From contig NZ_VTPX01000002.1 of assembly GCF_008298015.1 (NCBI RefSeq), forward strand, positions 62,001-126,000: a stretch of DNA of 64,000 nucleotides. Reading direction: 5' to 3'. Both the position numbers and the translations under genes were made by a program. Under the pieces are notes generated by a model. It was given only the letters and a program-made list of their open reading frames with translations. It was not told the DNA's origin and made no database searches. Positions 1-64,000 of this stretch are shown one piece after another. The stretch is from Salinicola corii. GTDB lineage: Bacteria > Pseudomonadota > Gammaproteobacteria > Pseudomonadales > Halomonadaceae. Every line of letters begins with the position of its first letter. Position 1 is the first letter of the stretch.

Positions 1-1807
1 GCAGGCGGTTGAGCTCGGTCAATTTGCCGCGCTTGCGCTCCCAGCCCATCCAGCAGCCCTCGCTGGCATTGTAGAGTCGGCGGCGACAGAGCAGCAGGAA
101 GCGCGGGCCTGCCGGGCCGTTGCCATGACGCTGGTTGAGGCGCGCCATGGCGTCCACCGCACTGGCCAGCAGGATGTCGTCGCTGGCGAGTTCGGCGGTA
201 TCGGCGTCGCGGCCGTCCAGCAGCAGGGCAAAGGTGATATCGCCGCCGGTTCCGGAAAGATAGTGCACTTCCAGCCGCTCGATCAGCTCGCGCAGGGCAA
301 CCGCTTCGGTCAGCATGGACGGGATCACGACCAGCGTTCTCAACGTGGCGGGAACGCCCTCCTCTAGCGCCAGCCCGGGAAGCGCCTCGCCGCCGACCCC
401 CTCGCCCAGGGCCCGATTGGCCAAGGCTGTCGCGACCTCATAGGCGGGCAGGAAAATCAGCGCCAGCCAAGGTAGCTGCCAGGCTGGCGGTAGTCCGGTC
501 GCATCCAGTGCCCATACGGCCGATCCCAGCAACAGTAACGTAATGACGCTGGTGGCGCAGATATAGCCGGCCAAGCCCAGCTTCAGCATGGCGCGCCGGA
601 CTCGCAGGCCCACCGGTGGTCGAAAGCCGAGCGAGCGTTCCAGCTCGCTGCGACCGTCGGCGACCAGGTAGTAGCCCGGATCGGCGCGTCGCTCCGCTTC
701 GGCCGGCGGGCAATCCGGCGGCGGTGGCGATAGCGCGCCGTCCAGGGCCTGTTCGGTCACGAACAGCTCGTCCCGACGCGAGCCGCGGGCCAGTTGTTCG
801 ATGGCATTGCGATAGCGGTCACGGGTGACGAAGTCCATCTCCGCGAAGCGGCTGTGCGCCCGCAGACGTTGATCGACCAAACTAACCTGCTCGACCTGGG
901 TCGCCCAGTCGAAATCGGCGATATGCCGAAGGCTGGTGATCGCGTTGCGTACGCTGACGTTGGATGCGCCCTGGCGTTGATGGGCGTTATGCACGACGTT
1001 GGCGATCGACGTGTCCTGGCGGGCGAACTCCTGCTCCAGCCAGACCAGCGCCGGCACCTTGCCGGGATCCTGATCCTTGAGGCGCTTGACCATCTGGGCG
1101 TAGAAGTGGGCGGCAAAGGGGTCGGTGATGTCGAGATGGGCGTAAGCCTGCAGCAAATGGCCATCGGCCTCCCGTCGCAGCAGGCTTTCGCACAGGGTGT
1201 CGGCCTCGTCCCGGGCTTCCCGCGCACGGATGATCTGGTCCGAGAGTCGGCGCAGGTTCTCCACCAGCACCAGGCGCAGACTGATGGCGATCGCCCACAA
1301 TTCGCCGATGGTCAGCGCTTCGATACGCTGGTAGGCGTTGATGAACCGGGACAGGGTGAGGGGATCGAAATGGCTGTCGGTATGGGCGACGTAGGCCCAG
1401 GTCAGGCCGAGCACGCGCGGGTAGCCGGCGAAGGGACCGTCGGCCAGCTTGGGCAACTGGCGGTAGTAACCCGGCGGCAGATCCTCCCCGATGTCGCTGA
1501 CGTGTTTCTCGACATGGTGGTAGTGGTCGAGCAGCCACTCCGCGGCTGGCACGATGCTGCGGCGCTGGGCGACTTCGTTGGCAATGCTGCGATAAGCGGC
1601 GCCCAGTGCCACCGTGTTGTCGTGCAGTCGTCGATGCAGGGGCAGTACCGCTGGCGGATGCAGGGTGATCGGCTGTGCCAGCGCGAGGCTCTGGGCGTGC
1701 TGTTCGAGCCGTTCCGGGCCGAAGAGCTCTTCGCGGACCGGGATTTCGTCATCCCAGGGGGGGCGCGGGCTGGCAATGGCGTCGCCTCGGCGCCACCAGG
1801 CGTTCAT
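1..1807 (-). CDS. ndvB: Cyclic beta-1,2-glucan synthase, NdvB/ChvB type (N-terminal part)
   Basis: The minus-strand frame is open from 1807 to the window edge, giving about 602 residues with the 3' end missing. The N-terminal region matches the NdvB/ChvB pattern: EELFGPERLEQHAQSLA near residue 27, then LPPGYYRQLPKLADGPF, GYPRVLGLTWAYVAHTDS and LTIGELWAIAISLRLVLVENL. Two hydrophobic segments follow at about residues 430-485 (LAGYICATSVITLLLLG and WLALIFLPAYEVATALA). Family members are inner-membrane proteins of over 2500 residues that polymerise UDP-glucose into periplasmic cyclic glucans and carry GT84 and GH94 domains, which would lie outside this window. The ATG at 1807 is preceded only by a weak purine run. 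An in-frame ATG at 1861 would add 18 residues but sits 15 nt from an AGGAG. The start is therefore uncertain and may be translationally coupled to the short ORF upstream. Confidence 0.86.
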   Translation of the reverse strand, partial: MNAWWRRGDAIASPRPPWDDEIPVREELFGPERLEQHAQSLALAQPITLHPPAVLPLHRRLHDNTVALGAAYRSIANEVAQRRSIVPAAEWLLDHYHHVEKHVSDIGEDLPPGYYRQLPKLADGPFAGYPRVLGLTWAYVAHTDSHFDPLTLSRFINAYQRIEALTIGELWAIAISLRLVLVENLRRLSDQIIRAREARDEADTLCESLLRREADGHLLQAYAHLDITDPFAAHFYAQMVKRLKDQDPGKVPALVWLEQEFARQDTSIANVVHNAHQRQGASNVSVRNAITSLRHIADFDWATQVEQVSLVDQRLRAHSRFAEMDFVTRDRYRNAIEQLARGSRRDELFVTEQALDGALSPPPPDCPPAEAERRADPGYYLVADGRSELERSLGFRPPVGLRVRRAMLKLGLAGYICATSVITLLLLGSAVWALDATGLPPAWQLPWLALIFLPAYEVATALANRALGEGVGGEALPGLALEEGVPATLRTLVVIPSMLTEAVALRELIERLEVHYLSGTGGDITFALLLDGRDADTAELASDDILLASAVDAMARLNQRHGNGPAGPRFLLLCRRRLYNASEGCWMGWERKRGKLTELNRL

Positions 1808-1869
1808 GGTCTGCCCCCGTGCGGAGAGGGGCGGGGAAGCGCGATCGGCAAATCGTAGCATCGATGCAT
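1804..1869 (-). CDS. Short upstream ORF (21 aa) coupled to the glucan synthase gene
   Basis: An ATG at 1869 lies 7 nt after AGGAG (complement of 1877-1881), the best ribosome-binding site in this upstream region. The frame encodes 21 residues beginning MHRCYDLPIA and rich in proline, and ends in a TGA that overlaps the ATG of the large gene as ATGA. The arrangement fits a leader peptide or translational coupling device. It could equally be chance in GC-rich DNA, because the peptide has no recognisable family. Confidence 0.4.
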   Translation of the reverse strand: MHRCYDLPIALPRPSPHGGRP

Positions 1870-1881
1870 TGGTGATCTCCT

Positions 1882-2360
1882 GCCGCCGACCGAGAGGACC
1901 AGAGCTCGGGTCGAGGCGGTAACGCCATGCCATGGTGAAAAACGAAGCACGCCTGCTGGCGTTAGGCGGTGTCACTCGAAAGTTCGTCGAGTGTCGAAGT
2001 GGAAAGCGCCATGACCGACCGTCACGGCGTGCGACGAGATGGGGGAATCACGAGAGGTGCAGGCCGACCACGAATGATCGGCACGCGCCTGGCGAGAGTC
2101 CGAGCAGATCGTGAAGTCAGTATGGATGCTGGATGGCGAATTAGCGAATACTAACTTCGGCGCCAGACAGGGCGTTCGGCGCGGCGACACGGTGCGCCCT
2201 TTGCGAGTTGGGCATCCTGCCGAGAAAGTAGTGGTCAGCCTTGGGATAAGCGACTAGTTTCGAGAGGCTCGGCTCTGTCGAGTCGTGCAGTTTCGAATCT
2301 CCCGGCCATACCGTTTTCCTCTCGTTCGAGAACAGGAGGCGCGCCTCCGAGGAAGTCGCG
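1882..2360. other. Intergenic region between divergent genes
   Basis: About 480 bases with no supported gene. It separates the minus-strand glucan synthase from the plus-strand small gene at 2361, so promoters for both should lie here. No convincing sigma-70 hexamer pair or palindrome stood out by eye. Several short frames cross it on both strands, but none has both a good ribosome-binding site and protein-like composition. Confidence 0.5.
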
Positions 2361-2582
2361 ATGAAGATCACCCCGTACGAGCAGCGAGTGCTCGTTTTGA
2401 GAAAGAGAAATGCCCCCAAGGAGGGGAGTCTCACGACCAAGGCGACATTGAGTAAGGTGCCGGTAGGCACCCTCAAGACACGCATCAGGAAACTCGTCGA
2501 GAGCGGTCTCGACAGGGATCGTGCGATCGAGGTCGCGCTGGGCCGTCCCATCGGCCCGCAGGGGCGGCCAAGAAAGGTCTAA
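2361..2582 (+). CDS. Small basic hypothetical protein (73 aa)
   Basis: It starts with ATG shortly after the purine-rich GAGGAAG. The protein is basic. Its C-terminal half (VGTLKTRIRKLVESGLDR followed by DRAIEVALGRP) resembles the short helical modules found in AP2/HNH-associated and nuclease-associated DNA-binding repeats, which have a TLxxRIxxG-spacer-A pattern. That similarity is by eye only and no family is assigned. It stands alone in a gene-poor zone, with a strong terminator-like hairpin about 230 bases downstream. Confidence 0.5.
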   Translation: MKITPYEQRVLVLRKRNAPKEGSLTTKATLSKVPVGTLKTRIRKLVESGLDRDRAIEVALGRPIGPQGRPRKV

Positions 2583-2810
2583 GCATTCAAGACTTTATCG
2601 AGACGCTTCTATTGCGAAAGGGGAAGTCGGTCATGGAATGCGCGGGGTTCGGGTGACGGTTCGACGCTCCTGGCCTTCGACGCGAGGTCGACCCGGCCTG
2701 ACACGGTGGTGAATGGGGAATTACAGGCCAAAGCCTGCTCTCGTCGGGCTTTTGCCGAGAAGTCTATTGGATAGACTGCTCGTCGTTTCGTTTCCTGCGG
2801 AACCATTCCT

Positions 2811-2837
2811 TGGCCCCGATTTCGGTCGGGGCTTTTT
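2811..2837 (+). terminator. Rho-independent terminator
   Basis: A stem of GCCCCGA pairs with TCGGGGC around a short TTTCGG loop region and is followed by six T residues. It lies downstream of the 73-aa ORF on the plus strand. Intervening sequence 2583-2810 holds no supported gene. Confidence 0.75.
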
Positions 2838-2924
2838 TGTGGCTCGATACCCGCATAAGGATTACGAACTCGGCGATATCGGACGTTGGCGAAGCTGCGG
2901 CTCAACCGCCCGGTCATCACAGCC

Positions 2925-3254
2925 TCAGGTGCGAAGCCAACGATAAAGCAGTTTGTAGAACGCTGTGTCGGTCAGTTGATGGTATCGCGATAGATCGCGC
3001 TTTTGGCCGAATTGCAACTCAGTGAAGTATAACTCGTCCTCCGCCTTGATGACCTCCTTGGTGTCGTCCTCATCGGAAGATGAAAACAGTAGTATTCGAG
3101 AACCATGAAGAAATTACTCATCGGGAACGATGTGCAACTTGCAACTGCCGAAAGAAAAAGTCAGTTCCTGCAGCGTTGGTTCGAAGATTTCGTCGAATTT
3201 TTCCAGCATATGGATGTTTTTGTCGTAGTGGATATCGATATCTTTTAGGCCTGG
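2925..3254 (-). pseudogene. Decayed reading frame split by an in-frame TAA
   Basis: Two stretches in one minus-strand frame look like real protein. Residues 3254-3117 read as a 46-codon segment including DIDIHYDKNIHMLEKFDEIF. After a TAA at 3116-3114 the same frame continues for 62 codons, including DEDDTKEVIKAEDELYF and YHQLTDTAFYKLLYRWLRT, to a TGA ending at 2925. Neither part has a well-placed start codon. Composition is acidic and aromatic, unlike the Arg/Ala/Pro-rich shadow frames elsewhere in the window, which argues for formerly coding DNA. The family is not recognised. A natural stop-codon mutation, a frameshift near 3080-3110 or a sequencing error could each explain the break. Confidence 0.45.
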
Positions 3255-3258
3255 TTAA

Positions 3259-3533
3259 CTAACCAATGTTTTTGATATTAGCCTGCAATAGGTGCAAGTA
3301 TTTTTTACGATTTTCTAACTCTTTTTGGAACGATGTCAGACGCTGTTGGCAGACGATAGCTTCATCTTTGATATGGTTTTTAAACTGCTCGATGTCAACC
3401 ATGATGTCTTTTGCCCGACGGTATCGAGAAACTCTCCGCATTCGGCGCAGTTTATCTCGTCCCACTCGACATGCGACTCGAGCAAGATCGGTTGGCTGTG
3501 AACGCAACGGGTGCAAGCGATGATGTCTTTCAC
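3259..3533 (-). pseudogene. Zinc-ribbon protein gene with a frameshift
   Basis: A GTG at 3533 follows AAGGAGG at ideal distance. The frame encodes CTRC, 18 residues, then CAEC (a four-cysteine zinc ribbon), and after GEFLDTVGQ it runs into low-complexity Ser/Thr sequence and a stop at 3336. A frame shifted by -1 near 3405-3415 (around CAAAAG) continues as KDIMVDIEQFKNHIKDEA and QKELENRKKYLHLLQ, to a TAG at 3259. Joined, the two give a roughly 90-residue ribbon-plus-helix protein like the intact one at 6519-6725. The break may be a mutation, a sequencing error or, less likely, frameshifting. Alternatively 3402-3259 is a separate 47-codon ORF, but it lacks a ribosome-binding site. Confidence 0.5.
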
Positions 3534-4129
3534 GGTCAGCCCTCCTTGGCTTGGGGGGTGGTATTCTGGCCTAACCAGACGGTGGCAATCCTTGCTGATT
3601 GATGCAGAGCATCCCTGCCCGATCGATCCGGCTTTCCCTGCCGAATACACATTTCATGCTGGCACAGCAACTTATGCTGTCCAAGGGTTGTACGGTAATG
3701 GGGTTTATGTCTTATTATCCTGTGTTAAACAGTGTCTGGTAAGTCGCTGAATCAGCTAGGCTGATGTCCAATCATGCGAATTGAAATTTTTTGTAAATCG
3801 TCTGAATTCCGAAATCTAGACACTCACTTTCACGTATATTCACGCCGTTGTTAACGTTTTGTCATCTATCGGGGACTAGAGTGTTGATGTGATACTAGGA
3901 TGGTATCGACACGCAGGGAGGCGCGAAGCAGGAGGCTCGGTTCGATATCAGGGAAGATGGGTCAGTACCAGCGCTCAGCCGTGAGGCTTGGCGCTTCTTC
4001 GTTGCCGTTTGGCTCGGGTGGCTAGAGCGCTTGGACAGGACGATATCGGATTGTCGGCATTCTTAATTGAACGCCGAGGTGTCGAGAACGCTATGCTTAG
4101 CGTCAGTGACCCATCAATTCGGAATCCCC
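3534..4129. other. AT-richer intergenic stretch
   Basis: Nearly 600 bases without a supported gene. Base composition is visibly less GC-rich than the flanking genes, with runs such as GAAATTTTTTGTAAAT. It lies between the divergent zinc-ribbon remnant and the permease gene and should hold the permease promoter. I could not place a promoter convincingly. Confidence 0.45.
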
Positions 4130-5257
4130 ATGAGTTCTCTAAGCCAACATAAAGCGTTCATTCTCTTGCTAACGCTGGTGTCCATCGCGTTCATCTGGCT
4201 ACTGCTGCCTTTCTACGGCGCCGTGCTGTGGGCCGTGATCCTGGCCATCCTCTTCCAACCCATGCATCGCCGTCTGGTCGTCCGACTCAAGGGCCGGAAC
4301 AACTGGGCTGCGCTCATCAGCGTGATGGCGTGCGTATTCATCGTCATCATCCCCATGTCGCTGATTTTCGGTGCCTTGGTACGTGAGGGGGCGAGCGTGT
4401 ACCAGCGCGTGGGCAGCGGCGATATCGACTTCAATCAGTACATTCAGCAGTTCCAGGGATCGCTACCGGTTTCGGTTCAGAGCTGGCTGGGTGATGCGGG
4501 CTTCGGGAGCTTGTCCGATATCAGCAACCGTCTGGCTTCCGCGCTCGAGCAGGGGAGCCGGCTGATCGCCACGCATATGCTGAGCATCGGTCAGAATACG
4601 CTCCAGTTCCTGGTCAGTGCCGGGATCATGCTCTATCTATTGTTCTTCCTGTTCCGGGACGGGCGTTTGCTCGGACAACTGATACGCACGACGATCCCGC
4701 TGAGTGATGAGTACACCTACAAGCTGATCGAAAAGTTCACTGCCGTGGTGCGTTCCACCGTGAAAGGCAATGTGATCATCGCCATTGTCCAGGGGGCGAT
4801 CGGGGGCGTTGCGTTCTGGGCGCTGGGTATCGAAGCCGCGCTGCTGTGGGGCGTGATGATGGCGTTCCTGTCGTTGCTACCGGCGATCGGCTCGGCGATC
4901 GTCTGGGTTCCGGTGGCTGCTTATCTGCTGCTCAGCGGGGCCTACGTGAAAGGCGTGATTCTGGTCTTCGTCGGCGTGGTGGTCATCGGGCTCGTCGACA
5001 ATTTCCTGCGCCCACCGTTGGTGGGCAAGGAGACCAAGCTGCCCGATTACGTGGTGCTGATTTCCACCGTCGGCGGGATGACGCTGATGGGGATCAACGG
5101 ATTCGTGCTCGGCCCGCTCATCGCCGCGCTGTTCATCGTCGTCTGGTCGCTGTTCCGACAGGAGCAGCAGCAGGAGGCCGAGATGTCTTCACGCGAGGGT
5201 GTGGCGAACGAGGCGATTCCCGAATCTCGCGAGCGCGGTACATCGGTGGATGGCTAG
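4130..5257 (+). CDS. AI-2E family transporter / PerM-type permease
   Basis: A 375-residue membrane protein starting MSSLSQHKAF at the ATG at 4130, about 6 nt after GGAA. A longer frame from a TTG at 4067 lacks support. About eight hydrophobic segments are arranged as in the AI-2E exporter/PerM family: a pair near the N-terminus, a long hydrophilic region around residues 90-150, then a cluster of segments including LLWGVMMAFLSLLPAIGSAI. LVDNFLRPPLVGKETKLPD and GGMTLMGINGFVLGPLIAAL are diagnostic of the family. Members export small molecules or use Na+/H+ gradients, and the substrate cannot be read from sequence. The C-terminal tail is hydrophilic and glutamate-rich. Confidence 0.9.
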   Translation: MSSLSQHKAFILLLTLVSIAFIWLLLPFYGAVLWAVILAILFQPMHRRLVVRLKGRNNWAALISVMACVFIVIIPMSLIFGALVREGASVYQRVGSGDIDFNQYIQQFQGSLPVSVQSWLGDAGFGSLSDISNRLASALEQGSRLIATHMLSIGQNTLQFLVSAGIMLYLLFFLFRDGRLLGQLIRTTIPLSDEYTYKLIEKFTAVVRSTVKGNVIIAIVQGAIGGVAFWALGIEAALLWGVMMAFLSLLPAIGSAIVWVPVAAYLLLSGAYVKGVILVFVGVVVIGLVDNFLRPPLVGKETKLPDYVVLISTVGGMTLMGINGFVLGPLIAALFIVVWSLFRQEQQQEAEMSSREGVANEAIPESRERGTSVDG

Positions 5258-5487
5258 GCGATACCATTGTTATAGTGCTAACTAAATTTTAGGGCTTCTC
5301 TGATCAGGACACGGATGTCTGACTTCTCTCCATTTCCCGACACCACGGCTCGATGGGCCGTTGGGGCCACACTTGCGGGAGGCTGTACCAACTATGCGGG
5401 GCTCGAACCGCAGCAGACGCCGACGAGATCGGAAGCCCCGCCCCAGTTGTCCGCCACGGGTTTGGTGATTATGATAGGCGCCGCCTA

Positions 5488-5563
5488 GCCGGTATAGCTC
5501 AGTTGGCAGAGCAACGCATTCGTAATGCGTAGGTCGGTGGTTCGAGTCCACTTACCGGCACCA
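5488..5563 (+). tRNA. tRNA-Thr (CGT)
   Basis: A complete cloverleaf of 76 bases. The acceptor GCCGGTA pairs with TACCGGC, the discriminator A is followed by an encoded CCA, the D-arm region is AGCTCAGTTGGCAGAGC, and the anticodon loop is TTCGTAA with anticodon CGT. The T-arm contains GGTTCGAGTCC. It would read ACG (Thr). Confidence 0.96.
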
Positions 5564-5670
5564 GGTTTTCCTTCCTTACCTCTTGCTTCCTACCTCCTTG
5601 CGTCATGTCCGGCCGCGGCAGTCGACAGCCTGGAGATACCTTGATTCTGTCCGCATGGCAAAGAAGCTGC

Positions 5671-5919
5671 TAGGCGATAGCTGGTTCGCGGCGAGTGGCG
5701 GTATCGACTTCCATCCTGCTCATGCAGATGACCCATACGCTCCATCCGCCGGGTGGCGCCACCGCTCTCATCGCGGTGATCGGCGTCGCAGAACTCCATG
5801 CTCTGGGCTGGTCGTACGCCTTTTTGGCGGTCGCGACCGGCTGCCTGCTGATGCTGCTGATCGCGGTGTTGATCAACAACCTGGCGAGGCATCGTCGATA
5901 CCCGCTGCACTGGTGGTAG
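5671..5919 (+). pseudogene. HPP-family membrane protein, 5'-truncated remnant
   Basis: The frame encodes the C-terminal half of an HPP-family integral membrane protein: SILLMQMTHTLHPPGGATAL contains the HPPGG signature, followed by an LGWSYAFLAVATGCLLMLLI segment and the closing NNLARHRRYPLHWW. Intact HPP proteins have about four transmembrane helices and roughly 160-200 residues. Here the frame is closed by a TAG just upstream at about 5668-5670, so the first helices are missing. The only possible starts are a GTG at 5695 or internal ATGs, without a clear ribosome-binding site. It lies just downstream of tRNA-Thr, consistent with a deletion or insertion event at the tRNA. Confidence 0.7.
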
Positions 5920-6115
5920 GGCGCTCGAGAGGTCGGTTCCTCACCCTTTTCGCGATCGCAGTACCACACCTTTCAGGCGGCAGCCGGCGGTGGTGCTCCT
6001 TACACTCAGGCTTTTCGTCGGAATTTCGCCTCGAAGGCGGGTCGATGCGGGCGGGTCGATCCGGATGGGTCGGTGCTGACGGTCGATATTGACGGGCTAA
6101 TGAGACGGGGGTGCC

Positions 6116-6436
6116 ATGAAAACCTTTCGCTATGTCATGACCGTGATCGGCGTGGTGAGTTGGGGCCTCGGTGGAAGCGCGGCCTGGGCCAAGGGTGTGG
6201 ATGCGCAGGCGCCGATGGACTGCACCGACTTCCGTTGCCATTTCGGGGATGCGCCCAAGGCCGATCTGCCATTGATCGCGGAGCCGTTCGTTTCTTTCTA
6301 TCGGGACCAGGTCATCAAGCCGATGCGGCCTTACCACGACCGGGAGCCCACGGCCTGGCAACTGCCGGTATCCCGATCTCCCCGGGATAACCCTTCCGAT
6401 GAGGCGGCGGTGCGCAGATCATCAGCTCGGGAGTGA
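6116..6436 (+). CDS. Small exported hypothetical protein (106 aa)
   Basis: ATG at 6116 follows GGGGGTGCC. The first 25 residues are a Sec-type signal peptide: basic MKTFRY, a hydrophobic core, and a cleavage site after SAAWA. The mature protein contains two cysteines (DCTDFRC) that could form a disulfide in the periplasm and is otherwise hydrophilic, with a disordered Ser/Arg-rich tail. No family recognised. It is a monocistronic gene facing the zinc-ribbon gene at 6519. Confidence 0.6.
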   Translation: MKTFRYVMTVIGVVSWGLGGSAAWAKGVDAQAPMDCTDFRCHFGDAPKADLPLIAEPFVSFYRDQVIKPMRPYHDREPTAWQLPVSRSPRDNPSDEAAVRRSSARE

Positions 6437-6518
6437 TCGTCCTGCCTCTGGTCTTTTACGTTCTGCCTCGAGGTGTCATGCGTTTGGATTGACTTGCGTG
6501 GTAACGACGCCCTGATCG

Positions 6519-6725
6519 TCACGCAGCGTTGGCTTGCCCTTGTCCGGAACGTCGTTTCCTGTCGCGAGACAGGGCGATCATCGCTTTCTCCAGATCCGCG
6601 GAGTAACACTTGAACGCCGTACAGTTGGCGCACCGCACCTGTTGTCTCTCGTCGGCTCGCACCGGGAGATGGAACTGGTCGTGGTCGCAGATCGAGCAGG
6701 TGAGATCGAGCGTGACGCGAATCAT
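6519..6725 (-). CDS. Small zinc-ribbon protein (68 aa)
   Basis: ATG at 6725 lies just after GAGGTGCGCC. The protein has CSIC, 18 residues, then CANC, which predicts one four-cysteine zinc site, followed by a short helix (SADLEKAMIALSRDRKRR) and a basic tail. The Cys spacing is identical to that of the frameshifted gene at 3259-3533, and both have a DLE/DIE helix after the ribbon. Function is unknown. Such mini-ribbons may bind nucleic acid or protein partners. Confidence 0.65.
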   Translation of the reverse strand: MIRVTLDLTCSICDHDQFHLPVRADERQQVRCANCTAFKCYSADLEKAMIALSRDRKRRSGQGQANAA

Positions 6726-7099
6726 GGCGCACCTCTAGAGGGTGAAGGTTTGGTCATCGTCGTTGCGTGGGCCGTAGTGTGGCGGGCGTGTGTGACGCGA
6801 TGATGAAGGCCGCATTGTCCCGTGTGCTTTTCTCCTCCACTTCCCGTCGGGAGGTAATTAAGGGTTATTTGATTTACGTTATCGTTGGCGTGATCGGTGA
6901 GTGTCACCGTGGCGTCTCCGGACGAGAGACCTCGAGGTTGAAATTCCTTGGCTCTTTTCTAGGATGGGTGTCCCACTGAAAGACAACTGAGGATCCTTTG
7001 ACCCTTTCCTAATCAAGTTTAGTGCGGCGCATCATTCCGTTCGGCGCAGCGCACCTAGGACTGGATCTGAACCCTGATCACAAACTTGGAGGTGATTGG
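6726..7099. other. Upstream region of ectD
   Basis: About 370 bases between the divergent zinc-ribbon gene and ectD, with no supported gene. It contains AT-rich patches such as TTAAGGGTTATTTGATTTACG (split around 6858) that could carry an osmoregulated promoter. I could not identify a specific sigma site with confidence. Confidence 0.4.
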
Positions 7100-8050
7100 A
7101 TGTCAGTACAGACCGCATCCCCTAAAACCCGAAACTCCGCGTGGACGAAGCAGGATCACTATCCGACACGCTTGCGTCAGCCGCAGGACGCGCTCTGGCA
7201 ACAGCGTCAGGAGGACGTCGTCAAGGGGCGTCATCTCGATGGCCCGCTGAACGGCGAGCAACTGGATCGTTTCGAACGTGACGGTTTCCTGTTCGAGCCC
7301 AACTTTCTGGGCCAGGCGGAACTCGACGCACTACGCGCCGAGCTGGCCGCCATGCTGGACCGAGACGACTTCCGCGATCGGGATTTCTCGATCACCGAAC
7401 CCCAGAGTCACGAGATCCGCTCGCTGTTCGCTGTCCACCACCTATCCCGCCGTTTTGCCGAATTGGCAGAAGACGAACGCATGGTGGGCCGCGCCCGGCA
7501 GATCGTCGGTGGCGACGTCTACGTACATCAGTCGCGGATCAACTACAAACCCGGCTTCCACGGCAAGGGCTTCAACTGGCACTCTGACTTCGAAACCTGG
7601 CACGCCGAAGACGGCATGCCGGAAATGCATGCTGTCAGCGCCTCCATCGTTCTGACGGACAACCATCATTTCAACGGCCCGTTGATGCTAATCCCCGGCT
7701 CGCACAAGGTGTTCGTGCACTGCCTCGGCGAAACGCCGGATGACAATCACAAGCAGTCGCTGAAACAGCAGGAGCTCGGGGTGCCGAGCAACGATGCGCT
7801 GCGTGAGTTGATCAAGGCGCGTGGTATCGATGCGCCCACCGGCGCAGCTGGCGGGCTACTGCTGTTCGACTGCAACACGCTGCATGGCTCCAATGCCAAC
7901 ATGTCACCGGATCCGCGCAGCAACGCGTTCTTCGTCTACAACCGTCGCGACAACGCCTGCGTCCAGCCATTCGGTGCCAGGAAGCAGCGGCCGTCGTTCC
8001 TGGCCCACCAGCCAGACGACGTGTGGACGCCGCAGCAGGGTACTCACTGA
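7100..8050 (+). CDS. ectD: Ectoine hydroxylase
   Basis: This non-heme Fe(II)/2-oxoglutarate dioxygenase (316 aa) converts ectoine to 5-hydroxyectoine in the cytoplasm. The ATG at 7100 follows a strong GGAGGTGA, so it is preferred over in-frame codons back to 7022. The EctD signature FNWHSDFETWHAEDGMP supplies iron ligands His161 and Asp163, and the third ligand is His262 in FDCNTLHGSNANMS. Length matches the family. No ectABC genes are nearby, so the gene stands apart from the ectoine biosynthesis operon, as is common in Halomonadaceae. Confidence 0.96.
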   Translation: MSVQTASPKTRNSAWTKQDHYPTRLRQPQDALWQQRQEDVVKGRHLDGPLNGEQLDRFERDGFLFEPNFLGQAELDALRAELAAMLDRDDFRDRDFSITEPQSHEIRSLFAVHHLSRRFAELAEDERMVGRARQIVGGDVYVHQSRINYKPGFHGKGFNWHSDFETWHAEDGMPEMHAVSASIVLTDNHHFNGPLMLIPGSHKVFVHCLGETPDDNHKQSLKQQELGVPSNDALRELIKARGIDAPTGAAGGLLLFDCNTLHGSNANMSPDPRSNAFFVYNRRDNACVQPFGARKQRPSFLAHQPDDVWTPQQGTH

Positions 8051-8247
8051 GGCGCCCTTGATCGCCGTCTCTCGGCCTTGAAGCATCCAGCCCGGGCCGG
8101 CGCGTGATGCCATAAGCCGCCGTTGGAGGTAGACTCGATGAGTTGCCGCCAGCGGCGGCTTCTTGTGTCTGGAGGTTGCCGTTTCGACGAGAACTTCGAG
8201 TCGTCGGGCGGTTCGTCACGTTCATCGCCATGACTTTGGAGTTCGAC

Positions 8248-8910
8248 ATGCCCTTTATCACCCGATTCCTCGACGGTCTCGAGACCGGCCTGCCGCTGGG
8301 CAAGATTCTCTGCGTGGGACGCAACTACGCGGAACATGCCAAGGAACTCAACAACCCGGTTCCCAAGTCGCCGATCCTGTTCATCAAGCCCCCGACCAGT
8401 GCCGTCGAACTGGAAGAGCCGATCGAGCGTCAGTTCAGCCACGGCGAGGTGCATTTCGAGACCGAACTGGCGCTGCTGATCGGCGAACGTATGAGTCGGG
8501 TCAGTGCGGAGGAGGCGATGAACGGCGTGGCAGGGGTCGGCCTGGCGCTGGATCTGACGCTGCGCGACGTGCAGTCCGCGCTCAAGGAGAAGGGGCATCC
8601 ATGGGAGCGGGCCAAGGCGTTCGACGGCGCCTGCCCGATCTCGCGGTTCGTGCCGGTGGAGGGCGAGATCGACTGGGGCGCGATCACTTTTCACCTCGAC
8701 ATCAACGGCGAGCGCCAGCAGAGCGGCAAGACCAGCGACATGCTGTTCGACATGCCGGCGTTGATCGAAGAGATGACCCGGACCTTCACTCTCGAGCCGG
8801 GCGACGTGATCCTGACCGGCACGCCTTCCGGCGTGGGACAGCTTCCGCGCGATGCCGTTCTCGGGCTATCCCTGTCGCTGGGCTTGGATGTCGGCACGCG
8901 TACGCGATAA
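8248..8910 (+). CDS. Fumarylacetoacetate hydrolase family protein
   Basis: A 220-residue FAH-fold protein of the short acylpyruvase/isomerase type (YcgM-like). ILCVGRNYAEHAKELNN starts the fold; HFETELALLIG provides the E-x-E metal-binding part; LALDLTLRDVQSALKEKG, WERAKAFDGACPIS and PGDVILTGTPSGVG are all conserved. These enzymes cleave or isomerise beta-diketo acids such as fumarylpyruvate. ATG 8248 has GGAG 6 nt upstream; an in-frame ATG at 8230 is an alternative. A tandem heptamer array begins within 6 bases of the stop codon. Confidence 0.9.
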   Translation: MPFITRFLDGLETGLPLGKILCVGRNYAEHAKELNNPVPKSPILFIKPPTSAVELEEPIERQFSHGEVHFETELALLIGERMSRVSAEEAMNGVAGVGLALDLTLRDVQSALKEKGHPWERAKAFDGACPISRFVPVEGEIDWGAITFHLDINGERQQSGKTSDMLFDMPALIEEMTRTFTLEPGDVILTGTPSGVGQLPRDAVLGLSLSLGLDVGTRTR

Positions 8911-8915
8911 AACCC

Positions 8916-8978
8916 GCTACGGGCTACGGGCTACGGGCTACGGGCTACGGGCTACGGGCTACGGGCTACGGGCCACGA
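8916..8978. repeat. Tandem 7-bp repeat, 8 perfect copies of GCTACGG
   Basis: Eight exact copies of GCTACGG span 8916-8971, followed by one degenerate copy (GCCACGA) to 8978. The array starts 6 bases after the FAH-family stop codon and abuts the terminator hairpin. A matching 8-copy array of CTGCGGG follows the MFS gene at 43866. Confidence 0.97.
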
Positions 8979-9016
8979 AGAGCGCCAGCGGCATTCACCG
9001 CTGGCGCTCTTCTCTT
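8977..9016. terminator. Bidirectional terminator hairpin
   Basis: A perfect 15-bp inverted repeat (GAAGAGCGCCAGCGG at 8977-8991 and its complement at 8998-9012) surrounds the 6-base loop CATTCA. It lies between the convergent FAH-family gene and speA, with TCTT following on the plus strand, so it probably ends both transcripts. Confidence 0.85.
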
Positions 9017-9045
9017 ACCGGAGACCCTCTTGCTCTCGCGGCTCG

Positions 9046-10956
9046 TTACTCCAGATACGTATAGCCACTGAGCCCTTCCGACAGTTCACTGACGAACAGT
9101 TCGCGCTCTTCGACGCTCAGCGGGCTGGCGATCAGTTGCTCGGTGAGCTTCTGCTTGAGCGCCACGGCGTCGAAGTTGACGTAGCCGAGCACGTCGGCGA
9201 CCGCGTCACCCTGCTGGACGTGGGAGAGCCGCCACTCGCCGTTATGGTCGAGGGCGACGTCCACCGAGTCGGTGTCGCCGAACAGATTGTGCAGGTCGCC
9301 GAGGATCTCCTGATAGGCGCCGACCAGAAACAGCCCGATCAGCTTGTCGTCATCGTCGTCCCACTCCGGCAGCGGCAGCGTGCTCTCGAGTCCCTGGCCG
9401 TCGACGTAGAGATCGATCCGGCCGTCGGAGTCGCAGGTGATGTCCTGGATCACGCCGCGGCGGGTCGGTTCGCGATCCAGCCCGGTCAGCGGCAGCACCG
9501 GGAACACCTGGTCGATCCCCCACACGTCCGGCAGCGACTGGAACAGCGAGAAGTTGGCGAACAGCTTGTCGGCGAGCTTCTCCGCCAGCTCGTCGGCGAT
9601 TTCCCGGTGGGCGCGGTTGCGGCTGTCGAGTCGCTTGTGCAGGCGCTGGCACGCGGCGAAGTAGACCGACTCGCCCTCGGCGCGGGCCTGCATGTCGGCC
9701 AGTCCCAGCACGAAGCGATCCTGCAGTTCCCCCACGGCCTGGACCACGTCGTGATAGGCCTCGACCAGGTCCCGCGGCTCGCGCATGCCCTCGAGGCGAT
9801 CGTAGACCCGCCATAGTTCGGCAACGTGGGCGTCTCCTTCGACCCGGCGCTCCGGTTCGATGTGCCCGAGCCGCTCCTCGCCGATCACGTTGGTGACCAG
9901 TACCGCGTGATGCGCGGTCAGCGCCCGGCCGGATTCGGAGATCAACTGGGGATGCGGCAGATTGTGGGTTTTGCAGATCTGACGGAAGGCCCACACCACG
10001 TTGGTGGCGTACTCCTGCATCGAGTAGTTGATCGAACAGAAACTGCGCGAGCGGGTGCCTTCGTAATCCACGCCCAGGCCGCCGCCGACGTCCACCGTAT
10101 CGATCGGCGCGCCCAGTTCGCGCAGGCTGTGGTAGAAGCGGGCGCATTCGCGCAGGCCGCGCTGGATATCACGGATGTTGGCGATCTGCGAGCCGAGGTG
10201 GAAGTGCACCAGTTGCAGGCTGTCCAGCGCATCGGCGTCGCGCAGCCGTTCGGTGATGGCCAGCAACTGGCTGGCGGTAAGACCGAACTTGGATTTCTCG
10301 CCGCCGGTGTCCTGCCACTTGCCTTTGCCGACGGAGGAGAGTCGGGCACGCAGGCCGATGCGCGGTTTGACCTTGAGCTTTTTGGCCTCTTCCAGGATCA
10401 GGCTCAATTCGGAGTATTTCTCGACCACCAGGTAGACCTTGTGGCCGAGCTTTTCCCCCATCAGCGCCAGGCGGATGTACTCGCGATCCTTGTAGCCGTT
10501 GCAGACGATCAGCGACGAGCCCTCGTCGCCGGAGAGCGCCAGCACCGCCATCAGTTCCGGCTTGCTGCCCGCTTCCAGCCCGACCCGGCCATGGCCACGC
10601 TCCTGGGTGGCGAGAATCTCCTCGACCACGCGACGCTGCTGGTTGACCTTGATCGGATAGACCGCGGTATAGCTGCTCTGGTAGTCCTCCTCCTTCATCG
10701 CTCGGTCGAAGGCCATGCAGAGCTGTTCGACGCGATCGTGGAGGATATCGATGAATCGCACCAGCACCGGCAGACGCAGCCCGGCGTCGCGCAGGCGGTC
10801 GACCAGGGTGTCGAGCACCAGCGTCGGCCCGGGCACCTCACTGCCCAGCGGGCGGACCAGCGTGCGGCCCTGATCGTCGACATCGAAATAGCCGCTGCCC
10901 CACTGGTCGATGTTGTAGGTGCGGCGGGCTTGTGCGGCGGGGGAAGAGTGCTTCAT
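9046..10956 (-). CDS. speA: Biosynthetic arginine decarboxylase
   Basis: A 636-residue fold-III PLP enzyme that decarboxylates arginine to agmatine, the first step of putrescine synthesis via agmatine. The start MKHSSPAAQARRTYNIDQWG is typical. AVYPIKVNQQ contains the PLP-binding lysine (Lys103). GLEAGSKPELMAVLAL, HFHLGSQIANIRDI and VDVGGGLGVDYEG match the PLP-barrel core. Length fits SpeA (about 630-660). Monocistronic, ending at the bidirectional terminator at 8977. Confidence 0.97.
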   Translation of the reverse strand: MKHSSPAAQARRTYNIDQWGSGYFDVDDQGRTLVRPLGSEVPGPTLVLDTLVDRLRDAGLRLPVLVRFIDILHDRVEQLCMAFDRAMKEEDYQSSYTAVYPIKVNQQRRVVEEILATQERGHGRVGLEAGSKPELMAVLALSGDEGSSLIVCNGYKDREYIRLALMGEKLGHKVYLVVEKYSELSLILEEAKKLKVKPRIGLRARLSSVGKGKWQDTGGEKSKFGLTASQLLAITERLRDADALDSLQLVHFHLGSQIANIRDIQRGLRECARFYHSLRELGAPIDTVDVGGGLGVDYEGTRSRSFCSINYSMQEYATNVVWAFRQICKTHNLPHPQLISESGRALTAHHAVLVTNVIGEERLGHIEPERRVEGDAHVAELWRVYDRLEGMREPRDLVEAYHDVVQAVGELQDRFVLGLADMQARAEGESVYFAACQRLHKRLDSRNRAHREIADELAEKLADKLFANFSLFQSLPDVWGIDQVFPVLPLTGLDREPTRRGVIQDITCDSDGRIDLYVDGQGLESTLPLPEWDDDDDKLIGLFLVGAYQEILGDLHNLFGDTDSVDVALDHNGEWRLSHVQQGDAVADVLGYVNFDAVALKQKLTEQLIASPLSVEERELFVSELSEGLSGYTYLE

Positions 10957-11127
10957 GACGTTCTCCGAACAACCGGCGGTGATGAACCCCGGCGTGAACG
11001 ATGACGGTGCCGGGAACGCATTTGGCGCGCATTATGACGATCACGGCCCTGGATGTCAGGGAAAAGCTAGTCGAAAGTCGCCACAGGTACAGTGATCGGC
11101 GTCGTTGGCTCGTCTGCCGACGACGGC

Positions 11128-12084
11128 TCAGGCCATGGCGTCGGGGAAACCGGGGGGCGCGGCCTCGAGCCGTTTGCCCAGCAGCGTGCGGAAGCGCGCC
11201 GGGTCGTGGGGCGTGATGTCGTGGGCCGGCGGATCGACGTGGATCACCAACAGCCGCGACAGCCAGTAACGCAGCGCCGTCATCCGCAGCATGGTTGGCC
11301 ACAGTTCGCGTTCCTGCCCGGTCAGCGGGCGATGCGCGAGATAGGCGCCAAGGATGGCCTCGTAGCGATCGGCATCGAGATCGCCGGTTTCGTCGCTGGC
11401 CCAGTCGTTGATCACGATCGCCAGATCGAACAGCAACTCCCCGGTGCAGCCGTTGTAGAAATCGATGATGCCGCCGAGGCGGTCACCGTCGTAGAGGGTA
11501 TTGTCGCGGAACAGATCGCCGTGGATCGCCCCCGAGGGCAGCTCGATGCCGTCGAACGCCTGAGTGTAGTCGGCGATCTCGCGGCTCATCAGGGCCTGGT
11601 CGTCGCCGGACAGAAACGGCAGCACCTCGCGATGGCGCCGCGTGAGCCAGTCGAGATCGCGCGGGTTGGCGCGCTCGCCGGTGAAATGCTGCGAGGCCTG
11701 GTGCATCCGGCCCAGGGCATCGCCGAGCGCGGCGCACTGGGCCAGGTTCGGGGCGCTGGGGTGGCTGCCCGGCATGCGCGGGAACAGCAGTGCGGGGCGC
11801 CCGGCCAGGCGCTGCAGGGCGACGCCGTCGCGATCGTGAACCGGTCCCGGCACCGGCAACCGCCGCGCAGCCAGATAGTCCAGCAGGTCGACGAAGAACG
11901 GCAGATCCTCGAACCCTCCCTGCTCGAACAGCGTCAGCACCCACTCGCCCTGTTCTGTCGTGACGAAGAAGGTGCTGTTCTCGGTGCCCTGCGGCACGCC
12001 CTTGAGCGTCTGCAGGCGGCCGACGGTGTAGCGTTCGAGAAACTCGGCGACCTGATCGTCGCTCAATGGGGTGAATACGGCCAT
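11128..12084 (-). CDS. thrB: Homoserine kinase, ThrB type II
   Basis: A 318-residue protein of the aminoglycoside-phosphotransferase-like (APH) fold used as homoserine kinase in Pseudomonas and Halomonas. It phosphorylates homoserine in threonine synthesis. YTVGRLQTLKGVPQGTENS at the N-terminus, GAIHGDLFRDNTLYDGD (catalytic HGDLxxxN) and GGIIDFYNGCTGELLFDLAI (metal-binding D of the DFG-like motif) are all present. It lies 176 bases downstream of the DUF2782 gene, an arrangement conserved next to polA. Confidence 0.94.
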   Translation of the reverse strand: MAVFTPLSDDQVAEFLERYTVGRLQTLKGVPQGTENSTFFVTTEQGEWVLTLFEQGGFEDLPFFVDLLDYLAARRLPVPGPVHDRDGVALQRLAGRPALLFPRMPGSHPSAPNLAQCAALGDALGRMHQASQHFTGERANPRDLDWLTRRHREVLPFLSGDDQALMSREIADYTQAFDGIELPSGAIHGDLFRDNTLYDGDRLGGIIDFYNGCTGELLFDLAIVINDWASDETGDLDADRYEAILGAYLAHRPLTGQERELWPTMLRMTALRYWLSRLLVIHVDPPAHDITPHDPARFRTLLGKRLEAAPPGFPDAMA

Positions 12085-12260
12085 GGGATCTCGGAATCTG
12101 GGGCGGACAGTTAGTGATAAAAAACCGCTGATGAAAAACCGCAGGATAAAAACGCAGCGCGCATTGTAGCGGCTCGCGAGGCGCTCTCCTACCGGCTATC
12201 CAGGCTGCGGGCCGAACCGCGGGCGCCTCGAGCCGAACCGCCCGCGGTCCGGTGCCGGCA

Positions 12261-12572
12261 TCACTCCTGCTCGACCCACGCCGGTACTGCAACGCGGGAC
12301 GCCTCGACGCGGGTGAAGTCGCCGTCGCCGTTGTCGTCGTAGAGGAAGTAGGGCTTGCTGTCGGCGGGCACGATGCGGATCGCATAGAGCTTGCCGTTGA
12401 CGCGGTACTCGTCGATCGTGCGCTGGCCGTCCTGCTGGGACGTGATGCTGGGCTGCTCCGCGGGCTGTGCCCATGCAGGCAGCACCGACCCAGCGATCAG
12501 CAGCGTCAGCAGCAGGCTCGTCAGCGGTGCCGTCGTTCTCGATCTTGAGGTCATTCGCGGCCATCGTGACAT
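12261..12572 (-). CDS. DUF2782 family exported protein
   Basis: A 103-residue protein starting [10 protein letters not shown] at 12572, after AAGGAGT at good spacing. A signal peptide ends at AQ/PAEQ after a [17 protein letters not shown] core. The DUF2782 body is [20 protein letters not shown] followed by [13 protein letters not shown]. Function is unknown. Members commonly sit between polA and thrB in gammaproteobacteria, as here, where it is divergent from polA. Confidence 0.85.
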
Positions 12573-12735
12573 GGCGGACTCCTTCGCTGGTCTCGGGGCA
12601 CAGGCCCCCGGGGAGACGGACGCATCCAGTGTATCGCTTTCCACCCTGCCGGCGCAGGGGGGCGAACGCCCTGACGCCGAGCCGTGGCTTGCGTATCATG
12701 AGGAGATCGAAAGCCAGCCACGGATCACGCAGCTC

Positions 12736-15513
12736 ATGGCAGATGCCCCCATCGTCCTCGTCGACGGATCGTCCTATCTCTATCGCGCCTTTCACGCGCT
12801 GCCGCCGCTCTCCACCTCCGATGGGCAGCCCACCGGCGCCGTGCGCGGCGTCCTCGCGATGCTCAAGAGCCTGATCAAGCAGTATCCGCAGAGCCCGATG
12901 GCGGTGGTGTTCGATGCCAAGGGCAAGACCTTCCGCGACGAGATCTACGCCGAGTACAAGGCCCACCGGCCGCCGATGCCGGACGACCTGCGCCCGCAGG
13001 TCGAGCCGCTGCACGACTGCGTCCGCGCCCTCGGCCTGCCGCTGCTGTGCATCGAGGGCGTGGAGGCGGACGACGTGATCGGCACACTGGCGCGGCTGGC
13101 GACGGATTCCGGCCGCGATGCGGTGATCTCCACCGGCGACAAGGACATGGCCCAACTGGTCAACCAGCACATCACCCTGGTCAACACCATGAAGGGCGAG
13201 ACCCTGGATGTCGCCGGCGTCGAGGCCAAGTTCGGGATTCCGCCGTCGCTGATCATCGACTACCTGGCGCTGATGGGGGACAAGATCGACAACATTCCCG
13301 GCGTGCCGGGGGTGGGGGAGAAGACGGCGCTGGGCCTGTTGCAGGGCATCGGCGGCGGGCTGGACGCGATCTATGCCGACCTCGAGAAAGTCACCACGCT
13401 GAGTTTCCGCGGCGCCAAGACGATGCCGAAGAAGCTGGAGGAGAATCGCGAGCAGGCCTATCTCTCCTACCAGCTGGCCACCATCAAGACCGACTGCGAG
13501 CTGCCGGTGGGGCTCGACGACCTGCACTTGGCCTCACCCGACCGCGAGGCGCTGAAGGCGCTCTACACCCGGCTCGAGTTCAAGAACTGGCTGGGCGAGT
13601 TGCTCGAAGGCAAGGACGAGGGCGTGGATGATGTGGGCGCCGAGAACGCCGGCAAGTCGGAAATCGACGAGGACGTGACGCTGACCAAGCCGGCGCGCCA
13701 CGACCAGACGCTGCTGACGCAGGCGGAATTCGATACCTGGCTCGAGCGGCTGAAAGCCAGCGAAGCGTTCTGCTTCGATCTGGAAACCACGAGTCTCAAC
13801 TACATGGAGGCCGATATCGTCGGTATCGGCCTCTCGCTGGAGCCCGGCGAGGCGGCCTACATTCCCGTCGGTCATGACTATCTCGACGCGCCGGCGCAGC
13901 TGGATCGCGACGCCGTGCTGGCGGCGCTCAAGCCGCTGCTGGAAGACCCCGAGATCGGCAAGATCGGCCAGAACCTCAAGTACGATATTTCGGTGCTGGC
14001 GCGCTACCGGATCCGGGTCGCCGGCGCGCTGAACGACACCATGCTCGAGTCCTACGTGCTGAATTCCACCGCGACGCGCCACGACATGGATTCGCTGGCG
14101 CTCAAGTATCTCGGCGAGAAGACCATCGGTTTCGAGGAGATCGCCGGCAAAGGCGCCAAGCAGCTCACCTTCAACCAGATCGCGCTGGAAGAGGCCGTGC
14201 CCTACGCCTGCGAGGACGTCGACATTACCCTGCGTCTGCATCGCGAACTGCGGCCGAAGGTGGAGGCGTCCGGCCGTCTTGCCGAAGTGCTCGATACCCT
14301 CGAGCGCCCGCTGATTCCGGTGCTCTCGCATATGGAGCGCAATGGCGTCGCGCTGGATGCCAGGCGCCTGCACACCCAGAGTCAGGAGCTGGAAGGGCGG
14401 ATTCGCGAACTGGAAACCGAGGCCTTCGAACTCGCTGGCAAGGAGTTCAACCTGGGCTCGCCCAAGCAACTGGCGGAGATTCTGTTCGAGGAGCAGAAGA
14501 TCCCGGTGATCAAGAAGACACCCAAGGGCGCGCCGAGCACCGCCGAGGCCGTGCTCGAGGAACTGGCGCTGGATTACCCGCTGCCCAAGTTGATCATGGC
14601 GCATCGCGGCATGACCAAGCTCAAGTCGACCTACACCGACAAGCTGCCGCGACTGGTCAACCCGGCGACCAACCGGCTGCACACCAGCTATCACCAGGCG
14701 GTGACGGCGACCGGGCGGCTGTCGTCTTCTGATCCCAACCTGCAGAACATCCCGATTCGCACCGAGGAAGGGCGCAAGATCCGCCAGGCGTTCGTCGCCC
14801 GTGACGGCTACAGGATCGTTGCCGCCGACTACTCGCAGATCGAGCTGCGAATCATGGCACATCTTTCCGACGACAAGGGCCTGCTCGATGCCTTCGCCAA
14901 CGACCGCGACATCCACGCCGCCACTGCGGCGGAAGTCTTCGGCGTGGCTCTCGACAAGGTCACCTCGGATCAGCGCCGCAGCGCCAAGGCGATCAACTTC
15001 GGGCTGATTTATGGCATGAGCGCCTGGGGGCTCTCACGGCAGCTGCACATCGAAGCCAAGCAGGCCAAGGTCTACATCGACCGCTACTTCGACCGTTATC
15101 CGGGCGTGGCCAGGTTCATGGACAACATCCGCGCCCAGGCCGGCGAGGACGGCTTCGTCGAGACCGTGTTCGGCCGCCGTCTCTACCTGCCGGAGATCAA
15201 GGCCCAGAATCACGCTCGCCGCCAGGCTGCCGAGCGCACCGCGATCAACGCGCCGATGCAGGGTACGGCGGCGGACATTATCAAGCTGGCAATGATCGAC
15301 GTGCACCACTGGCTCAACCCGGCCAAGGGTAAGGCGGCATTCGACGCGTGGATGGTGATGCAGGTCCATGACGAACTGGTATTCGAGGTCAAGGATAGCC
15401 AGGTCGATGACTTCCTCATTGCGATCCGGAGCAGGATGCAGGACGCGGCCAAACTCAATGTCCCGCTGATCGTCGATGCCAATAGTGGGGCCAATTGGGA
15501 CGAGGCGCACTGA
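12736..15513 (+). CDS. polA: DNA polymerase I
   Basis: A 925-residue replicative-repair polymerase with three domains. The 5'-3' exonuclease domain covers residues 1-300 ([31 protein letters not shown]). A 3'-5' proofreading domain follows at about 320-520, with Asp348 and Glu350 in CFDLETTSL, so proofreading looks intact. The polymerase domain has motif A DYSQIELR (Asp698), motif [15 protein letters not shown] and motif [11 protein letters not shown] (Asp879, Glu880). The ATG at 12736 gives the canonical [19 protein letters not shown] start; codons upstream to 12391 overlap the divergent gene and are not family-like. Confidence 0.98.
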
Positions 15514-15607
15514 AACCTGCGCTTGGCTGTCTTACACTGGTTCGACTTACACTGACGTGTCGTTTATCGCCGCATGACGGCATTATTTTCGCAAGGAGCA
15601 CAAGGTA

Positions 15608-17023
15608 ATGGCCAAACAGCAAATCGGTGTCGTCGGCATGGCCGTCATGGGGCGCAATCTGGCGCTCAATATCGAGAGCCGCGACTACACGGTGTCGATC
15701 TTCAACCGCTCGCGGGAAAAGACCGATGAGGTGATGCAGGAGAATCCCGACAGCAAGCTGGTACCGTTCTATAGCGTCGAGGAGTTTGTCGCCTCACTGG
15801 AAACGCCGCGCCGCATTCTGCTGATGGTCAAGGCGGGCGATGCCACCGACAAGACGATCGCCTCGCTGACACCGCATCTGGACCAGGGCGATATCCTGAT
15901 CGATGGCGGCAATACGCCGTTCGAGGACACCATTCGCCGCAACAAGGAGCTCTCGGAAGCGGGCTTCAACTTTATCGGCACCGGCGTTTCCGGCGGCGAG
16001 GAGGGCGCGCTGAAAGGGCCGTCGATCATGCCGGGCGGGCAGAAGGAAGCCTACGACATGGTGGCGCCGATCCTCGAGAAGATCGCCGCCCGCGCCGACG
16101 ACGGCGAGCCCTGCGTGGCCTATGTCGGCCCGGATGGCGCCGGTCACTACGTCAAGATGGTCCACAACGGCATCGAATACGGCGACATGCAGCTGATCAG
16201 TGAAGCCTACGCGATCCTCAAGGGCTCGCTGGGGCTCTCCAACGCCGAGCTGGCCGAGGTCTTCAGCGACTGGAACGAGGGCGAACTCGACAGCTACCTG
16301 ATCGATATCACCGCCAAGATCTTCACCAAGAAGGATGACCAGAGCGACCAGGACGTGGTCGACATCATCCTCGATTCGGCGGGCCAGAAGGGCACTGGCA
16401 AGTGGACCAGCAAGAGCGCGCTGGATCTCGGCGTGCCGCTGCCGCTGATCACCGAGTCGGTCTTCGCGCGTTTCATCTCGGCGCTGAAGGACGAGCGCGT
16501 CGAAGCCTCCAAGGTGCTGAAAGGGCCAGCGGAGACGCCGCTCGAAGGTGACAGGCAGGAATTCATCGAGAAGGTGCGCAAGGCGCTCTTCTTCAGCAAA
16601 ATCGCCTCCTACGCCCAGGGCTTCGCGCAGATGCGCGCGGCTTCCGAGCAGTACGACTGGAATCTCGACTACGGCGAGGTCGCCAAGCTGTTCCGCGCTG
16701 GCTGCATCATCCGCGCCCGCTTCCTGCAGAAGATCACCGACGCCTACCAGGAGAATCCCGGGCTCAAGAACCTGTTGATGGCGCCGTACTTCGGCGAGAT
16801 CGCCGGCAACTACCAGCAGGCGCTGCGGGACGTGATCGCCCATGCCGTCCAGAACGGCATCCCGGTGCCGACCTTCTCCTCGGCGATCGCCTACTACGAC
16901 AGCTACCGCAGCGAGAAACTGCCGGCCAACCTGATCCAGGCCCAGCGCGACTTCTTCGGCGCCCATACCTACAAGCGTGTCGATCGGGAAGGGACGTTCC
17001 ACACCGAGTGGCTGCAGGACTGA
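15608..17023 (+). CDS. gnd: 6-phosphogluconate dehydrogenase, decarboxylating
   Basis: A 471-residue enzyme of the oxidative pentose phosphate pathway that oxidises 6-phosphogluconate to ribulose 5-phosphate with release of CO2. The N-terminal Rossmann motif [37 protein letters not shown] and [20 protein letters not shown] (catalytic lysine region) are clear. Length matches the long enteric type. GCAAGGAGCACAAGGTA precedes the ATG. The nadA gene begins 13 bases downstream, so they may be cotranscribed. Confidence 0.97.
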
Positions 17024-17036
17024 CGGAGACGAAGCG

Positions 17037-18086
17037 ATGGCGGAGCTGGAACGGGATCGGGTTCGCGAGTATCTGGCGGGCCATGCGCAGCCGACGCTCG
17101 ACGACGGCGCCCGAGCGCACTATCGGGAGCGTATCGCGGCGCAATTGAAGGCCCGTAACGCGGTACTGGTGGCGCACTACTACACCGATCCCGAGATCCA
17201 GGCGCTGGCGGAAGCGACCGGTGGCTGCGTGGCCGATTCGCTGGAGATGGCTCGCTTCGGCAAGAATCACCCGGCGACCACGCTGATCGTCGCCGGCGTG
17301 CGTTTCATGGGCGAGACCGCCAAGATCCTCAGCCCGGAGAAGTGGGTCTTCATGCCGACGCTGGAGGCGACCTGCTCGCTGGATATCGGCTGTCCGGCGG
17401 ATGTCTTCTCCGACTTCTGCGACCAGCATCCGGAGCGTACCGTGGTGGTCTACGCCAACACCTCGGCGGCGGTGAAGGCGCGCGCCGACTGGGTAGTGAC
17501 TTCGTCGATCGCGGTGGAGCTGATCGACCATCTCGACCGGCAGGGCGAGAAGATCCTGTGGGCGCCGGACCGCCATCTGGGCAACTATGTCCGCGAGCGC
17601 ACCGGTGCCGACGTGCTCTGCTGGGACGGCGAGTGCATCGTCCACGACGAGTTCAAGGCCAAGGGGATTCTCGAGCTCAAGGCGCTGCATCCGGAAGCGG
17701 CGGTGCTCGTGCACCCGGAATCGCCGGCGTCGGTGGTGGAGATCGCCGATGTGGTAGGCTCCACCTCGCAGCTGATCAGTGCGGCTCAGCAGCTCGACAA
17801 CCCCAGCTTCATCGTCGCCACCGATCGCGGCATCTTCTACAAGATGCAGCAGTTGATGCCTGGCAAGACCTTCATGGCCGCACCCACGGCGGGCAACGGC
17901 GCCACCTGTCGCAGTTGTGCCAACTGCCCGTGGATGGCGATGAACGGGCTCGAAAATACCCTGGCGGTGCTGGAAGACGCCAACGGCTGCGGCCAGGAGA
18001 TTCACGTCGACCCCGAGATCGCACGCCAGGCGCTGGTGCCGCTGGATCGAATGCTAGCGTTCGGTGCCGAACTGAAGCGCCGCTAA
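17037..18086 (+). CDS. nadA: Quinolinate synthase
   Basis: A 349-residue [4Fe-4S] enzyme that condenses iminoaspartate with dihydroxyacetone phosphate to quinolinate in NAD synthesis. Visible motifs are [48 protein letters not shown] and the C-terminal [17 protein letters not shown], which carry cluster cysteines. The ATG at 17037 follows GGAGACGAAGCG. nadB and nadC are not in the window. A strong hairpin terminator follows. Confidence 0.97.
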
Positions 18087-18108
18087 ATCTGTTTCGATGA
18101 AAAACTAA

Positions 18109-18147
18109 AGCGCCCGCCCCGGCTGACACCGGGACGGGCGCTTTTAT
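18109..18147. terminator. Bidirectional terminator
   Basis: AAAGCGCCCG..CCCCGG pairs with CCGGGACGGGCGCTTTT around a short loop. The stem is flanked by A residues on one side and T residues on the other, so it can end both nadA (plus) and the convergent mipA-like gene (minus). Confidence 0.88.
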
Positions 18148-18158
18148 GTCTCTACGAT

Positions 18159-18929
18159 TTAGAAGTGGTAGTTGATGAATGCTCCCGCCCGCCACTGGGT
18201 GGCATCGCCGATATCGTCGACGATCGAGCTGTCTGCGGCATCGCCGGTCAGGCGCGAGACGCCGACCAGGCCGGTGATCGACCACTGCCGGGTGAGGTAG
18301 TAGCTGAGCGAGGCGTCGCCACCGATCGAGAAATAGCCGTCATCCGGGTCATAGGCATCGATACCCGAGCGCGCGCTCTCGCGGTTCGAGACGCCGAACA
18401 TGTCGTCCGTCCAGGCGGCGCTGGTGTACTCGAAACGTGGCCCGATGGTGAAGGCCATGCGTTCGCCGAGCTTGGTGACGTGAGTCGCCTTGAACCTGAC
18501 GCGGTAGCCATCGATATCGCCGCTGAAGGGCGTCTCCGCAGCGGCACTGTAGCGCCACGCCTCGTCGAGATAGCTGACGCGGAGTCCGGCGGTGGCGCCG
18601 CCGTCGACCTGGTCGAGGTCATCGATGTCGCCGGTATCGTCACGGCCGAAGGTGTAGCCGATGAACGGCGCGACCCGCCAGTTGTCCTGCTTGATCACGT
18701 TCCAGCCGATGCCGTCGGTGACGCTGACGAAGAAGGTGTCGCCGTAGGTGGCATCCAGCGACGGCCAGGCGTTCCATTCATAGTCGTCGCTACCCAGGTA
18801 GTCCGGGCTGTAGATGGCCCCGGCGCCGACGGTGCCTTCCCATTCGGGCTGGGCGGCGGCGGCCGAGGCGCTGATCGATAGGCCACCAGCGATTGCCAGC
18901 AACCAGATGCCATTCCGTGAAGCAGTCAT
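18159..18929 (-). CDS. MipA/OmpV family outer-membrane protein
   Basis: A 256-residue protein with a signal peptide ending SASAAAA/QPEWEG. The mature part alternates in beta-barrel fashion and contains family features: VGAGAIYSPDYLGSDDYEWN near the N-terminus, GWNVIKQDNWRVAPFIGYTFGR, and the terminal aromatic ending YHF typical of Bam-inserted barrels. MipA was described as a scaffold between murein hydrolases and synthases, and OmpV-type proteins as porin-like; the role here is unknown. Confidence 0.88.
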   Translation of the reverse strand: MTASRNGIWLLAIAGGLSISASAAAAQPEWEGTVGAGAIYSPDYLGSDDYEWNAWPSLDATYGDTFFVSVTDGIGWNVIKQDNWRVAPFIGYTFGRDDTGDIDDLDQVDGGATAGLRVSYLDEAWRYSAAAETPFSGDIDGYRVRFKATHVTKLGERMAFTIGPRFEYTSAAWTDDMFGVSNRESARSGIDAYDPDDGYFSIGGDASLSYYLTRQWSITGLVGVSRLTGDAADSSIVDDIGDATQWRAGAFINYHF

Positions 18930-19289
18930 GTCTCATATCCCTGTGACGAAGCGGGTTCGGCAAAAACATACGGTAGTGTAGGTAAAAACGCCAGCCTGTT
19001 GAGCATCATGCTCATTCCTCCACGATCGCGGCGGATTGCTCCTGAATGCCATCCGTCGCTTTGCGATCATCGCCAACCTCCTCTAAGTTGACTGTGATGC
19101 CGCCGCCTGACACGACGGCGTCCAACCGACTCCCCGGCCAGCGAACTCTCGCTGCCTGCCTCTGCCTCGCGGGCTTGCCAAACGCGCGCGGGCGACATGA
19201 GGCGCGCCCGACACGAACGATCTCGATAGCGATAACGACTCGATAGCAATAACGAACAGGATCGGGCGGAAACTGATGAGGATGACTCC
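18930..19289. other. Divergent promoter region of mipA-like and first pao operon
   Basis: About 360 bases with no supported gene. It separates two divergent transcription units and carries the tandem 17-bp direct repeat described separately at 19222-19255. The minus-strand frames across it are arginine/serine-rich and shadow-like. Confidence 0.5.
19222..19255. promoter_or_regulatory. Tandem 17-bp direct repeat upstream of the first pao operon
   Basis: CTCGATAGCGATAACGA (19222-19238) is followed immediately by CTCGATAGCAATAACGA (19239-19255), with one difference. The pair ends 34 bases before the start of the paoA-like gene. Position and spacing fit a binding site for a regulator contacting successive helical turns, or a promoter duplication; no regulator is assigned. 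Confidence 0.5.
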
Positions 19290-19982
19290 ATGGACGATAA
19301 TCAACGATCGAGCACGGGCGTGGGTATCTACGAGCCCGGAAACGACTCGACTCAGCCCCGCTCTCCGGGCCGCCGGCGGTTTCTGCAGACGGCGGGGGTT
19401 TCCGGCTTGGCCGTGGCGGCGGCCCCGGCGCTCTCCCAGGTGAGCTACGCCGGCTCGCCGGACCAGCCGGCAACGCAGACTGATGCGCCACCTGCTGAGG
19501 GGAAAAAGCGCATCACGCTGACCGTCAACGGCCAGCGCCAGCAGCTGGACGTGACCCCCAACGTGATTCTGCTCGACGCGCTGCGCCACGGCCTTGGCCT
19601 CACCGGTACCAAGAAAGGCTGCGACCACGGCCAGTGCGGTGCCTGCACGATCCTGGTCAATGGCACCGCGATCAACTCCTGTCTCAGCCTGGCGGTCACC
19701 CACGACGGCGACGAGATCACCACTGTCGAAGGGCTCGAGAAGAGCGGGCAGCAGCATCCCATTCAGCAGGCGTTTCTCGAACACGATGCCTATCAGTGCG
19801 GCTACTGCACGGCAGGGCAGATGATGAGCGCCGTGGCGATCCTGCAGGACGAATCGATCGGCACCAGCGATGCCGACGTGCGCGAGGCGATGAGCGGCAA
19901 CATCTGTCGCTGCGGCGCCTACAAGAACATCGTCGCGGCGATCCAGTCCGCCCGTGGCTCGATGACGGGAGGCAACGCATGA
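19290..19982 (+). CDS. paoA: Aldehyde oxidoreductase iron-sulfur subunit, Tat-exported
   Basis: A 230-residue PaoA/YagT-type subunit carrying two [2Fe-2S] clusters. The N-terminus has a twin-arginine signal (RRRFLQTAGVSGLAVAAAPAL), indicating that the assembled complex is exported to the periplasm folded. The ferredoxin cluster ligands are in GCDHGQCGACTILVNG and the preceding region; the second cluster uses CGYC and CRCG in YQCGYCTAGQMM and NICRCGAYKN. The TGA overlaps the ATG of the next gene as ATGA, giving translational coupling within a paoABC operon. Confidence 0.93.
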   Translation: MDDNQRSSTGVGIYEPGNDSTQPRSPGRRRFLQTAGVSGLAVAAAPALSQVSYAGSPDQPATQTDAPPAEGKKRITLTVNGQRQQLDVTPNVILLDALRHGLGLTGTKKGCDHGQCGACTILVNGTAINSCLSLAVTHDGDEITTVEGLEKSGQQHPIQQAFLEHDAYQCGYCTAGQMMSAVAILQDESIGTSDADVREAMSGNICRCGAYKNIVAAIQSARGSMTGGNA

Positions 19983-20965
19983 GACATTTCGACTATGCCC
20001 GCGCCGGGAGCGCGCAACAGGCTATCGCCGCCCACGGCAGCGACCGCGCCGTCTCGTTCCTGGCCGGTGGCACCACCCTGCTGGACCTGGTCAAGCTCGA
20101 CGTCATGCAGCCCGACAAGATCGTCGACATCAACGGTGTCGCCCTCGACGAGATCGAGCGGCTCGACGATGGTCGCCTGCGTGTCGGCGCGATGGTGACC
20201 AACACCGCCCTGGCGCGCGACAAGCGTGTGGTCGAGAACTACACCGTGCTGTCCCAGGCCCTGCTGGCGGGGGCCTCGACCCAACTGCGCAACAAGGCCA
20301 CCACCGGCGGCAACATCATGCAGCGGGTGCGCTGCCCCTATTTCCGCGATGGCGTTTCCGACTGCAACAAGCGCGAACCCGGCAGTGGCTGTGCCGCTAT
20401 CGAGGGCGTCAATCGCACCGTTCACGCCGTGCTCGGTACCAGCGACGCCTGCATCGCCACGCACCCCTCGGACATGTGCGTGGCGATGGCCGCGATCGGC
20501 GCCACCGTCGAGGTTCAGGGGCCGGAAGGCACCCGCGAGATCGACTTCGCCGACTTCCACCTGCTGCCCGGCGACACGCCGGCGCGGGAGCACGCCCTCG
20601 AGCCTGGTGAGTTGATCACCCATGTCATCCTCGACGCGCCACTCGAAGGCAGCCGGTCGGGCTATCTCAAGCTGCGCGATCGCCAGTCCTATCAGTTCGC
20701 CCTCGCCTCCAGCGCGGTGATCGTACGGATGGAGGGCGACACCATTCGCGAAGCGCGAGTGGCGATGGGGGGCGTGGGCACCAAGCCGTGGCGCGCCCCG
20801 GAGGTGGAAGCGGCGCTCAAGGACAAGACCGCGAGCGAAGCCGTGTTTGCCGATGCGGCCAAACGCGCGTTCCAGAATGCCATCGCCTACGCCCACAACG
20901 GCTACAAGATTCCGCTCGGCCAGCAGGCCATCGTGCGCAATCTGTCCGACCTGACCGCCGCCTGA
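19979..20965 (+). CDS. paoB: Aldehyde oxidoreductase FAD-binding subunit
   Basis: A 328-residue PaoB/YagS-type subunit that passes electrons from the iron-sulfur subunit to FAD. FLAGGTTLLDLVKLDVMQP is the FAD-binding region, and ASTQLRNKATTGGNIMQR is conserved. The extra cysteine cluster typical of PaoB, which binds a [4Fe-4S] centre, is visible as VRCPYFRD, DCNKREPGSGC and SDACIATHPSDMC. ATG at 19979 overlaps the stop of paoA. Confidence 0.93.
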   Translation: MRHFDYARAGSAQQAIAAHGSDRAVSFLAGGTTLLDLVKLDVMQPDKIVDINGVALDEIERLDDGRLRVGAMVTNTALARDKRVVENYTVLSQALLAGASTQLRNKATTGGNIMQRVRCPYFRDGVSDCNKREPGSGCAAIEGVNRTVHAVLGTSDACIATHPSDMCVAMAAIGATVEVQGPEGTREIDFADFHLLPGDTPAREHALEPGELITHVILDAPLEGSRSGYLKLRDRQSYQFALASSAVIVRMEGDTIREARVAMGGVGTKPWRAPEVEAALKDKTASEAVFADAAKRAFQNAIAYAHNGYKIPLGQQAIVRNLSDLTAA

Positions 20966-20987
20966 TCGCCCGCGAGGAGAACCGACC

Positions 20988-23213
20988 ATGAGCGACAAAC
21001 AGCAGAGCATCATCGGCGCAGGCGTGCCGCGTATCGACGGCCCGGACAAGCTCTCCGGCCGCGCCAACTATGCCGCCGACAACCTGCCGCCCGACCTGGC
21101 CTACGGCTACGGCGTCTTCAGTACCATTGCCAGTGGCAGGGTCTCGCAGTTGAGCGTCGACGAGGCCCGCAAGATGCCCGGCGTCGTCGATATCTTCCAT
21201 CACGGCCACTTTCCGTCGCTGTACCGGACGCCATCGAGCTTCGCCCAGGGCAACAAGGTCGAGGAGACCCGGCTACCGTTCGAGGACGAACGCGTCTACT
21301 ACGAAGGGCAGTTCGTGGCACTGGTGGTCGCGGACACCTTCGAGAACGCCCGGGCCGCGGCACGGCGGGTCAAGGTGACCTACTCGGCCGACCAGGCCGT
21401 GGCCAATCTCGACCAGGGCGTCGAGGCCAACGGCACCCAGGCGGGCAGCGGCAATCATGATCGCGGCGATGCGGCCTCGGCGTTCGATGGCGCGGCGACC
21501 ACCATCGATGTGACCTACCGCACGCCGGTGGAGACCCATAATCCGATGGAGATGCACGCTTCCACTGCCTGGTGGGACAACGGCGACCTGACGATCTTCG
21601 ACGCCACCCAGGGCGTGGTGGTGGCGCGCAACGCGCTCTCCAAGATCTTCGCCATTGCGCCGGAGCGCGTTACCGTGTACGCGCCTTACATCGGCTCCGG
21701 CTTCGGCGGCAAGCTGTGGACCTGGCCGCATGCCATCGCCGCGGCGGCGGCGTCGCGTGAACTCGAGCGTCCGGTGCAACTCGTCGTGCCACGTCAGCAG
21801 ATGTTCACCACGACAGGCCACCGGCCGGAAACGCGCCAGCGCCTGCGTCTGGCCACGGACGACAACGGAAAGCTAGTCTCGCTGCGTCATGAGTCGATCA
21901 ACACGACGTCCTTTACCGACCAGTACGTCGAGACCTGCGGCAGCGTGACCAAAAGTCTCTACAGTTGCCCCAATCTGACGGTGAGCCACGAGACCACCCA
22001 GGTGAATCGCGGCACGCCGACCTCGATGCGAGCCCCCGGTGCCGCGCCGGGGCTGTTCGCGCTGGAGTCGGCGATCGACGAGATGGCCGCCGCCGCCGGT
22101 GTCGATCCGCTGCAGTTCCGGCTCGACAACTACGCCGAGCGCGACGAGAGCAAGGATCTCGACTTCTCCAGCAACCATATCGTCGAAGCGACGAAACGGG
22201 CTGCCGAACGCTTCGGCTGGGCCGATCGCAACCCGCAGATCGGCAGTATGCGCGAGGGACGCGAGATCGTCGGTTATGGCGTGGCGGCGTGCAATTGGGA
22301 GGCGCTGAAGATGGCCTGCGACGCGCGCGTCTCGATCCGCGCCGACGGCACGGCGTTCGCCTCCTGCGCCACGCAGGACATCGGCACCGGCACATACACC
22401 ATCGTGGCCCAGACGGTCAGCGACGTGACCGGCATTCCCATCGACCGCATTACCGTCAAGCTCGGCGACTCCTCCTACCCGGATGGTCCTATCTCCGGCG
22501 GCTCCTGGGCGACGGCGACCACGCTGCCGGCCATCGCCGGGGCGGCACGCAATGCCCTCGACGAGATGAAACGCTACGCCACCGGCAGCAATGGCGCCTT
22601 CGCCGGAGCATCCAGCGACGCGCTGGATGCCACCGCCGGCGGCCTGCGCAACGCCGCCGGCAAGCAGGTGAGCTTCGCCGAGATTCTCGAGGCCGGGCGT
22701 TACGGTAGCGCCGACGGTGAAGCGCATACCGAGGCTGCCGACTCTAAGTACTCCTATCGCTCCTTCGGCGCTCATTTCGTCGAGGTGCGCTGGGATCCCG
22801 GCATTTCGCGTCTGCGCGTGGCGCGGGTGGTCAGCGCCATTGACGTGGGCAAGGTGATCAACGAAACCACCGCACGCAACCAGGTCGAAGGCGCCGTGGT
22901 GATGGGCATTGGCATGGGGTTGTTCGAGGCCACCGAGTACGACGAGCGCAACGCGCGGCCGGTCAACAACGACTACGCCGAATACGTGGTGCCGGTGCAT
23001 GCCGACCAACCGGAGATCGACGTGATCCTGCTCGACTACCCGGATCTGGCGTTCAACGAGTACGGCGCCCGTGGTATCGGCGAGATCGGTACCACCGGGC
23101 TCGCGGCGGCCATTGCCAACGCGGTCCATCACGCCACTGGCAAGCGTATCCGCGAACTGCCTATCACCCTCGACAAGCTGATGGGCGACGTGCCCCAGGC
23201 ACGGAGTGCATGA
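20988..23213 (+). CDS. paoC: Aldehyde oxidoreductase molybdenum-binding subunit
   Basis: A 741-residue catalytic subunit of the xanthine-oxidase family (PaoC/YagR type) that hydroxylates aldehydes to carboxylic acids at a molybdenum centre. Family features are IDGPDKLSGRANYAADN at the N-terminus, GSGFGGKLWTWPHAIAAAAA, the RAPGAAPGLFALESAIDEMA loop and GARGIGEIGTTGLAAAIANA containing the catalytic glutamate. It has no signal of its own and would leave the cell with Tat-tagged PaoA. No PaoD/XdhC-type maturation gene is adjacent. Confidence 0.94.
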   Translation: MSDKQQSIIGAGVPRIDGPDKLSGRANYAADNLPPDLAYGYGVFSTIASGRVSQLSVDEARKMPGVVDIFHHGHFPSLYRTPSSFAQGNKVEETRLPFEDERVYYEGQFVALVVADTFENARAAARRVKVTYSADQAVANLDQGVEANGTQAGSGNHDRGDAASAFDGAATTIDVTYRTPVETHNPMEMHASTAWWDNGDLTIFDATQGVVVARNALSKIFAIAPERVTVYAPYIGSGFGGKLWTWPHAIAAAAASRELERPVQLVVPRQQMFTTTGHRPETRQRLRLATDDNGKLVSLRHESINTTSFTDQYVETCGSVTKSLYSCPNLTVSHETTQVNRGTPTSMRAPGAAPGLFALESAIDEMAAAAGVDPLQFRLDNYAERDESKDLDFSSNHIVEATKRAAERFGWADRNPQIGSMREGREIVGYGVAACNWEALKMACDARVSIRADGTAFASCATQDIGTGTYTIVAQTVSDVTGIPIDRITVKLGDSSYPDGPISGGSWATATTLPAIAGAARNALDEMKRYATGSNGAFAGASSDALDATAGGLRNAAGKQVSFAEILEAGRYGSADGEAHTEAADSKYSYRSFGAHFVEVRWDPGISRLRVARVVSAIDVGKVINETTARNQVEGAVVMGIGMGLFEATEYDERNARPVNNDYAEYVVPVHADQPEIDVILLDYPDLAFNEYGARGIGEIGTTGLAAAIANAVHHATGKRIRELPITLDKLMGDVPQARSA

Positions 23214-23341
23214 CAGAGAGAAAGGTGCGAAGCGCGTGATGTAGAACGGCACGAAATGCCTGACGGATAGAGGGGCGTGGAGTGCGCGGCGGAGAGAGCG
23301 ACGCCAAGCGCGAGCGTGACCAGCGACTGCGAAACGACGAC

Positions 23342-23366
23342 GCCGGCCTCATGGCCGGCGTTGTTC
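23342..23366 (+). terminator. Hairpin terminator after the first pao operon
   Basis: ACGCCGGCC pairs with GGCCGGCGT around TCAT, followed by TGTT. It lies between the convergent paoC and TRAP-permease genes, 13 bases from the latter's stop, so it could act for either strand. The T-run is short. Confidence 0.6.
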
Positions 23367-23378
23367 CGATCGATGGGC

Positions 23379-24704
23379 TTACAGCGCAATCAGCGAGATG
23401 GCCGGCACGTAGGTGACGATCAGCAAGCCGATCAAAGAGACGATCAGGAAAGGGACAACGCCTCGGGCGATACGCCCCAATGGCAGGCCGGTGATATTGG
23501 CCGCCACGAACAGGTTGATGCCCACTGGTGGGGTGATGAGGCCGATGGAGAGCGCCGTCATCAGTGCCACGCCAAACCAGGTCGGATCGAGCCCCAGTTG
23601 CTGAACCACCGGCATGAAGATCGGCAGGGTGATGAACATGATGGTGATGGCGTCCATGAACATGCCGGCCAGCAGCAGAATCATCATCATCATCAGAACG
23701 ATGACCCAGGGGCTCTGGCTCACGCCGAGCAGGGCGTCAGAGTAGTCGTTGACCAGCCCGTCCACGACCACTACCCAACCGAAGAGGCTGGCGAACGCCA
23801 CGACCAGCATGACCACCGCCGATGACCCTGCCGATTCCGCCACGCAGGCGAACAACGAGCGCAGGCTGAGTGTGCGATAGACGAAGAAGCCGACGAACAT
23901 GGCGAATACCGTCGCCACGATAGCCGCCTCGGTGGGCGTGAACAGCCCGCCGTAGATACCGCCGAGAATGACGACGGGTGTGAGCAGACCCCAGAAGGCT
24001 TCACGGAACGAGCGTAATAGACGTTTGGCGTAGGGTTGCCCGTCTCCTCGTTCCACTACCTGTCGAAAGGAGGTGTCTGCCGCTGCGCTTTCGCCGGCTG
24101 TCGGCGGGGGCATCAGTTTGGCGAACGGCAGCGCGCAGAGCATCAGTACGCCAAGCATCAAGCCCGGCAGAATGGCGGCCAGGAACAGGTCCGAAATGGA
24201 CGTGCCCGCCAGAATCCCGTAGATCACCAAACCGATGGAGGGCGGAATGATCAGGGACAGGGCGGCGCCCGTGCAGACCAGGCCCGCCGCGAAGGCGCGG
24301 GAGTAGCCGTCGGCGACCATGCCGCGAATGATCAGCGGCCCGATCGCCGCCACCGACGCCGGCCCTGAGCCGCTGACCGCTCCCCAGAACAGGCAGACGA
24401 CGGTGCCGACCAGCCCCATCCCACCCGGAAGACCGCCCACCAGTGTGCGGAAGAAGTTGATCATCTTCTCGGCAATGCCGGTGATACCCATGATGTTGCC
24501 GGCGAGGATGAAGAACGGAATGGCCAGCAGCGAGTATTTGGCGATGCCGGAGACGATCAGGTCACCGACCATGTCGAGGCCGAAGCCCATCACGTACATG
24601 GCGGCCATCGCGGAGAGCGCCAGGCTGAATGCCACCGGAACGCGAATGAGGACCAGCACGAAGAACAGGATGATCATCTGCGTACCGGCTGAGAGGTCTA
24701 GCAT
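23379..24704 (-). CDS. dctM: TRAP transporter large permease, DctM type
   Basis: A 441-residue, about 12-helix permease of a tripartite ATP-independent periplasmic transporter. It starts MLDLSAGTQMIILFF at 24704, overlapping the end of the small-permease gene by 7 bases; the frame upstream to 24881 is read-through inside that gene. AIPFFILAGNIMGITGIAEK and SGSGPASVAAIGPLIIRGM are DctM signatures, and the C-terminal GLITPPVGINLFVAA is strongly conserved. It is the last gene of the dctP-dctQ-dctM operon and drives Na+-coupled uptake. Confidence 0.94.
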   Translation of the reverse strand: MLDLSAGTQMIILFFVLVLIRVPVAFSLALSAMAAMYVMGFGLDMVGDLIVSGIAKYSLLAIPFFILAGNIMGITGIAEKMINFFRTLVGGLPGGMGLVGTVVCLFWGAVSGSGPASVAAIGPLIIRGMVADGYSRAFAAGLVCTGAALSLIIPPSIGLVIYGILAGTSISDLFLAAILPGLMLGVLMLCALPFAKLMPPPTAGESAAADTSFRQVVERGDGQPYAKRLLRSFREAFWGLLTPVVILGGIYGGLFTPTEAAIVATVFAMFVGFFVYRTLSLRSLFACVAESAGSSAVVMLVVAFASLFGWVVVVDGLVNDYSDALLGVSQSPWVIVLMMMMILLLAGMFMDAITIMFITLPIFMPVVQQLGLDPTWFGVALMTALSIGLITPPVGINLFVAANITGLPLGRIARGVVPFLIVSLIGLLIVTYVPAISLIAL

Positions 24705-25174
24705 GAGGCGTCTCCCGGCCGGCGGAATTCGGCGATGGCCAGCTCGAGCTGGCGGATCATCAGCATGAGGAACCCCAGCGGCACGATCAGCGTGTAGTAC
24801 CACTGCGGTATCTGCAGCGCGCTGGAAACGACGCCGCTGGTGAATTGGTGGCTCAGCAGCGTCACCGTGAACAGCGTGCATAGCGCCAGGGTCGCAATGA
24901 TCAACAGCGTCGACAGGACGACCAGAGCCCGCTTGAAGGAAGCGGGAACGAGGTCGTAGAACACCGTGACCGCGAGGTGCTGTCCTTTCTTCGCGGCGAT
25001 CGCCGCGCCGAAGACCGTCAGCAGCACCATGCCGTTGATGATCAGCTCCTGGGTCGATGCCAGCGAGTAGTTGGTGAGATTACGTACCGCGACATTGATG
25101 AAGCCCAGTAGCGTCATGCAGAGAAACACGCAGCCGCAGATGACTTCCTCGAGATGACGCCAGACTGATCGCAT
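24698..25174 (-). CDS. dctQ: TRAP transporter small permease, DctQ type
   Basis: A 158-residue, four-helix membrane protein (VFLCMTLLGFINVAVRNLTN; LIINGMVLLTVFGAAIAAKKGQH; LVVLSTLLIIATLALCTLF; QWYYTLIVPLGFLMLMIRQLE). The pattern of a helix followed by NVAVRN and an AAKKGQH loop is typical of DctQ. It overlaps the large-permease start and lies 33 bases downstream of the binding-protein gene. Confidence 0.92.
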   Translation of the reverse strand: MRSVWRHLEEVICGCVFLCMTLLGFINVAVRNLTNYSLASTQELIINGMVLLTVFGAAIAAKKGQHLAVTVFYDLVPASFKRALVVLSTLLIIATLALCTLFTVTLLSHQFTSGVVSSALQIPQWYYTLIVPLGFLMLMIRQLELAIAEFRRPGDASC

Positions 25175-25207
25175 GATGTTCCACCCTCGTTCTGCCTGGA
25201 CACCCGG

Positions 25208-26209
25208 CTACTGGCTGTCCGCTTCGCCGACCGACTGCTCGAAGGTCTGCACCAGATCCTCACCCACGCGCGCTGCCCACTGGTCGTAGACGTCGCTGGT
25301 AGCATCCCGGAAGGCCTGCAGCTGATCTTCATCCAGCGTGGTGATCTCCATGCCGTTCTGCTTCAGTGTGTCCACCCCGGTGCTCGTCTGCTCGCGGGCC
25401 AGGTTTCGCTGGTAGGCCATCGCCTGCTGGGCGGCGTCTCGTACCAGGGACTGCGTGTCGGCGTCCCAGCTGTTCCAGAGTCGTTCGCTGACGCCGACGA
25501 AGATCGGGTCGTAGGAGTAGTGCCACTCGGTGAGGTAGTCCTGCACCTCGTAGAGGCGCTGCGGCACGATGATCGATCCCACCGGGTTCTCCTGCCCATC
25601 GACCACGCCCTGCTGGAGCGCCGAAAAGGTCTCGGTCCACTGGATCTGTTGCGGGTTGGCGCCCAGCGCGTCGAACACATCGATATACATCGGTCCGGCG
25701 ACGCGGATCTTCATGCCGCGCAGATCGTCGGGCGAGGATACCGGCTTGACGCTGTTGGTCAGCTCGCGGAAACCGTTCTCGCCCCAGGCGAGAATCTCGA
25801 TACCTTTATCCCGGGCGATATCCTTCACGGCATCGCCCGGCTCGCCCTGGATGGCGCGATCCACCTGTTCGTAGTCGGTGAACAGATAGGGGAGCGAGAA
25901 CACCGCCATCTCCGGAATCAGCGGGGTGACATTGATGGCCGAGGTGATGACGAAATCGATGTCCCCACGCCCCACCATCTCCGACTGCTTCATCTGGTCG
26001 CCGCCGGAGAGCACGGCATTGGGGAAGATGCGCACGCCGATGTCGCCATCGGAAGCCTGTGCCAGCAGCTCGTTGAATTTCTCTGCGCCTTTTTGCCAGG
26101 ACGTGGCATCGGAAGTGTTGTGCGTCAGGCGATAGGTCTCCGCCTGAGCCAAGTTGGATGATAGCGCCAAGCACAGTGCGACTGCCGTCGGGATTATCGA
26201 GAGCTTCAT
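25208..26209 (-). CDS. dctP: TRAP transporter substrate-binding protein, DctP type (first copy)
   Basis: A 333-residue periplasmic binding protein with a signal peptide ending LAQA/ETYRL. The DctP pattern is clear: VLSGGDQMKQSEMVGRGDID, LRGMKIRVAG with the arginine that in this family pairs with a substrate carboxylate, and QGVVDGQENPVGSIIVPQR. It opens the dctP-dctQ-dctM operon. A near-palindromic TTCC-N-GGAA element lies 19 bases upstream of its ATG. The divergent gene at 26550 encodes a close paralogue. Confidence 0.94.
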   Translation of the reverse strand: MKLSIIPTAVALCLALSSNLAQAETYRLTHNTSDATSWQKGAEKFNELLAQASDGDIGVRIFPNAVLSGGDQMKQSEMVGRGDIDFVITSAINVTPLIPEMAVFSLPYLFTDYEQVDRAIQGEPGDAVKDIARDKGIEILAWGENGFRELTNSVKPVSSPDDLRGMKIRVAGPMYIDVFDALGANPQQIQWTETFSALQQGVVDGQENPVGSIIVPQRLYEVQDYLTEWHYSYDPIFVGVSERLWNSWDADTQSLVRDAAQQAMAYQRNLAREQTSTGVDTLKQNGMEITTLDEDQLQAFRDATSDVYDQWAARVGEDLVQTFEQSVGEADSQ

Positions 26210-26227
26210 CGTCGTTCGCCTTTAATG

Positions 26228-26242
26228 TTCCGCAAAGTGGAA
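26228..26242. promoter_or_regulatory. Candidate IclR-type operator before the TRAP operon
   Basis: TTCCGC-AAA-GTGGAA has the same 6-3-6 layout as the perfect palindrome at 26435, with one mismatch between its arms. It sits immediately upstream of the minus-strand dctP start, where a bound repressor would block transcription. Confidence 0.5.
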
Positions 26243-26434
26243 TTTTATTTCTTGTTGAGCGAAGAGTGACTGACGCCATCTGTCTGCGAAATTGGACGAT
26301 GGTTGTAAATAGCGTCCAGTTATTTCCAGTTTTTCACTTCATTCGGCGTCATGGCACGCTTGTTTCCCCGATGGACAGGGGCGTTGTTATCGACGTTTCG
26401 GCATTGCATGGCGCTACGACGTGGGCTTTCTATG

Positions 26435-26449
26435 TTCCATAAAATGGAA
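26435..26449. promoter_or_regulatory. Candidate IclR-type operator before the second dctP
   Basis: A perfect inverted repeat, TTCCAT-AAA-ATGGAA, 100 bases before the start of the second binding-protein gene. The same arms recur before the thiolase gene at 29348, with TTT in the middle. Confidence 0.65.
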
Positions 26450-26549
26450 TGTAGTTAATATGTCGTATTGCTGAGGTGGGTGTGGGTTCACGATGCTCCG
26501 GGAGTCGGTCATGACTCGGCACCCACTTTCGAAGGATCAGGAGATCGTT

Positions 26550-27560
26550 ATGCCAGTATTCAGACAGGCTTGGATCGTTGCGTTAGGTTGCGCCACTCTC
26601 GTGGCGTCGGCAGCAGTCAGTGCCGAAACGCTCAGGCTGTCCAGTGAAACCAGTGACTCCACCAGCCGCAATATGGGCGCCGAGCGTTTTGCCCAGCTAG
26701 TCGATGAGGCGACCAACGGTGACATGCAGGTTCGTGTATTCGGCAATGCGGTGCTGTCTGGCGGCGATCAATTGCGCCAGGCGGAAATGGTGGGGCGTGG
26801 GGACATCGACTTCGTGCTCTCGACCGCTATATCGGTGTCGCCGTTGATACCGGAAATGGCGGTCTTCTCCCTGCCTTACCTGTATCGCAACTACGACGAG
26901 GTCGATGCCACGCTCGAGGGCGAACCGGCTCGTCGGATGGAGCAGATCATGGCAGAGCATGGTCTGGTCGTGCTCGGCTGGGGGGAGAGCGGTTTCCGCG
27001 AGCTGACCAACAGCGTCAAGCCGGTATCCTCGCCCGACGATCTGCGCGGCATGAAGGTTCGCGTTGCCGGTCCGATGTTCATCGACGTCATGGATGAGCT
27101 GGGTGCCAACCCGCAGCAGATCCAGTGGACCGAAACCTTTTCGGCGCTGCAGCAGGGTGTGGTCGATGGGCAGGAGAATCCTGTCGGCGCCATCATCGTG
27201 CCGCAGCGGATTTACGAGGTTCAGACTTACCTGACCGACTGGCACTACTCATACGATCCCGCCTTCCTTGCCGTCAGTCGGGCGAAATGGGACTCCTGGA
27301 GTCCCGATATGCAGACGACTATGCGCCAGGCCGCCGAGGAGGCGATGGCGTATCAGAAATCACTCACTCGCGAACAGACCGAGTCCGGATACGACATCCT
27401 TGTCGAGCATGGCATGAAGGTCACGCGGCTGGAGGATGCCGAGCTGGCGGCTTTTCAGCAGGCCACGCGCCAGACGTTCGATTCCTGGTCCCGGAAGGTC
27501 GGCCCTGAGCTGGTCGAAAGTTTCGAGCAAACCATAGCTGGGGTGCGTGACGCTGAATGA
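26550..27560 (+). CDS. TRAP transporter substrate-binding protein, DctP type (second copy)
   Basis: A 336-residue periplasmic protein starting MPVFRQAWIV at 26550, 6 nt after AGGAG, with a signal peptide ending AAVSA/ETLRL. It shares long identical stretches with the divergent DctP, including VSPLIPEMAVFSLPYL-like and ANPQQIQWTETFSALQQG segments, and keeps the conserved arginine in LRGMKVRVAG. No separate permease genes accompany it, so it may share DctQM with the first copy. An ORF for a dehydrogenase follows 69 bases downstream. Confidence 0.92.
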   Translation: MPVFRQAWIVALGCATLVASAAVSAETLRLSSETSDSTSRNMGAERFAQLVDEATNGDMQVRVFGNAVLSGGDQLRQAEMVGRGDIDFVLSTAISVSPLIPEMAVFSLPYLYRNYDEVDATLEGEPARRMEQIMAEHGLVVLGWGESGFRELTNSVKPVSSPDDLRGMKVRVAGPMFIDVMDELGANPQQIQWTETFSALQQGVVDGQENPVGAIIVPQRIYEVQTYLTDWHYSYDPAFLAVSRAKWDSWSPDMQTTMRQAAEEAMAYQKSLTREQTESGYDILVEHGMKVTRLEDAELAAFQQATRQTFDSWSRKVGPELVESFEQTIAGVRDAE

Positions 27561-27579
27561 CTCGGCATCGGGCATCGAG

Positions 27580-27603
27580 CCGGCCGTCATGTCCATCGGC
27601 CGG
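27580..27603 (+). terminator. Possible attenuating hairpin after the second dctP
   Basis: CCGGCCG (27580-27586) pairs with CGGCCGG (27597-27603) across a 10-base loop between dctP and the SDR gene. With no T-run it could be a partial terminator or an mRNA-stabilising element, raising binding protein over the enzyme downstream. Weak evidence. Confidence 0.3.
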
Positions 27604-27629
27604 TGCACAACAGTTGCGAGGAGGCGAAC

Positions 27630-28433
27630 ATGAAGGCGTTGCTGAATGACAGGCGCGTTATGGTTGTGGGGGCCGGCTCCTGTGGTGAGGGCTGGGGGAA
27701 TGGTAAGGCAGCGGCTGTGGCCTACGCCCGTGAAGGTGCTCGCGTGATCGCCGTGGATCGCGACCTGGAGGCGGCGCGCGCAACCCAGGCCTTGATTCAG
27801 GCCGAAGGGGGATTCTGCGAAACGGTAGCGGCAGACGTGAGCCGAACCGATGACATCATTGCAATGGTCGAAGCCGCAATGGGGCATCTGGGGGGTATCG
27901 ATGTGCTGCACAACAACGTGGGCATTGCCATCACGGGAGGCCCCGAGGAGACGTCGGAGGAGGAGTGGGAGCGTGTCTTGCGAATCAATCAGACCAGCGT
28001 TTTTCTGATCTGCAAGCACGTACTGCCGATCATGCGCCGGCAAGGCGCGGGAAGCATCGTGAATATCTCCTCGATTGCCGCGCTGCGCTGGATCGGTTTC
28101 GCCTACTCGGCCTACACCACTTCCAAGGCGGCGATCGTCGCCTTCACCGAGAATCTGGCGGCTCAGTATGCTGCCGACGGCATCCGCGCCAACTGCATAC
28201 TGCCTGGGCTCATGAACACGCCAATGATCCATGCGCCATTGACGGCGGCCTACGGTGGTGATGCCGAGGCGATGATCGAGAAGCGCAATCGCCAATGTCC
28301 CATGGGGTTCATGGGGGATGCCTGGGACGTTGCCAACGCCTCGCTGTTTCTCGCCTCCGACATGGCACGATATGTCACCGGCGTCAGCCTGAATGTCGAC
28401 GGAGGGTTCTCGCTGCGTGCCGCCGTCGGATGA
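27630..28433 (+). CDS. Short-chain dehydrogenase/reductase
   Basis: A 267-residue classical SDR starting MKALLNDRRVMVVGAG at 27630, after GAGGAGGCGAAC. The dinucleotide-binding loop is a longer variant, GAGSCGEGWGNGKAAA, instead of TGxxxGxG. The rest is standard: NNVG, NISSIAAL with the catalytic serine, YTTSK with the catalytic Tyr and Lys, and a C-terminal VDGGFSL. Such enzymes oxidise or reduce hydroxy/keto groups with NAD(P). It lies between the transporter and the CoA-pathway genes, so oxidation of a hydroxyacyl intermediate is a reasonable guess. Confidence 0.9.
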   Translation: MKALLNDRRVMVVGAGSCGEGWGNGKAAAVAYAREGARVIAVDRDLEAARATQALIQAEGGFCETVAADVSRTDDIIAMVEAAMGHLGGIDVLHNNVGIAITGGPEETSEEEWERVLRINQTSVFLICKHVLPIMRRQGAGSIVNISSIAALRWIGFAYSAYTTSKAAIVAFTENLAAQYAADGIRANCILPGLMNTPMIHAPLTAAYGGDAEAMIEKRNRQCPMGFMGDAWDVANASLFLASDMARYVTGVSLNVDGGFSLRAAVG

Positions 28434-28451
28434 GCCGGACAGTCCGGCTCA
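28431..28451. terminator. Palindrome formed by the two convergent stop codons
   Basis: TGAGCCGGA (28431-28439) and its exact complement TCCGGCTCA (28443-28451) surround CAG. The outer three bases on each side are the TGA stop codons of the SDR gene (plus) and the IclR gene (minus). The hairpin could terminate both transcripts, though no T-run is present. Confidence 0.6.
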
Positions 28452-29234
28452 CCTGGTCATCTGGGCTTTTCGGATCTTCGCCTTGAGGGCCTGGGCTTCC
28501 TTTACCAGGCGCGGGCCCAGCTCGCGCTGGCGATCCGGTTGCATGCGGCTCTCGATGGCGGCAACCGAGAGAGAGCCCAGCACCCGGCCGTGACAATCAC
28601 GCACCGCGGCACCGATCCCCCACGAGCCGGAAACCACCGAGCCGCGGTTGATGCCGTAACCCAGTGCGCGGCACTCGGCAATGCGGGGGCGATGATCCTC
28701 GCGCTGATCGTTGGGGAAGCACGCAGCGCACTCCTCCGCGTTGGCCTCCAGGCACTGCTCGATCTCGTCGTCGTCCATGGCGGCGAGCATGGCGATGCCG
28801 CCGCCGCCGACCCCGAGTGGTAGCCGCGTGCCCGGTTGCAGCACATGCGTCTTGATCGGATAGCTGCCGTCCTCGCGGATCAGGCAGATCGAATGCCATT
28901 CGCTGCGCAGCGAGAAGAAGGCGCTGTCACCAGTGTCGGCGGCGATTCGTGCCACCGGCGTCGAGGCGATCTGGCTCAGTCCATAGCGCTGGTTGGCGAT
29001 CACGCCCAGTGCATAGCACTCCGGGCCGAGAAAGTACCCCTCCTTGTCGCTTCTCTCGACCATGCCTTCGGCCATGAGCGCTTGAAGCAGGCGATGTACG
29101 GTGGGTTTGGAGAGCGTCGTCTGCTGGGTGATGTAGGCGAGCGAAACCCCCTTGCCCAGTTGTCCGGCGATGGCGCGAAGCACTTGCATGGTGCGATAGG
29201 TGGACTGAGCCCCCTGAATATGGCCTGAACTCAT
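28449..29234 (-). CDS. IclR family transcriptional regulator
   Basis: A 261-residue regulator. The N-terminal winged helix-turn-helix covers about residues 10-75 (VSLAYITQQTTLSKPTVHRL, then LMAEGMVERSDKEGYFLGPE), followed by a GAF-like effector domain with LPLGVGGGGIAMLAAM and RGSVVSGSWGIGAAVRD. ATG at 29234 is preferred over a GTG one codon earlier. IclR proteins usually bind short palindromes and sense aromatic or organic acids. It is the only regulator inside the 23-34 kb cluster and is divergent from the thiolase operon. Confidence 0.92.
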   Translation of the reverse strand: MSSGHIQGAQSTYRTMQVLRAIAGQLGKGVSLAYITQQTTLSKPTVHRLLQALMAEGMVERSDKEGYFLGPECYALGVIANQRYGLSQIASTPVARIAADTGDSAFFSLRSEWHSICLIREDGSYPIKTHVLQPGTRLPLGVGGGGIAMLAAMDDDEIEQCLEANAEECAACFPNDQREDHRPRIAECRALGYGINRGSVVSGSWGIGAAVRDCHGRVLGSLSVAAIESRMQPDRQRELGPRLVKEAQALKAKIRKAQMTR

Positions 29235-29250
29235 CACGTTGATCCTCGTG

Positions 29251-29265
29251 TTCCATAATGTGGCC
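29251..29265. promoter_or_regulatory. Degenerate copy of the TTCCAT operator near the iclR start
   Basis: TTCCAT-AAT-GTGGCC keeps one perfect arm and a weak second arm. It lies just upstream of the regulator start on the minus strand, where it could mediate autoregulation. Tentative. Confidence 0.3.
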
Positions 29266-29347
29266 TAATTATTTGGTCGATATCATCGATTTTTATGTTG
29301 AAGGCCTGATAGTCGGCGAATAACTTGAAATAAAGCCGATTTGTTTA

Positions 29348-29362
29348 TTCCATTTTATGGAA
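29348..29362. promoter_or_regulatory. Candidate IclR operator before the thiolase operon
   Basis: TTCCAT-TTT-ATGGAA is a perfect palindrome; flanking A and T extend it to ATTCCAT-TTT-ATGGAAT (29347-29363). It ends 12 bases before the ATG of the thiolase gene, covering part of the leader just before its ribosome-binding site, and lies between the divergent iclR and thiolase genes. Confidence 0.7.
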
Positions 29363-29374
29363 TCAGGAGAAAAT

Positions 29375-30544
29375 ATGTCAACTCGAGCGCGGATAGTCGG
29401 TTGGTCGCATCTTCCCTTCGGGAAACGTACCGAGCCGGACACGGAAGCGATGATCGGCCAGGTCGTGAAGGACGTTCTGCAGCATGGAGGCGTGCCGGCA
29501 GCCGATGTCGACGCCGTCTACCTGGGGGTCATGAACAACGGATTCTCCAAACAGGATTTCCAGGCCGCCCTGGTGGCGATGGCGGACGACGAGCTCATGC
29601 ACACGCCGGCGACACGGCTCGAGAACGCTTGCGCCACCGGCTCCGCCGCCCTGCATGCGGGGCTGGATTTCATCGAATCCGGCCGCGGCAGAATCGCCCT
29701 GGTGGTAGGGGCGGAGAAAATGACGTCACTGCCGACCTCGGAGGTCGGCGACGTCCTGCTGGGTGCCAGCTATCGCAAGGAAGAGATGACCGCAGGCGGC
29801 TTTCCTGGTGTCTTCGCGAGCATCGCGGATGAGTATTTTCGTCGCTACGGCGACCGGCGCGAGGAACTGGCGCTCATCGCTGCCAAAAACCACCGCAACG
29901 GCGTTGCCAATCCTTTCGCCCATGTGCGCAAGGATCTGGGGTTCGAGTTCTGCCATACCGTCAGCGACAACAATCCCATCGTGGCCGATCCGTTGCGCCG
30001 TACCGATTGTTCGCTGGTCTCCGATGGTGCCGCGGCGATCCTGCTCGCCGACGAGGAGACGGCGCTGACGCTGGAGCGGGCCATCGCTTTCCGTTCCCGG
30101 GTTCAGAAAAACGACATCATGGCCTTGAGTCGCCGTGATCCCCTGGCGTTTGCCGGTGCGGCCGGCGCCTGGCGCGCAGCATTGGAGAGTGCCCGGATTA
30201 CCCTCGATGACCTCGATTTCGTGGAAACCCATGACTGTTTCACGATCGCCGAATTGATCGAGTACGAAGCCATGGGGCTGACGGCTCCCGGTGAAGGCCA
30301 TCGTGCCATTCGCGAGGGCTGGACTTACAAGGATGGCCGGCTGCCGGTCAACCCTTCCGGCGGGCTCAAGGCCAAGGGCCATCCCGTGGGGGCTACCGGC
30401 GTCTCGATGCACGTGATGGCCTGCATGCAGCTGATGGGTGAGGCCGGCGACATGCAAATCCCCGGTGCCAACCTGGCCGGTGTGTTCAACATGGGCGGAG
30501 CCGCCGTGGCGAACTACGTCAGCGTCATGGAGCGCAGCCGATGA
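29375..30544 (+). CDS. Thiolase, SCP-x/acetyl-CoA acetyltransferase-like
   Basis: A 389-residue thiolase-fold enzyme beginning MSTRARIVGW at 29375, after CAGGAGAAAAT. The nucleophilic cysteine is Cys86 in ENACATGSAALH. ETHDCFTIAELIEYEAMGL is the SCP-x-type HDCF motif, and NPSGGLKAKGHPVGATG carries the catalytic His region. These enzymes cleave or form beta-ketoacyl-CoA, often of branched or steroid-like chains. The following gene overlaps its stop codon as ATGA, and the operon runs through the ligase and two PPC proteins. Confidence 0.92.
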   Translation: MSTRARIVGWSHLPFGKRTEPDTEAMIGQVVKDVLQHGGVPAADVDAVYLGVMNNGFSKQDFQAALVAMADDELMHTPATRLENACATGSAALHAGLDFIESGRGRIALVVGAEKMTSLPTSEVGDVLLGASYRKEEMTAGGFPGVFASIADEYFRRYGDRREELALIAAKNHRNGVANPFAHVRKDLGFEFCHTVSDNNPIVADPLRRTDCSLVSDGAAAILLADEETALTLERAIAFRSRVQKNDIMALSRRDPLAFAGAAGAWRAALESARITLDDLDFVETHDCFTIAELIEYEAMGLTAPGEGHRAIREGWTYKDGRLPVNPSGGLKAKGHPVGATGVSMHVMACMQLMGEAGDMQIPGANLAGVFNMGGAAVANYVSVMERSR

Positions 30545-32154
30545 GCGGGGCGGTACGACAGCCGGCATGCGGCATCGTGCCGGTCAGCAAGCGAGTGATG
30601 AACCTCGCCAACTTCCTGAGCCAGGCGATGCGGCGATATCCCGATGCACCGGCATTGGTGATGGGCGAAGCCTCTCTGTCATGGCGCGAGTTGGATCGGC
30701 GCGTCAGCGCGCTGGCGCTGGCGCTGAAAGCACGGGGCCTGGGCAAAGGGGATCGATTGCTGGTCCATAGCCGTAACGGTTTCGAGATGGTGGAGACCCA
30801 GCTGGCGGCGTTTCGGCTGGGGGCTGTGTGGGCACCGGCGAACTTTCGGATCTCCCCCGGCGAGGCCCAGTGGCTTGCCGAATTGACCGAAGCCAGGATC
30901 CTTGTCATCGGGGCGGAATTCGAGCGCCACTACGAGGCCATTCGCGACATCGGCCCGGGTCTCGCCTTTACCGTAAGAATTGGTGAGGGGACGTTCGGCG
31001 ATGCCGCATACGACGACTTCCTGCGCGAGTACGAGGGTCAGGCGTGCGCCAACGCCGACGTGGAGCACGATGACCCCTGCTGGTTCTTCTTCACCTCGGG
31101 CACGACGGGAAAGTCGAAGGCGGCGGTGCTGACGCATGGCCAGATGGGGTTCATCACCACCAATCACCTCTGCGATCTCATGCCCGGCACGGATCAGGCG
31201 ACCGATGCCAGTCTGGTCGTGGCACCGCTGTCCCACGGCTCGGGAATACACTACCTCACCCAACTGGCGCGTGGGGTCAAGACCGTGTTGCCCACGGCCA
31301 GTGGCTTCGATGGCGACGAGATCTGGCGTCTGATCGAGACGCATCGCATCACCAACCTGTTTACCGTGCCGACCATCGTCAAGATGCTGGTCGAGGATCC
31401 CGCCTGCGAGCGCTACGACCATTCATCGCTGCGCTACATCATCTATGCCGGCGCGCCGATGTATCGCGCCGATCAGAAACGGGCGCTCGAGCGGCTCGGC
31501 AAGGTGCTGGTGCAGTATTACGGCCTGGGCGAGGTCACTGGAAACATCACCGTGCTGCCACCGAGCCTCCATAGCGCCGATGACGGCGGCTTCAAGATCG
31601 GCACCTGCGGCTACGACAGAACCGCCATGCAGGTTTCCGTGCAGGATGACGAAGGGCGTGAACTGCCACCCCATGAAACGGGGGAGATCTGTGTCTGTGG
31701 CCTCGGTGTCTTCGCCGGCTACTACGCCAATCCGGAAGCCAATGCGAAGTCGTTCCGCCATGGCTGGTTCCGTACCGGCGACCTGGGGCATCTCGATGAA
31801 GAGGGATTTCTCTATATCACCGGGCGCGCTTCCGACATGTTCATTTCGGGGGGCTCCAACATCTATCCGCGGGAGATCGAGGAGAAGATGCTGACCCATC
31901 CCGGGATTCGGGAAGTGGCGATCGTCGGGATGCCGGACGAGCAGTGGGGGGAGGTCGGCGTCGCGGCGGTGGTGCCGTCCGAGGGTAGCCAACTGGACGT
32001 GGAAGCGCTGCAGGCTTGGGTCAAGGAGCGAGTCTCGAGCTACAAGGTGCCGCGCCGTTATCACCTCTTCGAGACGTTGCCGAAATCCAACTACGGCAAG
32101 ATCACCAAGAAGATCATCCGGCAAGCCATCGAGGATCGGGAGGCACGCTCATGA
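30541..32154 (+). CDS. Acyl-CoA synthetase (AMP-dependent ligase)
   Basis: A 537-residue ANL-family ligase forming acyl-adenylate and then acyl-CoA from a carboxylic acid. The P-loop is FFTSGTTGKSKAAVLTHG, the adenylate-binding motif YYGLGEVTGN, the hinge region GWFRTGDLGHLDEEGFLYITGR-type sequence at about residues 405-425, and the C-terminal catalytic lysine lies in KSNYGKITKK. ATG 30541 overlaps the thiolase stop; MNLANFLSQAM at 30598 is an alternative start closer to the family N-terminus. It probably activates the acid imported by the TRAP system. Confidence 0.93.
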   Translation: MSGAVRQPACGIVPVSKRVMNLANFLSQAMRRYPDAPALVMGEASLSWRELDRRVSALALALKARGLGKGDRLLVHSRNGFEMVETQLAAFRLGAVWAPANFRISPGEAQWLAELTEARILVIGAEFERHYEAIRDIGPGLAFTVRIGEGTFGDAAYDDFLREYEGQACANADVEHDDPCWFFFTSGTTGKSKAAVLTHGQMGFITTNHLCDLMPGTDQATDASLVVAPLSHGSGIHYLTQLARGVKTVLPTASGFDGDEIWRLIETHRITNLFTVPTIVKMLVEDPACERYDHSSLRYIIYAGAPMYRADQKRALERLGKVLVQYYGLGEVTGNITVLPPSLHSADDGGFKIGTCGYDRTAMQVSVQDDEGRELPPHETGEICVCGLGVFAGYYANPEANAKSFRHGWFRTGDLGHLDEEGFLYITGRASDMFISGGSNIYPREIEEKMLTHPGIREVAIVGMPDEQWGEVGVAAVVPSEGSQLDVEALQAWVKERVSSYKVPRRYHLFETLPKSNYGKITKKIIRQAIEDREARS

Positions 32155-32696
32155 GCCGCACGCTGCAGTCCGGTTATCACCGGCCCCGCATGCTGCGCCA
32201 TGTCGGTCGCTTCAGTCCGGTGCGGATCCAGAGCATGCACTATCAAAGCGGCCGTCATATCCGGCTGCTGCTCCAGCCTGGGCGCTCGCTCTATGACGCG
32301 CTGGTCCGGCCGTTGCAGGCCATCGGCGTCACCAGCGCATCGACCACCATCCTGGGTGGCCACTTCGATCATCTCGAGTACTGCGTCGCGCCTCCCGACC
32401 CGAGCGGCAAGGCCGTCATCGCCTACTCCAGCCCCATCGACGCGGGGGCGTCGTTCATGGTGTTCGGCAATGCCACCCTGGGCAAGGACATGGAAGGGCG
32501 GCCCCTGGTCCATTGCCACGCTTCCGTTCGCGTCGAGGACGGCAGCGTCAAGGGCGGCCATATCGTGCCTCAGGCATCGATCATCGGCGCCACGCCGATT
32601 TCCGTGCTGGTCACGGCGCTCGAAGGGTTCGAGCTGCGCCAGGCGTTCGACGACGAGACCAACATTCCCTTGTTGAAGCCGTTCAAGGAGTCGTGA
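32151..32696 (+). CDS. PPC (DUF296) domain protein, first of a pair
   Basis: A 181-residue protein starting at the ATG overlapping the ligase stop (ATGA). The PPC/DUF296 fold (plants and prokaryotes conserved) is indicated by LYDALVRPLQAIGVTSAST, then RPLVHCHASVRVEDGSVKGG and HIVPQASIIGATPISVLVTA. The HCHASV segment carries histidines that bind a metal in characterised prokaryotic members. Plant relatives are AT-hook DNA-binding proteins, but bacterial function is unknown. Placement inside a CoA-pathway operon points to an enzymatic or metabolite-binding role. Confidence 0.8.
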   Translation: MSRTLQSGYHRPRMLRHVGRFSPVRIQSMHYQSGRHIRLLLQPGRSLYDALVRPLQAIGVTSASTTILGGHFDHLEYCVAPPDPSGKAVIAYSSPIDAGASFMVFGNATLGKDMEGRPLVHCHASVRVEDGSVKGGHIVPQASIIGATPISVLVTALEGFELRQAFDDETNIPLLKPFKES

Positions 32697-32697
32697 C

Positions 32698-33117
32698 ATG
32701 TCGACTACGGAGACGACGCGAGTCGTGATCACAGAGTCGGGGCGGATGGGGCGCGTGGCCTACGCCCGCATTGCGCCGAACGAGGACCTCGTCCAGGGCG
32801 TCGAGAAGATGTGCTTGGCCGAGGGGTTCCGGAACGCCTTCGTGCGAGGCGGACTGGGGAGTCTGGTCGACGCCAGCCTGGGCACGCGCGATGGTGGCTA
32901 TCAGCAGATATCCGGTCCGGCGGTGGAGGTGGTCAGTATCGCCGGTGAGGTCCGCTCCGGAGCCGACGGCGTTCCCGTCGCCTCGCTGGCGGGTATCGTC
33001 GCGGACACCGATGGCAACGTCTACGGCGGGCCCTTCCTGGCCGGCTGGAATCCCGTCTGCATGACCTTCGAGGTGACGCTGGAGGAGTGGATACCCGACG
33101 GTGAAGAGCCGGCTTGA
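32698..33117 (+). CDS. PPC (DUF296) domain protein, second of a pair
   Basis: A 139-residue single-domain PPC protein beginning MSTTETTRVVITESGRMGRV just one base after the previous stop. The fold is visible in DLVQGVEKMCLAEGFRNAFV, GGLGSLVDASLGTRDGG and VYGGPFLAGWNPVCMTFEV. It lacks the HCHASV histidines of its neighbour (VASLAGIVADTDGNVYGG instead), so the pair may form a hetero-oligomer in which only one subunit binds metal. PPC proteins are usually trimers; hetero-trimers are an inference. Confidence 0.8.
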   Translation: MSTTETTRVVITESGRMGRVAYARIAPNEDLVQGVEKMCLAEGFRNAFVRGGLGSLVDASLGTRDGGYQQISGPAVEVVSIAGEVRSGADGVPVASLAGIVADTDGNVYGGPFLAGWNPVCMTFEVTLEEWIPDGEEPA

Positions 33118-33162
33118 GTGTCAGTGGCGGGTCGCGAATCGAAAGCTCACGAGGATAGCGCT

Positions 33163-33906
33163 ATGCAAGAGGCAGTGGTGGTGACCGGAGGGGCCTCCGG
33201 TATCGGTTTGGCCGTGGCAAGAACGTTGAAGACGCGGGGATTGGCGGTATGCCTCATCGATCGCTCCGAAGCCGGCCTGGCGGAAGCCTGCGCCGGGCTG
33301 GACGCGCCATCGTGCGATGGCATCGCGTGCGACGTCACCGACGAGGCGGCCATCGAAGCGGCCATCGCGGCCTTGTCCGAGCGCTACCGACTGGTCGGCG
33401 TCGTCAATTGCGCCGGTATCGGCATCGACAAGTCGACCATCGAAACGGGCGTCGAGGAGTTCCGCAGGATACTCGACGTCAACGTGGTCGGATCCTTTGT
33501 GGTGTCGCGCGAGCTGGCCCGCTACTGGACGACGCGAGGGCTCGCCGGGAGCATCGTCAATATTTCGTCGGTTTCGGGCCTCTGTGGCAACAAGGGGCGC
33601 AGTGCCTACGGCGCCTCCAAGGCCGGGCAGGATGCGCTGACCCGCGTGATGGCGTGCGAACTGGGCTCGCGGGGGATCCGCGTCAACTCCGTGGCCCCCG
33701 GGCCGATAGACACCCCGCTGGCGCGCGCCATCCATACCGACGACGTGCGCGACCAGTGGCATCAGCGCGTCTCGCTGAATCGATACGGCCAGCCCGATGA
33801 AGTCGCCAATGCGGTGGCGTTCCTGCTCTCCGACGAGGCTTCCTACGTCACGGGGCAGGTCCTGGCCGTCGATGGCGGGTTCGTCAGCGCAGGGTTGAGA
33901 GCGTAG
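33163..33906 (+). CDS. Short-chain dehydrogenase/reductase
   Basis: A 247-residue classical SDR starting MQEAVVVTGGASGIGLAVA at 33163, after CGAGGATAGCGCT. The TGGASGIG loop, NCAGIG, NISSVSGL (Ser), YGASK (Tyr/Lys) and a C-terminal VDGGFVSAG are all intact. An in-frame GTG at 33118 is less likely. It is the last gene of the thiolase operon; a second oxidation or reduction step is likely. Confidence 0.92.
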   Translation: MQEAVVVTGGASGIGLAVARTLKTRGLAVCLIDRSEAGLAEACAGLDAPSCDGIACDVTDEAAIEAAIAALSERYRLVGVVNCAGIGIDKSTIETGVEEFRRILDVNVVGSFVVSRELARYWTTRGLAGSIVNISSVSGLCGNKGRSAYGASKAGQDALTRVMACELGSRGIRVNSVAPGPIDTPLARAIHTDDVRDQWHQRVSLNRYGQPDEVANAVAFLLSDEASYVTGQVLAVDGGFVSAGLRA

Positions 33907-33987
33907 CTGTACCGAAGCCGGGCCGGTTCCCGCACCGCCACCGGCTCTCCTTTCCTGGCCATGGGGTGACGGCCCTTCATCACGACA

Positions 33988-34503
33988 TCACTCCTGCAGC
34001 GTCGCCTCGACCAGCTTCCGCATCGCCTGCTGGAGCGGTTTGACGGCGGGGCAGTCGGCGACGCCATGGCGCTGGGCGATCCAGGCCGGGTCGTTGTAGC
34101 CGAGCCAGGTCTGGCCGTCGGCATCCTGCCAGACCAGCGCCTTCATTGGCAGGTCGATCCCGGCGGTCGGGGCGCACTGCATCAGCGGCGTGCCACCCTT
34201 GGGATCGCCGAAGATGATCACTTCATTGGGCAGCAGCGCCATGCTGCGAGACATCGCGCCCTGGCGGTGATCGACCCGGGCGAATACGGTCATGCCGCTG
34301 GTCCGTGCCTGCTCGGCGAAGCGGATGGCGGTTTCGTGCACGCCGGCGTCGCTCCTGGCGACGATCATGCCGGGAACGGATGGCGTCGTCTCCTGTGCGG
34401 ATTCGGCCGGCGGTGTCGACTGCGCCGATACGCCGGCGGTGAAACCCAGCAGGCCGGCGGTGATCAGCGCGAGGCGCAGTTGGCGGAAGAACGGTCGGGG
34501 CAT
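33988..34503 (-). CDS. DUF302 domain exported protein
   Basis: A 171-residue protein starting MPRPFFRQLR at 34503, with a signal peptide ending GVSA/QSTPP. The DUF302 domain spans about residues 60-160: ETAIRFAEQARTSGMTVFAR, VDHRQGAM, PNEVIIFGDPKGGTPLMQ and LPMKALVWQDADGQTWLGYN. DUF302 proteins may bind small ligands or take part in stress responses. The gene precedes no partner of obvious related function; the antiporter gene overlaps its upstream region. Confidence 0.85.
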   Translation of the reverse strand: MPRPFFRQLRLALITAGLLGFTAGVSAQSTPPAESAQETTPSVPGMIVARSDAGVHETAIRFAEQARTSGMTVFARVDHRQGAMSRSMALLPNEVIIFGDPKGGTPLMQCAPTAGIDLPMKALVWQDADGQTWLGYNDPAWIAQRHGVADCPAVKPLQQAMRKLVEATLQE

Positions 34504-34582
34504 GTGTCGTCTCCGGGTCGAGGATGTCGTTCGGTGGTGTCGCTCGAGAATGTCGCTCGAGCGTGCGTGTTCAGCGTGTCGA

Positions 34583-36301
34583 TCAGTGATGCGCCACACC
34601 CTGGTCCCCGGTCAGCGCCGCTTCGGCCAGATCGACCTCGCGGACCAGCTTGCGCAGGACATTGTCGTTGATACGGTCGCGCTGGCGCAGCTTGTAGTAC
34701 TGGCGCCGCTCGGCGCGCAGCGCCTCCAGGCGGGTGTCGCGCTCCAACTGGCGGGAGGTGGCGAGCTGCGGCGTGGCGGTGTCGGCGGAGTGCAGGTTCA
34801 GACGCTCCCGGTAGTAGCTCATCAACTGGGAGCTGATGTCGTTGAACGCCATGATCGTCTCGTCGTTGGTCTTGTTGCGGGCGAACTCGCCGGTGCGATC
34901 GTGATGGTAGCGTTCGATGCGGTAGATGGCGGCCTCGGCACCGGCGATGCGCGCCTTACGCTCCTCCTCGAATTCATGGGTGTCGTTGGGGAGCTTGAGG
35001 TTTCGCAGTACCAGCGGCAAGCCGATGCTGCCGGTGATCAGCGTGAACAGGATCACGCCGGTCGCCAGGAAGATCATCAACTCCCGCGCCGGGAAGTCGG
35101 TGCCGTCGTTCATCAGGTGCGGCAGTGACAGCGCCGCCGCCAGGGTGATCGTGCCGCGAATACCGGCCAGCGTCGCCGCCAGCATCAGCTTCACCGGAAT
35201 CTGCCCGGTGCTCGCCGGCGGGGGGAGGCGCGGCTGACGCTTGATGAAGCCCATCACTCTCGACAGCCCCCGCCCGATGGCGCTGGCGAGCCAGATCCAG
35301 ATGAAGCGCGAGGCGAGCAGGGCGAGCGAGATCGCCGCCACGTAGCCCAGCAGGCGCAGGAATTCGTAGTCGCCGATATCGTGCAGCGAATGGTCCAGCG
35401 CCCCGCTGATGATCGCCGGCAGCTGGAACCCCAGCAGCAAAAAGACCAGCGCGTTGAGGACGAATTCGAGCATCTCCCACACCGCCTGGGTCTGCATGCG
35501 GGTGTGGAGCTGGCCGACGCGCTTGATGTCGGCACGATTCATCACCATGCCCGCGGCCACGGCGGAGAGGATGCCGGACATGCCGAGATGTTCGGCCAGC
35601 AGGTAGGCGGCGAAGGGGAGCAGCAGCACCAGCAGGATGACCTGGACCGTGGTGGCCTCGCCCAGGTGGCGTTCGATCAGCCGCGTGCGCAGGACATTGA
35701 AGCCGAAGGCCAGCAGCCCGCCCACCGCCAGGCCGCCGATCGAGATCAGCAGGAAGCTCCCGGCCGCGTCGGTCAGCGAGAAGGTGCCGGTCAGCGCCGC
35801 CGCGACGGCGAACTTGAACGCCACCAGGCCGGAGGCGTCGTTCATCAACGACTCCCCCTCGAGGATTCGCATCAAGCGCGGCGGCACCGGCAGGCGGCCG
35901 GAGATCGACGATACCGCCACCGCATCGGTGGGGGAGAGGATCGCCGCCAGGGCAAAGCAGATCGCCAGCGGCAGCGCCGGGAACAGGAGATGGATGAAGT
36001 AGCCGACCCCGACCACCGTGAACAGCACCAGCCCCAGCGCCAGGGCCAGGATCGGCCCGCGCAGGATCATGAACTCGCGCTGGGGGAAGCGCCGGGCATC
36101 GGAAAACAGCAGTGGCGCGATGAACAGCAGCAGGAATATCTCCGGCTCGAGTTCGACGTGCAGGCCCGATGCCGGCCATGCCAGCAGGGCGCCGAGAAAT
36201 ATCTGCACCAGCGGTGTCGGGAGGGCGGGAACGAACCGTGTCACGACCCCGGTCGCCGAGGCAACCAGCAGCAGAATCAGAACCAGAAATAGCGTATCCA
36301 T
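34583..36301 (-). CDS. Na+/H+ antiporter, CPA1 (NhaP/YjcE-like) family
   Basis: A 572-residue antiporter with about 12 membrane segments in residues 1-420 and a long hydrophilic C-terminal domain with helical, charge-rich sequence. The cation-binding ND motif is in GESLMNDASGLVAFK, FALAAILSPTDAVAVSS is conserved, and GIRGTITLAAALSLPHL is the family arginine-containing helix. It exchanges Na+ for H+ across the inner membrane, suiting a halophile. Confidence 0.93.
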   Translation of the reverse strand: MDTLFLVLILLLVASATGVVTRFVPALPTPLVQIFLGALLAWPASGLHVELEPEIFLLLFIAPLLFSDARRFPQREFMILRGPILALALGLVLFTVVGVGYFIHLLFPALPLAICFALAAILSPTDAVAVSSISGRLPVPPRLMRILEGESLMNDASGLVAFKFAVAAALTGTFSLTDAAGSFLLISIGGLAVGGLLAFGFNVLRTRLIERHLGEATTVQVILLVLLLPFAAYLLAEHLGMSGILSAVAAGMVMNRADIKRVGQLHTRMQTQAVWEMLEFVLNALVFLLLGFQLPAIISGALDHSLHDIGDYEFLRLLGYVAAISLALLASRFIWIWLASAIGRGLSRVMGFIKRQPRLPPPASTGQIPVKLMLAATLAGIRGTITLAAALSLPHLMNDGTDFPARELMIFLATGVILFTLITGSIGLPLVLRNLKLPNDTHEFEEERKARIAGAEAAIYRIERYHHDRTGEFARNKTNDETIMAFNDISSQLMSYYRERLNLHSADTATPQLATSRQLERDTRLEALRAERRQYYKLRQRDRINDNVLRKLVREVDLAEAALTGDQGVAHH

Positions 36302-36667
36302 CGACCCGATCGACCGGTAGAAATTCGTTAGCCGACGAGCTTAACGGAAGTCGAATGCTTTAGGGCGCCGAGCGACAAAATTTTCTGGCGATGCATTGGG
36401 CGGGATCGGGATGAGCTGTCTATGCTGTTGTCGATGGGCGGCACTGGGTCCTGACAACACCGGCTGCCCGATCACCCCGTGACGAAACGCTTGTCTCGCT
36501 GGCTCGCGACGCAGCCGGCGATCATCGACGATGTACGCGCGCCCGTGATCCTGCCTTCCAGGACATCGTTTCGGTGTGCGGCATCATCGCTCGAGACGAC
36601 GAGCCGTGGCGAGGCGCAGTGACGCGCCTGACACCCGCGGCTCTCCCAATCCAGATGAGGAGCCGGC
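36302..36667. other. Intergenic region before the second pao operon
   Basis: About 365 bases between the divergent antiporter and the second oxidoreductase operon. No supported gene, palindrome or copy of the 17-bp repeat found before the first operon was seen. Confidence 0.4.
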
Positions 36668-37213
36668 ATGATGGACGATTCCGCGCATTCCCCCCGCCCT
36701 TCCGACGAGACCGTCAGGCTCGATTTTACGCTCAACGGCGAGCCCCGCACGATCGAGGTCGCGCCCAATGCGGTACTGCTCGATGTGCTGCGCGAGCAGC
36801 TCGGGCTCGGCGGTACCAAGAAGGGCTGCGATCACGGCCAGTGCGGCGCCTGCACCGTGCATGTCGATGGCCTGGCGATGAACTCCTGTCTGCGCCTGGC
36901 GATCATGTGCCAGGGACAGCAGGTCACGACGATCGAAGGCTTGGCGAAGGATGGCCAGCTTCATCCGGTGCAGCAGAGCTTTCTCGAGTGCGACGCCTAC
37001 CAGTGCGGTTACTGCACTCCCGGCCAGATGATGTCGGCCACCGCGCTGCTCGCGGACGATCGCATCGGCGCCGACGACGCCTCGGTCAAGGAGGCCATGA
37101 GCGGCAATATCTGCCGTTGCGGGGCCTACAAGAACATTCTCGAGGCGATCCAGCAGGCCCGGGTGCAATTGGGTCACGACGCCACGACGCCCCGCAAGGA
37201 GGATGTCGCATGA
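36668..37213 (+). CDS. Aldehyde oxidoreductase iron-sulfur subunit, no Tat signal
   Basis: A 181-residue PaoA-like protein with two [2Fe-2S] clusters (GCDHGQCGACTVHVDG; YQCGYCTPGQMM; NICRCGAYKN). Unlike the copy at 19290, its N-terminus is short (MMDDSAHSPRPSDETVRL) and has no twin-arginine signal, so this complex should stay in the cytoplasm. A GAGG-type ribosome site lies at about 36655-36660. The stop overlaps the next start as ATGA. Confidence 0.92.
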   Translation: MMDDSAHSPRPSDETVRLDFTLNGEPRTIEVAPNAVLLDVLREQLGLGGTKKGCDHGQCGACTVHVDGLAMNSCLRLAIMCQGQQVTTIEGLAKDGQLHPVQQSFLECDAYQCGYCTPGQMMSATALLADDRIGADDASVKEAMSGNICRCGAYKNILEAIQQARVQLGHDATTPRKEDVA

Positions 37214-38220
37214 GAGCCTTCGCCTATTCCCGCGCCGATAGTGTCGATCACGCCGCGCATCGCATCACGCACGACGCGGCCTTCGTCGCCGGTGGCACCA
37301 CACTGCTGGATCTGATCAAGCTCGACGTGCTGAAGCCGAAAAACGTGGTCGACATCAACGCGCTGCCGCTCAAGCGCGTCGAACGGCTCGACGACGGTCG
37401 GCTCAGGATCGGAGCGCTGGTCACCAATACCGACCTGGCCCACCACCCCGAGGTCAAGCGACATTATCCACTACTGTCCCAGGCGCTGCTGGCGGGGGCC
37501 TCCACCCAGCTCCGCAACATGGCGACCACGGCCGGCAACGTGATGCAGCGCACGCGTTGTCCGTATTACCGCGATGCCGCCGCGGCCTGCAATCGGCGCG
37601 AGCCGGGCAGCGGCTGCGACGCTCGGGGCGGGCTGAACCGGTTGAATGCCGTGTTGGGGGGGAGCGACGCTTGTGTCGCCGTCCACCCCTCCGACATGTG
37701 CGTGGCGATGGCCGCGATTGGCGCGACGCTGACGCTGAGTAGCGCCGACGGGGAGCGAGAAGTGGCGTTCGGGGATTTCCATCGTCTGCCCGGCGACACG
37801 CCCCACATCGAGCATGACCTCGCCGACGGCGAGCTGATCACCGCCATCACGCTGGAGCCGCCGCTGGCCCCGGCAGGCTCCTACTACCTCAAGCTTCGGG
37901 ATCGAGCGTCGTATGAATTCGCCCTGGCATCGGCGGCGGCGCAGCTGTCGCTGGACGGCGAGATGATCGGCGAAGCCCGGGTCGCGCTCGGTGGGGTCGG
38001 CACCAAACCCTGGCGCTGTCCCGATGCCGAGGCGGCGCTGGTCGGCCAGCCTGCCCAGATCGCCACGTTCGAACGCGCGGCGGAGATCGCCCTGCGCGAT
38101 GCCACACCGCTCGAGCACAACGCCTTCAAGATTCCGCTGGCGCGACAATCCATCGTTCGCGCGCTCCGCGAGGCGACGCGTCTCGCCCGTGACGAAGGGA
38201 AACAGGAGGGCCAGGTATGA
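37210..38220 (+). CDS. Aldehyde oxidoreductase FAD-binding subunit (second set)
   Basis: A 336-residue PaoB-like subunit. FVAGGTTLLDLIKLDVLKP and GASTQLRNMATTAGNVMQR match the first copy closely, and the extra [4Fe-4S] cysteines are kept in TRCPYYRD, ACNRREPGSGC and SDACVAVHPSDMC. It overlaps its neighbours by 4 bases at each end, indicating one tightly coupled operon. Confidence 0.92.
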   Translation: MRAFAYSRADSVDHAAHRITHDAAFVAGGTTLLDLIKLDVLKPKNVVDINALPLKRVERLDDGRLRIGALVTNTDLAHHPEVKRHYPLLSQALLAGASTQLRNMATTAGNVMQRTRCPYYRDAAAACNRREPGSGCDARGGLNRLNAVLGGSDACVAVHPSDMCVAMAAIGATLTLSSADGEREVAFGDFHRLPGDTPHIEHDLADGELITAITLEPPLAPAGSYYLKLRDRASYEFALASAAAQLSLDGEMIGEARVALGGVGTKPWRCPDAEAALVGQPAQIATFERAAEIALRDATPLEHNAFKIPLARQSIVRALREATRLARDEGKQEGQV

Positions 38221-40436
38221 ACGATTTGACACGGCCGCGCGTGATCGGACAGCGCACCCCGCGCATCGACGGCGAATTCAAGCTTACCGGCCGCGCCGGC
38301 TACACCGGCGAGTTGCATGCCGAGGGGATGCTCTATGGCTATCCGGTCCCGGCGACGATCGCCCATGGCAAGCTCGAGGCACTGGAGCTCGACGAGGCCC
38401 AGGCCATGCCCGGTGTCGTGGATATCTTCCATCACGGCAACTTCGACACGCTGCATCGATCGCCCAACTCCATGGGCCATGGCGATCAGGTCAGCGAGGT
38501 GAGGCTGCCGTTCGAGGACGAGACGATCCATTACCACGGTCAGTACGTGGCGCTGGTGGTGGCGAAAACCTTCGAGCAGGCGCGTGCTGCCGCCTACCGC
38601 GTGGTTGCACGCTACCGCCAAGCGTCCGGCGCCGTTCCGAGCCTGCTGGGGCGTGACGACGAAGGATTGCCGATCGAGAGCGAAGGCAGTTCACGAGGCG
38701 ATCCGGAAGCGGCGTTCTCGGGGGCGCCAGTCAAGATCGATCGAACCTACCACATCGCCGCCGAGAGCCATCTGCAGATGGAGATGCACGCGACGCTGGC
38801 GGAGTGGCATGACGGCGGCCGGCGGCTGGTGGTACACGAGTCGACCCAGGGTGTGGTCTATCAGCGTAACGCCATGGCCCGGATCTTCGATCTGGCGCAG
38901 GAGGATCTCGAGGTCATCTCTCACTACATCGGTTCCGGCTTCGGCAACAAGTTGTTCATGTGGCCGCACGCCGTGGCAACTGCCGTGGCCGCGCGTCGCC
39001 TGCAGCGACCGGTGAAGGTCGTGCTGCCGCGTCAGCAGGACATGATGTCCGGCGGCAACCGCCCGGCCTCGCGCCAGCATATTCGCCTGGGCGCCGGGCG
39101 CGATGGCCGGTTGACCTCGGTCATCCACGACAGCATCACCGAAACCTCGCTGGTGGATCGGTACATCGACTCGTGTGGCAGCGCCACGCCGAGTTTCTAT
39201 GCCTGCGACAACCTGGCCGTCAGCCAGCGTATTCTTCCCGTCAATCACGGCACGCCCTGCCCGATGCGAGCGCCGGGAGAGGTCTCCGGCATCTTCGCGC
39301 TGGAGACTGCCATGGACGAACTGGCGGTCGAGCTGAAGATGGATCCAGTCGAGTTGAGACTCAGGAACTATGCCGAGTCGGATCCCGAAAGCGGACTGCC
39401 CTGGTCGAGCAAGCAGTTGGACAAGTGCCTCCAGAGTGCCGCCGAGCGCTTCGGATGGGACAAGCGCAATCCCGAGGTGGGCTCGATGCGCGACGGCGAT
39501 GAAATCATTGGTTATGGCATGGCTTCCTGCACCTGGTTCGCTGGCCGCCAGCCGTGCCAGGCTCGGGTCGAACTGCGTGCCGATGGCTCGCTGTTCGTCG
39601 GCTGCGGCACCCAGGACATCGGTACCGGCACCTATACCATCGTGGCGCAGACGGCGGCCGAACTGACCGGTATGCCGCTGGCCGATATCGAGGTCAAGCT
39701 GGGCGAGTCCGGCCTGCCATCCGGCCCGCTTTCCGGCGGCTCGATGGCAACCGCCTCGACGTTACCGGCAGTGGCCGCGGCGGTGCGTGACGCGCTGGAT
39801 GCGCTCAAGGAAGTCGCGACCGGCAACGGTGGTGCCTTCGAGGGGCTCTCCGCGGACGATCTCGAAGTAGGGCAGGGTGGCTTGAGTCATGGCGAGCATC
39901 GGGTCAGCTTCGCCGAGGTGCTCAAGACCAACAAGCTGGCCAGCGTCAACGGCCAGGGCAGCACGGCGCCGGGCGCCGAGCAGAACGCCTACAGTTTCCG
40001 CTCGTTTGGCGCACATTTCGTTGAGGTGCGTTTCGATCCGGGGATCTCGCGGGTACGCGTGGCACGGGTGGTCAGCAGCATGGACATCGGTCGCGCGATC
40101 AATCCTCCAGCGGCGCGCAACCAGGTCGAGGGCGGTATCATCATGGGAATCGGCATGGGCCTGTTCGAACAGCTCGAATACGATCCCCGCGATGCCCGGT
40201 TGATCAATTCGAACGTGGCCGACTACATTTTGCCGACCCATGCCGATGCGCCGGAGATCGACGTCGAACTGCTCGATTATCCCGACTTCGAGTTCAACGA
40301 ATTTGGCGCTCGCGGCGTTGGCGAGATCGGTTTGACCGGCGTCGCCCCGGCGATCTCCAACGCGCTCTATCACGCCACTGGCAAGCGCCATCGTGACCTG
40401 CCGATCACCATCGAAGCGCTACTGGCTTCGTCGTGA
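38217..40436 (+). CDS. Aldehyde oxidoreductase molybdenum-binding subunit (second set)
   Basis: A 739-residue PaoC-like catalytic subunit: IDGEFKLTGRAGYTGELHAE, GSGFGNKLFMWPHAVATAVA, NHGTPCPMRAPGEVSG and FGARGVGEIGLTGVAPAISN with the catalytic glutamate. FGNK replaces the FGGK of the first copy, hinting at a different substrate or cofactor environment. No maturation chaperone gene is adjacent. Its 3' end overlaps the convergent tetR gene by 18 bases. Confidence 0.93.
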   Translation: MNDLTRPRVIGQRTPRIDGEFKLTGRAGYTGELHAEGMLYGYPVPATIAHGKLEALELDEAQAMPGVVDIFHHGNFDTLHRSPNSMGHGDQVSEVRLPFEDETIHYHGQYVALVVAKTFEQARAAAYRVVARYRQASGAVPSLLGRDDEGLPIESEGSSRGDPEAAFSGAPVKIDRTYHIAAESHLQMEMHATLAEWHDGGRRLVVHESTQGVVYQRNAMARIFDLAQEDLEVISHYIGSGFGNKLFMWPHAVATAVAARRLQRPVKVVLPRQQDMMSGGNRPASRQHIRLGAGRDGRLTSVIHDSITETSLVDRYIDSCGSATPSFYACDNLAVSQRILPVNHGTPCPMRAPGEVSGIFALETAMDELAVELKMDPVELRLRNYAESDPESGLPWSSKQLDKCLQSAAERFGWDKRNPEVGSMRDGDEIIGYGMASCTWFAGRQPCQARVELRADGSLFVGCGTQDIGTGTYTIVAQTAAELTGMPLADIEVKLGESGLPSGPLSGGSMATASTLPAVAAAVRDALDALKEVATGNGGAFEGLSADDLEVGQGGLSHGEHRVSFAEVLKTNKLASVNGQGSTAPGAEQNAYSFRSFGAHFVEVRFDPGISRVRVARVVSSMDIGRAINPPAARNQVEGGIIMGIGMGLFEQLEYDPRDARLINSNVADYILPTHADAPEIDVELLDYPDFEFNEFGARGVGEIGLTGVAPAISNALYHATGKRHRDLPITIEALLASS

Positions 40437-41075
40437 GGGACGCCCCTGGACGCCATGCAGGAAAAGGTCGACACAGCGTGTCACCCGATTCTCGATCGCC
40501 GTCCTCGAAGGCGGCGACTCCAGCTGTAGTACGCGAATGAGGTGCCACTCCCCCAGCAGCATGCCGAGAAAGGCGCCGGCGAGTTCGACGGTATCGCATG
40601 CCGGCATCAGTTGCCTTTGCACCCGGCGCTCGAAGTAGTCCGCCAGGGCGAGCCGGACACGACCGGGGCCACCATCGAAGAACAGCCGTGCCAGTTGCGA
40701 CTGGCGGGGGCTCTCGGCCACGACTTCGCGGTAGATGCCCAGGGTTTCCTCGTCCATGACCTTGACCAGCAGCTCGATGCCGAGACGCTGCAGCGCCGCC
40801 TCGATGGTCAGTTCGTCGACACCTTCGTCGGTCAGCGTGCCGTAGATATGATGGGAACGGCGTTCGATCATGGCCTGGAACAGGCCTTCCTTGTTGCCGA
40901 AGTGGCGATAGAGAGTGGAAAGCGAGCCGCCGGCGCGACCGACGATGTCGTTGACGCTGACCTGACCGTAGCCGCGCTCGAGAAACAGTTGCTGTGCCGC
41001 GTCGAGCAGGGCGTCCCGACGCTGACGGCCCCGCTCGGTCGTCGGGGGGGAATCTTTGGGAAGTGACGGCGACAT
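40419..41075 (-). CDS. TetR family transcriptional regulator
   Basis: A 218-residue regulator starting MSPSLPKDSPP at 41075, after GAGGGAAAGCC. The helix-turn-helix is at about residues 30-65 (LFLERGYGQVSVNDIVGRAG, then GSLSTLYRHFGNKEGLFQAM). It is divergent from the emrAB-like pair, with a 17-bp palindrome between them, so it is probably the local repressor. Its last codons overlap the end of the convergent oxidoreductase gene. Confidence 0.93.
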   Translation of the reverse strand: MSPSLPKDSPPTTERGRQRRDALLDAAQQLFLERGYGQVSVNDIVGRAGGSLSTLYRHFGNKEGLFQAMIERRSHHIYGTLTDEGVDELTIEAALQRLGIELLVKVMDEETLGIYREVVAESPRQSQLARLFFDGGPGRVRLALADYFERRVQRQLMPACDTVELAGAFLGMLLGEWHLIRVLQLESPPSRTAIENRVTRCVDLFLHGVQGRPSRRSQ

Positions 41076-41139
41076 GGCTTTCCCTCGTGTCGGCAACGCT
41101 GGATTTTTTCGATACGACGCGGTGGCGTTTTCGATAAGA

Positions 41140-41156
41140 TAGTGTAGTCTACACTA
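41140..41156. promoter_or_regulatory. TetR operator palindrome between tetR and emrA
   Basis: TAGTGTAGTCTACACTA is an 8-1-8 perfect palindrome in the 125-base gap between the divergent regulator and efflux genes. Its length and symmetry fit a TetR-family dimer site controlling both promoters. Confidence 0.75.
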
Positions 41157-41200
41157 CACATCGAATGGGCGCGCACTTCTGGCAGGAAAATAGGCTCGGC

Positions 41201-42292
41201 ATGAAGATCAAAAAGAAACTCTACACGGCAGTCGTGATACTGGTCGCGCTGGCGGTGGCGCTTGTCTTCGCGTGGCACTGGTGGCAGACCGGACGCTTCT
41301 TCATCGAGACCGACAACGCCTACGTGCACACCGATAGCGTCGCGGTGCGTGCGGAGATCAGCGCGCGAGTGACCGAAGTGCCAGTGGACGACAACCAGCG
41401 GGTTAAGCAGGGCGACCTGCTGGTTCAGCTCGACGATCGGGATACTCGCAGCCAGCTGGCCCAAGCCCAGGCGCAACTGGCCGTCAGTTCGGCCAACGTG
41501 ACCCAGGCGCAGCGTCAGGTCGAGCTCGATCGGGCCAGCATCGACGAAGCCCAGGCCCAGGTGACCGCAGCCCAGTCCGATGTCGCCCAGGCGCGTCAGC
41601 ATCTCGAACGCTCGCAGTCGCTGGCGGCGAACAACTACGCCTCGCGCCAGCAGTTGCAGGACGATCAGGCGTCGCTGCGGGTCGCCCAGGCGACGCTGGC
41701 GGCGCGCCAGGCGAGCGTCGAATCGGCCAAACGGCGGCTATCGGCCGACCAGGCCTCCATCGACAGCGCCAAGGCCAACCGGGACGCCGCCGAAGCGGAC
41801 ATCGAATACAACCAGAGCCAGCTCGCCAAGACGCGTATCGTCGCCCGGCGCGACGGTGTCATCGGCAATCTGACCGTCGAGCCCGGCGATCTCGCCCAGC
41901 CGTCGCTCACCTTGATGCAACTGGTCCCGGTCTCCAGCGCCTACGTGGTCGCCAACTACAAGGAGACCGAGATCGAGCGCATGCGCGTGGGCCAGCCGGT
42001 GGCACTGGCGGTGGATGCCTACCCGGATATCGACTTCACCGGCAAGGTCGACAGCGTGGCGCCGGCGACCGGCACCCAGTTCAGCCTGCTGCCCCAGGAC
42101 AACGCCACCGGCAACTTCAACAAGATCGTTCAGCGCGTGCCGGTCAAGATCCGGGTCACTGGACCCAAGGATCAGCTATGGCGGCTGCAGTCCGGTCTCT
42201 CGGTCGAGCCCTCGGTGGATACCCGTGAGGTCGATGGCCAGGCGATCTACTTCGATCCCGGCCCCGACCTGGACGACGGGCCGCAGTCATGA
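41201..42292 (+). CDS. emrA: HlyD-family periplasmic adaptor, EmrA type
   Basis: A 363-residue membrane-fusion protein starting MKIKKKLYTAVVILVALAVA, a single N-terminal anchor. The lipoyl half-motif is in IETDNAYVHTDSVAVRAEIS, then a long glutamine/alanine-rich coiled coil (about residues 95-210), and ARRDGVIGNLTVEPGD completes the lipoyl domain. It bridges the EmrB-type permease to an outer-membrane channel for drug efflux. The channel gene is not in the window. Confidence 0.92.
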   Translation: MKIKKKLYTAVVILVALAVALVFAWHWWQTGRFFIETDNAYVHTDSVAVRAEISARVTEVPVDDNQRVKQGDLLVQLDDRDTRSQLAQAQAQLAVSSANVTQAQRQVELDRASIDEAQAQVTAAQSDVAQARQHLERSQSLAANNYASRQQLQDDQASLRVAQATLAARQASVESAKRRLSADQASIDSAKANRDAAEADIEYNQSQLAKTRIVARRDGVIGNLTVEPGDLAQPSLTLMQLVPVSSAYVVANYKETEIERMRVGQPVALAVDAYPDIDFTGKVDSVAPATGTQFSLLPQDNATGNFNKIVQRVPVKIRVTGPKDQLWRLQSGLSVEPSVDTREVDGQAIYFDPGPDLDDGPQS

Positions 42293-42314
42293 CGCTGCGT
42301 CGTGAGTCCATGGC

Positions 42315-43865
42315 ATGAGTGAAGTGGCGGCACCAGGCGGCGCTGGCCCACAGGAGATGCCGTCCTGGCACTACCGCTTCGGCTTCATCGCGGCGGTGTT
42401 CGGCATGTTCATGGCGATTCTGGACATCCAGATCGTCGCCAGCTCGCTGAACGAGATCCAGGCCGGCGTCTCGGCCTCGAGCGACGAGATATCCTGGATC
42501 CAGACCTCCTACCTGGTCGCTGAAATCATCATGATCCCGCTCTCCGGCGTACTGATGCGCTGGCTGTCGACGCGGGTGGCCTTCGTCATCTCCTGTGCCG
42601 GTTTCACCCTGGCCAGCCTCGGCTGTGCGCTGGCCAACAGTATCGAACAGCTGATCGTGCTACGTGCCATCCAGGGCTTCATGGGGGGCGCGATGATTCC
42701 GATCACCCAGGCGATCAGCTTCTCACTGTTCCCGCGTCGCGCCATGGGGGCCGTCCAGGGCGTGATCGGCATGGTGGTGACCATGGCGCCGTCGATCGGC
42801 CCCACCGTTGGGGGCTATGTCACCGAGCTGTTCAGCTGGCACTGGTTGTTTCTGGCCAACGTGGTGCCGGGAATCCTGGTCACGCTGGCGGCGTGGCGCT
42901 TCCTCGATATCGATGAAGGCGATGCGAGTGTCGCCAAGCGGCTCGACTTTCGCGGCCTGATCCTGATCGCGCTGTTTCTCGGCAGCCTCGAGTTCGTGCT
43001 CGAGGAGGGGCCCGGCGACGACTGGTTCGCAAGCGAGCTGATCGTGTGGATGACACTGCTTTGCGTCGCCTCCTGCATCGGCTTCTTCTGGCGGGTGTTC
43101 ACCTATCATTCGCCGATCGTGGATCTCCACGCCTTCCGCAATCTCAATTTCTCGATCGGCACCGGGCTGGTATTCGTGGTGGGGATCGCGATGTATGGTC
43201 TGGTCTATCTGATGCCGCTGTTCCTGGGCGGGGTCAGGGGGTACTCGAGCCTGCAGATCGGCGAGGTGATGTTCGTCACCGGGGTGGCGATGTTCTTTAC
43301 CGCCCCGATCGTGGGGCGTCTGACCAACTCGGTGGACCTGCGCGTACTGCTGTTCTTCGGTCTGACGCTGATCGGAATCGGTACGGTGATGAACAACAAC
43401 CTGACCAGCGAGTCGGGTTTCTGGGAGTTCTTCTGGCCGCAGATCGTGCGCGGCATGGGCATGATCCTGTGCATCATCCCGGCTTCGCGGATCGCGCTGG
43501 GCACGCTGCCGCCGCAGGAGCTGGGCAACGCCGCCGGACTCTTCAGCGTGATGCGCAACCTCGGTGGCGCGGTGGGCCTGGCGATGCTCGACACCGTGCG
43601 CGACTGGCGCGAGGACTATCACTGGAACCAGCTGATCCCCGCGCTCAACGAGGGGCGAGTCGTGGTTCAGCAGCAGATCGACAATTATCAGGCGATGCTG
43701 ATCGGCCATGTCGCCGACCCTTACCACAGCGCGGTGGCTCTGCTCGGCCAGCGCTTCGGCATCCAGGCCCAGGTGCTCGCCTACAACGACATCTTTCTGT
43801 GGCTGGGCTGCATCTACCTGTTGTGCGTGCCGCTGGTGTTCCTGCTCAAGAAGATCGAGCATTGA
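42315..43865 (+). CDS. emrB: DHA2-family drug efflux permease, EmrB type
   Basis: A 516-residue, 14-helix major-facilitator protein. FMAILDIQIVASSLNEIQ is the EmrB motif D region, WIQTSYLVAEIIMIPLSG follows, and VVTMAPSIGPTVGGYVTELF is the antiporter motif C. It lies 22 bases after emrA and is likely cotranscribed with it. A heptamer array starts immediately after the stop codon. Confidence 0.93.
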   Translation: MSEVAAPGGAGPQEMPSWHYRFGFIAAVFGMFMAILDIQIVASSLNEIQAGVSASSDEISWIQTSYLVAEIIMIPLSGVLMRWLSTRVAFVISCAGFTLASLGCALANSIEQLIVLRAIQGFMGGAMIPITQAISFSLFPRRAMGAVQGVIGMVVTMAPSIGPTVGGYVTELFSWHWLFLANVVPGILVTLAAWRFLDIDEGDASVAKRLDFRGLILIALFLGSLEFVLEEGPGDDWFASELIVWMTLLCVASCIGFFWRVFTYHSPIVDLHAFRNLNFSIGTGLVFVVGIAMYGLVYLMPLFLGGVRGYSSLQIGEVMFVTGVAMFFTAPIVGRLTNSVDLRVLLFFGLTLIGIGTVMNNNLTSESGFWEFFWPQIVRGMGMILCIIPASRIALGTLPPQELGNAAGLFSVMRNLGGAVGLAMLDTVRDWREDYHWNQLIPALNEGRVVVQQQIDNYQAMLIGHVADPYHSAVALLGQRFGIQAQVLAYNDIFLWLGCIYLLCVPLVFLLKKIEH

Positions 43866-43921
43866 CTGCGGGCTGCGGGCTGCGGGCTGCGGGCTGCGGG
43901 CTGCGGGCTGCGGGCTGCGGG
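43866..43921. repeat. Tandem 7-bp repeat, 8 copies of CTGCGGG
   Basis: Eight exact CTGCGGG units begin directly after the TGA of the efflux gene. Unit length, copy number and position match the CTACGGG array at 8916; the two units differ by one base. Confidence 0.97.
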
Positions 43922-43948
43922 CCGGGATCGTCGGCGCAGCATTCTGAC

Positions 43949-43983
43949 GAAGCTCGAAGCTCGAAGCTCGAAGCTCGAAGCTT
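43949..43983. repeat. Tandem 7-bp repeat, GAAGCTC
   Basis: Four exact GAAGCTC units plus a final GAAGCTT follow the CTGCGGG array after 27 bases. The unit length is again seven. Confidence 0.95.
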
Positions 43984-44054
43984 CTTTCTGTAATCTGGCT
44001 TTCCTGCTGACCCGCCTCAGCGTTTCGTTCGATCGTTCAGGATGGTTTGCCGCT

Positions 44055-44468
44055 ATGAAAACGCCTCAGTCAAACAAACCCGGCGCCGACGAGCCGACCC
44101 GCACCGTGCTGCGCCTGATCGGCAGCTTTGCCGCGCCGGTGGCGATCTACCTGGTGGCATGGGAACTGGTGGCGCGGCTGATCCTCCCCGGCGTGGCCGA
44201 AGGCGGGCGCGAGTTCGTGATCAACCTGTTCAGCGTGTTGATCCCGTTCGTCGGCGTGCTGGCCAGCGTCTACCTGGCCGGCACCAGAGCCGGTCGGCTG
44301 CTGGGTGGCGGCGTGATGACGGTGTTCTTCCTCTATCTCTACGTCTCCTCCGGTGTCGTGTTCAGCTGGTTGCCGGTCGCGCTGACCCTGGGCGGTGTCG
44401 TCCTCGCGGTGGCCGTCGCCCGTTACTGCCCCACGATGAAACCCGATCTGGGCGACGCATTCGGCTAG
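44055..44468 (+). CDS. Small integral membrane protein (137 aa)
   Basis: Four hydrophobic segments are evident (LIGSFAAPVAIYLVAWELVA; NLFSVLIPFVGVLASVYLA; GGGVMTVFFLYLYVSSGVVF; WLPVALTLGGVVLAVAVARY), with short charged ends. No family is recognised. It lies 9 bases before tmcA, so the two are probably cotranscribed; a start at 44055 is the only ATG in frame near the N-terminus. Confidence 0.65.
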   Translation: MKTPQSNKPGADEPTRTVLRLIGSFAAPVAIYLVAWELVARLILPGVAEGGREFVINLFSVLIPFVGVLASVYLAGTRAGRLLGGGVMTVFFLYLYVSSGVVFSWLPVALTLGGVVLAVAVARYCPTMKPDLGDAFG

Positions 44469-44477
44469 GCTCCGCCC

Positions 44478-46817
44478 ATGGCCGCTTCGAATGCTCATCC
44501 CCCGCTCCGCGACTGGCTGGCCGGTCGCAGCGACGACCTGCGGCGCCGTCGCTGGCGAGGCGTGCTGTGGATCGCCGACGACGCGCCACAGGCGGTCCGC
44601 AAGGCGTGGGCCTGGATTGCGGCGGGACGCTGGCAGTCTCCGCTGTGGATCGGCCCCGAGTTGGCATCCTCCGGCCATGCCTTGCCATTGCCGGAGGGCG
44701 TGACGCGGCTGAGCGGCTCTCGCGCCCGCAGCCAGTTGGGCAGCGAGCACGATCTGGTGATCTTCGATGCGGTTTCCCCCGTGGCGGGATTCGATCCGGA
44801 TGCCTTCGGCGCCATCAGCGGGACCATCCTGGCCGGGGGCTGGCTGGTACTGTTGACGCCGGGACACTGGCAGCGACCGACCGACGCGGAGTGGCCGCCG
44901 GACGCCGACTACCAGCGCCTCGCGCATTGGCCTCACCCCGTGGAGACCCTCTCGGCACGATATCTTCAGCGTCTGGGCGCAAGGCTGCGCGATGACGCTC
45001 GACTCGTGGTATGGCCAGCCGACGCTGGCTTACCGGGCCCGCCTCCGAAGACGGAGACTGCCGGTTCGCCGCCCGCTGGCGTCGACAGCCACTACCCAGC
45101 GGGCGCCTGCGATGACAGCGACTGCCTGACCCGGGACCAGGCCGAAGCGGTTTCGCGACTGACGCGAATGCGGCGGCGTCGGCCGGTGGTGCTGGTGGCC
45201 GATCGCGGCCGTGGCAAGAGTGCGGCATTGGGCATCGCGGCCGCGCGTCGGCTGATGCGCGGCGAGCGACGGCTGTGGATCGCGGCATCGAGTTCGATTG
45301 CGGTGGAGGCAGTGTTCGAACATCTCCAGCGGTTACTGCCCGGCGGCGAGCGTGACGCGGGGCGTTTCGAGGTTCGCGTCGACGATCGGGACTGCCGGGT
45401 CGAGTGGCTGGCCCCGGAGCAGGTCGTTCCCGCGCTGGCGGCGCTCGATATCGACACGCAGTCGCCGCCGACGCTGTTCGTCGACGAGGCGGCAGCGATT
45501 CCCGCGGCACGTCTGGTCGACTGGTTGCGTCGCTTCCCGCGGATCGCCTTCGCCACCACGGTGCATGGCTACGAAGGCACCGGTCGCGGGTTCGAGGTTC
45601 GTCTGCGCGATGCGCTGGATCGGCTGACGCCGGAGTGGCGGCGGCTACAGCTGGATACCCCCATTCGTTGGGCGGCCGGTGACCCGCTGGAAGCGTTGAC
45701 CCGCGACCTGCTGTGCCTGGATGCCGAGATCGTCGCCGCCGAGTCCGTCGCCGCTGTCGCGAGCCCGATGCCGGTCGCCTATGTCTGGCTGGACCGGGCG
45801 GCACTCGTCCGGGACGACGACTTGCTGAGATCGATTTTCGGGCTGCTGGTGCAGGCCCACTACCGCACGTCGCCGAGCGATCTGCGACATCTGCTGGACG
45901 GACCCGATGTTCACCTGCTGGCGGCTTTCGTCGGCGACATGGTCGTCGGCATCTGCGTGGTGCAGCAGGAGGGGGGCTTCGATGCGGCTCTGGCCGACGC
46001 GATCCACCGGGGGCAACGGCGACCGCGAGGTCATCTGCTGGCGCAGTCGCTGGCCGCCCACGGCGGTTACCGGGAGGCCGCGCTCGCCAGCTGGTGGCGC
46101 ATCATGCGGATCGCCGTTCACCCGCTGGCCAGGCGCGAGGGAACCGGCTCGGCGATGATCGAGCGGGTCGCCACGGCGGCACGGGAGCGCGCTGTCGATC
46201 ATCTGGGCGTGAGCTTCGGTGCGGAGCCTTCTTTAACCCGTTTCTGGCGTCGGCAGGGGTTTCGCTCGCTGCGGATCGGGCTGACCCGGGAGGCCTCCAG
46301 CGGCGAACCGGCGCAGATGATGGCTCTGGCGCTGACGGAAGAATCGGCGCGGCTCCTCGACCGGATGCATGACGATTTCGTGCGCCATCTGCCGGACCTG
46401 CTGGCAGGTGAATTGCGGGACATGGACGCTCCCGTCGTGGCGGCCTGGCTGCATGAGGGGGCAGCGCCGGTCCTGTCCGCCGATCTCCACGAGCGACTGG
46501 CCTGGTTTGCTGCCGGCGGCGAGCTGGCCCCGGCCCGCCCCTGGTTGCGGGAAGCGTGGCTCGGCTGGTGGCGGCAACAGCCGTTGGCCGCGGTCGAGCG
46601 CTCGCTGGCGTGCGAGGAGAGCGGGCCTCCGACGCCTGGCGACCTGACGCGATCGGCGTGGGTGGCCGTCCCGGCGCTGTTCCAGTATCGCGACGAGACG
46701 CTGTTGCGGCAGGGGCGGCGCGAACGCCTGGCGACCGCGCGTGGGCTGGCGGCGGACTTGCTGGCCTGGCACTACGACCGTCGCGATGCCGGCGGCACCG
46801 CACCGGTGCCTGGCTGA
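44478..46817 (+). CDS. tmcA: tRNA(Met) cytidine acetyltransferase
   Basis: A 779-residue TmcA enzyme that makes N4-acetylcytidine at the wobble position of elongator tRNA-Met. The N-terminal DUF1726 region is followed by an RNA helicase-like module with Walker A LVADRGRGKSAALGIAA and Walker B LFVDEAAAIPAARLV, then a GNAT domain (RIAVHPLARREGTGSAMIER) and the C-terminal tRNA-binding region. Length fits (about 670-780). Confidence 0.95.
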   Translation: MAASNAHPPLRDWLAGRSDDLRRRRWRGVLWIADDAPQAVRKAWAWIAAGRWQSPLWIGPELASSGHALPLPEGVTRLSGSRARSQLGSEHDLVIFDAVSPVAGFDPDAFGAISGTILAGGWLVLLTPGHWQRPTDAEWPPDADYQRLAHWPHPVETLSARYLQRLGARLRDDARLVVWPADAGLPGPPPKTETAGSPPAGVDSHYPAGACDDSDCLTRDQAEAVSRLTRMRRRRPVVLVADRGRGKSAALGIAAARRLMRGERRLWIAASSSIAVEAVFEHLQRLLPGGERDAGRFEVRVDDRDCRVEWLAPEQVVPALAALDIDTQSPPTLFVDEAAAIPAARLVDWLRRFPRIAFATTVHGYEGTGRGFEVRLRDALDRLTPEWRRLQLDTPIRWAAGDPLEALTRDLLCLDAEIVAAESVAAVASPMPVAYVWLDRAALVRDDDLLRSIFGLLVQAHYRTSPSDLRHLLDGPDVHLLAAFVGDMVVGICVVQQEGGFDAALADAIHRGQRRPRGHLLAQSLAAHGGYREAALASWWRIMRIAVHPLARREGTGSAMIERVATAARERAVDHLGVSFGAEPSLTRFWRRQGFRSLRIGLTREASSGEPAQMMALALTEESARLLDRMHDDFVRHLPDLLAGELRDMDAPVVAAWLHEGAAPVLSADLHERLAWFAAGGELAPARPWLREAWLGWWRQQPLAAVERSLACEESGPPTPGDLTRSAWVAVPALFQYRDETLLRQGRRERLATARGLAADLLAWHYDRRDAGGTAPVPG

Positions 46818-46980
46818 GGTGCGCGAGCATTCGGCACATATGGTCAAGCCGCAGTCAGACGAGTAAGGTATTTGCACCTCAAAACGAGCCGTGGTCCGCT
46901 GGCGGCTCGGGTTTCATTCATCACTCTTTCGACACCCGTTGCGGCGAGTTGCTCGCCGCGCGACGAGGCTGGAATCGACC

Positions 46981-48456
46981 ATGAACGATCATCTGCTGCA
47001 ACTCTCCCCCGAGCCCGTGTGGCGTCATTTTCGTACGCTCTGCAATACGCCGCGCTCCTCTGGCCACGAAGCGAAGTTGATCGACACCCTGCAGCGCTGG
47101 GCCGACGACAACGGCTTGACCCATGATCGCGATAGCTACGGCAACTTGCGGATCCGCAAGGCGGCAAGTCCGGGCTGCGAGGCCGTGCCCGGCGTGATCT
47201 TGCAGGGCCATCTCGACATGGTCACGCAGGCCAACAGTGACCACCCTCACGATTTCCTCAACGATCCGCTCGATACCTACGTCGAGGATGGCTGGCTGCA
47301 TGCCCGCGGTACCACGCTGGGCGCCGACAATGGTCTCGGTGTCGCGGCGGCGCTGGCGATTCTCGAGGCGGATGACATCGACCACGGTCCGATAGAGGCG
47401 CTGTTCACGCTGGAGGAGGAGACCTCGTTGCAGGGCGCGCTGTCGCTGGACGAGAACTGGCTGGAGGGGCGCTACCTGCTCAACCTCGACTCCGAGGATC
47501 GCGGCGAAGTCTATATCGGCTGCGCCGGCGGCGCCGATGTCGTGGTCGACGCCGACTTGCCGATGCGCGGCTGCGACGAGGAGGAGGTGATGCGTCGCAT
47601 CTCACTGACCGGCCTGGTCGGCGGGCACTCCGGCGCCGATATTCACAAAGAGCGGGGCAACGCCAATCAGTTGCTGGTAAGGGCGCTGCGAGGACTGGGC
47701 GAGTTCGAGATTCGACTGGTGGGCTACCAGGGGGGCACGCTGCGCAATGCGCTGCCTCGTGAGGCGTTCGCCACCATCGTGGTGGACGAACACCATCTGC
47801 CGGCGGTGGAGCAGGCGCTCGCCGACCTGCAGGCGCTCTACCGCGAGGAGCTGGCCGGCGTCGACGACGACGTGACGCTCTCGCTGTCGCCGGCAGCGGT
47901 CTCCTGCGAGGACGTGGACGCACTGACCGACACCGCTACCCAGTTGCTGGTTTCCGCCCTCCACGCCGCGCCTTACGGTGTCGAGCGCATGAGCGTCGAG
48001 GTGCCGGGCGTGGTGGAGACCTCCAACAACCTGGGGGTGGTGTCGCTGGAGAAGGGACGCTTCCATCTCTGCGCGCTGGTGCGATCGCTGCGGGATAGCG
48101 CGACGCGCAACCTGGCGGACCGTTTCACGGCGCTGTTCGGCCTGATCGGCGCCCAGACGCGGGTCGAGAACGTCTACCCTGGCTGGACGCCCAGCGCCGA
48201 CAGCACGCTGCTGACCCGCTTTCGCCGGCTCCACCAGGAGCAGCTGGGCAGCGATCCTGCGGTGAAGGTGATCCATGCCGGCCTCGAGTGCGGCATCATC
48301 GGTGGCAAGTACCCGCAGCTGGAGATGATCTCCTTCGGCCCGGTGATTCGCGGCGCCCACTCGCCCACCGAGCGTACCGAGCTGGCCTCGGTCGAGGAGT
48401 TCTGGAAGGTGCTCAAGGCGCTGGTCGCCGACATCGCCTCCGGCAAGGCCGCCTGA
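46981..48456 (+). CDS. pepD: Aminoacyl-histidine dipeptidase (peptidase D)
   Basis: A 491-residue M20 metallopeptidase beginning MNDHLLQLSPEPVWRHFRTL at 46981. Metal ligands and catalytic residues lie in LQGHLDMVTQ (His, Asp), GADNGLGVAAALA (Asp) and FTLEEETSLQGA (Glu pair), with HAGLECGIIGGKYP in the C-terminal half. The lid domain with GLVGGHSGADIHKERGNAN is typical. It hydrolyses Xaa-His dipeptides in the cytoplasm. Confidence 0.95.
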   Translation: MNDHLLQLSPEPVWRHFRTLCNTPRSSGHEAKLIDTLQRWADDNGLTHDRDSYGNLRIRKAASPGCEAVPGVILQGHLDMVTQANSDHPHDFLNDPLDTYVEDGWLHARGTTLGADNGLGVAAALAILEADDIDHGPIEALFTLEEETSLQGALSLDENWLEGRYLLNLDSEDRGEVYIGCAGGADVVVDADLPMRGCDEEEVMRRISLTGLVGGHSGADIHKERGNANQLLVRALRGLGEFEIRLVGYQGGTLRNALPREAFATIVVDEHHLPAVEQALADLQALYREELAGVDDDVTLSLSPAAVSCEDVDALTDTATQLLVSALHAAPYGVERMSVEVPGVVETSNNLGVVSLEKGRFHLCALVRSLRDSATRNLADRFTALFGLIGAQTRVENVYPGWTPSADSTLLTRFRRLHQEQLGSDPAVKVIHAGLECGIIGGKYPQLEMISFGPVIRGAHSPTERTELASVEEFWKVLKALVADIASGKAA

Positions 48457-48835
48457 CACCGATCCGAAAACGGATAGGGCGAGTGGTTCCCTCGAAGCAA
48501 TGCGTTCCCGCCGGGTCGCTCTCAGGAGGACCGCTCGCCATGGTGAGGCCCCACTCCCCAAGCGCTCTACTGCCAAGGCCCCGTCCGTGCCGAGCCGAAT
48601 GGCCGGCCAGCACACTTCTCGAACCCGCCAACGCAACATCCTGCCAGGTGTTCCCCAGCTCAAGTAGTTTTGCATAACGCAGCGGCCAACGGGTACTGCA
48701 AGAGGCCGCGCAGCATGAGTATCTTTACGCCAATCCGCATCGATCCATTGCCATGAATCAGACGGCCAGCACGGGGGCGGATCTCTCTTTTACGAACGGC
48801 GGCAATACAGGTAGCAAAAGAGCGATAAAAACGCC
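48457..48835. other. Intergenic region between convergent genes
   Basis: About 380 bases with no supported gene. pepD (plus) and the App1-like gene (minus) converge here, but no strong terminator hairpin with a T-run was seen. Minor frames on both strands look non-coding. Confidence 0.4.
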
Positions 48836-50014
48836 TTATTGCTGCTGCTGGCGGTGCGTGTCCTCGCGTACCGCTTCGCAGCCCTCTTCCGAGATATAGC
48901 CTTTCGCCAGCGCGTGCTCGGCGATGCTGACGCTATCCCGGGCGAGGATCAGTTCGCAACCGGCGTGCCTGACTTCATTGGCCAGGGCTTCGATCGCGGC
49001 GTCCCGCTCCGGGTCGTCGTCCACCTTGCGAATGTAGATGGCGCGGACGCGATCCGGGTGCATTTTGACGATCTCGGTGTAGACCTCTGGATCGCGCTGG
49101 CCGCTGTCGCCGATCAGAATGAACGGCAGCGTGTCGTAGAGCGATAGCATGTTGCAGATGACGTCGGACTTGTGATCCTCGGCCTTGCGTGGCCAGGGCC
49201 GCTTGAGCGTCATGCCCCACTCGCGCAGGAACAGGATCGGCCCGACCGGGATACGGTTCATGTTGAAGAACATCTCGAGAACTTCGTAGATGCTCCAGGG
49301 CCCCCGCGAGACATACAGCATCGGGCGTTTGCGATTGCCCTCGGCACCGCCGTAGAGCGCGCGATACAGCGCCGCGACGCCGGGGAAGGCCGTGCGTTGG
49401 TCCGCCTTCTCCATGAATAGCCGATAGAGCATCTTCAGCTTGTTGGCGACACCGGTGTACATCACCGTATCGTCGATATCGCTGATCACGATCAGATCGG
49501 TGCTCGCCGGCGGAATGTAGATCTCGGTCTCGGTGCTGATGGCGTCATCCTCGGAGACGACCTGCAGCTTGACCGAGTGCCAGGTCGCTTCGGCCGGAAG
49601 CGTGTGCGTGATATCGATATGGGCGTGGAAGTAACCGTCACGATCGGTGGTGACGGTGGCATGGGTCGCGCCGAGCCGGATGTCGACACGCGCATCCCTG
49701 ACGCCATGCCTGACCAGGCGACGCGTGACGTCGACCAGATCGCGCGCCGTCCCTCCTTTCTCCCACTTCATCAAGCGTCCGGGCTGGCGGAAGACACGGC
49801 CCATGATGAAGGCTTCCGTATGCGAGCCGTAGCCGCGATAAGGATGTACGATCACACCACCCTCGCCCTTGTCGCCTCCGCGCATGGGGCGGATGAACAG
49901 GCGAACCAGCTTCTTGGTGAAGTGGACGAGCTTGGTCACGAACAGCCGAGGGAGCGATCCAGCGCGGGCGGTTTCGGAGGCAGTGTCGGAAGCGTGGGGC
50001 ACGATAGCTGGCAA
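48836..50014 (-). CDS. App1-like phosphatidate phosphatase domain protein (DUF2183)
   Basis: A 392-residue HAD-like protein. An N-terminal beta domain (residues 60-165, GRVFRQPGRL, VDIRLGATHATVTTDRDGYF) is followed by the DUF2183 domain: VISDIDDTVMYTGVANKLK with the DxDDT nucleophile pair, YVSRGPWSIYEVLEMFF and FILIGDSGQRDPEVYTEIV. The yeast relative App1 dephosphorylates phosphatidate. In bacteria the substrate is unknown. Ends in a glutamine run (QQQQ). Confidence 0.88.
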   Translation of the reverse strand: MPAIVPHASDTASETARAGSLPRLFVTKLVHFTKKLVRLFIRPMRGGDKGEGGVIVHPYRGYGSHTEAFIMGRVFRQPGRLMKWEKGGTARDLVDVTRRLVRHGVRDARVDIRLGATHATVTTDRDGYFHAHIDITHTLPAEATWHSVKLQVVSEDDAISTETEIYIPPASTDLIVISDIDDTVMYTGVANKLKMLYRLFMEKADQRTAFPGVAALYRALYGGAEGNRKRPMLYVSRGPWSIYEVLEMFFNMNRIPVGPILFLREWGMTLKRPWPRKAEDHKSDVICNMLSLYDTLPFILIGDSGQRDPEVYTEIVKMHPDRVRAIYIRKVDDDPERDAAIEALANEVRHAGCELILARDSVSIAEHALAKGYISEEGCEAVREDTHRQQQQ

Positions 50015-50081
50015 TCCTCGGTCTGATCAACGAAGAGTATGGGAACTCGCGGGTTATCGTGCAAAGTCTCGGCCCATTGGT

Positions 50082-50510
50082 CTATTCCTCGAGCGCTTCC
50101 AGCGCTGTCAATCGATGCTGCTCCGAGATGATTTCGGCATCGAGTCTCTTGAGTTTGCGCTGGTGTTTGGCGATATCCTCCCGGTCGTCATCCTGCGTGG
50201 CTTCGTCGAGCGCTTCGCGCTGCTCCTTGCGTTCATCTTCAAGATCCGCAAGCGTTTGGCGGCTGTCGTCGATCAATGAAGCCGTCGTGCAGTGCTCCTC
50301 GACGGCGCTCAGCGCGCGACGCAGCCCTGCGGCATGGTGAGACTGACCGCTGGCATTGGCTTGCGCGAGCTGCTGCTCCAGATGCTTGCGCTTGGCATCG
50401 CAGCCGATATCGGACGCTACGGCCTGCGAGGTCATCGGAAGCGTGAGGATTAGGGCGACAGCGCAGCGGAAGATCGTCGGCCTCGGGAAGAAGTGGGTGT
50501 CGGCAAGCAT
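50082..50510 (-). CDS. DUF1090 family exported protein
   Basis: A 142-residue protein starting MLADTHFFPR at 50510, after GGAG. A signal peptide ends at VASD/IGCDAK or nearby. The body is highly charged and probably helical (LEQQLAQANASGQSHHAAGL; DLEDERKEQREALDEA; LKRLDAEIISEQHRLTALE), matching YqjC/DUF1090 periplasmic proteins of unknown function. Confidence 0.82.
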   Translation of the reverse strand: MLADTHFFPRPTIFRCAVALILTLPMTSQAVASDIGCDAKRKHLEQQLAQANASGQSHHAAGLRRALSAVEEHCTTASLIDDSRQTLADLEDERKEQREALDEATQDDDREDIAKHQRKLKRLDAEIISEQHRLTALEALEE

Positions 50511-50567
50511 GCGGGACTCCAGGTCAGGATCCGGCGGGCAGCCGGAAGAGCGGGGCGTTGGCCCACG

Positions 50568-50593
50568 AAAAACGCCCACCTTCGGGTGGGCGT
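50568..50593 (-). terminator. Rho-independent terminator after the PfpI-like gene
   Basis: On the minus strand ACGCCCACC pairs with GGTGGGCGT around the CGAA tetraloop (TTCG on the plus strand), followed by five T residues. It ends the transcript of the PfpI/DJ-1 gene. Confidence 0.88.
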
Positions 50594-50618
50594 CCGGACG
50601 GTCATTGTCGAGCGTCGA

Positions 50619-51182
50619 TCAGGCGTGCTGCTTGCTGTGCCGGCCCTCGGCCAACTCTTCCAGCAACTTGCCGTTGAAGTCGTCGAGATCCTTCGGCGTG
50701 CGGCTGGTGACCAGGCCGCTGTCGACCACGACCGATTCGTCGAACCACTGGGCGCCGGCATTTTTCAGATCCTGCGCGACCGAGGGCACCGAGGTCATCT
50801 TGCGGCCCTCGACGACGCCGGCGTTGATCAGGATCCACGGTGCGTGACAGATCGCCGCGACCGGCTTGCCGGCTTCGAAGAAGTGCCTGACTAACGCCAG
50901 GGCCTTGTCGTTGAGTCGCAGCGTATCAGGGTTGAACAGACCACCCGGCAGCACCAGGGCATGGTAGTCGGATTCGTTGACCGCATCGAGACTCTTGTCC
51001 GCCTCGTAGGTGTCGCCCCAATCCGTCTCGGCCCAGGCGCGAATGCCCTTGCCGTCCGGGGTGATAACGTGAGTCTCGACGCCTTGGCCTTGCAGCGCGG
51101 CACTAGGGGAGGAAAGTTCTGACTCCTCGAAGCCGTTGGCGGCGAGGATTGCGACACGCTTGCCGTTGAGTTGCTGAGCCAT
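50619..51182 (-). CDS. DJ-1/PfpI family protein (deglycase-like)
   Basis: A 187-residue protein starting MAQQLNGKRVAILAANGFEE at 51182, after a purine-rich TCAAGATGGC region. The nucleophilic cysteine is in AAICHAPWILIN and the acidic partner in NGFEESEL. This matches PfpI/YhbO-type proteins, implicated in protein deglycation and stress tolerance. The 3' terminator at 50568 fits a single-gene unit. Confidence 0.93.
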   Translation of the reverse strand: MAQQLNGKRVAILAANGFEESELSSPSAALQGQGVETHVITPDGKGIRAWAETDWGDTYEADKSLDAVNESDYHALVLPGGLFNPDTLRLNDKALALVRHFFEAGKPVAAICHAPWILINAGVVEGRKMTSVPSVAQDLKNAGAQWFDESVVVDSGLVTSRTPKDLDDFNGKLLEELAEGRHSKQHA

Positions 51183-51421
51183 CTTGACCTCCTGGTCTTG
51201 ATATAGCGGCTTGATGTTTCGATGAATAGCAAGCCCATGGGCCATCCCGGTCCATGTCTCGGCTTACCTCGAAAGTTTGGGATAGTCTGGGCAAAGTTCA
51301 AGGAAAAACGCGCGTTGGACACTCCCGGTCTGGAGCTCGCGGCTTGCGCGCCGGCGCCGACTCGGGGATGGTGGCCGCCGCGGGGTGGCGAGTGGGCGCC
51401 AGGTCAAGAGGAAGCGATGCG

Positions 51422-52978
51422 ATGAATGGCGGAGTGGGGGAATGGCTGTTGCAGTCGGCCGGCGGGCTCGTCCTGACCGGTGGCCTGGTGACGATCCTGA
51501 TCGGCGTCGTGGTGTGGCAGCGCCAGCGTTTCGCACGCGAGCGCGACAGCCTGCTGACGCGGCTCCAGGCCAGCGAGGCACAGTGCCAGCGCCTGGAGCA
51601 GGAGTTGGCCCAGAGCGACGGCCAGCAGGACGATCTGCGCGAGCGCCAGGCGCAACTGCAGCAGCAGCTCGGCACCCGCGAGCAGCAAATCGAGGCCCTC
51701 AACGAGCGCCTGGCGACACTGCGCGAGCAGTACGGTCGGCTCGAGACCCGCCACGAGCAGCAGCAGAATCAGCACGCGGAACAGCTCCAGTTGCTGGAGC
51801 AGGCGAAGACGCGAATGGGGCACGAGTTCGAATCGCTTGCCGGGCGCATCTTCGACGAGCGCCAGCGCGCCTACAGCGCCCAGAGCCGGGACAGCCTGGA
51901 AGCCTTGCTGAAACCGTTTCGCGAGCAGGTCAGCGGCTTTCGCCAGCGTTTCGAGGAGCTTCACGGCCAGGAAGTGCGCGAACGCACCACGCTCAAGGTG
52001 CAGATCGATCAACTCGCCTCGCTCAACCGCCAGATCACCGAAGAGGCCGCCAATCTCACCCGCGCCCTCAAGGGCGACAAGAAGATGCAGGGCAACTGGG
52101 GCGAAATGATGCTGGAGTCGGTACTGGAGCGCTCGGGCCTGCGCCGCGACATCGAATACCGGCGCGAAGTCTCGATCGACGGCGAGCAGGGTCGCCAGCG
52201 CCCGGATGCGGTCATCTACCTGCCCGACGACAAGCACCTGATCGTCGATGCCAAGGTTTCGCTCAACGCCTACGTGCGCTACGTCAACGCCGAGGACGAG
52301 ACCGAGCGCGAGCAGGCGCTACGCGCGCACGTTCAAGCGGTGAGAAGCCATATCGACGCCCTCTCCGGACGCGACTATCCGCGATTGCCGGGACTGCGTT
52401 CGCCCGATTTCGTATTCTTGTTCATGCCGGTCGAACCGGCCTTCGCGGTCGCCTTCCAGCATGACGAAAGCCTGTTTCAAGAGGCTTTCTCCCGCGACAT
52501 CATCGTGGTTACGCCGACCACACTGCTGGCCAGCCTGCGCACTGTGGCAAGCCTGTGGAATCTGGAACGCCAGAACGAGAACGCGCGCCATATCGCCGAG
52601 CGTGCCGGCAAGCTACTCGACAAGTTCCAGGGGTTCGTGTCGAGCCTCGAGGATGTCGGCCGCCACCTGGGCCGAGCACAGGGCAGCTACGATCAGGCGA
52701 TGGGACGGCTATCGACCGGGCAGGGCAGCCTGGTCGGTCAGGCGCTGGCACTCAACAAACTGGGCGTGCGGATGAAGCGCGACCTTCCGGCGCACCTGAC
52801 CCGGGATGCCGATGTCGATGCAGAGGGCGATGTCGCTGACGAAGCGGGTCACCCTGGAGGCGACGATGGCTCACGACGGGTCGGTGACGCCGTCCGCGAC
52901 GACCAGCCTCCCGATAGCCAATCTCGTGATGACCAGCCTGAGGATGCCCGTCCTGGCAATGACAGCCCGGCATCGTGA
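51422..52978 (+). CDS. rmuC: DNA recombination protein RmuC
   Basis: A 518-residue protein starting MNGGVGEWLLQSAGGLVLTG at 51422. It has an N-terminal membrane anchor, a glutamine/glutamate-rich coiled coil (about residues 40-200) and the RmuC nuclease-like domain (QGNWGEMMLESVLERSGL, PDAVIYLPDDKHLIVDAKVS, FLFMPVEPAFAVA). The Asp-x-Lys in VDAKVS resembles a restriction-endonuclease-fold active site. The C-terminal tail is acidic. Upstream codons back to 51254 overlap the divergent gene's leader and are not family-like. Confidence 0.94.
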   Translation: MNGGVGEWLLQSAGGLVLTGGLVTILIGVVVWQRQRFARERDSLLTRLQASEAQCQRLEQELAQSDGQQDDLRERQAQLQQQLGTREQQIEALNERLATLREQYGRLETRHEQQQNQHAEQLQLLEQAKTRMGHEFESLAGRIFDERQRAYSAQSRDSLEALLKPFREQVSGFRQRFEELHGQEVRERTTLKVQIDQLASLNRQITEEAANLTRALKGDKKMQGNWGEMMLESVLERSGLRRDIEYRREVSIDGEQGRQRPDAVIYLPDDKHLIVDAKVSLNAYVRYVNAEDETEREQALRAHVQAVRSHIDALSGRDYPRLPGLRSPDFVFLFMPVEPAFAVAFQHDESLFQEAFSRDIIVVTPTTLLASLRTVASLWNLERQNENARHIAERAGKLLDKFQGFVSSLEDVGRHLGRAQGSYDQAMGRLSTGQGSLVGQALALNKLGVRMKRDLPAHLTRDADVDAEGDVADEAGHPGGDDGSRRVGDAVRDDQPPDSQSRDDQPEDARPGNDSPAS

Positions 52979-52985
52979 ACGCAGA

Positions 52986-53006
52986 CCGCCGCCCGTGGGG
53001 CGGCGG
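52986..53006. terminator. GC-rich hairpin between rmuC and dps
   Basis: CCGCCGCCC pairs with GGGCGGCGG around GTG between two convergent genes. It has no T-run, so termination function is uncertain. Confidence 0.5.
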
Positions 53007-53056
53007 CTGTCAGGCGCGCTCGATCATGAGCGTTGATCGGTTCGGAAGAGAGGTGA

Positions 53057-53536
53057 TCAACCCAGATAGGCGTTGAGCATCCACACGGTCTTCTCCTGCT
53101 CGCGTATATAGTCGCTGGCCAGGGAGGCGGTGCCTTCGTCGTCGGCGTCGCTGGCCTGGGAGAGCAGCTCGCGCTGGAGTTCGATCAGGACCTGAAAACC
53201 CTTCACCAGACCCTGGACGCACTGCTTGCCGTCGGCGACCTGCTTGTCCTCCTGAATCTGGGAAACCTTGGCGTAGTCGCTGTAGGCGTGCAGCGGCTGG
53301 TAACCCAGGGTCAGGATGCGCTCAGCCACTTCGTCGACCTTGGTCAGCAGGTCGGTGTAGATCTCTTCGAACTTGGCGTGGAGCTCGAAGAACTGCTCGC
53401 CCTTGACGTTCCAGTGGTAGCCGCGGGTGTTCATGTAGAACACTTGGTAGTTGGCGAGCAGCGTGTTGAGCTTCTCCGCGAGCTGCTCGGCGCTGGAGGT
53501 GTGCAGACCGATGGCATTGGTATCGATGTCGGACAT
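53057..53536 (-). CDS. dps: Dps family ferritin-like protein
   Basis: A 159-residue Dps protein that forms a 12-mer, stores iron and protects DNA under oxidative stress. YHWNVKGEQFFELHAKFEEIY and DEVAERILTLG are the Dps signatures with ferroxidase His and Asp/Glu residues. GGAGAGATACC precedes the ATG at 53536. Confidence 0.95.
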   Translation of the reverse strand: MSDIDTNAIGLHTSSAEQLAEKLNTLLANYQVFYMNTRGYHWNVKGEQFFELHAKFEEIYTDLLTKVDEVAERILTLGYQPLHAYSDYAKVSQIQEDKQVADGKQCVQGLVKGFQVLIELQRELLSQASDADDEGTASLASDYIREQEKTVWMLNAYLG

Positions 53537-53716
53537 GGTATCTCTCCTGAAAGGTGATGGTGACAGTGTAACCGGGCGCCCTGCGGAGCCCCATCCAAGT
53601 GTCGATATGGCGTGGATAGCGTCGTTCTATCAGGACGTTAAGCGCGTTCCGTATCAAGGTATATCAGGGCCACATGACGACAATACAAGCCTTGCGGAAG
53701 ATCGCCCGCCGGCGCG

Positions 53717-54856
53717 TCATCCTTTGGGGCCGGCCCGCCATAGCCTCGCCAGCGTCCGCGCGCGATCGCCCAGCAGTTCGCCACAGCGAGCCAGCGCCTC
53801 GTCCAGCGTTATCGGGCCGTCAGCCAGGGCAAACGCTGCGGTGACGCCATGGTCGAAAGACACTTGCCACTGGTCGCCCAGTCGTCCGGCCAGCACGACG
53901 ACGGGAACGCCGAAACGCTCGGCGCGGCGAGCGATACCGATCGGCGTCTTGCCCGACAGGCTCTGGCCGTCCAGCTGTCCTTCGCCGGTGATCACCCAGT
54001 CGGCGTCGGCCAGCAATGCGTCGAAGGCCACCTGATCCATCATCAGTTCGATGCCAGGACGCAGAGTGGCGCCGAGAAAGGCGCGAGCCGCGAAGCCCAT
54101 CCCACCAGCAGCGCCAGCTCCCGGCAGTTCCCGGAAATCCTCGCCCAGAATTCTGGCGGCATGATCGGCGAAATGTGACAGCGCCCGGTCCAGCCTGTCG
54201 ACATCGACCTCCGTCGCCCCCTTTTGCGGGCCGAACACGGCACTGGCACCGCGTGGCCCGAGCAGCGGGTTGTCGACATCGACGGCGGTCTGCACCGTCA
54301 GTGAGGCCAGCCGCGGGTCGAGGCCATCGAGATCGAGTGTCGCCAGTTTGGCCAGTGCGGCACCGCCGGGAGGCAGGGCGTTGCCTTCATCATCGAGCAG
54401 TCGTCCGCCGAGGGCCTCCAGCATGCCGGCGCCAGCGTCGTTGGTGGCACTGCCGCCCAGGGTCAGTACCAGTGACTCCGCTCCGGCGTCCAGCGCTGCC
54501 ACGATCAGCTGCCCGACCCCGAAGGTCGAACTGTGGAGCGCAGTACGCTCGTCACGCTTGAGCTGCTGCAGGCCACTGGCCTCCGCCAGCTCGACGAACG
54601 CGGTGCGCGAAGCCTCGTGCCAGCCCCAGGTCGCGGTGGTCTCGCGTCCCAGCGCATCCCGCACACTTGCCGTCCTTCGCTCCGCGTTCGTCGCCGCCAG
54701 CAGGGCATCCAGCGTGCCTTCGCCGCCGTCGCCCATCGGACACTGATGCAGGATGGCGTCGGGCAGTTCCCGCTCGATGCCGGCGGCGATGGCGGCAGCG
54801 GCGTCGCGGGCGGGAAGTGCATCCTTGAAGCTATCGGGGGCGATGACGATGTTCAT
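53717..54856 (-). CDS. glxK: Glycerate kinase (GlxK/GarK type)
   Basis: A 379-residue glycerate kinase starting MNIVIAPDSFKDALPARDAA at 54856; the frame to 55243 is an upstream extension that does not match the family. Diagnostic segments are MGDGGEGTLDALLAATNAE, LTLGGSATNDAGAGMLEALG, FGPQKGATEVDVDRLD and ITGEGQLDGQSLSGKTPIGI. It phosphorylates glycerate to 2- or 3-phosphoglycerate. Confidence 0.93.
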   Translation of the reverse strand: MNIVIAPDSFKDALPARDAAAAIAAGIERELPDAILHQCPMGDGGEGTLDALLAATNAERRTASVRDALGRETTATWGWHEASRTAFVELAEASGLQQLKRDERTALHSSTFGVGQLIVAALDAGAESLVLTLGGSATNDAGAGMLEALGGRLLDDEGNALPPGGAALAKLATLDLDGLDPRLASLTVQTAVDVDNPLLGPRGASAVFGPQKGATEVDVDRLDRALSHFADHAARILGEDFRELPGAGAAGGMGFAARAFLGATLRPGIELMMDQVAFDALLADADWVITGEGQLDGQSLSGKTPIGIARRAERFGVPVVVLAGRLGDQWQVSFDHGVTAAFALADGPITLDEALARCGELLGDRARTLARLWRAGPKG

Positions 54857-55061
54857 GGCATCCTCGGCTGGGAGTGAATCGAAACGCATCGTGGCAGCGC
54901 CCAGCATAACGTTGTTGCGCGTCGGCAGCGACGGGGGCATGGAGGGGCCCGAGGAGAAGTGAGATATCGGCCGAGCCGGAAGCGCAGGTGGTGAGCATGG
55001 AACGGGAATCGGGAAACTGGCATGCTGAACACCGTTCGCAATCTCCTGCGAGGATGCCGTG

Positions 55062-55649
55062 ATGAACGATCTGCGATATCGGCTAGGTTGCTGGGCAGCG
55101 ATGTGCGTCGGACTCGGCGTATTGAGCGGATGCCAGGCCATGTCGGCACCGGAACCTACCTCGGCGATGGGTGGCAACGCCTTGCCCGCCGCCTGCCGTT
55201 GGCCGGCCGGCAGCGGCGATCCGCTGGCGCGCCTGCGGGCCACGCGGGATGCCCTGGAGAGCCAGGGCTATGCGATTCTCGATACCGATGCCACCCTGGG
55301 TCTGGTCAGCGCCGAGCGCAAGACCGCACAGCCCGGCCTGGGCGCAGTGAATAGCCCGTTCGGACGTAGCGGCTTCTGGGGCGGTTTCGGCCTGGGGGGC
55401 AGGAACGGTTATTCGCTGGGGGTGTTCCAGAACTTCGGCGGTGGCTACAACACCGATCCGGTGCAGATCGAGCGTGTGTCGGTGGTGACACCGGAGAAGA
55501 CGACGCTGGTCGACCGTGATTCGGTGGTGGTCGATTACAACGGTTATCTGATCGACGCGCGTAGCTACAATCAACCTTCGTTTTGCCAGCAGTTGCGTCA
55601 GGATATCGAATCTCGTCTGAACCCGTCCGCCACCGGAGTGACGCCATGA
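55062..55649 (+). CDS. Lipoprotein, first of a related pair
   Basis: A 195-residue lipoprotein starting MNDLRYRLGCW at 55062 (a GTG at 55059 is adjacent). The lipobox is LSGC, so the mature N-terminus is the Cys in CQAMSAPEP. A domain DPLARLRATRDALESQGYAI followed by DATLGLVSAERK resembles the second lipoprotein, and a glycine/aromatic-rich region (FWGGFGLGGRNGYSLGVFQN) follows. First gene of a four-gene overlapping operon with a metal permease. Family not recognised. Confidence 0.75.
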   Translation: MNDLRYRLGCWAAMCVGLGVLSGCQAMSAPEPTSAMGGNALPAACRWPAGSGDPLARLRATRDALESQGYAILDTDATLGLVSAERKTAQPGLGAVNSPFGRSGFWGGFGLGGRNGYSLGVFQNFGGGYNTDPVQIERVSVVTPEKTTLVDRDSVVVDYNGYLIDARSYNQPSFCQQLRQDIESRLNPSATGVTP

Positions 55650-56092
55650 GATATCGCGAGACGACACCCCGCCGGCAAGCCGTGACATGGCGGTCCGGGG
55701 CGCGCAGGATCGCCTGGCTGGGCCTGCTGGCGGGGGGGGTGCTGCTGACGGCCTGTGCGGTGTCGCCGCAACCACAGCCGCGGAGTATCGCCGTCCAGGC
55801 CACGGCGGGAGAGACGCTCAAGGCGACACTCGCGATGCTGGCCGAGCGCGGGTTCGTGATTCGCCACGGCGACGGCGACCTGGGCCAGATCGATGCGGTG
55901 CTGGCCTCTCGCTCGGGCTACGAAGTTCACGCCCAGGTTACCAGCGGCGGCGAACGTCCCCCGGGGCTCGTGATGCAGAATGGCGATACCTACCTTACCT
56001 TGAGCGGTCGACGCGGCGGCCAGCCCCTGGACGCGCTGGCGCTCGACCCCTTGTTCGTCGACGTCCAGAACCGGCTGGGATTGCTGCCTTGA
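55646..56092 (+). CDS. Lipoprotein, second of a related pair
   Basis: A 148-residue lipoprotein starting at the ATG that overlaps the previous stop (ATGA). The N-terminus has basic residues, a hydrophobic core (IAWLGLLAGGVLLTAC) and the lipobox cysteine. ATLAMLAERGFVIRHGDG aligns by eye with the first lipoprotein domain, so the pair probably arose by duplication. The next gene begins inside its last codon. Confidence 0.75.
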   Translation: MRYRETTPRRQAVTWRSGARRIAWLGLLAGGVLLTACAVSPQPQPRSIAVQATAGETLKATLAMLAERGFVIRHGDGDLGQIDAVLASRSGYEVHAQVTSGGERPPGLVMQNGDTYLTLSGRRGGQPLDALALDPLFVDVQNRLGLLP

Positions 56093-56775
56093 GAAGACTG
56101 TTTGTTTGGCGACACTGCGCGTGGCTGGGGTTGGCGATGGGCTTGCTGCTGGGGACGTCGCCGGCGGCGTTGGCTCATCCCCACGGCTGGGTGGACATGA
56201 GCGTCGAGGGTGTCTTCGATGATCAAGGCAACCTGACCGCGCTTCGCCAGCGCTGGCGCATGGATCCATTCTACAGCCAGGTGGTGATGGAGGAGATGGC
56301 GACCGTCAAGGACGGTACCAGCATGGCGCAGCGTCTCGATGCGCTGGGCGTGGAGATCCGCAACAATCTCGCCACCCAGCACAATCTGACCAATATCACG
56401 CTCGACGGTCAGCCCGTCGCTCAGGGGGAGGTCACCGACACCAATACCGACTATCGCGACGACCGGCTGGTGTACGAGTTCGTGCTGCCGCTGTCGACAC
56501 CGCAACGGCTGGCCGGCCATACCCTGAGCTATCGGATCTTCGATCCCACCTACTACATCGAGATGGTGCACGAGGCCAACGAGGACGGCTCCCAGCCACT
56601 GCCCGATGCCCTGAAGCTCGACCACCCGCCGGCAGGCTGCACCACCCGGATCGTCAAGGCGACCCCGGACCCGCAGAAGGTGATGGAGGCGGCCATGCTG
56701 GACAAGGGCGATAGCGGCGAGCCGAACCTCGGGCGTTTCTTTGCCGAGACAGGAGAGATCGCGTGCCCGGGTTGA
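56089..56775 (+). CDS. DUF1007 family exported protein
   Basis: A 228-residue protein of the DUF1007 family, with a signal peptide LRRLFVWRHCAWLGLAMG ending ALA/HPHGW. The HPHGWVDM start of the mature protein is typical and may bind metal. The start is a TTG at 56089 overlapping the preceding stop as TTGA; an internal ATG at 56137 would truncate the signal n-region. DUF1007 genes are usually next to NicO/RcnA-like permeases, as here. Confidence 0.85.
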   Translation: MRRLFVWRHCAWLGLAMGLLLGTSPAALAHPHGWVDMSVEGVFDDQGNLTALRQRWRMDPFYSQVVMEEMATVKDGTSMAQRLDALGVEIRNNLATQHNLTNITLDGQPVAQGEVTDTNTDYRDDRLVYEFVLPLSTPQRLAGHTLSYRIFDPTYYIEMVHEANEDGSQPLPDALKLDHPPAGCTTRIVKATPDPQKVMEAAMLDKGDSGEPNLGRFFAETGEIACPG

Positions 56776-57848
56776 GAACGACACTGAGGTTCCTGGTGCC
56801 GCTGGCGATGCTGATCGCCGCGGGCGGGGTTGGTTATGCATTGGGGTGGTGGCAGCAGGTCGCGGTGCAGATCGTCTTCTGGCAGGGCGAGTTCTATCAC
56901 GCCCTGGTCGAGGCCGTCAGTGCGCTGAAGCATGCTCCCGACGTGACGACCTGGGGCGTGCTGCTCGGGGTGAGCTTCGGCTATGGCGTCTTCCATGCCG
57001 CAGGGCCGGGCCACGGCAAGGTGGTGTTGAGTACCTACCTGGCGTCGCAGGGGGGCGCCTGGCGCCGCGCGCTGGGCCTCTCCGCGCTGGCGGCACTGCT
57101 GCAGGGCGTGATGGCGATCGCCATCATCGGTGTCCTGGTGTTCGGTCTGGGATGGTTGACCCGGCAGGCGATGGGCAGCATCGATCAGGCGGAGCTGGCG
57201 AGTTTCGCGATCGTCACCCTGGTCGGGCTGTGGCTCTGTATCCGGTCGCTGCGGCGGCTGTGGCAATCGTGTCATACCGCCAGCAACCCTGCCGCGACCA
57301 CCACGACCCCGGCTTTCACGCCCGTCGCGACCAGCCCGGTGTCGAGTCATTCGCCGCTGGGCCCGATGGTGCCATCGCAGCGACATACCCACGATGCCCA
57401 CTGCGGTTGCGGTCACGATCACCATATCGATCCCCGGCAGGCGGGAGACTGGTGCGTGGCGCTGCTGACGGTACTGTCGATCGGCATCCGTCCCTGCAGC
57501 GGTGCGGTGCTGCTGCTGGGCGCGGCCTCACTGCTGGACCAGTTCGGCAAGGGCGTGGTCGCGGTACTGGCGATGTCGCTGGGAACGGCGCTGACCGTCT
57601 CCTCGCTGGCCCTGCTCAGCGTGCTGGCGCGCGACTGGGTCAAGCGCCATCTCAAGCCCGCCAAGGGGGGCGGCCACTGGCAGTCGTGGGTCGGCTTGGC
57701 GGGCGGGGCGCTGATACTGGTGCTGGGCCTGTCGCTGACGCTGGCCCAGTGGCAGCGAGGGCCGGCCGCCGGTCCACCCATGCTTGGCGCGCCCACCGCG
57801 CAGCAATCCGACCCCACACCGGGCCCGTTCGGCGCGGGACGAGGCTGA
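56763..57848 (+). CDS. NicO-type nickel/cobalt (or zinc) permease
   Basis: A 361-residue permease with about six to eight membrane segments. The metal-binding motif is GVFHAAGPGHGKVVLSTYLA, and HTHDAHCGCGHDHH lies in the His-rich cytoplasmic loop at about residues 205-225; GIRPCSGAVLLLGAASL is the second signature. GTG at 56763 overlaps the DUF1007 gene. Direction and metal are unproven. Confidence 0.88.
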   Translation: MPGLRTTLRFLVPLAMLIAAGGVGYALGWWQQVAVQIVFWQGEFYHALVEAVSALKHAPDVTTWGVLLGVSFGYGVFHAAGPGHGKVVLSTYLASQGGAWRRALGLSALAALLQGVMAIAIIGVLVFGLGWLTRQAMGSIDQAELASFAIVTLVGLWLCIRSLRRLWQSCHTASNPAATTTTPAFTPVATSPVSSHSPLGPMVPSQRHTHDAHCGCGHDHHIDPRQAGDWCVALLTVLSIGIRPCSGAVLLLGAASLLDQFGKGVVAVLAMSLGTALTVSSLALLSVLARDWVKRHLKPAKGGGHWQSWVGLAGGALILVLGLSLTLAQWQRGPAAGPPMLGAPTAQQSDPTPGPFGAGRG

Positions 57849-57884
57849 CTTCCGCCGTGGTAGCGTTGCTTCTCCCGGTCGATA

Positions 57885-58310
57885 TCAGGGTGACGAAATT
57901 GCCGCGCTCGCCAGTCGAGCGATCTCTGCACGACGCTGCTCGAGGGCATCGCCCGAATAGGCTTCGGCGCTGCCGTGGCCCCAGACCGGGCCGGGCCAGG
58001 CGGCATCGCCGGAGAATCGCACGATGACGTGGAGGTGAAACTGCGCTACCACGTTTCCGAGCGTGGCGATGTTCAATTTGTCTCCTTCGTAGAACGCCAT
58101 CATCGCTTTTCCCAGCCGTGTGGCTTCCTGCCACAGGCGCACCTGCTCGTCGCCCGGCAGATCGTAGATTTCGACGACATCCGCGCGCTGCGGGATCAGG
58201 ATGACCCAGGGATAGCGGGCATCACCGCTCAGGCGAACCTGACACAAGGGCAGGTCGACGACATGAATGCTGTCCTGTTGCAAGCGAGAGTCGAGCGTGA
58301 AGTTGGGCAT
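57885..58310 (-). CDS. HIT family protein
   Basis: A 141-residue histidine-triad hydrolase/transferase starting MPNFTLDSRLQQDSIHVVDL at 58310, after GGAGGCGTC. The His-rich motif is QFHLHVIVRF, and RYPWVILIPQRADVVEIYDL is conserved in proteins of this type. HIT proteins hydrolyse or transfer nucleotides such as ApnA or AMP conjugates. A large frame continuing upstream to 59786 is antisense to fdhD and is not part of the gene. Confidence 0.92.
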   Translation of the reverse strand: MPNFTLDSRLQQDSIHVVDLPLCQVRLSGDARYPWVILIPQRADVVEIYDLPGDEQVRLWQEATRLGKAMMAFYEGDKLNIATLGNVVAQFHLHVIVRFSGDAAWPGPVWGHGSAEAYSGDALEQRRAEIARLASAAISSP

Positions 58311-58483
58311 GACGCCTCCGACGGTGAAGGGGAGAAGCGGATCGCAAGGCGTCACTCTACGTCGAGGCTGCGGGAGCGTCGAGTTGCGCCGCGAACGGGG
58401 GCAACGGTGGTAAGCTTTCGTTTTTGCCGCTTTGCTCGTGAGTGGTCGGGCGCGGCGGCGGTCCCGGAACGAGGAACACCGTG

Positions 58484-58612
58484 ATGAAAGCTGGATTGGG
58501 ATGGCTGGCCGTCGGCTGCCTGATATTGATGCTGAGCGCCTGCAATACGATGCATGGCCTGGGCAAGGACATCGAGCGCGGCGGCGAGAAGATCCAGAAT
58601 GCGTCGCAATAG
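58484..58612 (+). CDS. Entericidin-like lipoprotein, first copy
   Basis: A 42-residue peptide starting MKAGLGWLAVGCLILMLSAC, with a lipobox at LSAC. The mature part NTMHGLGKDIERGGEKIQNA matches the entericidin EcnA/EcnB pattern. In E. coli the pair forms a toxin-antidote module of small cell-envelope lipoproteins. The similar gene at 58756 lies 144 bases downstream. Confidence 0.85.
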   Translation: MKAGLGWLAVGCLILMLSACNTMHGLGKDIERGGEKIQNASQ

Positions 58613-58755
58613 CGGTTTGGACGTTAAATCCGCGAGTTAGGCAAGATATCGTACGCGTCGCGCGTCTCTCTGCTATTTTGATCACAGGCTGGCTAACAAA
58701 ACGGCCCGGATGGGCCACGCGTCCATCCGCCCAAAACGTTAAGGAGGACGACATC

Positions 58756-58887
58756 ATGAAACGCCTAATTGCTTTCTCTCTGTTCGCACTGTTCAGCGCT
58801 GGTATCCTGGCAGGCTGTAACACGGTCGATGGCGCCGGCAAGGACGTCGAAGCCGGTGGCGAAGCCGTCCAGGACGCAGCCAGCTGA
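58756..58887 (+). CDS. Entericidin-like lipoprotein, second copy
   Basis: A 43-residue peptide after AAGGAGGACGACATC. MKRLIAFSLFALFSAGILAG is the signal, with a lipobox ending in Cys, and the mature CNTVDGAGKDVEAGGEAVQD again matches EcnA/B, with a more acidic tail than the first copy. The pair could be an antidote-toxin set or two copies of a general envelope lipoprotein. Confidence 0.87.
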   Translation: MKRLIAFSLFALFSAGILAGCNTVDGAGKDVEAGGEAVQDAAS

Positions 58888-59024
58888 TAGCCGAATGCCC
58901 GATCCTCGAGGTTCGGGCGTTGGTTTCTCCTCTTATTCGACCTGGAGATTCCCCGTCCCATCCCTCCGCCGCGTGATATCGTCAGATTGCCTCCCCGGCA
59001 ACCATCGATAGACCGGAGTCCACC

Positions 59025-59828
59025 ATGACATCTCCTCTCGGCACCGAATCCAGCCCGTCTGGTCACGCAAGCGACCGCGAACCGCTGGCCAGCTACGATG
59101 ATGCCAGCCCGCTCTCCCTCGACACGCTGCCCGGACCGCAGGAGTCCCCCGTTTCCATCGTTTTCAACGACACCGCCTACGCCACCGTGCTGGCGACGCC
59201 GGATCAGCTCGAGGCGTTGGCGGTCGGTTTCGCGTTCAGCGAGGGGGTGATCGACCGATACGCCGATGTCGGAGCGATCGCGGTCGAGACCAGCCGGCAC
59301 GGCTTTCGGGTGCGGCTGCAAGTGGCCGAGCGGATTGCCCGACGCGCCGGCAGCCAGGCGAGGGCGACCCTGTCGACCAGCGGCTGCGGCGCCTGTGGGG
59401 TGCAGGAGGAGTCGCAACTGCTGTTCGGACTGACCCGGCTTCCTGTGGCGGCCTTGCCGCCCGTCGAGAGTCTCGGTTCGGGATTGGAGGCGCTGCGAAC
59501 CGAGTCCTCGCCCGGCGTGCATCTGGCCCTGGGGCTTTCCGAGCATGGCCGGATCGTCACCGTCGGCCGCGATATCGGGCGCCACAACGCGCTGGACAAG
59601 GTGATCGGCGAAAGCCTGATGGCCGGCCTCATGCCGGCGCTGGTGATGACCTCCAGTCGCTGCAGCCTCGAGCTCGTGCAGAAGAGCGTCCGGGCCAGGA
59701 TTCCGGCGCTGGCGACGCTCTCCTATCCCTCGCGGCTCGCGGTGGAAGTCGCGCGAACCTGCAATCTGACCCTGATCAACTGCCATCGGGGCAGGCGGCT
59801 CGAACTGCTGAGCCGCGGCGACGGCTGA
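59025..59828 (+). CDS. fdhD: Formate dehydrogenase accessory sulfurtransferase
   Basis: A 267-residue FdhD protein, which passes sulfur from IscS to the molybdenum cofactor of formate dehydrogenases. SGCGACG carries the reactive cysteines, and IGRHNALDKVIGESL and SSRCSLELVQKSVRARIP are conserved. It lies directly upstream of the FdhF/YdeP-type enzyme at 60126 on the same strand. Confidence 0.94.
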   Translation: MTSPLGTESSPSGHASDREPLASYDDASPLSLDTLPGPQESPVSIVFNDTAYATVLATPDQLEALAVGFAFSEGVIDRYADVGAIAVETSRHGFRVRLQVAERIARRAGSQARATLSTSGCGACGVQEESQLLFGLTRLPVAALPPVESLGSGLEALRTESSPGVHLALGLSEHGRIVTVGRDIGRHNALDKVIGESLMAGLMPALVMTSSRCSLELVQKSVRARIPALATLSYPSRLAVEVARTCNLTLINCHRGRRLELLSRGDG

Positions 59829-60125
59829 ATCAGGCCCTCGACCTTACCTCCCTCTCAAGCCCGGCGCGTATTGGCCGATACGTTATCCCGTCCCGCGCGC
59901 CTGCCTGCTCCCGCAAGTTGTCGACAGCCGAAACGTTAGCGGCGTAATATACTTTTGTATTACGACCAACGTCTGAAGCGAGCTCGTCGCGTCTCGAGTG
60001 CAGCAGGCGCTTTGCGCCGACACCGAATCCAGTATCTCATGCCGGCCCCATGCCGATCGTATCGCTGCGCGCCGACGGGCGGGCGTCCGCGATTTCCGGT
60101 CGTCACCGAACGTGTAAGGAAAAGC

Positions 60126-62504
60126 ATGTCCCAGTTTCAACGAGAGCCCCGTCGCGAGTCCCCCGCCGAGGATGTCTCGAGCAGCGTGGTGGCCAAGGCA
60201 CCCAGGATATTCAACTATCACAATCCGGCCGGTGGCTGGGGCGCGCTGAAGTCGGTGGGCAGGCATCTGTTGCACAGCCGATCGCCGGCACTCAATGCGC
60301 GCTCGCTGTTCAAGCTCAACCAGCCGGACGGATTCGACTGCCCGGGTTGCGCCTGGGGAGATCCGGAGCACGGCTCGTCGTTCGAGTTCTGCGAGAACGG
60401 TGTCAAGGCGGTAACCTGGGAAGCGACCGCCAAGCGCGTCACCCGGCAGTTTTTCGCCAGGTACAGCGTCAGCGAACTGAAGACCTGGGACGACTATCGG
60501 CTCGAGGACCAGGGGCGTCTGGTCGAGCCGATGCGCTACAACGCCGAGACCGATCATTACGAGCCGGTGGCGTGGGACGAGGCGCTCGATCTGATCGCCG
60601 CCGAGCTCAAGGCGCTGCCGACCCCGGACGACGGCATCTTCTACACCTCCGGCAAGGCCTGCAACGAATCCGCCTACGTGTTCCAGCTGCTGGCGCGTCT
60701 GTCGGGTACCAACAACCTGCCGGACTGCTCCAACATGTGCCACGAAGCCAGCGGCGTGGCGCTCAACGCTGCGCTGGGCACCGGCAAGGGCAGCGTGCGG
60801 CTGGAAGATTTCGAGAAGGCGGAGGCAATCTTTGTCTTCGGACAGAACCCGGGCACCAACCATCCGCGCATGCTCGGCGTGCTGCGGGAGGCGGCGGAGC
60901 GCGGGGCGACCATCGTCACCTTCAATACCCTGAAGGAGCGCGGGCTCGAGAAATTCGCCGATCCGCAGAAGCCGCTGGAGATGCTGCACAACGGCAGCCA
61001 CCGCATCAGCAGCCACTACTTCCGGCCCAAGCTGGGCGGCGACATGGCGGTGGTGCGGGGCATGGCCAAGGCGCTGTTCGCCCGCGACGCCGCCGGGGAA
61101 GCCGTGCTCGACCACCAGTTCATGGCCCAGCACACCGCGCACCTGGAAGCCTATCGCGCTCGCGTCGAGGCGACCGAGTGGACGACGCTGGAAGCCCAGT
61201 CCGGTCTGACCCGGGAGGAGATGGAGCAGGCCGCCGAGCTCTATGCGCGCTCCAACGCCACCATCGCCTGCTGGGCGATGGGGATCACCCAGCACGTCCA
61301 CTCGGTGCCGACGGTGCGCGAGATCGTCAACCTGCTGATGCTGCGCGGCAACCTGGGCAAGCCCGGCGCCGGCACCTCGCCGGTTCGTGGCCACTCCAAC
61401 GTTCAGGGCGACCGCACCATGGGCATCTACGAGAAGCCCTCGGATGCGCTGCTGGATGCGCTCGAAGCGCAGTACGCGCGGCCGATGCCACGCGAACACG
61501 GGGTCGATTCCGTCGCCGCGGTCGAGGCGATGCGCGACCAGCCGGGCAAGGTCTTCCTCGGTCTGGGGGGCAACTTCACCCGCGCGATCTCCGATAGCGT
61601 CGTCACCGAACAGGCGATGGCCAACTGCCGATTGACGGCGTTCATCAGCACCAAGCTCAACCGCAGCCACCTGGTGACCGGCGAGAAGGCGCTGATCCTG
61701 CCATGCATCGGCCGCAGCGAGATCGACCGCAACGCGGCCGGGAAGTCCCAGCTGATCACGGTGGAGGACTCGATGAGCATGGTCCACGGCTCCGCCGGCA
61801 TCAACAAGCCGGCGGACAGCGCGCTGCGTTCCGAGATCGCCATCCTGACCGGCATCGCCGAGCGGCTGTTCGCCAGCGATGGGATCGGCGATCAAGATCG
61901 CGGCAGCGAGGCGGTCGACTGGGCCGCGATGCGCGAGGATTACGACGTCATTCGCGAGCATATCGCCGCGGTGATTCCTGGGTTCCACGACTTCAACGCC
62001 CGCGTTCGGGTGCCGCGCGGCTTCTGGCTCGCCAATCCGGTTGTCCGGCTTGAATTCGGCACCGCGACCGGCAAGGCCGAGTTTTCCGACGATCCGCTGC
62101 CGAGCGAGGTGATGCACCAGCAGCTGGCCTCGCGGGAAGGCTGGCTGACGCTGCAGACGATGCGCTCCCACGACCAGTACAACACCACCGTCTACGGCTA
62201 CGACGACCGCTATCGCGGCATCGAGGGTGGCCGACAGGTGATCTTCCTCAACCGTGACGACATCGCGCGCCTCGGCTTCGAGGCGGGGCAGTGGGTCGAT
62301 CTGGTGGGCGAGTCCGGCGATGGTGTCGTCCGCCGTGTCGACGGTTTCAAGATCGTCGCCTACGACACCCCGCAGGGGTGTGCCGCCGCCTACTATCCGG
62401 AGACCAACCCGCTGATTCCGCTCGCCCACAAGGGCGACTTCAGCCACACCCCGGCCTCCAAGTCGATTGCCGTCAGGCTCGAGGCGAGCGCGCGGCTTGC
62501 CTGA
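60126..62504 (+). CDS. FdhF/YdeP-type molybdopterin oxidoreductase
   Basis: A 792-residue enzyme of the DMSO-reductase superfamily starting MSQFQREPRR at 60126, after TAAGGAAAAGC; the frame upstream to 59955 is not family-like. FDCPGCAWGDPEHGSSFEFC replaces the usual [4Fe-4S] motif, as in YdeP. SGKACNESAYVFQLLARL, DCSNMCHEASGVAL with the likely Mo-ligand cysteine, MLRGNLGKPGAGTSPVRGHS and the C-terminal molydopterin dinucleotide-binding domain follow. Its role (formate oxidation or acid stress) is not certain. Confidence 0.92.
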   Translation: MSQFQREPRRESPAEDVSSSVVAKAPRIFNYHNPAGGWGALKSVGRHLLHSRSPALNARSLFKLNQPDGFDCPGCAWGDPEHGSSFEFCENGVKAVTWEATAKRVTRQFFARYSVSELKTWDDYRLEDQGRLVEPMRYNAETDHYEPVAWDEALDLIAAELKALPTPDDGIFYTSGKACNESAYVFQLLARLSGTNNLPDCSNMCHEASGVALNAALGTGKGSVRLEDFEKAEAIFVFGQNPGTNHPRMLGVLREAAERGATIVTFNTLKERGLEKFADPQKPLEMLHNGSHRISSHYFRPKLGGDMAVVRGMAKALFARDAAGEAVLDHQFMAQHTAHLEAYRARVEATEWTTLEAQSGLTREEMEQAAELYARSNATIACWAMGITQHVHSVPTVREIVNLLMLRGNLGKPGAGTSPVRGHSNVQGDRTMGIYEKPSDALLDALEAQYARPMPREHGVDSVAAVEAMRDQPGKVFLGLGGNFTRAISDSVVTEQAMANCRLTAFISTKLNRSHLVTGEKALILPCIGRSEIDRNAAGKSQLITVEDSMSMVHGSAGINKPADSALRSEIAILTGIAERLFASDGIGDQDRGSEAVDWAAMREDYDVIREHIAAVIPGFHDFNARVRVPRGFWLANPVVRLEFGTATGKAEFSDDPLPSEVMHQQLASREGWLTLQTMRSHDQYNTTVYGYDDRYRGIEGGRQVIFLNRDDIARLGFEAGQWVDLVGESGDGVVRRVDGFKIVAYDTPQGCAAAYYPETNPLIPLAHKGDFSHTPASKSIAVRLEASARLA

Positions 62505-62784
62505 TCCGCTCGACCCGCAAGCCCTGCAGCGCCGGCTGGTGGCGCTGCAGGCGGAACACCCCGAACTCGACCCGCTGGCGGTGCTGGTGCTGCTGGCGGT
62601 TCGCCAGTCCGACGCGGCGAGGGAAAGCGGTGTCTCCACGGCGCTGATGTCCCGTCGGCTGGGAATCGAACACGCTCTGATTCGTCGCGCGGCGGCCGAG
62701 CTCGAAGCTGGCGGCTGGGTCACGGCCACGCCGGCCGGTGGCGCCAGTCCTGCCCTGCGGTTGATTTTGCCCGCCACTTGCTGA
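62497..62784 (+). CDS. Small winged-helix-like protein after the FdhF/YdeP gene
   Basis: A 95-residue protein, probably starting at the TTG at 62497 that overlaps the end of the oxidoreductase gene. QSDAARESGVSTALMSRRLG and IRRAAAELEAGGWVTAT look like a winged helix-turn-helix. It would be a small regulator or accessory protein coexpressed with fdhD and the oxidoreductase. Start choice is uncertain because there is no good ATG in frame. Confidence 0.65.
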   Translation: MPDPLDPQALQRRLVALQAEHPELDPLAVLVLLAVRQSDAARESGVSTALMSRRLGIEHALIRRAAAELEAGGWVTATPAGGASPALRLILPATC

Positions 62785-62834
62785 CTCAATGCCGGTATCG
62801 ACGACTGTCACGATAACCGCCAAGAGGGAGCGAT

Positions 62835-63596
62835 ATGCCAGACGATCAACTGAAGGGAAGGGTCGCCGTCGTCACCGGCGGCGGGGTGGGGATCGGTTTC
62901 GCCATCGCCCAGGCGCTGGCCGCTGCCGGGGCGCGAGTGGTTATTACCTATCGCTCCCACGAGCCCGATGCCGAGGTGCTGGCAGCGCTGACCGCGAGCG
63001 GCGGCGACACGGCGCTGGCCCGGTCGCTGGACGTGACCGATGAGTCGGCCGTCGAGGGCTTCGCGAGCTGGCTGCAAGCCGAGATCGGCGCGATCGATAT
63101 CCTGATCAACAACGCCGGCGGTCTGGTCCAGCGTTCGACCATCGAAGAGATGCCGTTGTCGCTGTGGCGTCAGGTGCAGGCGCTCAACGTGGATTCGGTC
63201 TTCCTGGTCACTCACCACCTGCTACCGCTGTTTCGCGATGGTGGACGCATCGTGACCGTCTCCTCGCTGGCCGGACGCAACGGCGGCCATCCCGGTGCGA
63301 CGGCCTACGCCACCGCCAAGGCGGCGCTGTTCGGCTTCACCCGGGGGCTGGCCAAGGAAGTGGCCGGTCGCGGCATCACCGTCAATGCGCTGGCGCCGGG
63401 CTTCATCGAGGCGACGCCGTTCCACGCGACCTTCACCACCGACGAATCCAAACGCGCCACCATCGAGACGATTCCCGCCGGGCGGGCCGGATTGCCCGAG
63501 GACGTCGCTTCGGCGGCGCTGTGGCTGGCCAGCGACGGTGCCGCTTTCGTCTCCGGCACCATCGTCGACATCAACGGCGCCCAGTACTTTGGTTGA
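62835..63596 (+). CDS. Short-chain dehydrogenase/reductase
   Basis: A 253-residue classical SDR with AVVTGGGVGIGFAIAQALAA, ILINNAGGLV, VSSLAGRNG (Ser), YATAKAALFGF (Tyr/Lys) and VDINGAQYFG at the C-terminus. ATG at 62835 follows AAGAGGGAGCGAT. Its substrate is unknown. Its last codons lie in a triplicated 15-bp repeat. Confidence 0.92.
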   Translation: MPDDQLKGRVAVVTGGGVGIGFAIAQALAAAGARVVITYRSHEPDAEVLAALTASGGDTALARSLDVTDESAVEGFASWLQAEIGAIDILINNAGGLVQRSTIEEMPLSLWRQVQALNVDSVFLVTHHLLPLFRDGGRIVTVSSLAGRNGGHPGATAYATAKAALFGFTRGLAKEVAGRGITVNALAPGFIEATPFHATFTTDESKRATIETIPAGRAGLPEDVASAALWLASDGAAFVSGTIVDINGAQYFG

Positions 63597-63631
63597 CGGT
63601 ACTTTGGCTGACGTTACTCTGGCTAGCCGAG
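63587..63631. repeat. Imperfect tandem triplication of about 15 bp
   Basis: TACTTTGGTTGACGG, TACTTTGGCTGACGT and TACTCTGGCTAGCCG follow one another. The first copy contains the stop codon of the SDR gene; the others extend into the space before the convergent hydrolase gene. Confidence 0.8.
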
Positions 63632-64000
63632 CTCGCTGAGAAAATCGTCGAGGCAGGCGGCCAGCGCGTCGGGGCATTCGAGCATCGGCGTATGGCCGGC
63701 ATCGAGCGTCTCGAGCCTCGCATCGGCGATACCTGAAGCCAGTACCTGGGCGTGTCGAAGAGAGCGTGCCGGATCCTGTTGGCCATGGACGATGAGCGTC
63801 GGGCAGCGGATCTCGCCTAACTGCGGGGTGAGATCGAGGCCGCGCAGGCTGGTCATGGCGCGATGGGCGCGCTCGGGGCCGGTGGCGAGAGCGTAGCGAC
63901 GCAGTGCATCGCCGTGACGATCCAGCGCTGCCCGTCCGACGCAGCGCAACAGGAAGGCATTGATGAAAGCCTCCCCCCACTGTGCCAGCAGGCGCTGCGG
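63623..64000 (-). CDS. Alpha/beta hydrolase, C-terminal part
   Basis: The minus-strand frame is open from the window edge to the stop at 63623, giving about 125 residues. CPTLIVHGQQDPARSLRHA carries the catalytic Asp region and LETLDAGHTPMLECPDALA the catalytic His of the alpha/beta hydrolase fold. The nucleophile domain lies beyond the window. Its 3' end lies in the triplicated 15-bp repeat. Confidence 0.85.
   Translation of the reverse strand, partial: PQRLLAQWGEAFINAFLLRCVGRAALDRHGDALRRYALATGPERAHRAMTSLRGLDLTPQLGEIRCPTLIVHGQQDPARSLRHAQVLASGIADARLETLDAGHTPMLECPDALAACLDDFLSELG

Follow-up and report, generated by a model that had tools for sequence, protein, structure and literature searches.

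The PPC domain, acetolactate decarboxylase (ALDC) and Ptd012 belong to one structural superfamily. The PPC proteins PH0802 (2dt4) and 2h6l, both of PF03479, carry an HxH...GGH stretch, and this motif is also present in acetolactate decarboxylases. A second group of related systems consists of operons of the side-chain beta-oxidation type, in which an acyl-CoA ligase is joined to an SCP-x-type thiolase. A DUF35 subunit accompanies other SCP-x-type thiolases. TRAP transporters with a solute-binding protein of the 4p8b type form the third comparison, and the ligand bound in 4p8b is presumably 2-acetolactate. In a review, 2-acetolactate is given as a TRAP ligand with no mention there of the entry 4p8b (PMC5812351). 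PTD012 (C11orf54, DUF1907) is a His3-Zn protein that is structurally related to acetolactate decarboxylase. It has been reported as a beta-keto acid decarboxylase and as the missing 3-dehydro-L-gulonate decarboxylase, and hydrolysis of p-nitrophenyl acetate has also been reported for it (PMC12435205).

The window analysed here is a stretch of 64,000 nucleotides from Salinicola corii, and positions 23379-33906 hold a block of eleven genes for the uptake, and probably the degradation, of an organic acid. The block shares known ligase and thiolase families, SDRs and an IclR regulator with the side-chain beta-oxidation operons, whereas acyl-CoA dehydrogenase, enoyl-CoA hydratase and the DUF35 (OB-fold) partner are without a match among the block proteins, and a PPC pair stands in the center instead. 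The first PPC protein, PPC1, shares the domain and the HxH...GGH stretch with PH0802 and 2h6l; unlike these, the block has an unequal pair with a site-less member, a dedicated ligase partner and frequent fusion of the two genes. A description of the gene set was not found in the titles and abstract openings listed by searches of the open-licence literature.

Gene content of the block

The eleven genes were assigned by family profile matches as a TRAP set, two SDRs, an IclR regulator, a thiolase, a ligase, PPC1 and PPC2. All three kinds of TRAP subunit are encoded. The large permease DctM (23379..24881, minus strand) matched PF06808 with 338 bits and TIGR00786 with 383.5 bits, and the small permease DctQ (24698..25174, minus strand; PF04290, 84.7 bits) overlaps the start of the listed DctM ORF. 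There are two solute-binding proteins, DctP1 (25208..26209, minus strand; PF03480, 273.9 bits) and DctP2 (26493..27560, plus strand; PF03480, 246.5 bits), and 4p8b is the top PDB match of both. Reading of the sequence places the likely start of DctP2 at 26551.

SDR1 (27630..28433, plus strand; PF13561, 200.7 bits) has its preferred start at 27630, with the listed ORF beginning further upstream at GTG 27603. It is followed by the IclR-family regulator (28449..29237, minus strand; PF01614 and PF09339). The thiolase (29375..30544, plus strand) was assigned to the SCP-x type by its domain, PF22691 (Thiolase_C_1, 124.1 bits), and by the curated subfamily NF005704 (654.8 bits against a cut-off of 412). 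Its preferred start is 29375, and the listed ORF start, ATG 29357, falls within an operator palindrome. The AMP-dependent acyl-CoA ligase (30541..32154, plus strand) scored 854.7 bits with NF005676 (PRK07470), above the curated cut-off of 774. PPC1 (32151..32696, plus strand; PF03479, 26.7 bits) carries HxH...GGH and DxET motifs, and PPC2 (32698..33117, plus strand; PF03479, 55 bits) has no His site. SDR2 (33163..33906, plus strand; PF13561, 225.1 bits) closes the block; its preferred start is 33163, and the listed ORF begins upstream at GTG 33118. The starts of SDR1, SDR2 and the thiolase were chosen in the same way as that of DctP2.

These matches confirm every gene family named in the first-pass annotation. 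The ATGA links that it had described are real as well, with the thiolase and ligase overlapping at 30541-30544 and the ligase and PPC1 at 32151-32154. It had further proposed that this is not a standard beta-oxidation set, and this holds: a standard beta-oxidation operon was rejected, since acyl-CoA dehydrogenase and enoyl-CoA hydratase are not among the Pfam matches of the block. Six ECH_1 matches are located elsewhere in the genome, so absence from the block does not mean absence from the cell.

Distribution of the gene set and putative operators

Alignment with eight related genomes showed that the whole block is absent from the same site in each of them. Members of the Alpha-, Beta- and Gammaproteobacteria nevertheless carry the same set of genes. 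Absence as a unit together with recurrence in these three groups indicates that the block is more than a chance arrangement. The perfect IclR-type palindrome TTCCAT-N3-ATGGAA was found at exactly two places in the 4.66 Mb genome, both within the block. One copy, TTCCATAAAATGGAA (26435..26449), lies upstream of dctP2-SDR1; the other, TTCCATTTTATGGAA (29348..29362), lies just 5' of the thiolase start, and the same type of site is found in relatives. The block thus behaves as one unit, because it is missing together in the eight relatives and the exact operators occur only here. Two degenerate operator-like sites, each with 3 mismatches and weak when taken alone, are located upstream of dctP1 (26228..26242) and of iclR (29251..29265). 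Among relatives, operator-type sites with at most one mismatch were detected in 34 of 61 IclR promoter windows, compared with 0.0042 expected per window as calculated from the remainder of the same loci. The IclR gene and the shared, putative operator point to an IclR-regulated unit, in which the regulator would bind the palindromes. The cassette is patchily distributed, IclR-linked, and present or absent as a unit, and it may move between strains. The flanking molybdenum hydroxylase genes (19634-23213 and 36574-40436) and NhaP were considered as parts of the system and rejected; they are retained in relatives where the block is missing.

A total of 73 loci were fetched with PPC1 as the sole query. 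PPC2 was found in 71 of these, the ligase in 61, the thiolase in 60, a TRAP permease in 58, SDR2 in 54 and IclR in 46, and a LysR or AsnC gene is nearby in some other loci. Ligase and thiolase are absent from 12 loci, two of which are short contigs. The profile scan of genome contigs was performed with alignment A3, which is narrower than A1, the latter being too diverse. The reverse comparison started from close ligase orthologs (E <= 1e-150) among 398 genomes, and all 24 clustered with PPC genes: PPC1 is at most 400 bp away in 22 and 2.5 kb away in one, and the 24th ligase adjoins a fused PPC gene. The thiolase is also present in 23 of the 24 ligase-bearing genomes versus 20 of the 374 others; in 8 of the 24, thiolase and ligase are no more than 10 kb apart. 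The view of the first-pass annotation that the genes form one system is supported; the PPC pair is tied to the ligase, and the system is not specific to this strain. The exception is a Skermanella plasmid, outside the 398-genome sample, with ligase, thiolase and TRAP genes together and no PPC gene within the 18.9 kb examined.

The first-pass annotation had also stated that expression and conservation of the ligase and PPC genes independently of the transporter would speak against one system. In a deep alphaproteobacterial branch (L155-L166), the order thiolase-ligase-PPC1-PPC2 is kept without TRAP genes. Two different TRAP types accompany the same enzyme set. These two observations indicate that the transporter and the enzymes are separable modules.

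The PPC1-PPC2 pair and its possible reaction

Apart from PPC1 and PPC2, the genome has no PCC match; PPC1 exceeds the Pfam cut-off of 25 bits narrowly, and PPC2 clearly. A PF03479 match at E up to 1 was obtained for 57 of 59 PPC1 rows (alignment A4), and profile comparison gave weak matches with 2dt4 and 2h6l (E 0.00054 and 0.0022, respectively). Residues H121, H123, H137, D167, E169 and T170 are invariant in all 59 rows. PPC2 does not have a three-His metal site, because His is nearly absent at the three aligned positions (1, 0 and 1 of the 15 rows of alignment A2). At the level of sequence, PPC1 keeps the HxH...GGH metal-type site and PPC2 has lost it. The two remain related, with a PPC1-PPC2 profile match at E 6.2e-6, and they are fused in 33 ORFs in 93 loci.

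Our preferred reading, to which we give a probability of about 45%, is an inducible cassette for an imported hydroxy or keto carboxylic acid, with PPC1-PPC2 as a metal-dependent heteromeric enzyme that acts most likely on a beta-keto acid. The TRAP transporter would import the acid, whose hydroxyl the SDRs would convert to a keto group by oxidation. PPC1-PPC2 may then act as a heteromeric metal enzyme, the ligase would form the CoA ester of the beta-keto acid, and the thiolase would cleave this ester to acetyl-CoA and a shorter acyl-CoA. It is very probable that the PPC pair is a catalytic part of the pathway at all; the specific reaction, decarboxylation of a beta-keto acid or an acetolactate-type rearrangement, is a doubtful assignment. 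The preferred reading is favored by the analogy with PTD012, by the HxH...GGH motif of acetolactate decarboxylases and by loci L081 and L101, where the PPC pair and TRAP genes occur with E1/E2 dehydrogenase-complex genes in place of ligase and thiolase, and with an SDR and a threonine-dehydrogenase-like enzyme. A decarboxylated beta-keto acid is not thiolysable unless it has a second carboxyl, and the combination of decarboxylase, ligase and thiolase therefore needs a special substrate. The 12 loci without ligase and thiolase and the Skermanella plasmid without PPC also speak against the preferred reading.

Direct sequence homology between PPC1 and acetolactate decarboxylase was not established. 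Neither ALDC (PF03306) nor DUF1907 gave a Pfam match at E up to 1 among the 59 PPC1 rows, and the hhalign profile comparisons with ALDC were not significant for PPC1 (probability 1.4%, E 0.037) or for the fused PPC (probability 0.2%, E 0.27). The best PPC1-ALDC alignment, though non-significant, falls on the HxH...GGH motif. Compared with both acetolactate decarboxylase and PTD012, PPC1 differs in the motif spacing and the other conserved residues.

An acrylyl-CoA-reductase-type gene lies immediately 3' of PPC2 in 11 of 13 deep loci, and the L158 protein (AcuI-type) scored 441.8 bits against a cut-off of 440. This gene fits enoyl-CoA chemistry better than a beta-keto acid substrate. Together with the ligase-PPC clustering in 24 of 24 genomes and the missing ECH match in the block, it raises the possibility, unlikely in our estimate, that PPC1-PPC2 is a non-crotonase hydratase, dehydratase or lyase that acts on the ligase-derived CoA ester and replaces enoyl-CoA hydratase, in line with the missing step tentatively assigned to the pair in the first-pass annotation. 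However, we know of no dehydratase with a PPC fold, the genome has six ECH_1 matches elsewhere, and the AcuI homolog is found only in the deep loci, whereas the 73 loci that are closer to the window have no copy of it.

The HxH...GGH site could also serve a metal-dependent hydrolase. Such an enzyme, for example a thioesterase, a lactonase or an ester hydrolase, would make the acid ready for the pathway or release CoA for reuse. The p-nitrophenyl acetate activity of PTD012 agrees with this role, as does a hexapeptide protein, weakly PaaY/CaiE-like and under the cut-offs of those families, whose gene in eight loci is separated from PPC by about 0.6 kb. The commentary on this activity (PMC12435205), however, reports PTD012 as the missing 3-dehydro-L-gulonate decarboxylase, and a hydrolase is considered improbable to the same degree as a hydratase.

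A structural role is very unlikely. The pair would here take the place of the DUF35 subunit and bind the thiolase or ligase as a structural partner, in line with the missing DUF35 match, the gene adjacency and the correlated divergence. However, 12 of 73 loci have the pair but neither thiolase nor ligase, and the pair is linked more tightly to the ligase than to the thiolase, which is near the ligase in 8 of 24 genomes. Several database records are named "PPC domain-containing DNA-binding protein", and a regulatory or DNA-binding role is the least credible of all, given the conserved His site, the position within an enzyme operon with an ATGA overlap, the regulators already encoded in the loci (IclR in 46 of 73, LysR or AsnC near others) and the result of a Pfam search at E up to 1, in which none of the 59 PPC1 rows matched an AT-hook family, although a search of this kind may overlook so short a motif.

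Implications and neighboring genes

The chances are even that PPC1-PPC2 represents the first PPC system to be recognised as catalytic. It would be a zinc-type enzyme, heteromeric or fused, in which one subunit is active and the other degenerate, and the near-obligate partner of one acyl-CoA ligase family in an unmapped CoA-dependent keto/hydroxy-acid pathway across Proteobacteria. If PPC is catalytic, many bacterial annotations as "PPC DNA-binding protein" would be wrong; the near-strict pairing with the ligase gives a family often named "DNA-binding" a testable enzymatic role. If PPC1-PPC2 does share its fold with acetolactate decarboxylase and PTD012, CoA-linked catabolism would be connected with a fold of metal-dependent decarboxylases. 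The pathway is predicted to occur in soil, marine and host-associated Proteobacteria. A common annotation is thereby turned into a defined question, namely which acid the TRAP protein binds and what PPC1-PPC2 does to this acid or its CoA ester. The substrates in the catalytic reading are perhaps acetolactate-like, alpha-branched beta-keto acids.

The substrate hints from neighbor genes do not converge between loci. A dihydroorotase-type amidohydrolase, a GMC oxidoreductase or sugar-acid genes are found, depending on the locus, and an acetolactate synthase is located beside the Roseomonas set.

Block layout and the ligase-PPC pairing

All genes listed in the first-pass annotation are present in the block (window 23379-33906), a putative organic-acid catabolic cassette of eleven genes, and the ATGA overlaps were confirmed at the thiolase/ligase and ligase/PPC1 junctions. 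The IclR gene (28449-29237, minus strand) has the other units arranged around it. Thiolase, ligase, the two PPC/DUF296 genes PPC1 and PPC2, and SDR2 follow in that order on the plus strand; a second plus-strand unit consists of DctP2 and SDR1, and the remaining TRAP genes, DctP1-DctQ-DctM, are on the minus strand. Within NCBIfam, the thiolase matched NF005704 (654.8 bits, cut-off 412) and the ligase NF005676 (854.7 bits, cut-off 774).

Ligase orthologs were identified at E <= 1e-150 in 24 of the 398 genomes sampled from the phylum. A PPC1-like gene lies by the ligase in 23 of them, at a distance of up to 400 bp in 22 and of 2.5 kb in one. In the 24th, G175, which the PPC1 search missed, a fused PPC gene adjoins the ligase. 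At this ligase cut-off, the ligase is clustered with a PPC gene in 24/24 genomes. In the reverse direction, 22 of the 24 PPC1 places (E <= 1e-6) adjoin a ligase, the exceptions being G167:C124 and G125. The thiolase is present in 23/24 ligase genomes versus 20/374 others, but only 8/24 carry it within 10 kb of the ligase; its linkage to the ligase is looser than that of PPC. One exception to the pairing came from outside the 398-genome sample. A Skermanella rosea plasmid (L150, 4172-9936) carries ligase (63% identical), thiolase and TRAP genes together, and no PPC gene was found within the 18.9 kb examined; a second plasmid listed for this species has a PPC match. For thiolase, ligase, PPC1 and PPC2, pairwise divergence is correlated over 60 loci (r 0.55-0.87, reached in 0/500 permutations), a correlation that shared host ancestry alone would also be expected to produce.

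Spread of the gene set and variant neighbourhoods

With PPC1 as the sole query, 73 loci were recovered from named genomes, the closest named relatives being Salinicola. The loci are up to about 20 kb long, some far shorter, and many are congeneric (e.g. Achromobacter). At the identity thresholds set for the count, on which the numbers depend, PPC2 was found in 71, ligase in 61, thiolase in 60, SDR2 in 54 and IclR in 46; ligase, thiolase, TRAP, IclR and SDR2 occur all together in 41/73. The set is widespread, and its gene order varies. Most of the same set is also found on annotated plasmids of Roseomonas, Bartonella, Agrobacterium, Variovorax, Sinorhizobium and Terrarubrum, with LysR in place of IclR on the Variovorax plasmid. 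One Phyllobacterium record has an annotated acyl-CoA synthetase, IclR and fused PPC; another lists IclR and fused PPC, and a ligase match is present though unlisted. An annotated acetolactate synthase large subunit gene is found near the PPC pair on a Roseomonas mucosa plasmid (L053, 12769-14310).

The earlier joining of the ligase and PPC genes to TRAP uptake in one system is partly supported: a TRAP permease match is present in 58/73 loci (0.2-8.1 kb from PPC1), but the core is also kept without TRAP in a deep alphaproteobacterial branch (L155-L166). TRAP genes were found there in 0/12 stretches (5.4-19.9 kb), and PPC has both thiolase and ligase beside it in 10/12. In other loci the TRAP is of another type, frequently with its permease fused, and shares about 25-31% identity with DctM/DctP1. 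Six of 30 plasmid records matching DctP1 (59.6-65% identical) were inspected. Ligase and thiolase are near DctP1 in 6/6, the thiolase match of the Martelella plasmid being scattered over three frames; IclR and PPC are also present in 5/6 (PPC fused in four, split in one), the sixth being Skermanella. The transporter is separable from the enzyme set.

An AcuI-type acrylyl-CoA reductase gene directly follows PPC2 in 11/13 loci (L155-L166 and L040); the L158 protein (10800-11837) scores above the AcuI cut-off, and ten loci are similar. In L081 (11008-14142) and L101 (15303-18942), the PPC pair occurs with genes for E1alpha, E1beta and E2, and neither ligase nor thiolase is there; TRAP, SDR and a threonine-3-dehydrogenase-like enzyme (under that family's cut-off) are also present. 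Their E1beta is above the pyruvate-dehydrogenase subfamily cut-off. An acetoin-type complex is unsupported, since the acetoin-dehydrogenase E2 model scored 86-91 against a cut-off of 307. Nine loci have a dihydroorotase-type gene 3.8-8.9 kb from PPC2. L074 encodes a hexapeptide-repeat protein (8937-9512), weakly like gamma carbonic anhydrase/PaaY/CaiE, with the PPC pair about 0.6 kb away, and the same neighbour is found in L067, L070-L072, L077, L078 and L084.

PPC proteins and the candidate reaction

PPC1 was aligned over 59 rows, one from the window, 52 from the 73 loci and six from fused proteins, leaving out near-duplicate, frameshifted or short loci. H17, R25, H121, H123, H137, D167, E169 and T170 are invariant, and in the alignment with the solved PPC proteins 2dt4 and 2h6l, HCH...GGH falls on the same motif. 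In PPC2, which aligns with PPC1 at E 6.2e-6, the three His positions are occupied by S, A and P. Both domains occur in one frame, PPC1 first, in 33 ORFs of the 93 loci examined. Agrobacterium loci hold both the split pair and a fused copy; the two forms therefore need not be interchangeable. The split pair stands beside the fused gene in L055 and in other Agrobacterium-type loci (L102-L104, L114, L122, L126); in L055 and L114 an AsnC-type regulator gene is oriented divergently to the split pair.

PPC proteins presumably belong to the same structural superfamily as acetolactate decarboxylase and PTD012/C11orf54. HxH...GGH is present in acetolactate decarboxylases from 8/9 loci, as in PPC1. The best PPC1-acetolactate decarboxylase profile alignment falls on this motif and is not significant, nor is the comparison with fused PPC. 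PTD012, a His3-Zn protein related in structure to acetolactate decarboxylase, is reported to decarboxylate the beta-keto acid 3-dehydro-L-gulonate (PMC12435205). In the block, the SDRs would make a keto group, and ligase and thiolase would use the keto product. Decarboxylation or rearrangement by PPC is the leading candidate reaction, at a probability short of one half, because beta-keto acid chemistry would fit the SDRs, the ligase and thiolase, and the E1/E2 variant, whereas a dehydratase is the better fit for the AcuI variant. The best PDB match of both DctP1 and DctP2 is 4p8b, whose ligand we take to be 2-acetolactate; this is a lead only to the substrate. 2-Acetolactate is named among TRAP ligands in a review, without the 4p8b entry (PMC5812351). 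The enzyme families of the block are already known; among the open-licence papers listed, none described this gene set, the nearly obligate unit of ligase and PPC, or the chemistry of that unit.

Operator-type palindromes and insertion site

The exact palindrome TTCCAT-N3-ATGGAA occurs at two places only in the 4.66-Mb genome, 26435-26449 and 29348-29362, each upstream of one plus-strand unit. At <=3 mismatches the window shows no enrichment (12 sites vs 11.4 expected), so only the exact sites carry weight; the operator-like sequences at 26228 and 29251 are borderline. KTCCAT-N3-ATGGAM at <=1 mismatch was found in 34 of 61 IclR promoter windows of relatives and in none of the other 27, loci that are mutually related and therefore not 61 independent events. 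The expectation was 0.0042 sites per window, with the rest of the same loci as background (10 sites in 1.14 Mb).

PPC1 is present in 4/18 genomes of the genus. Between the molybdenum hydroxylase and NhaP genes that flank the block there are 9.3-11.4 kb in the four carriers and 0.7-1.5 kb in 8 of the 14 PPC1-less genomes. The other six differ at the site: four are without a close NhaP, in another NhaP has no close hydroxylase ortholog next to it, and in the last the hydroxylase gene is fragmented and about 8 kb away. The eight genomes with the short spacing (L179, L180, L182-L185, L187, L189) were aligned to the window. For L182, the alignment ends at 23213 and restarts at 33983; for the seven others, it restarts at 33980-34001 and stops on the left between 23196 and 23253, except in L185, whose left side is beyond the stretch compared. 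L189 has an additional 31-bp match at 23333-23361. The left edge is approximate because of these two loci. Carrier L062 is without DctP2-SDR1, and this pair is therefore a sub-module.

On its right, the insertion site is bounded by a DUF302 gene (33988-34599); the empty-site alignment restarts there at about 33983. The block lies between two sets of genes for molybdenum-hydroxylase subunits, FAD-binding and Moco-binding, at 19634-23213 and 36574-40436, and both flanks are retained in the aligned relatives without it.
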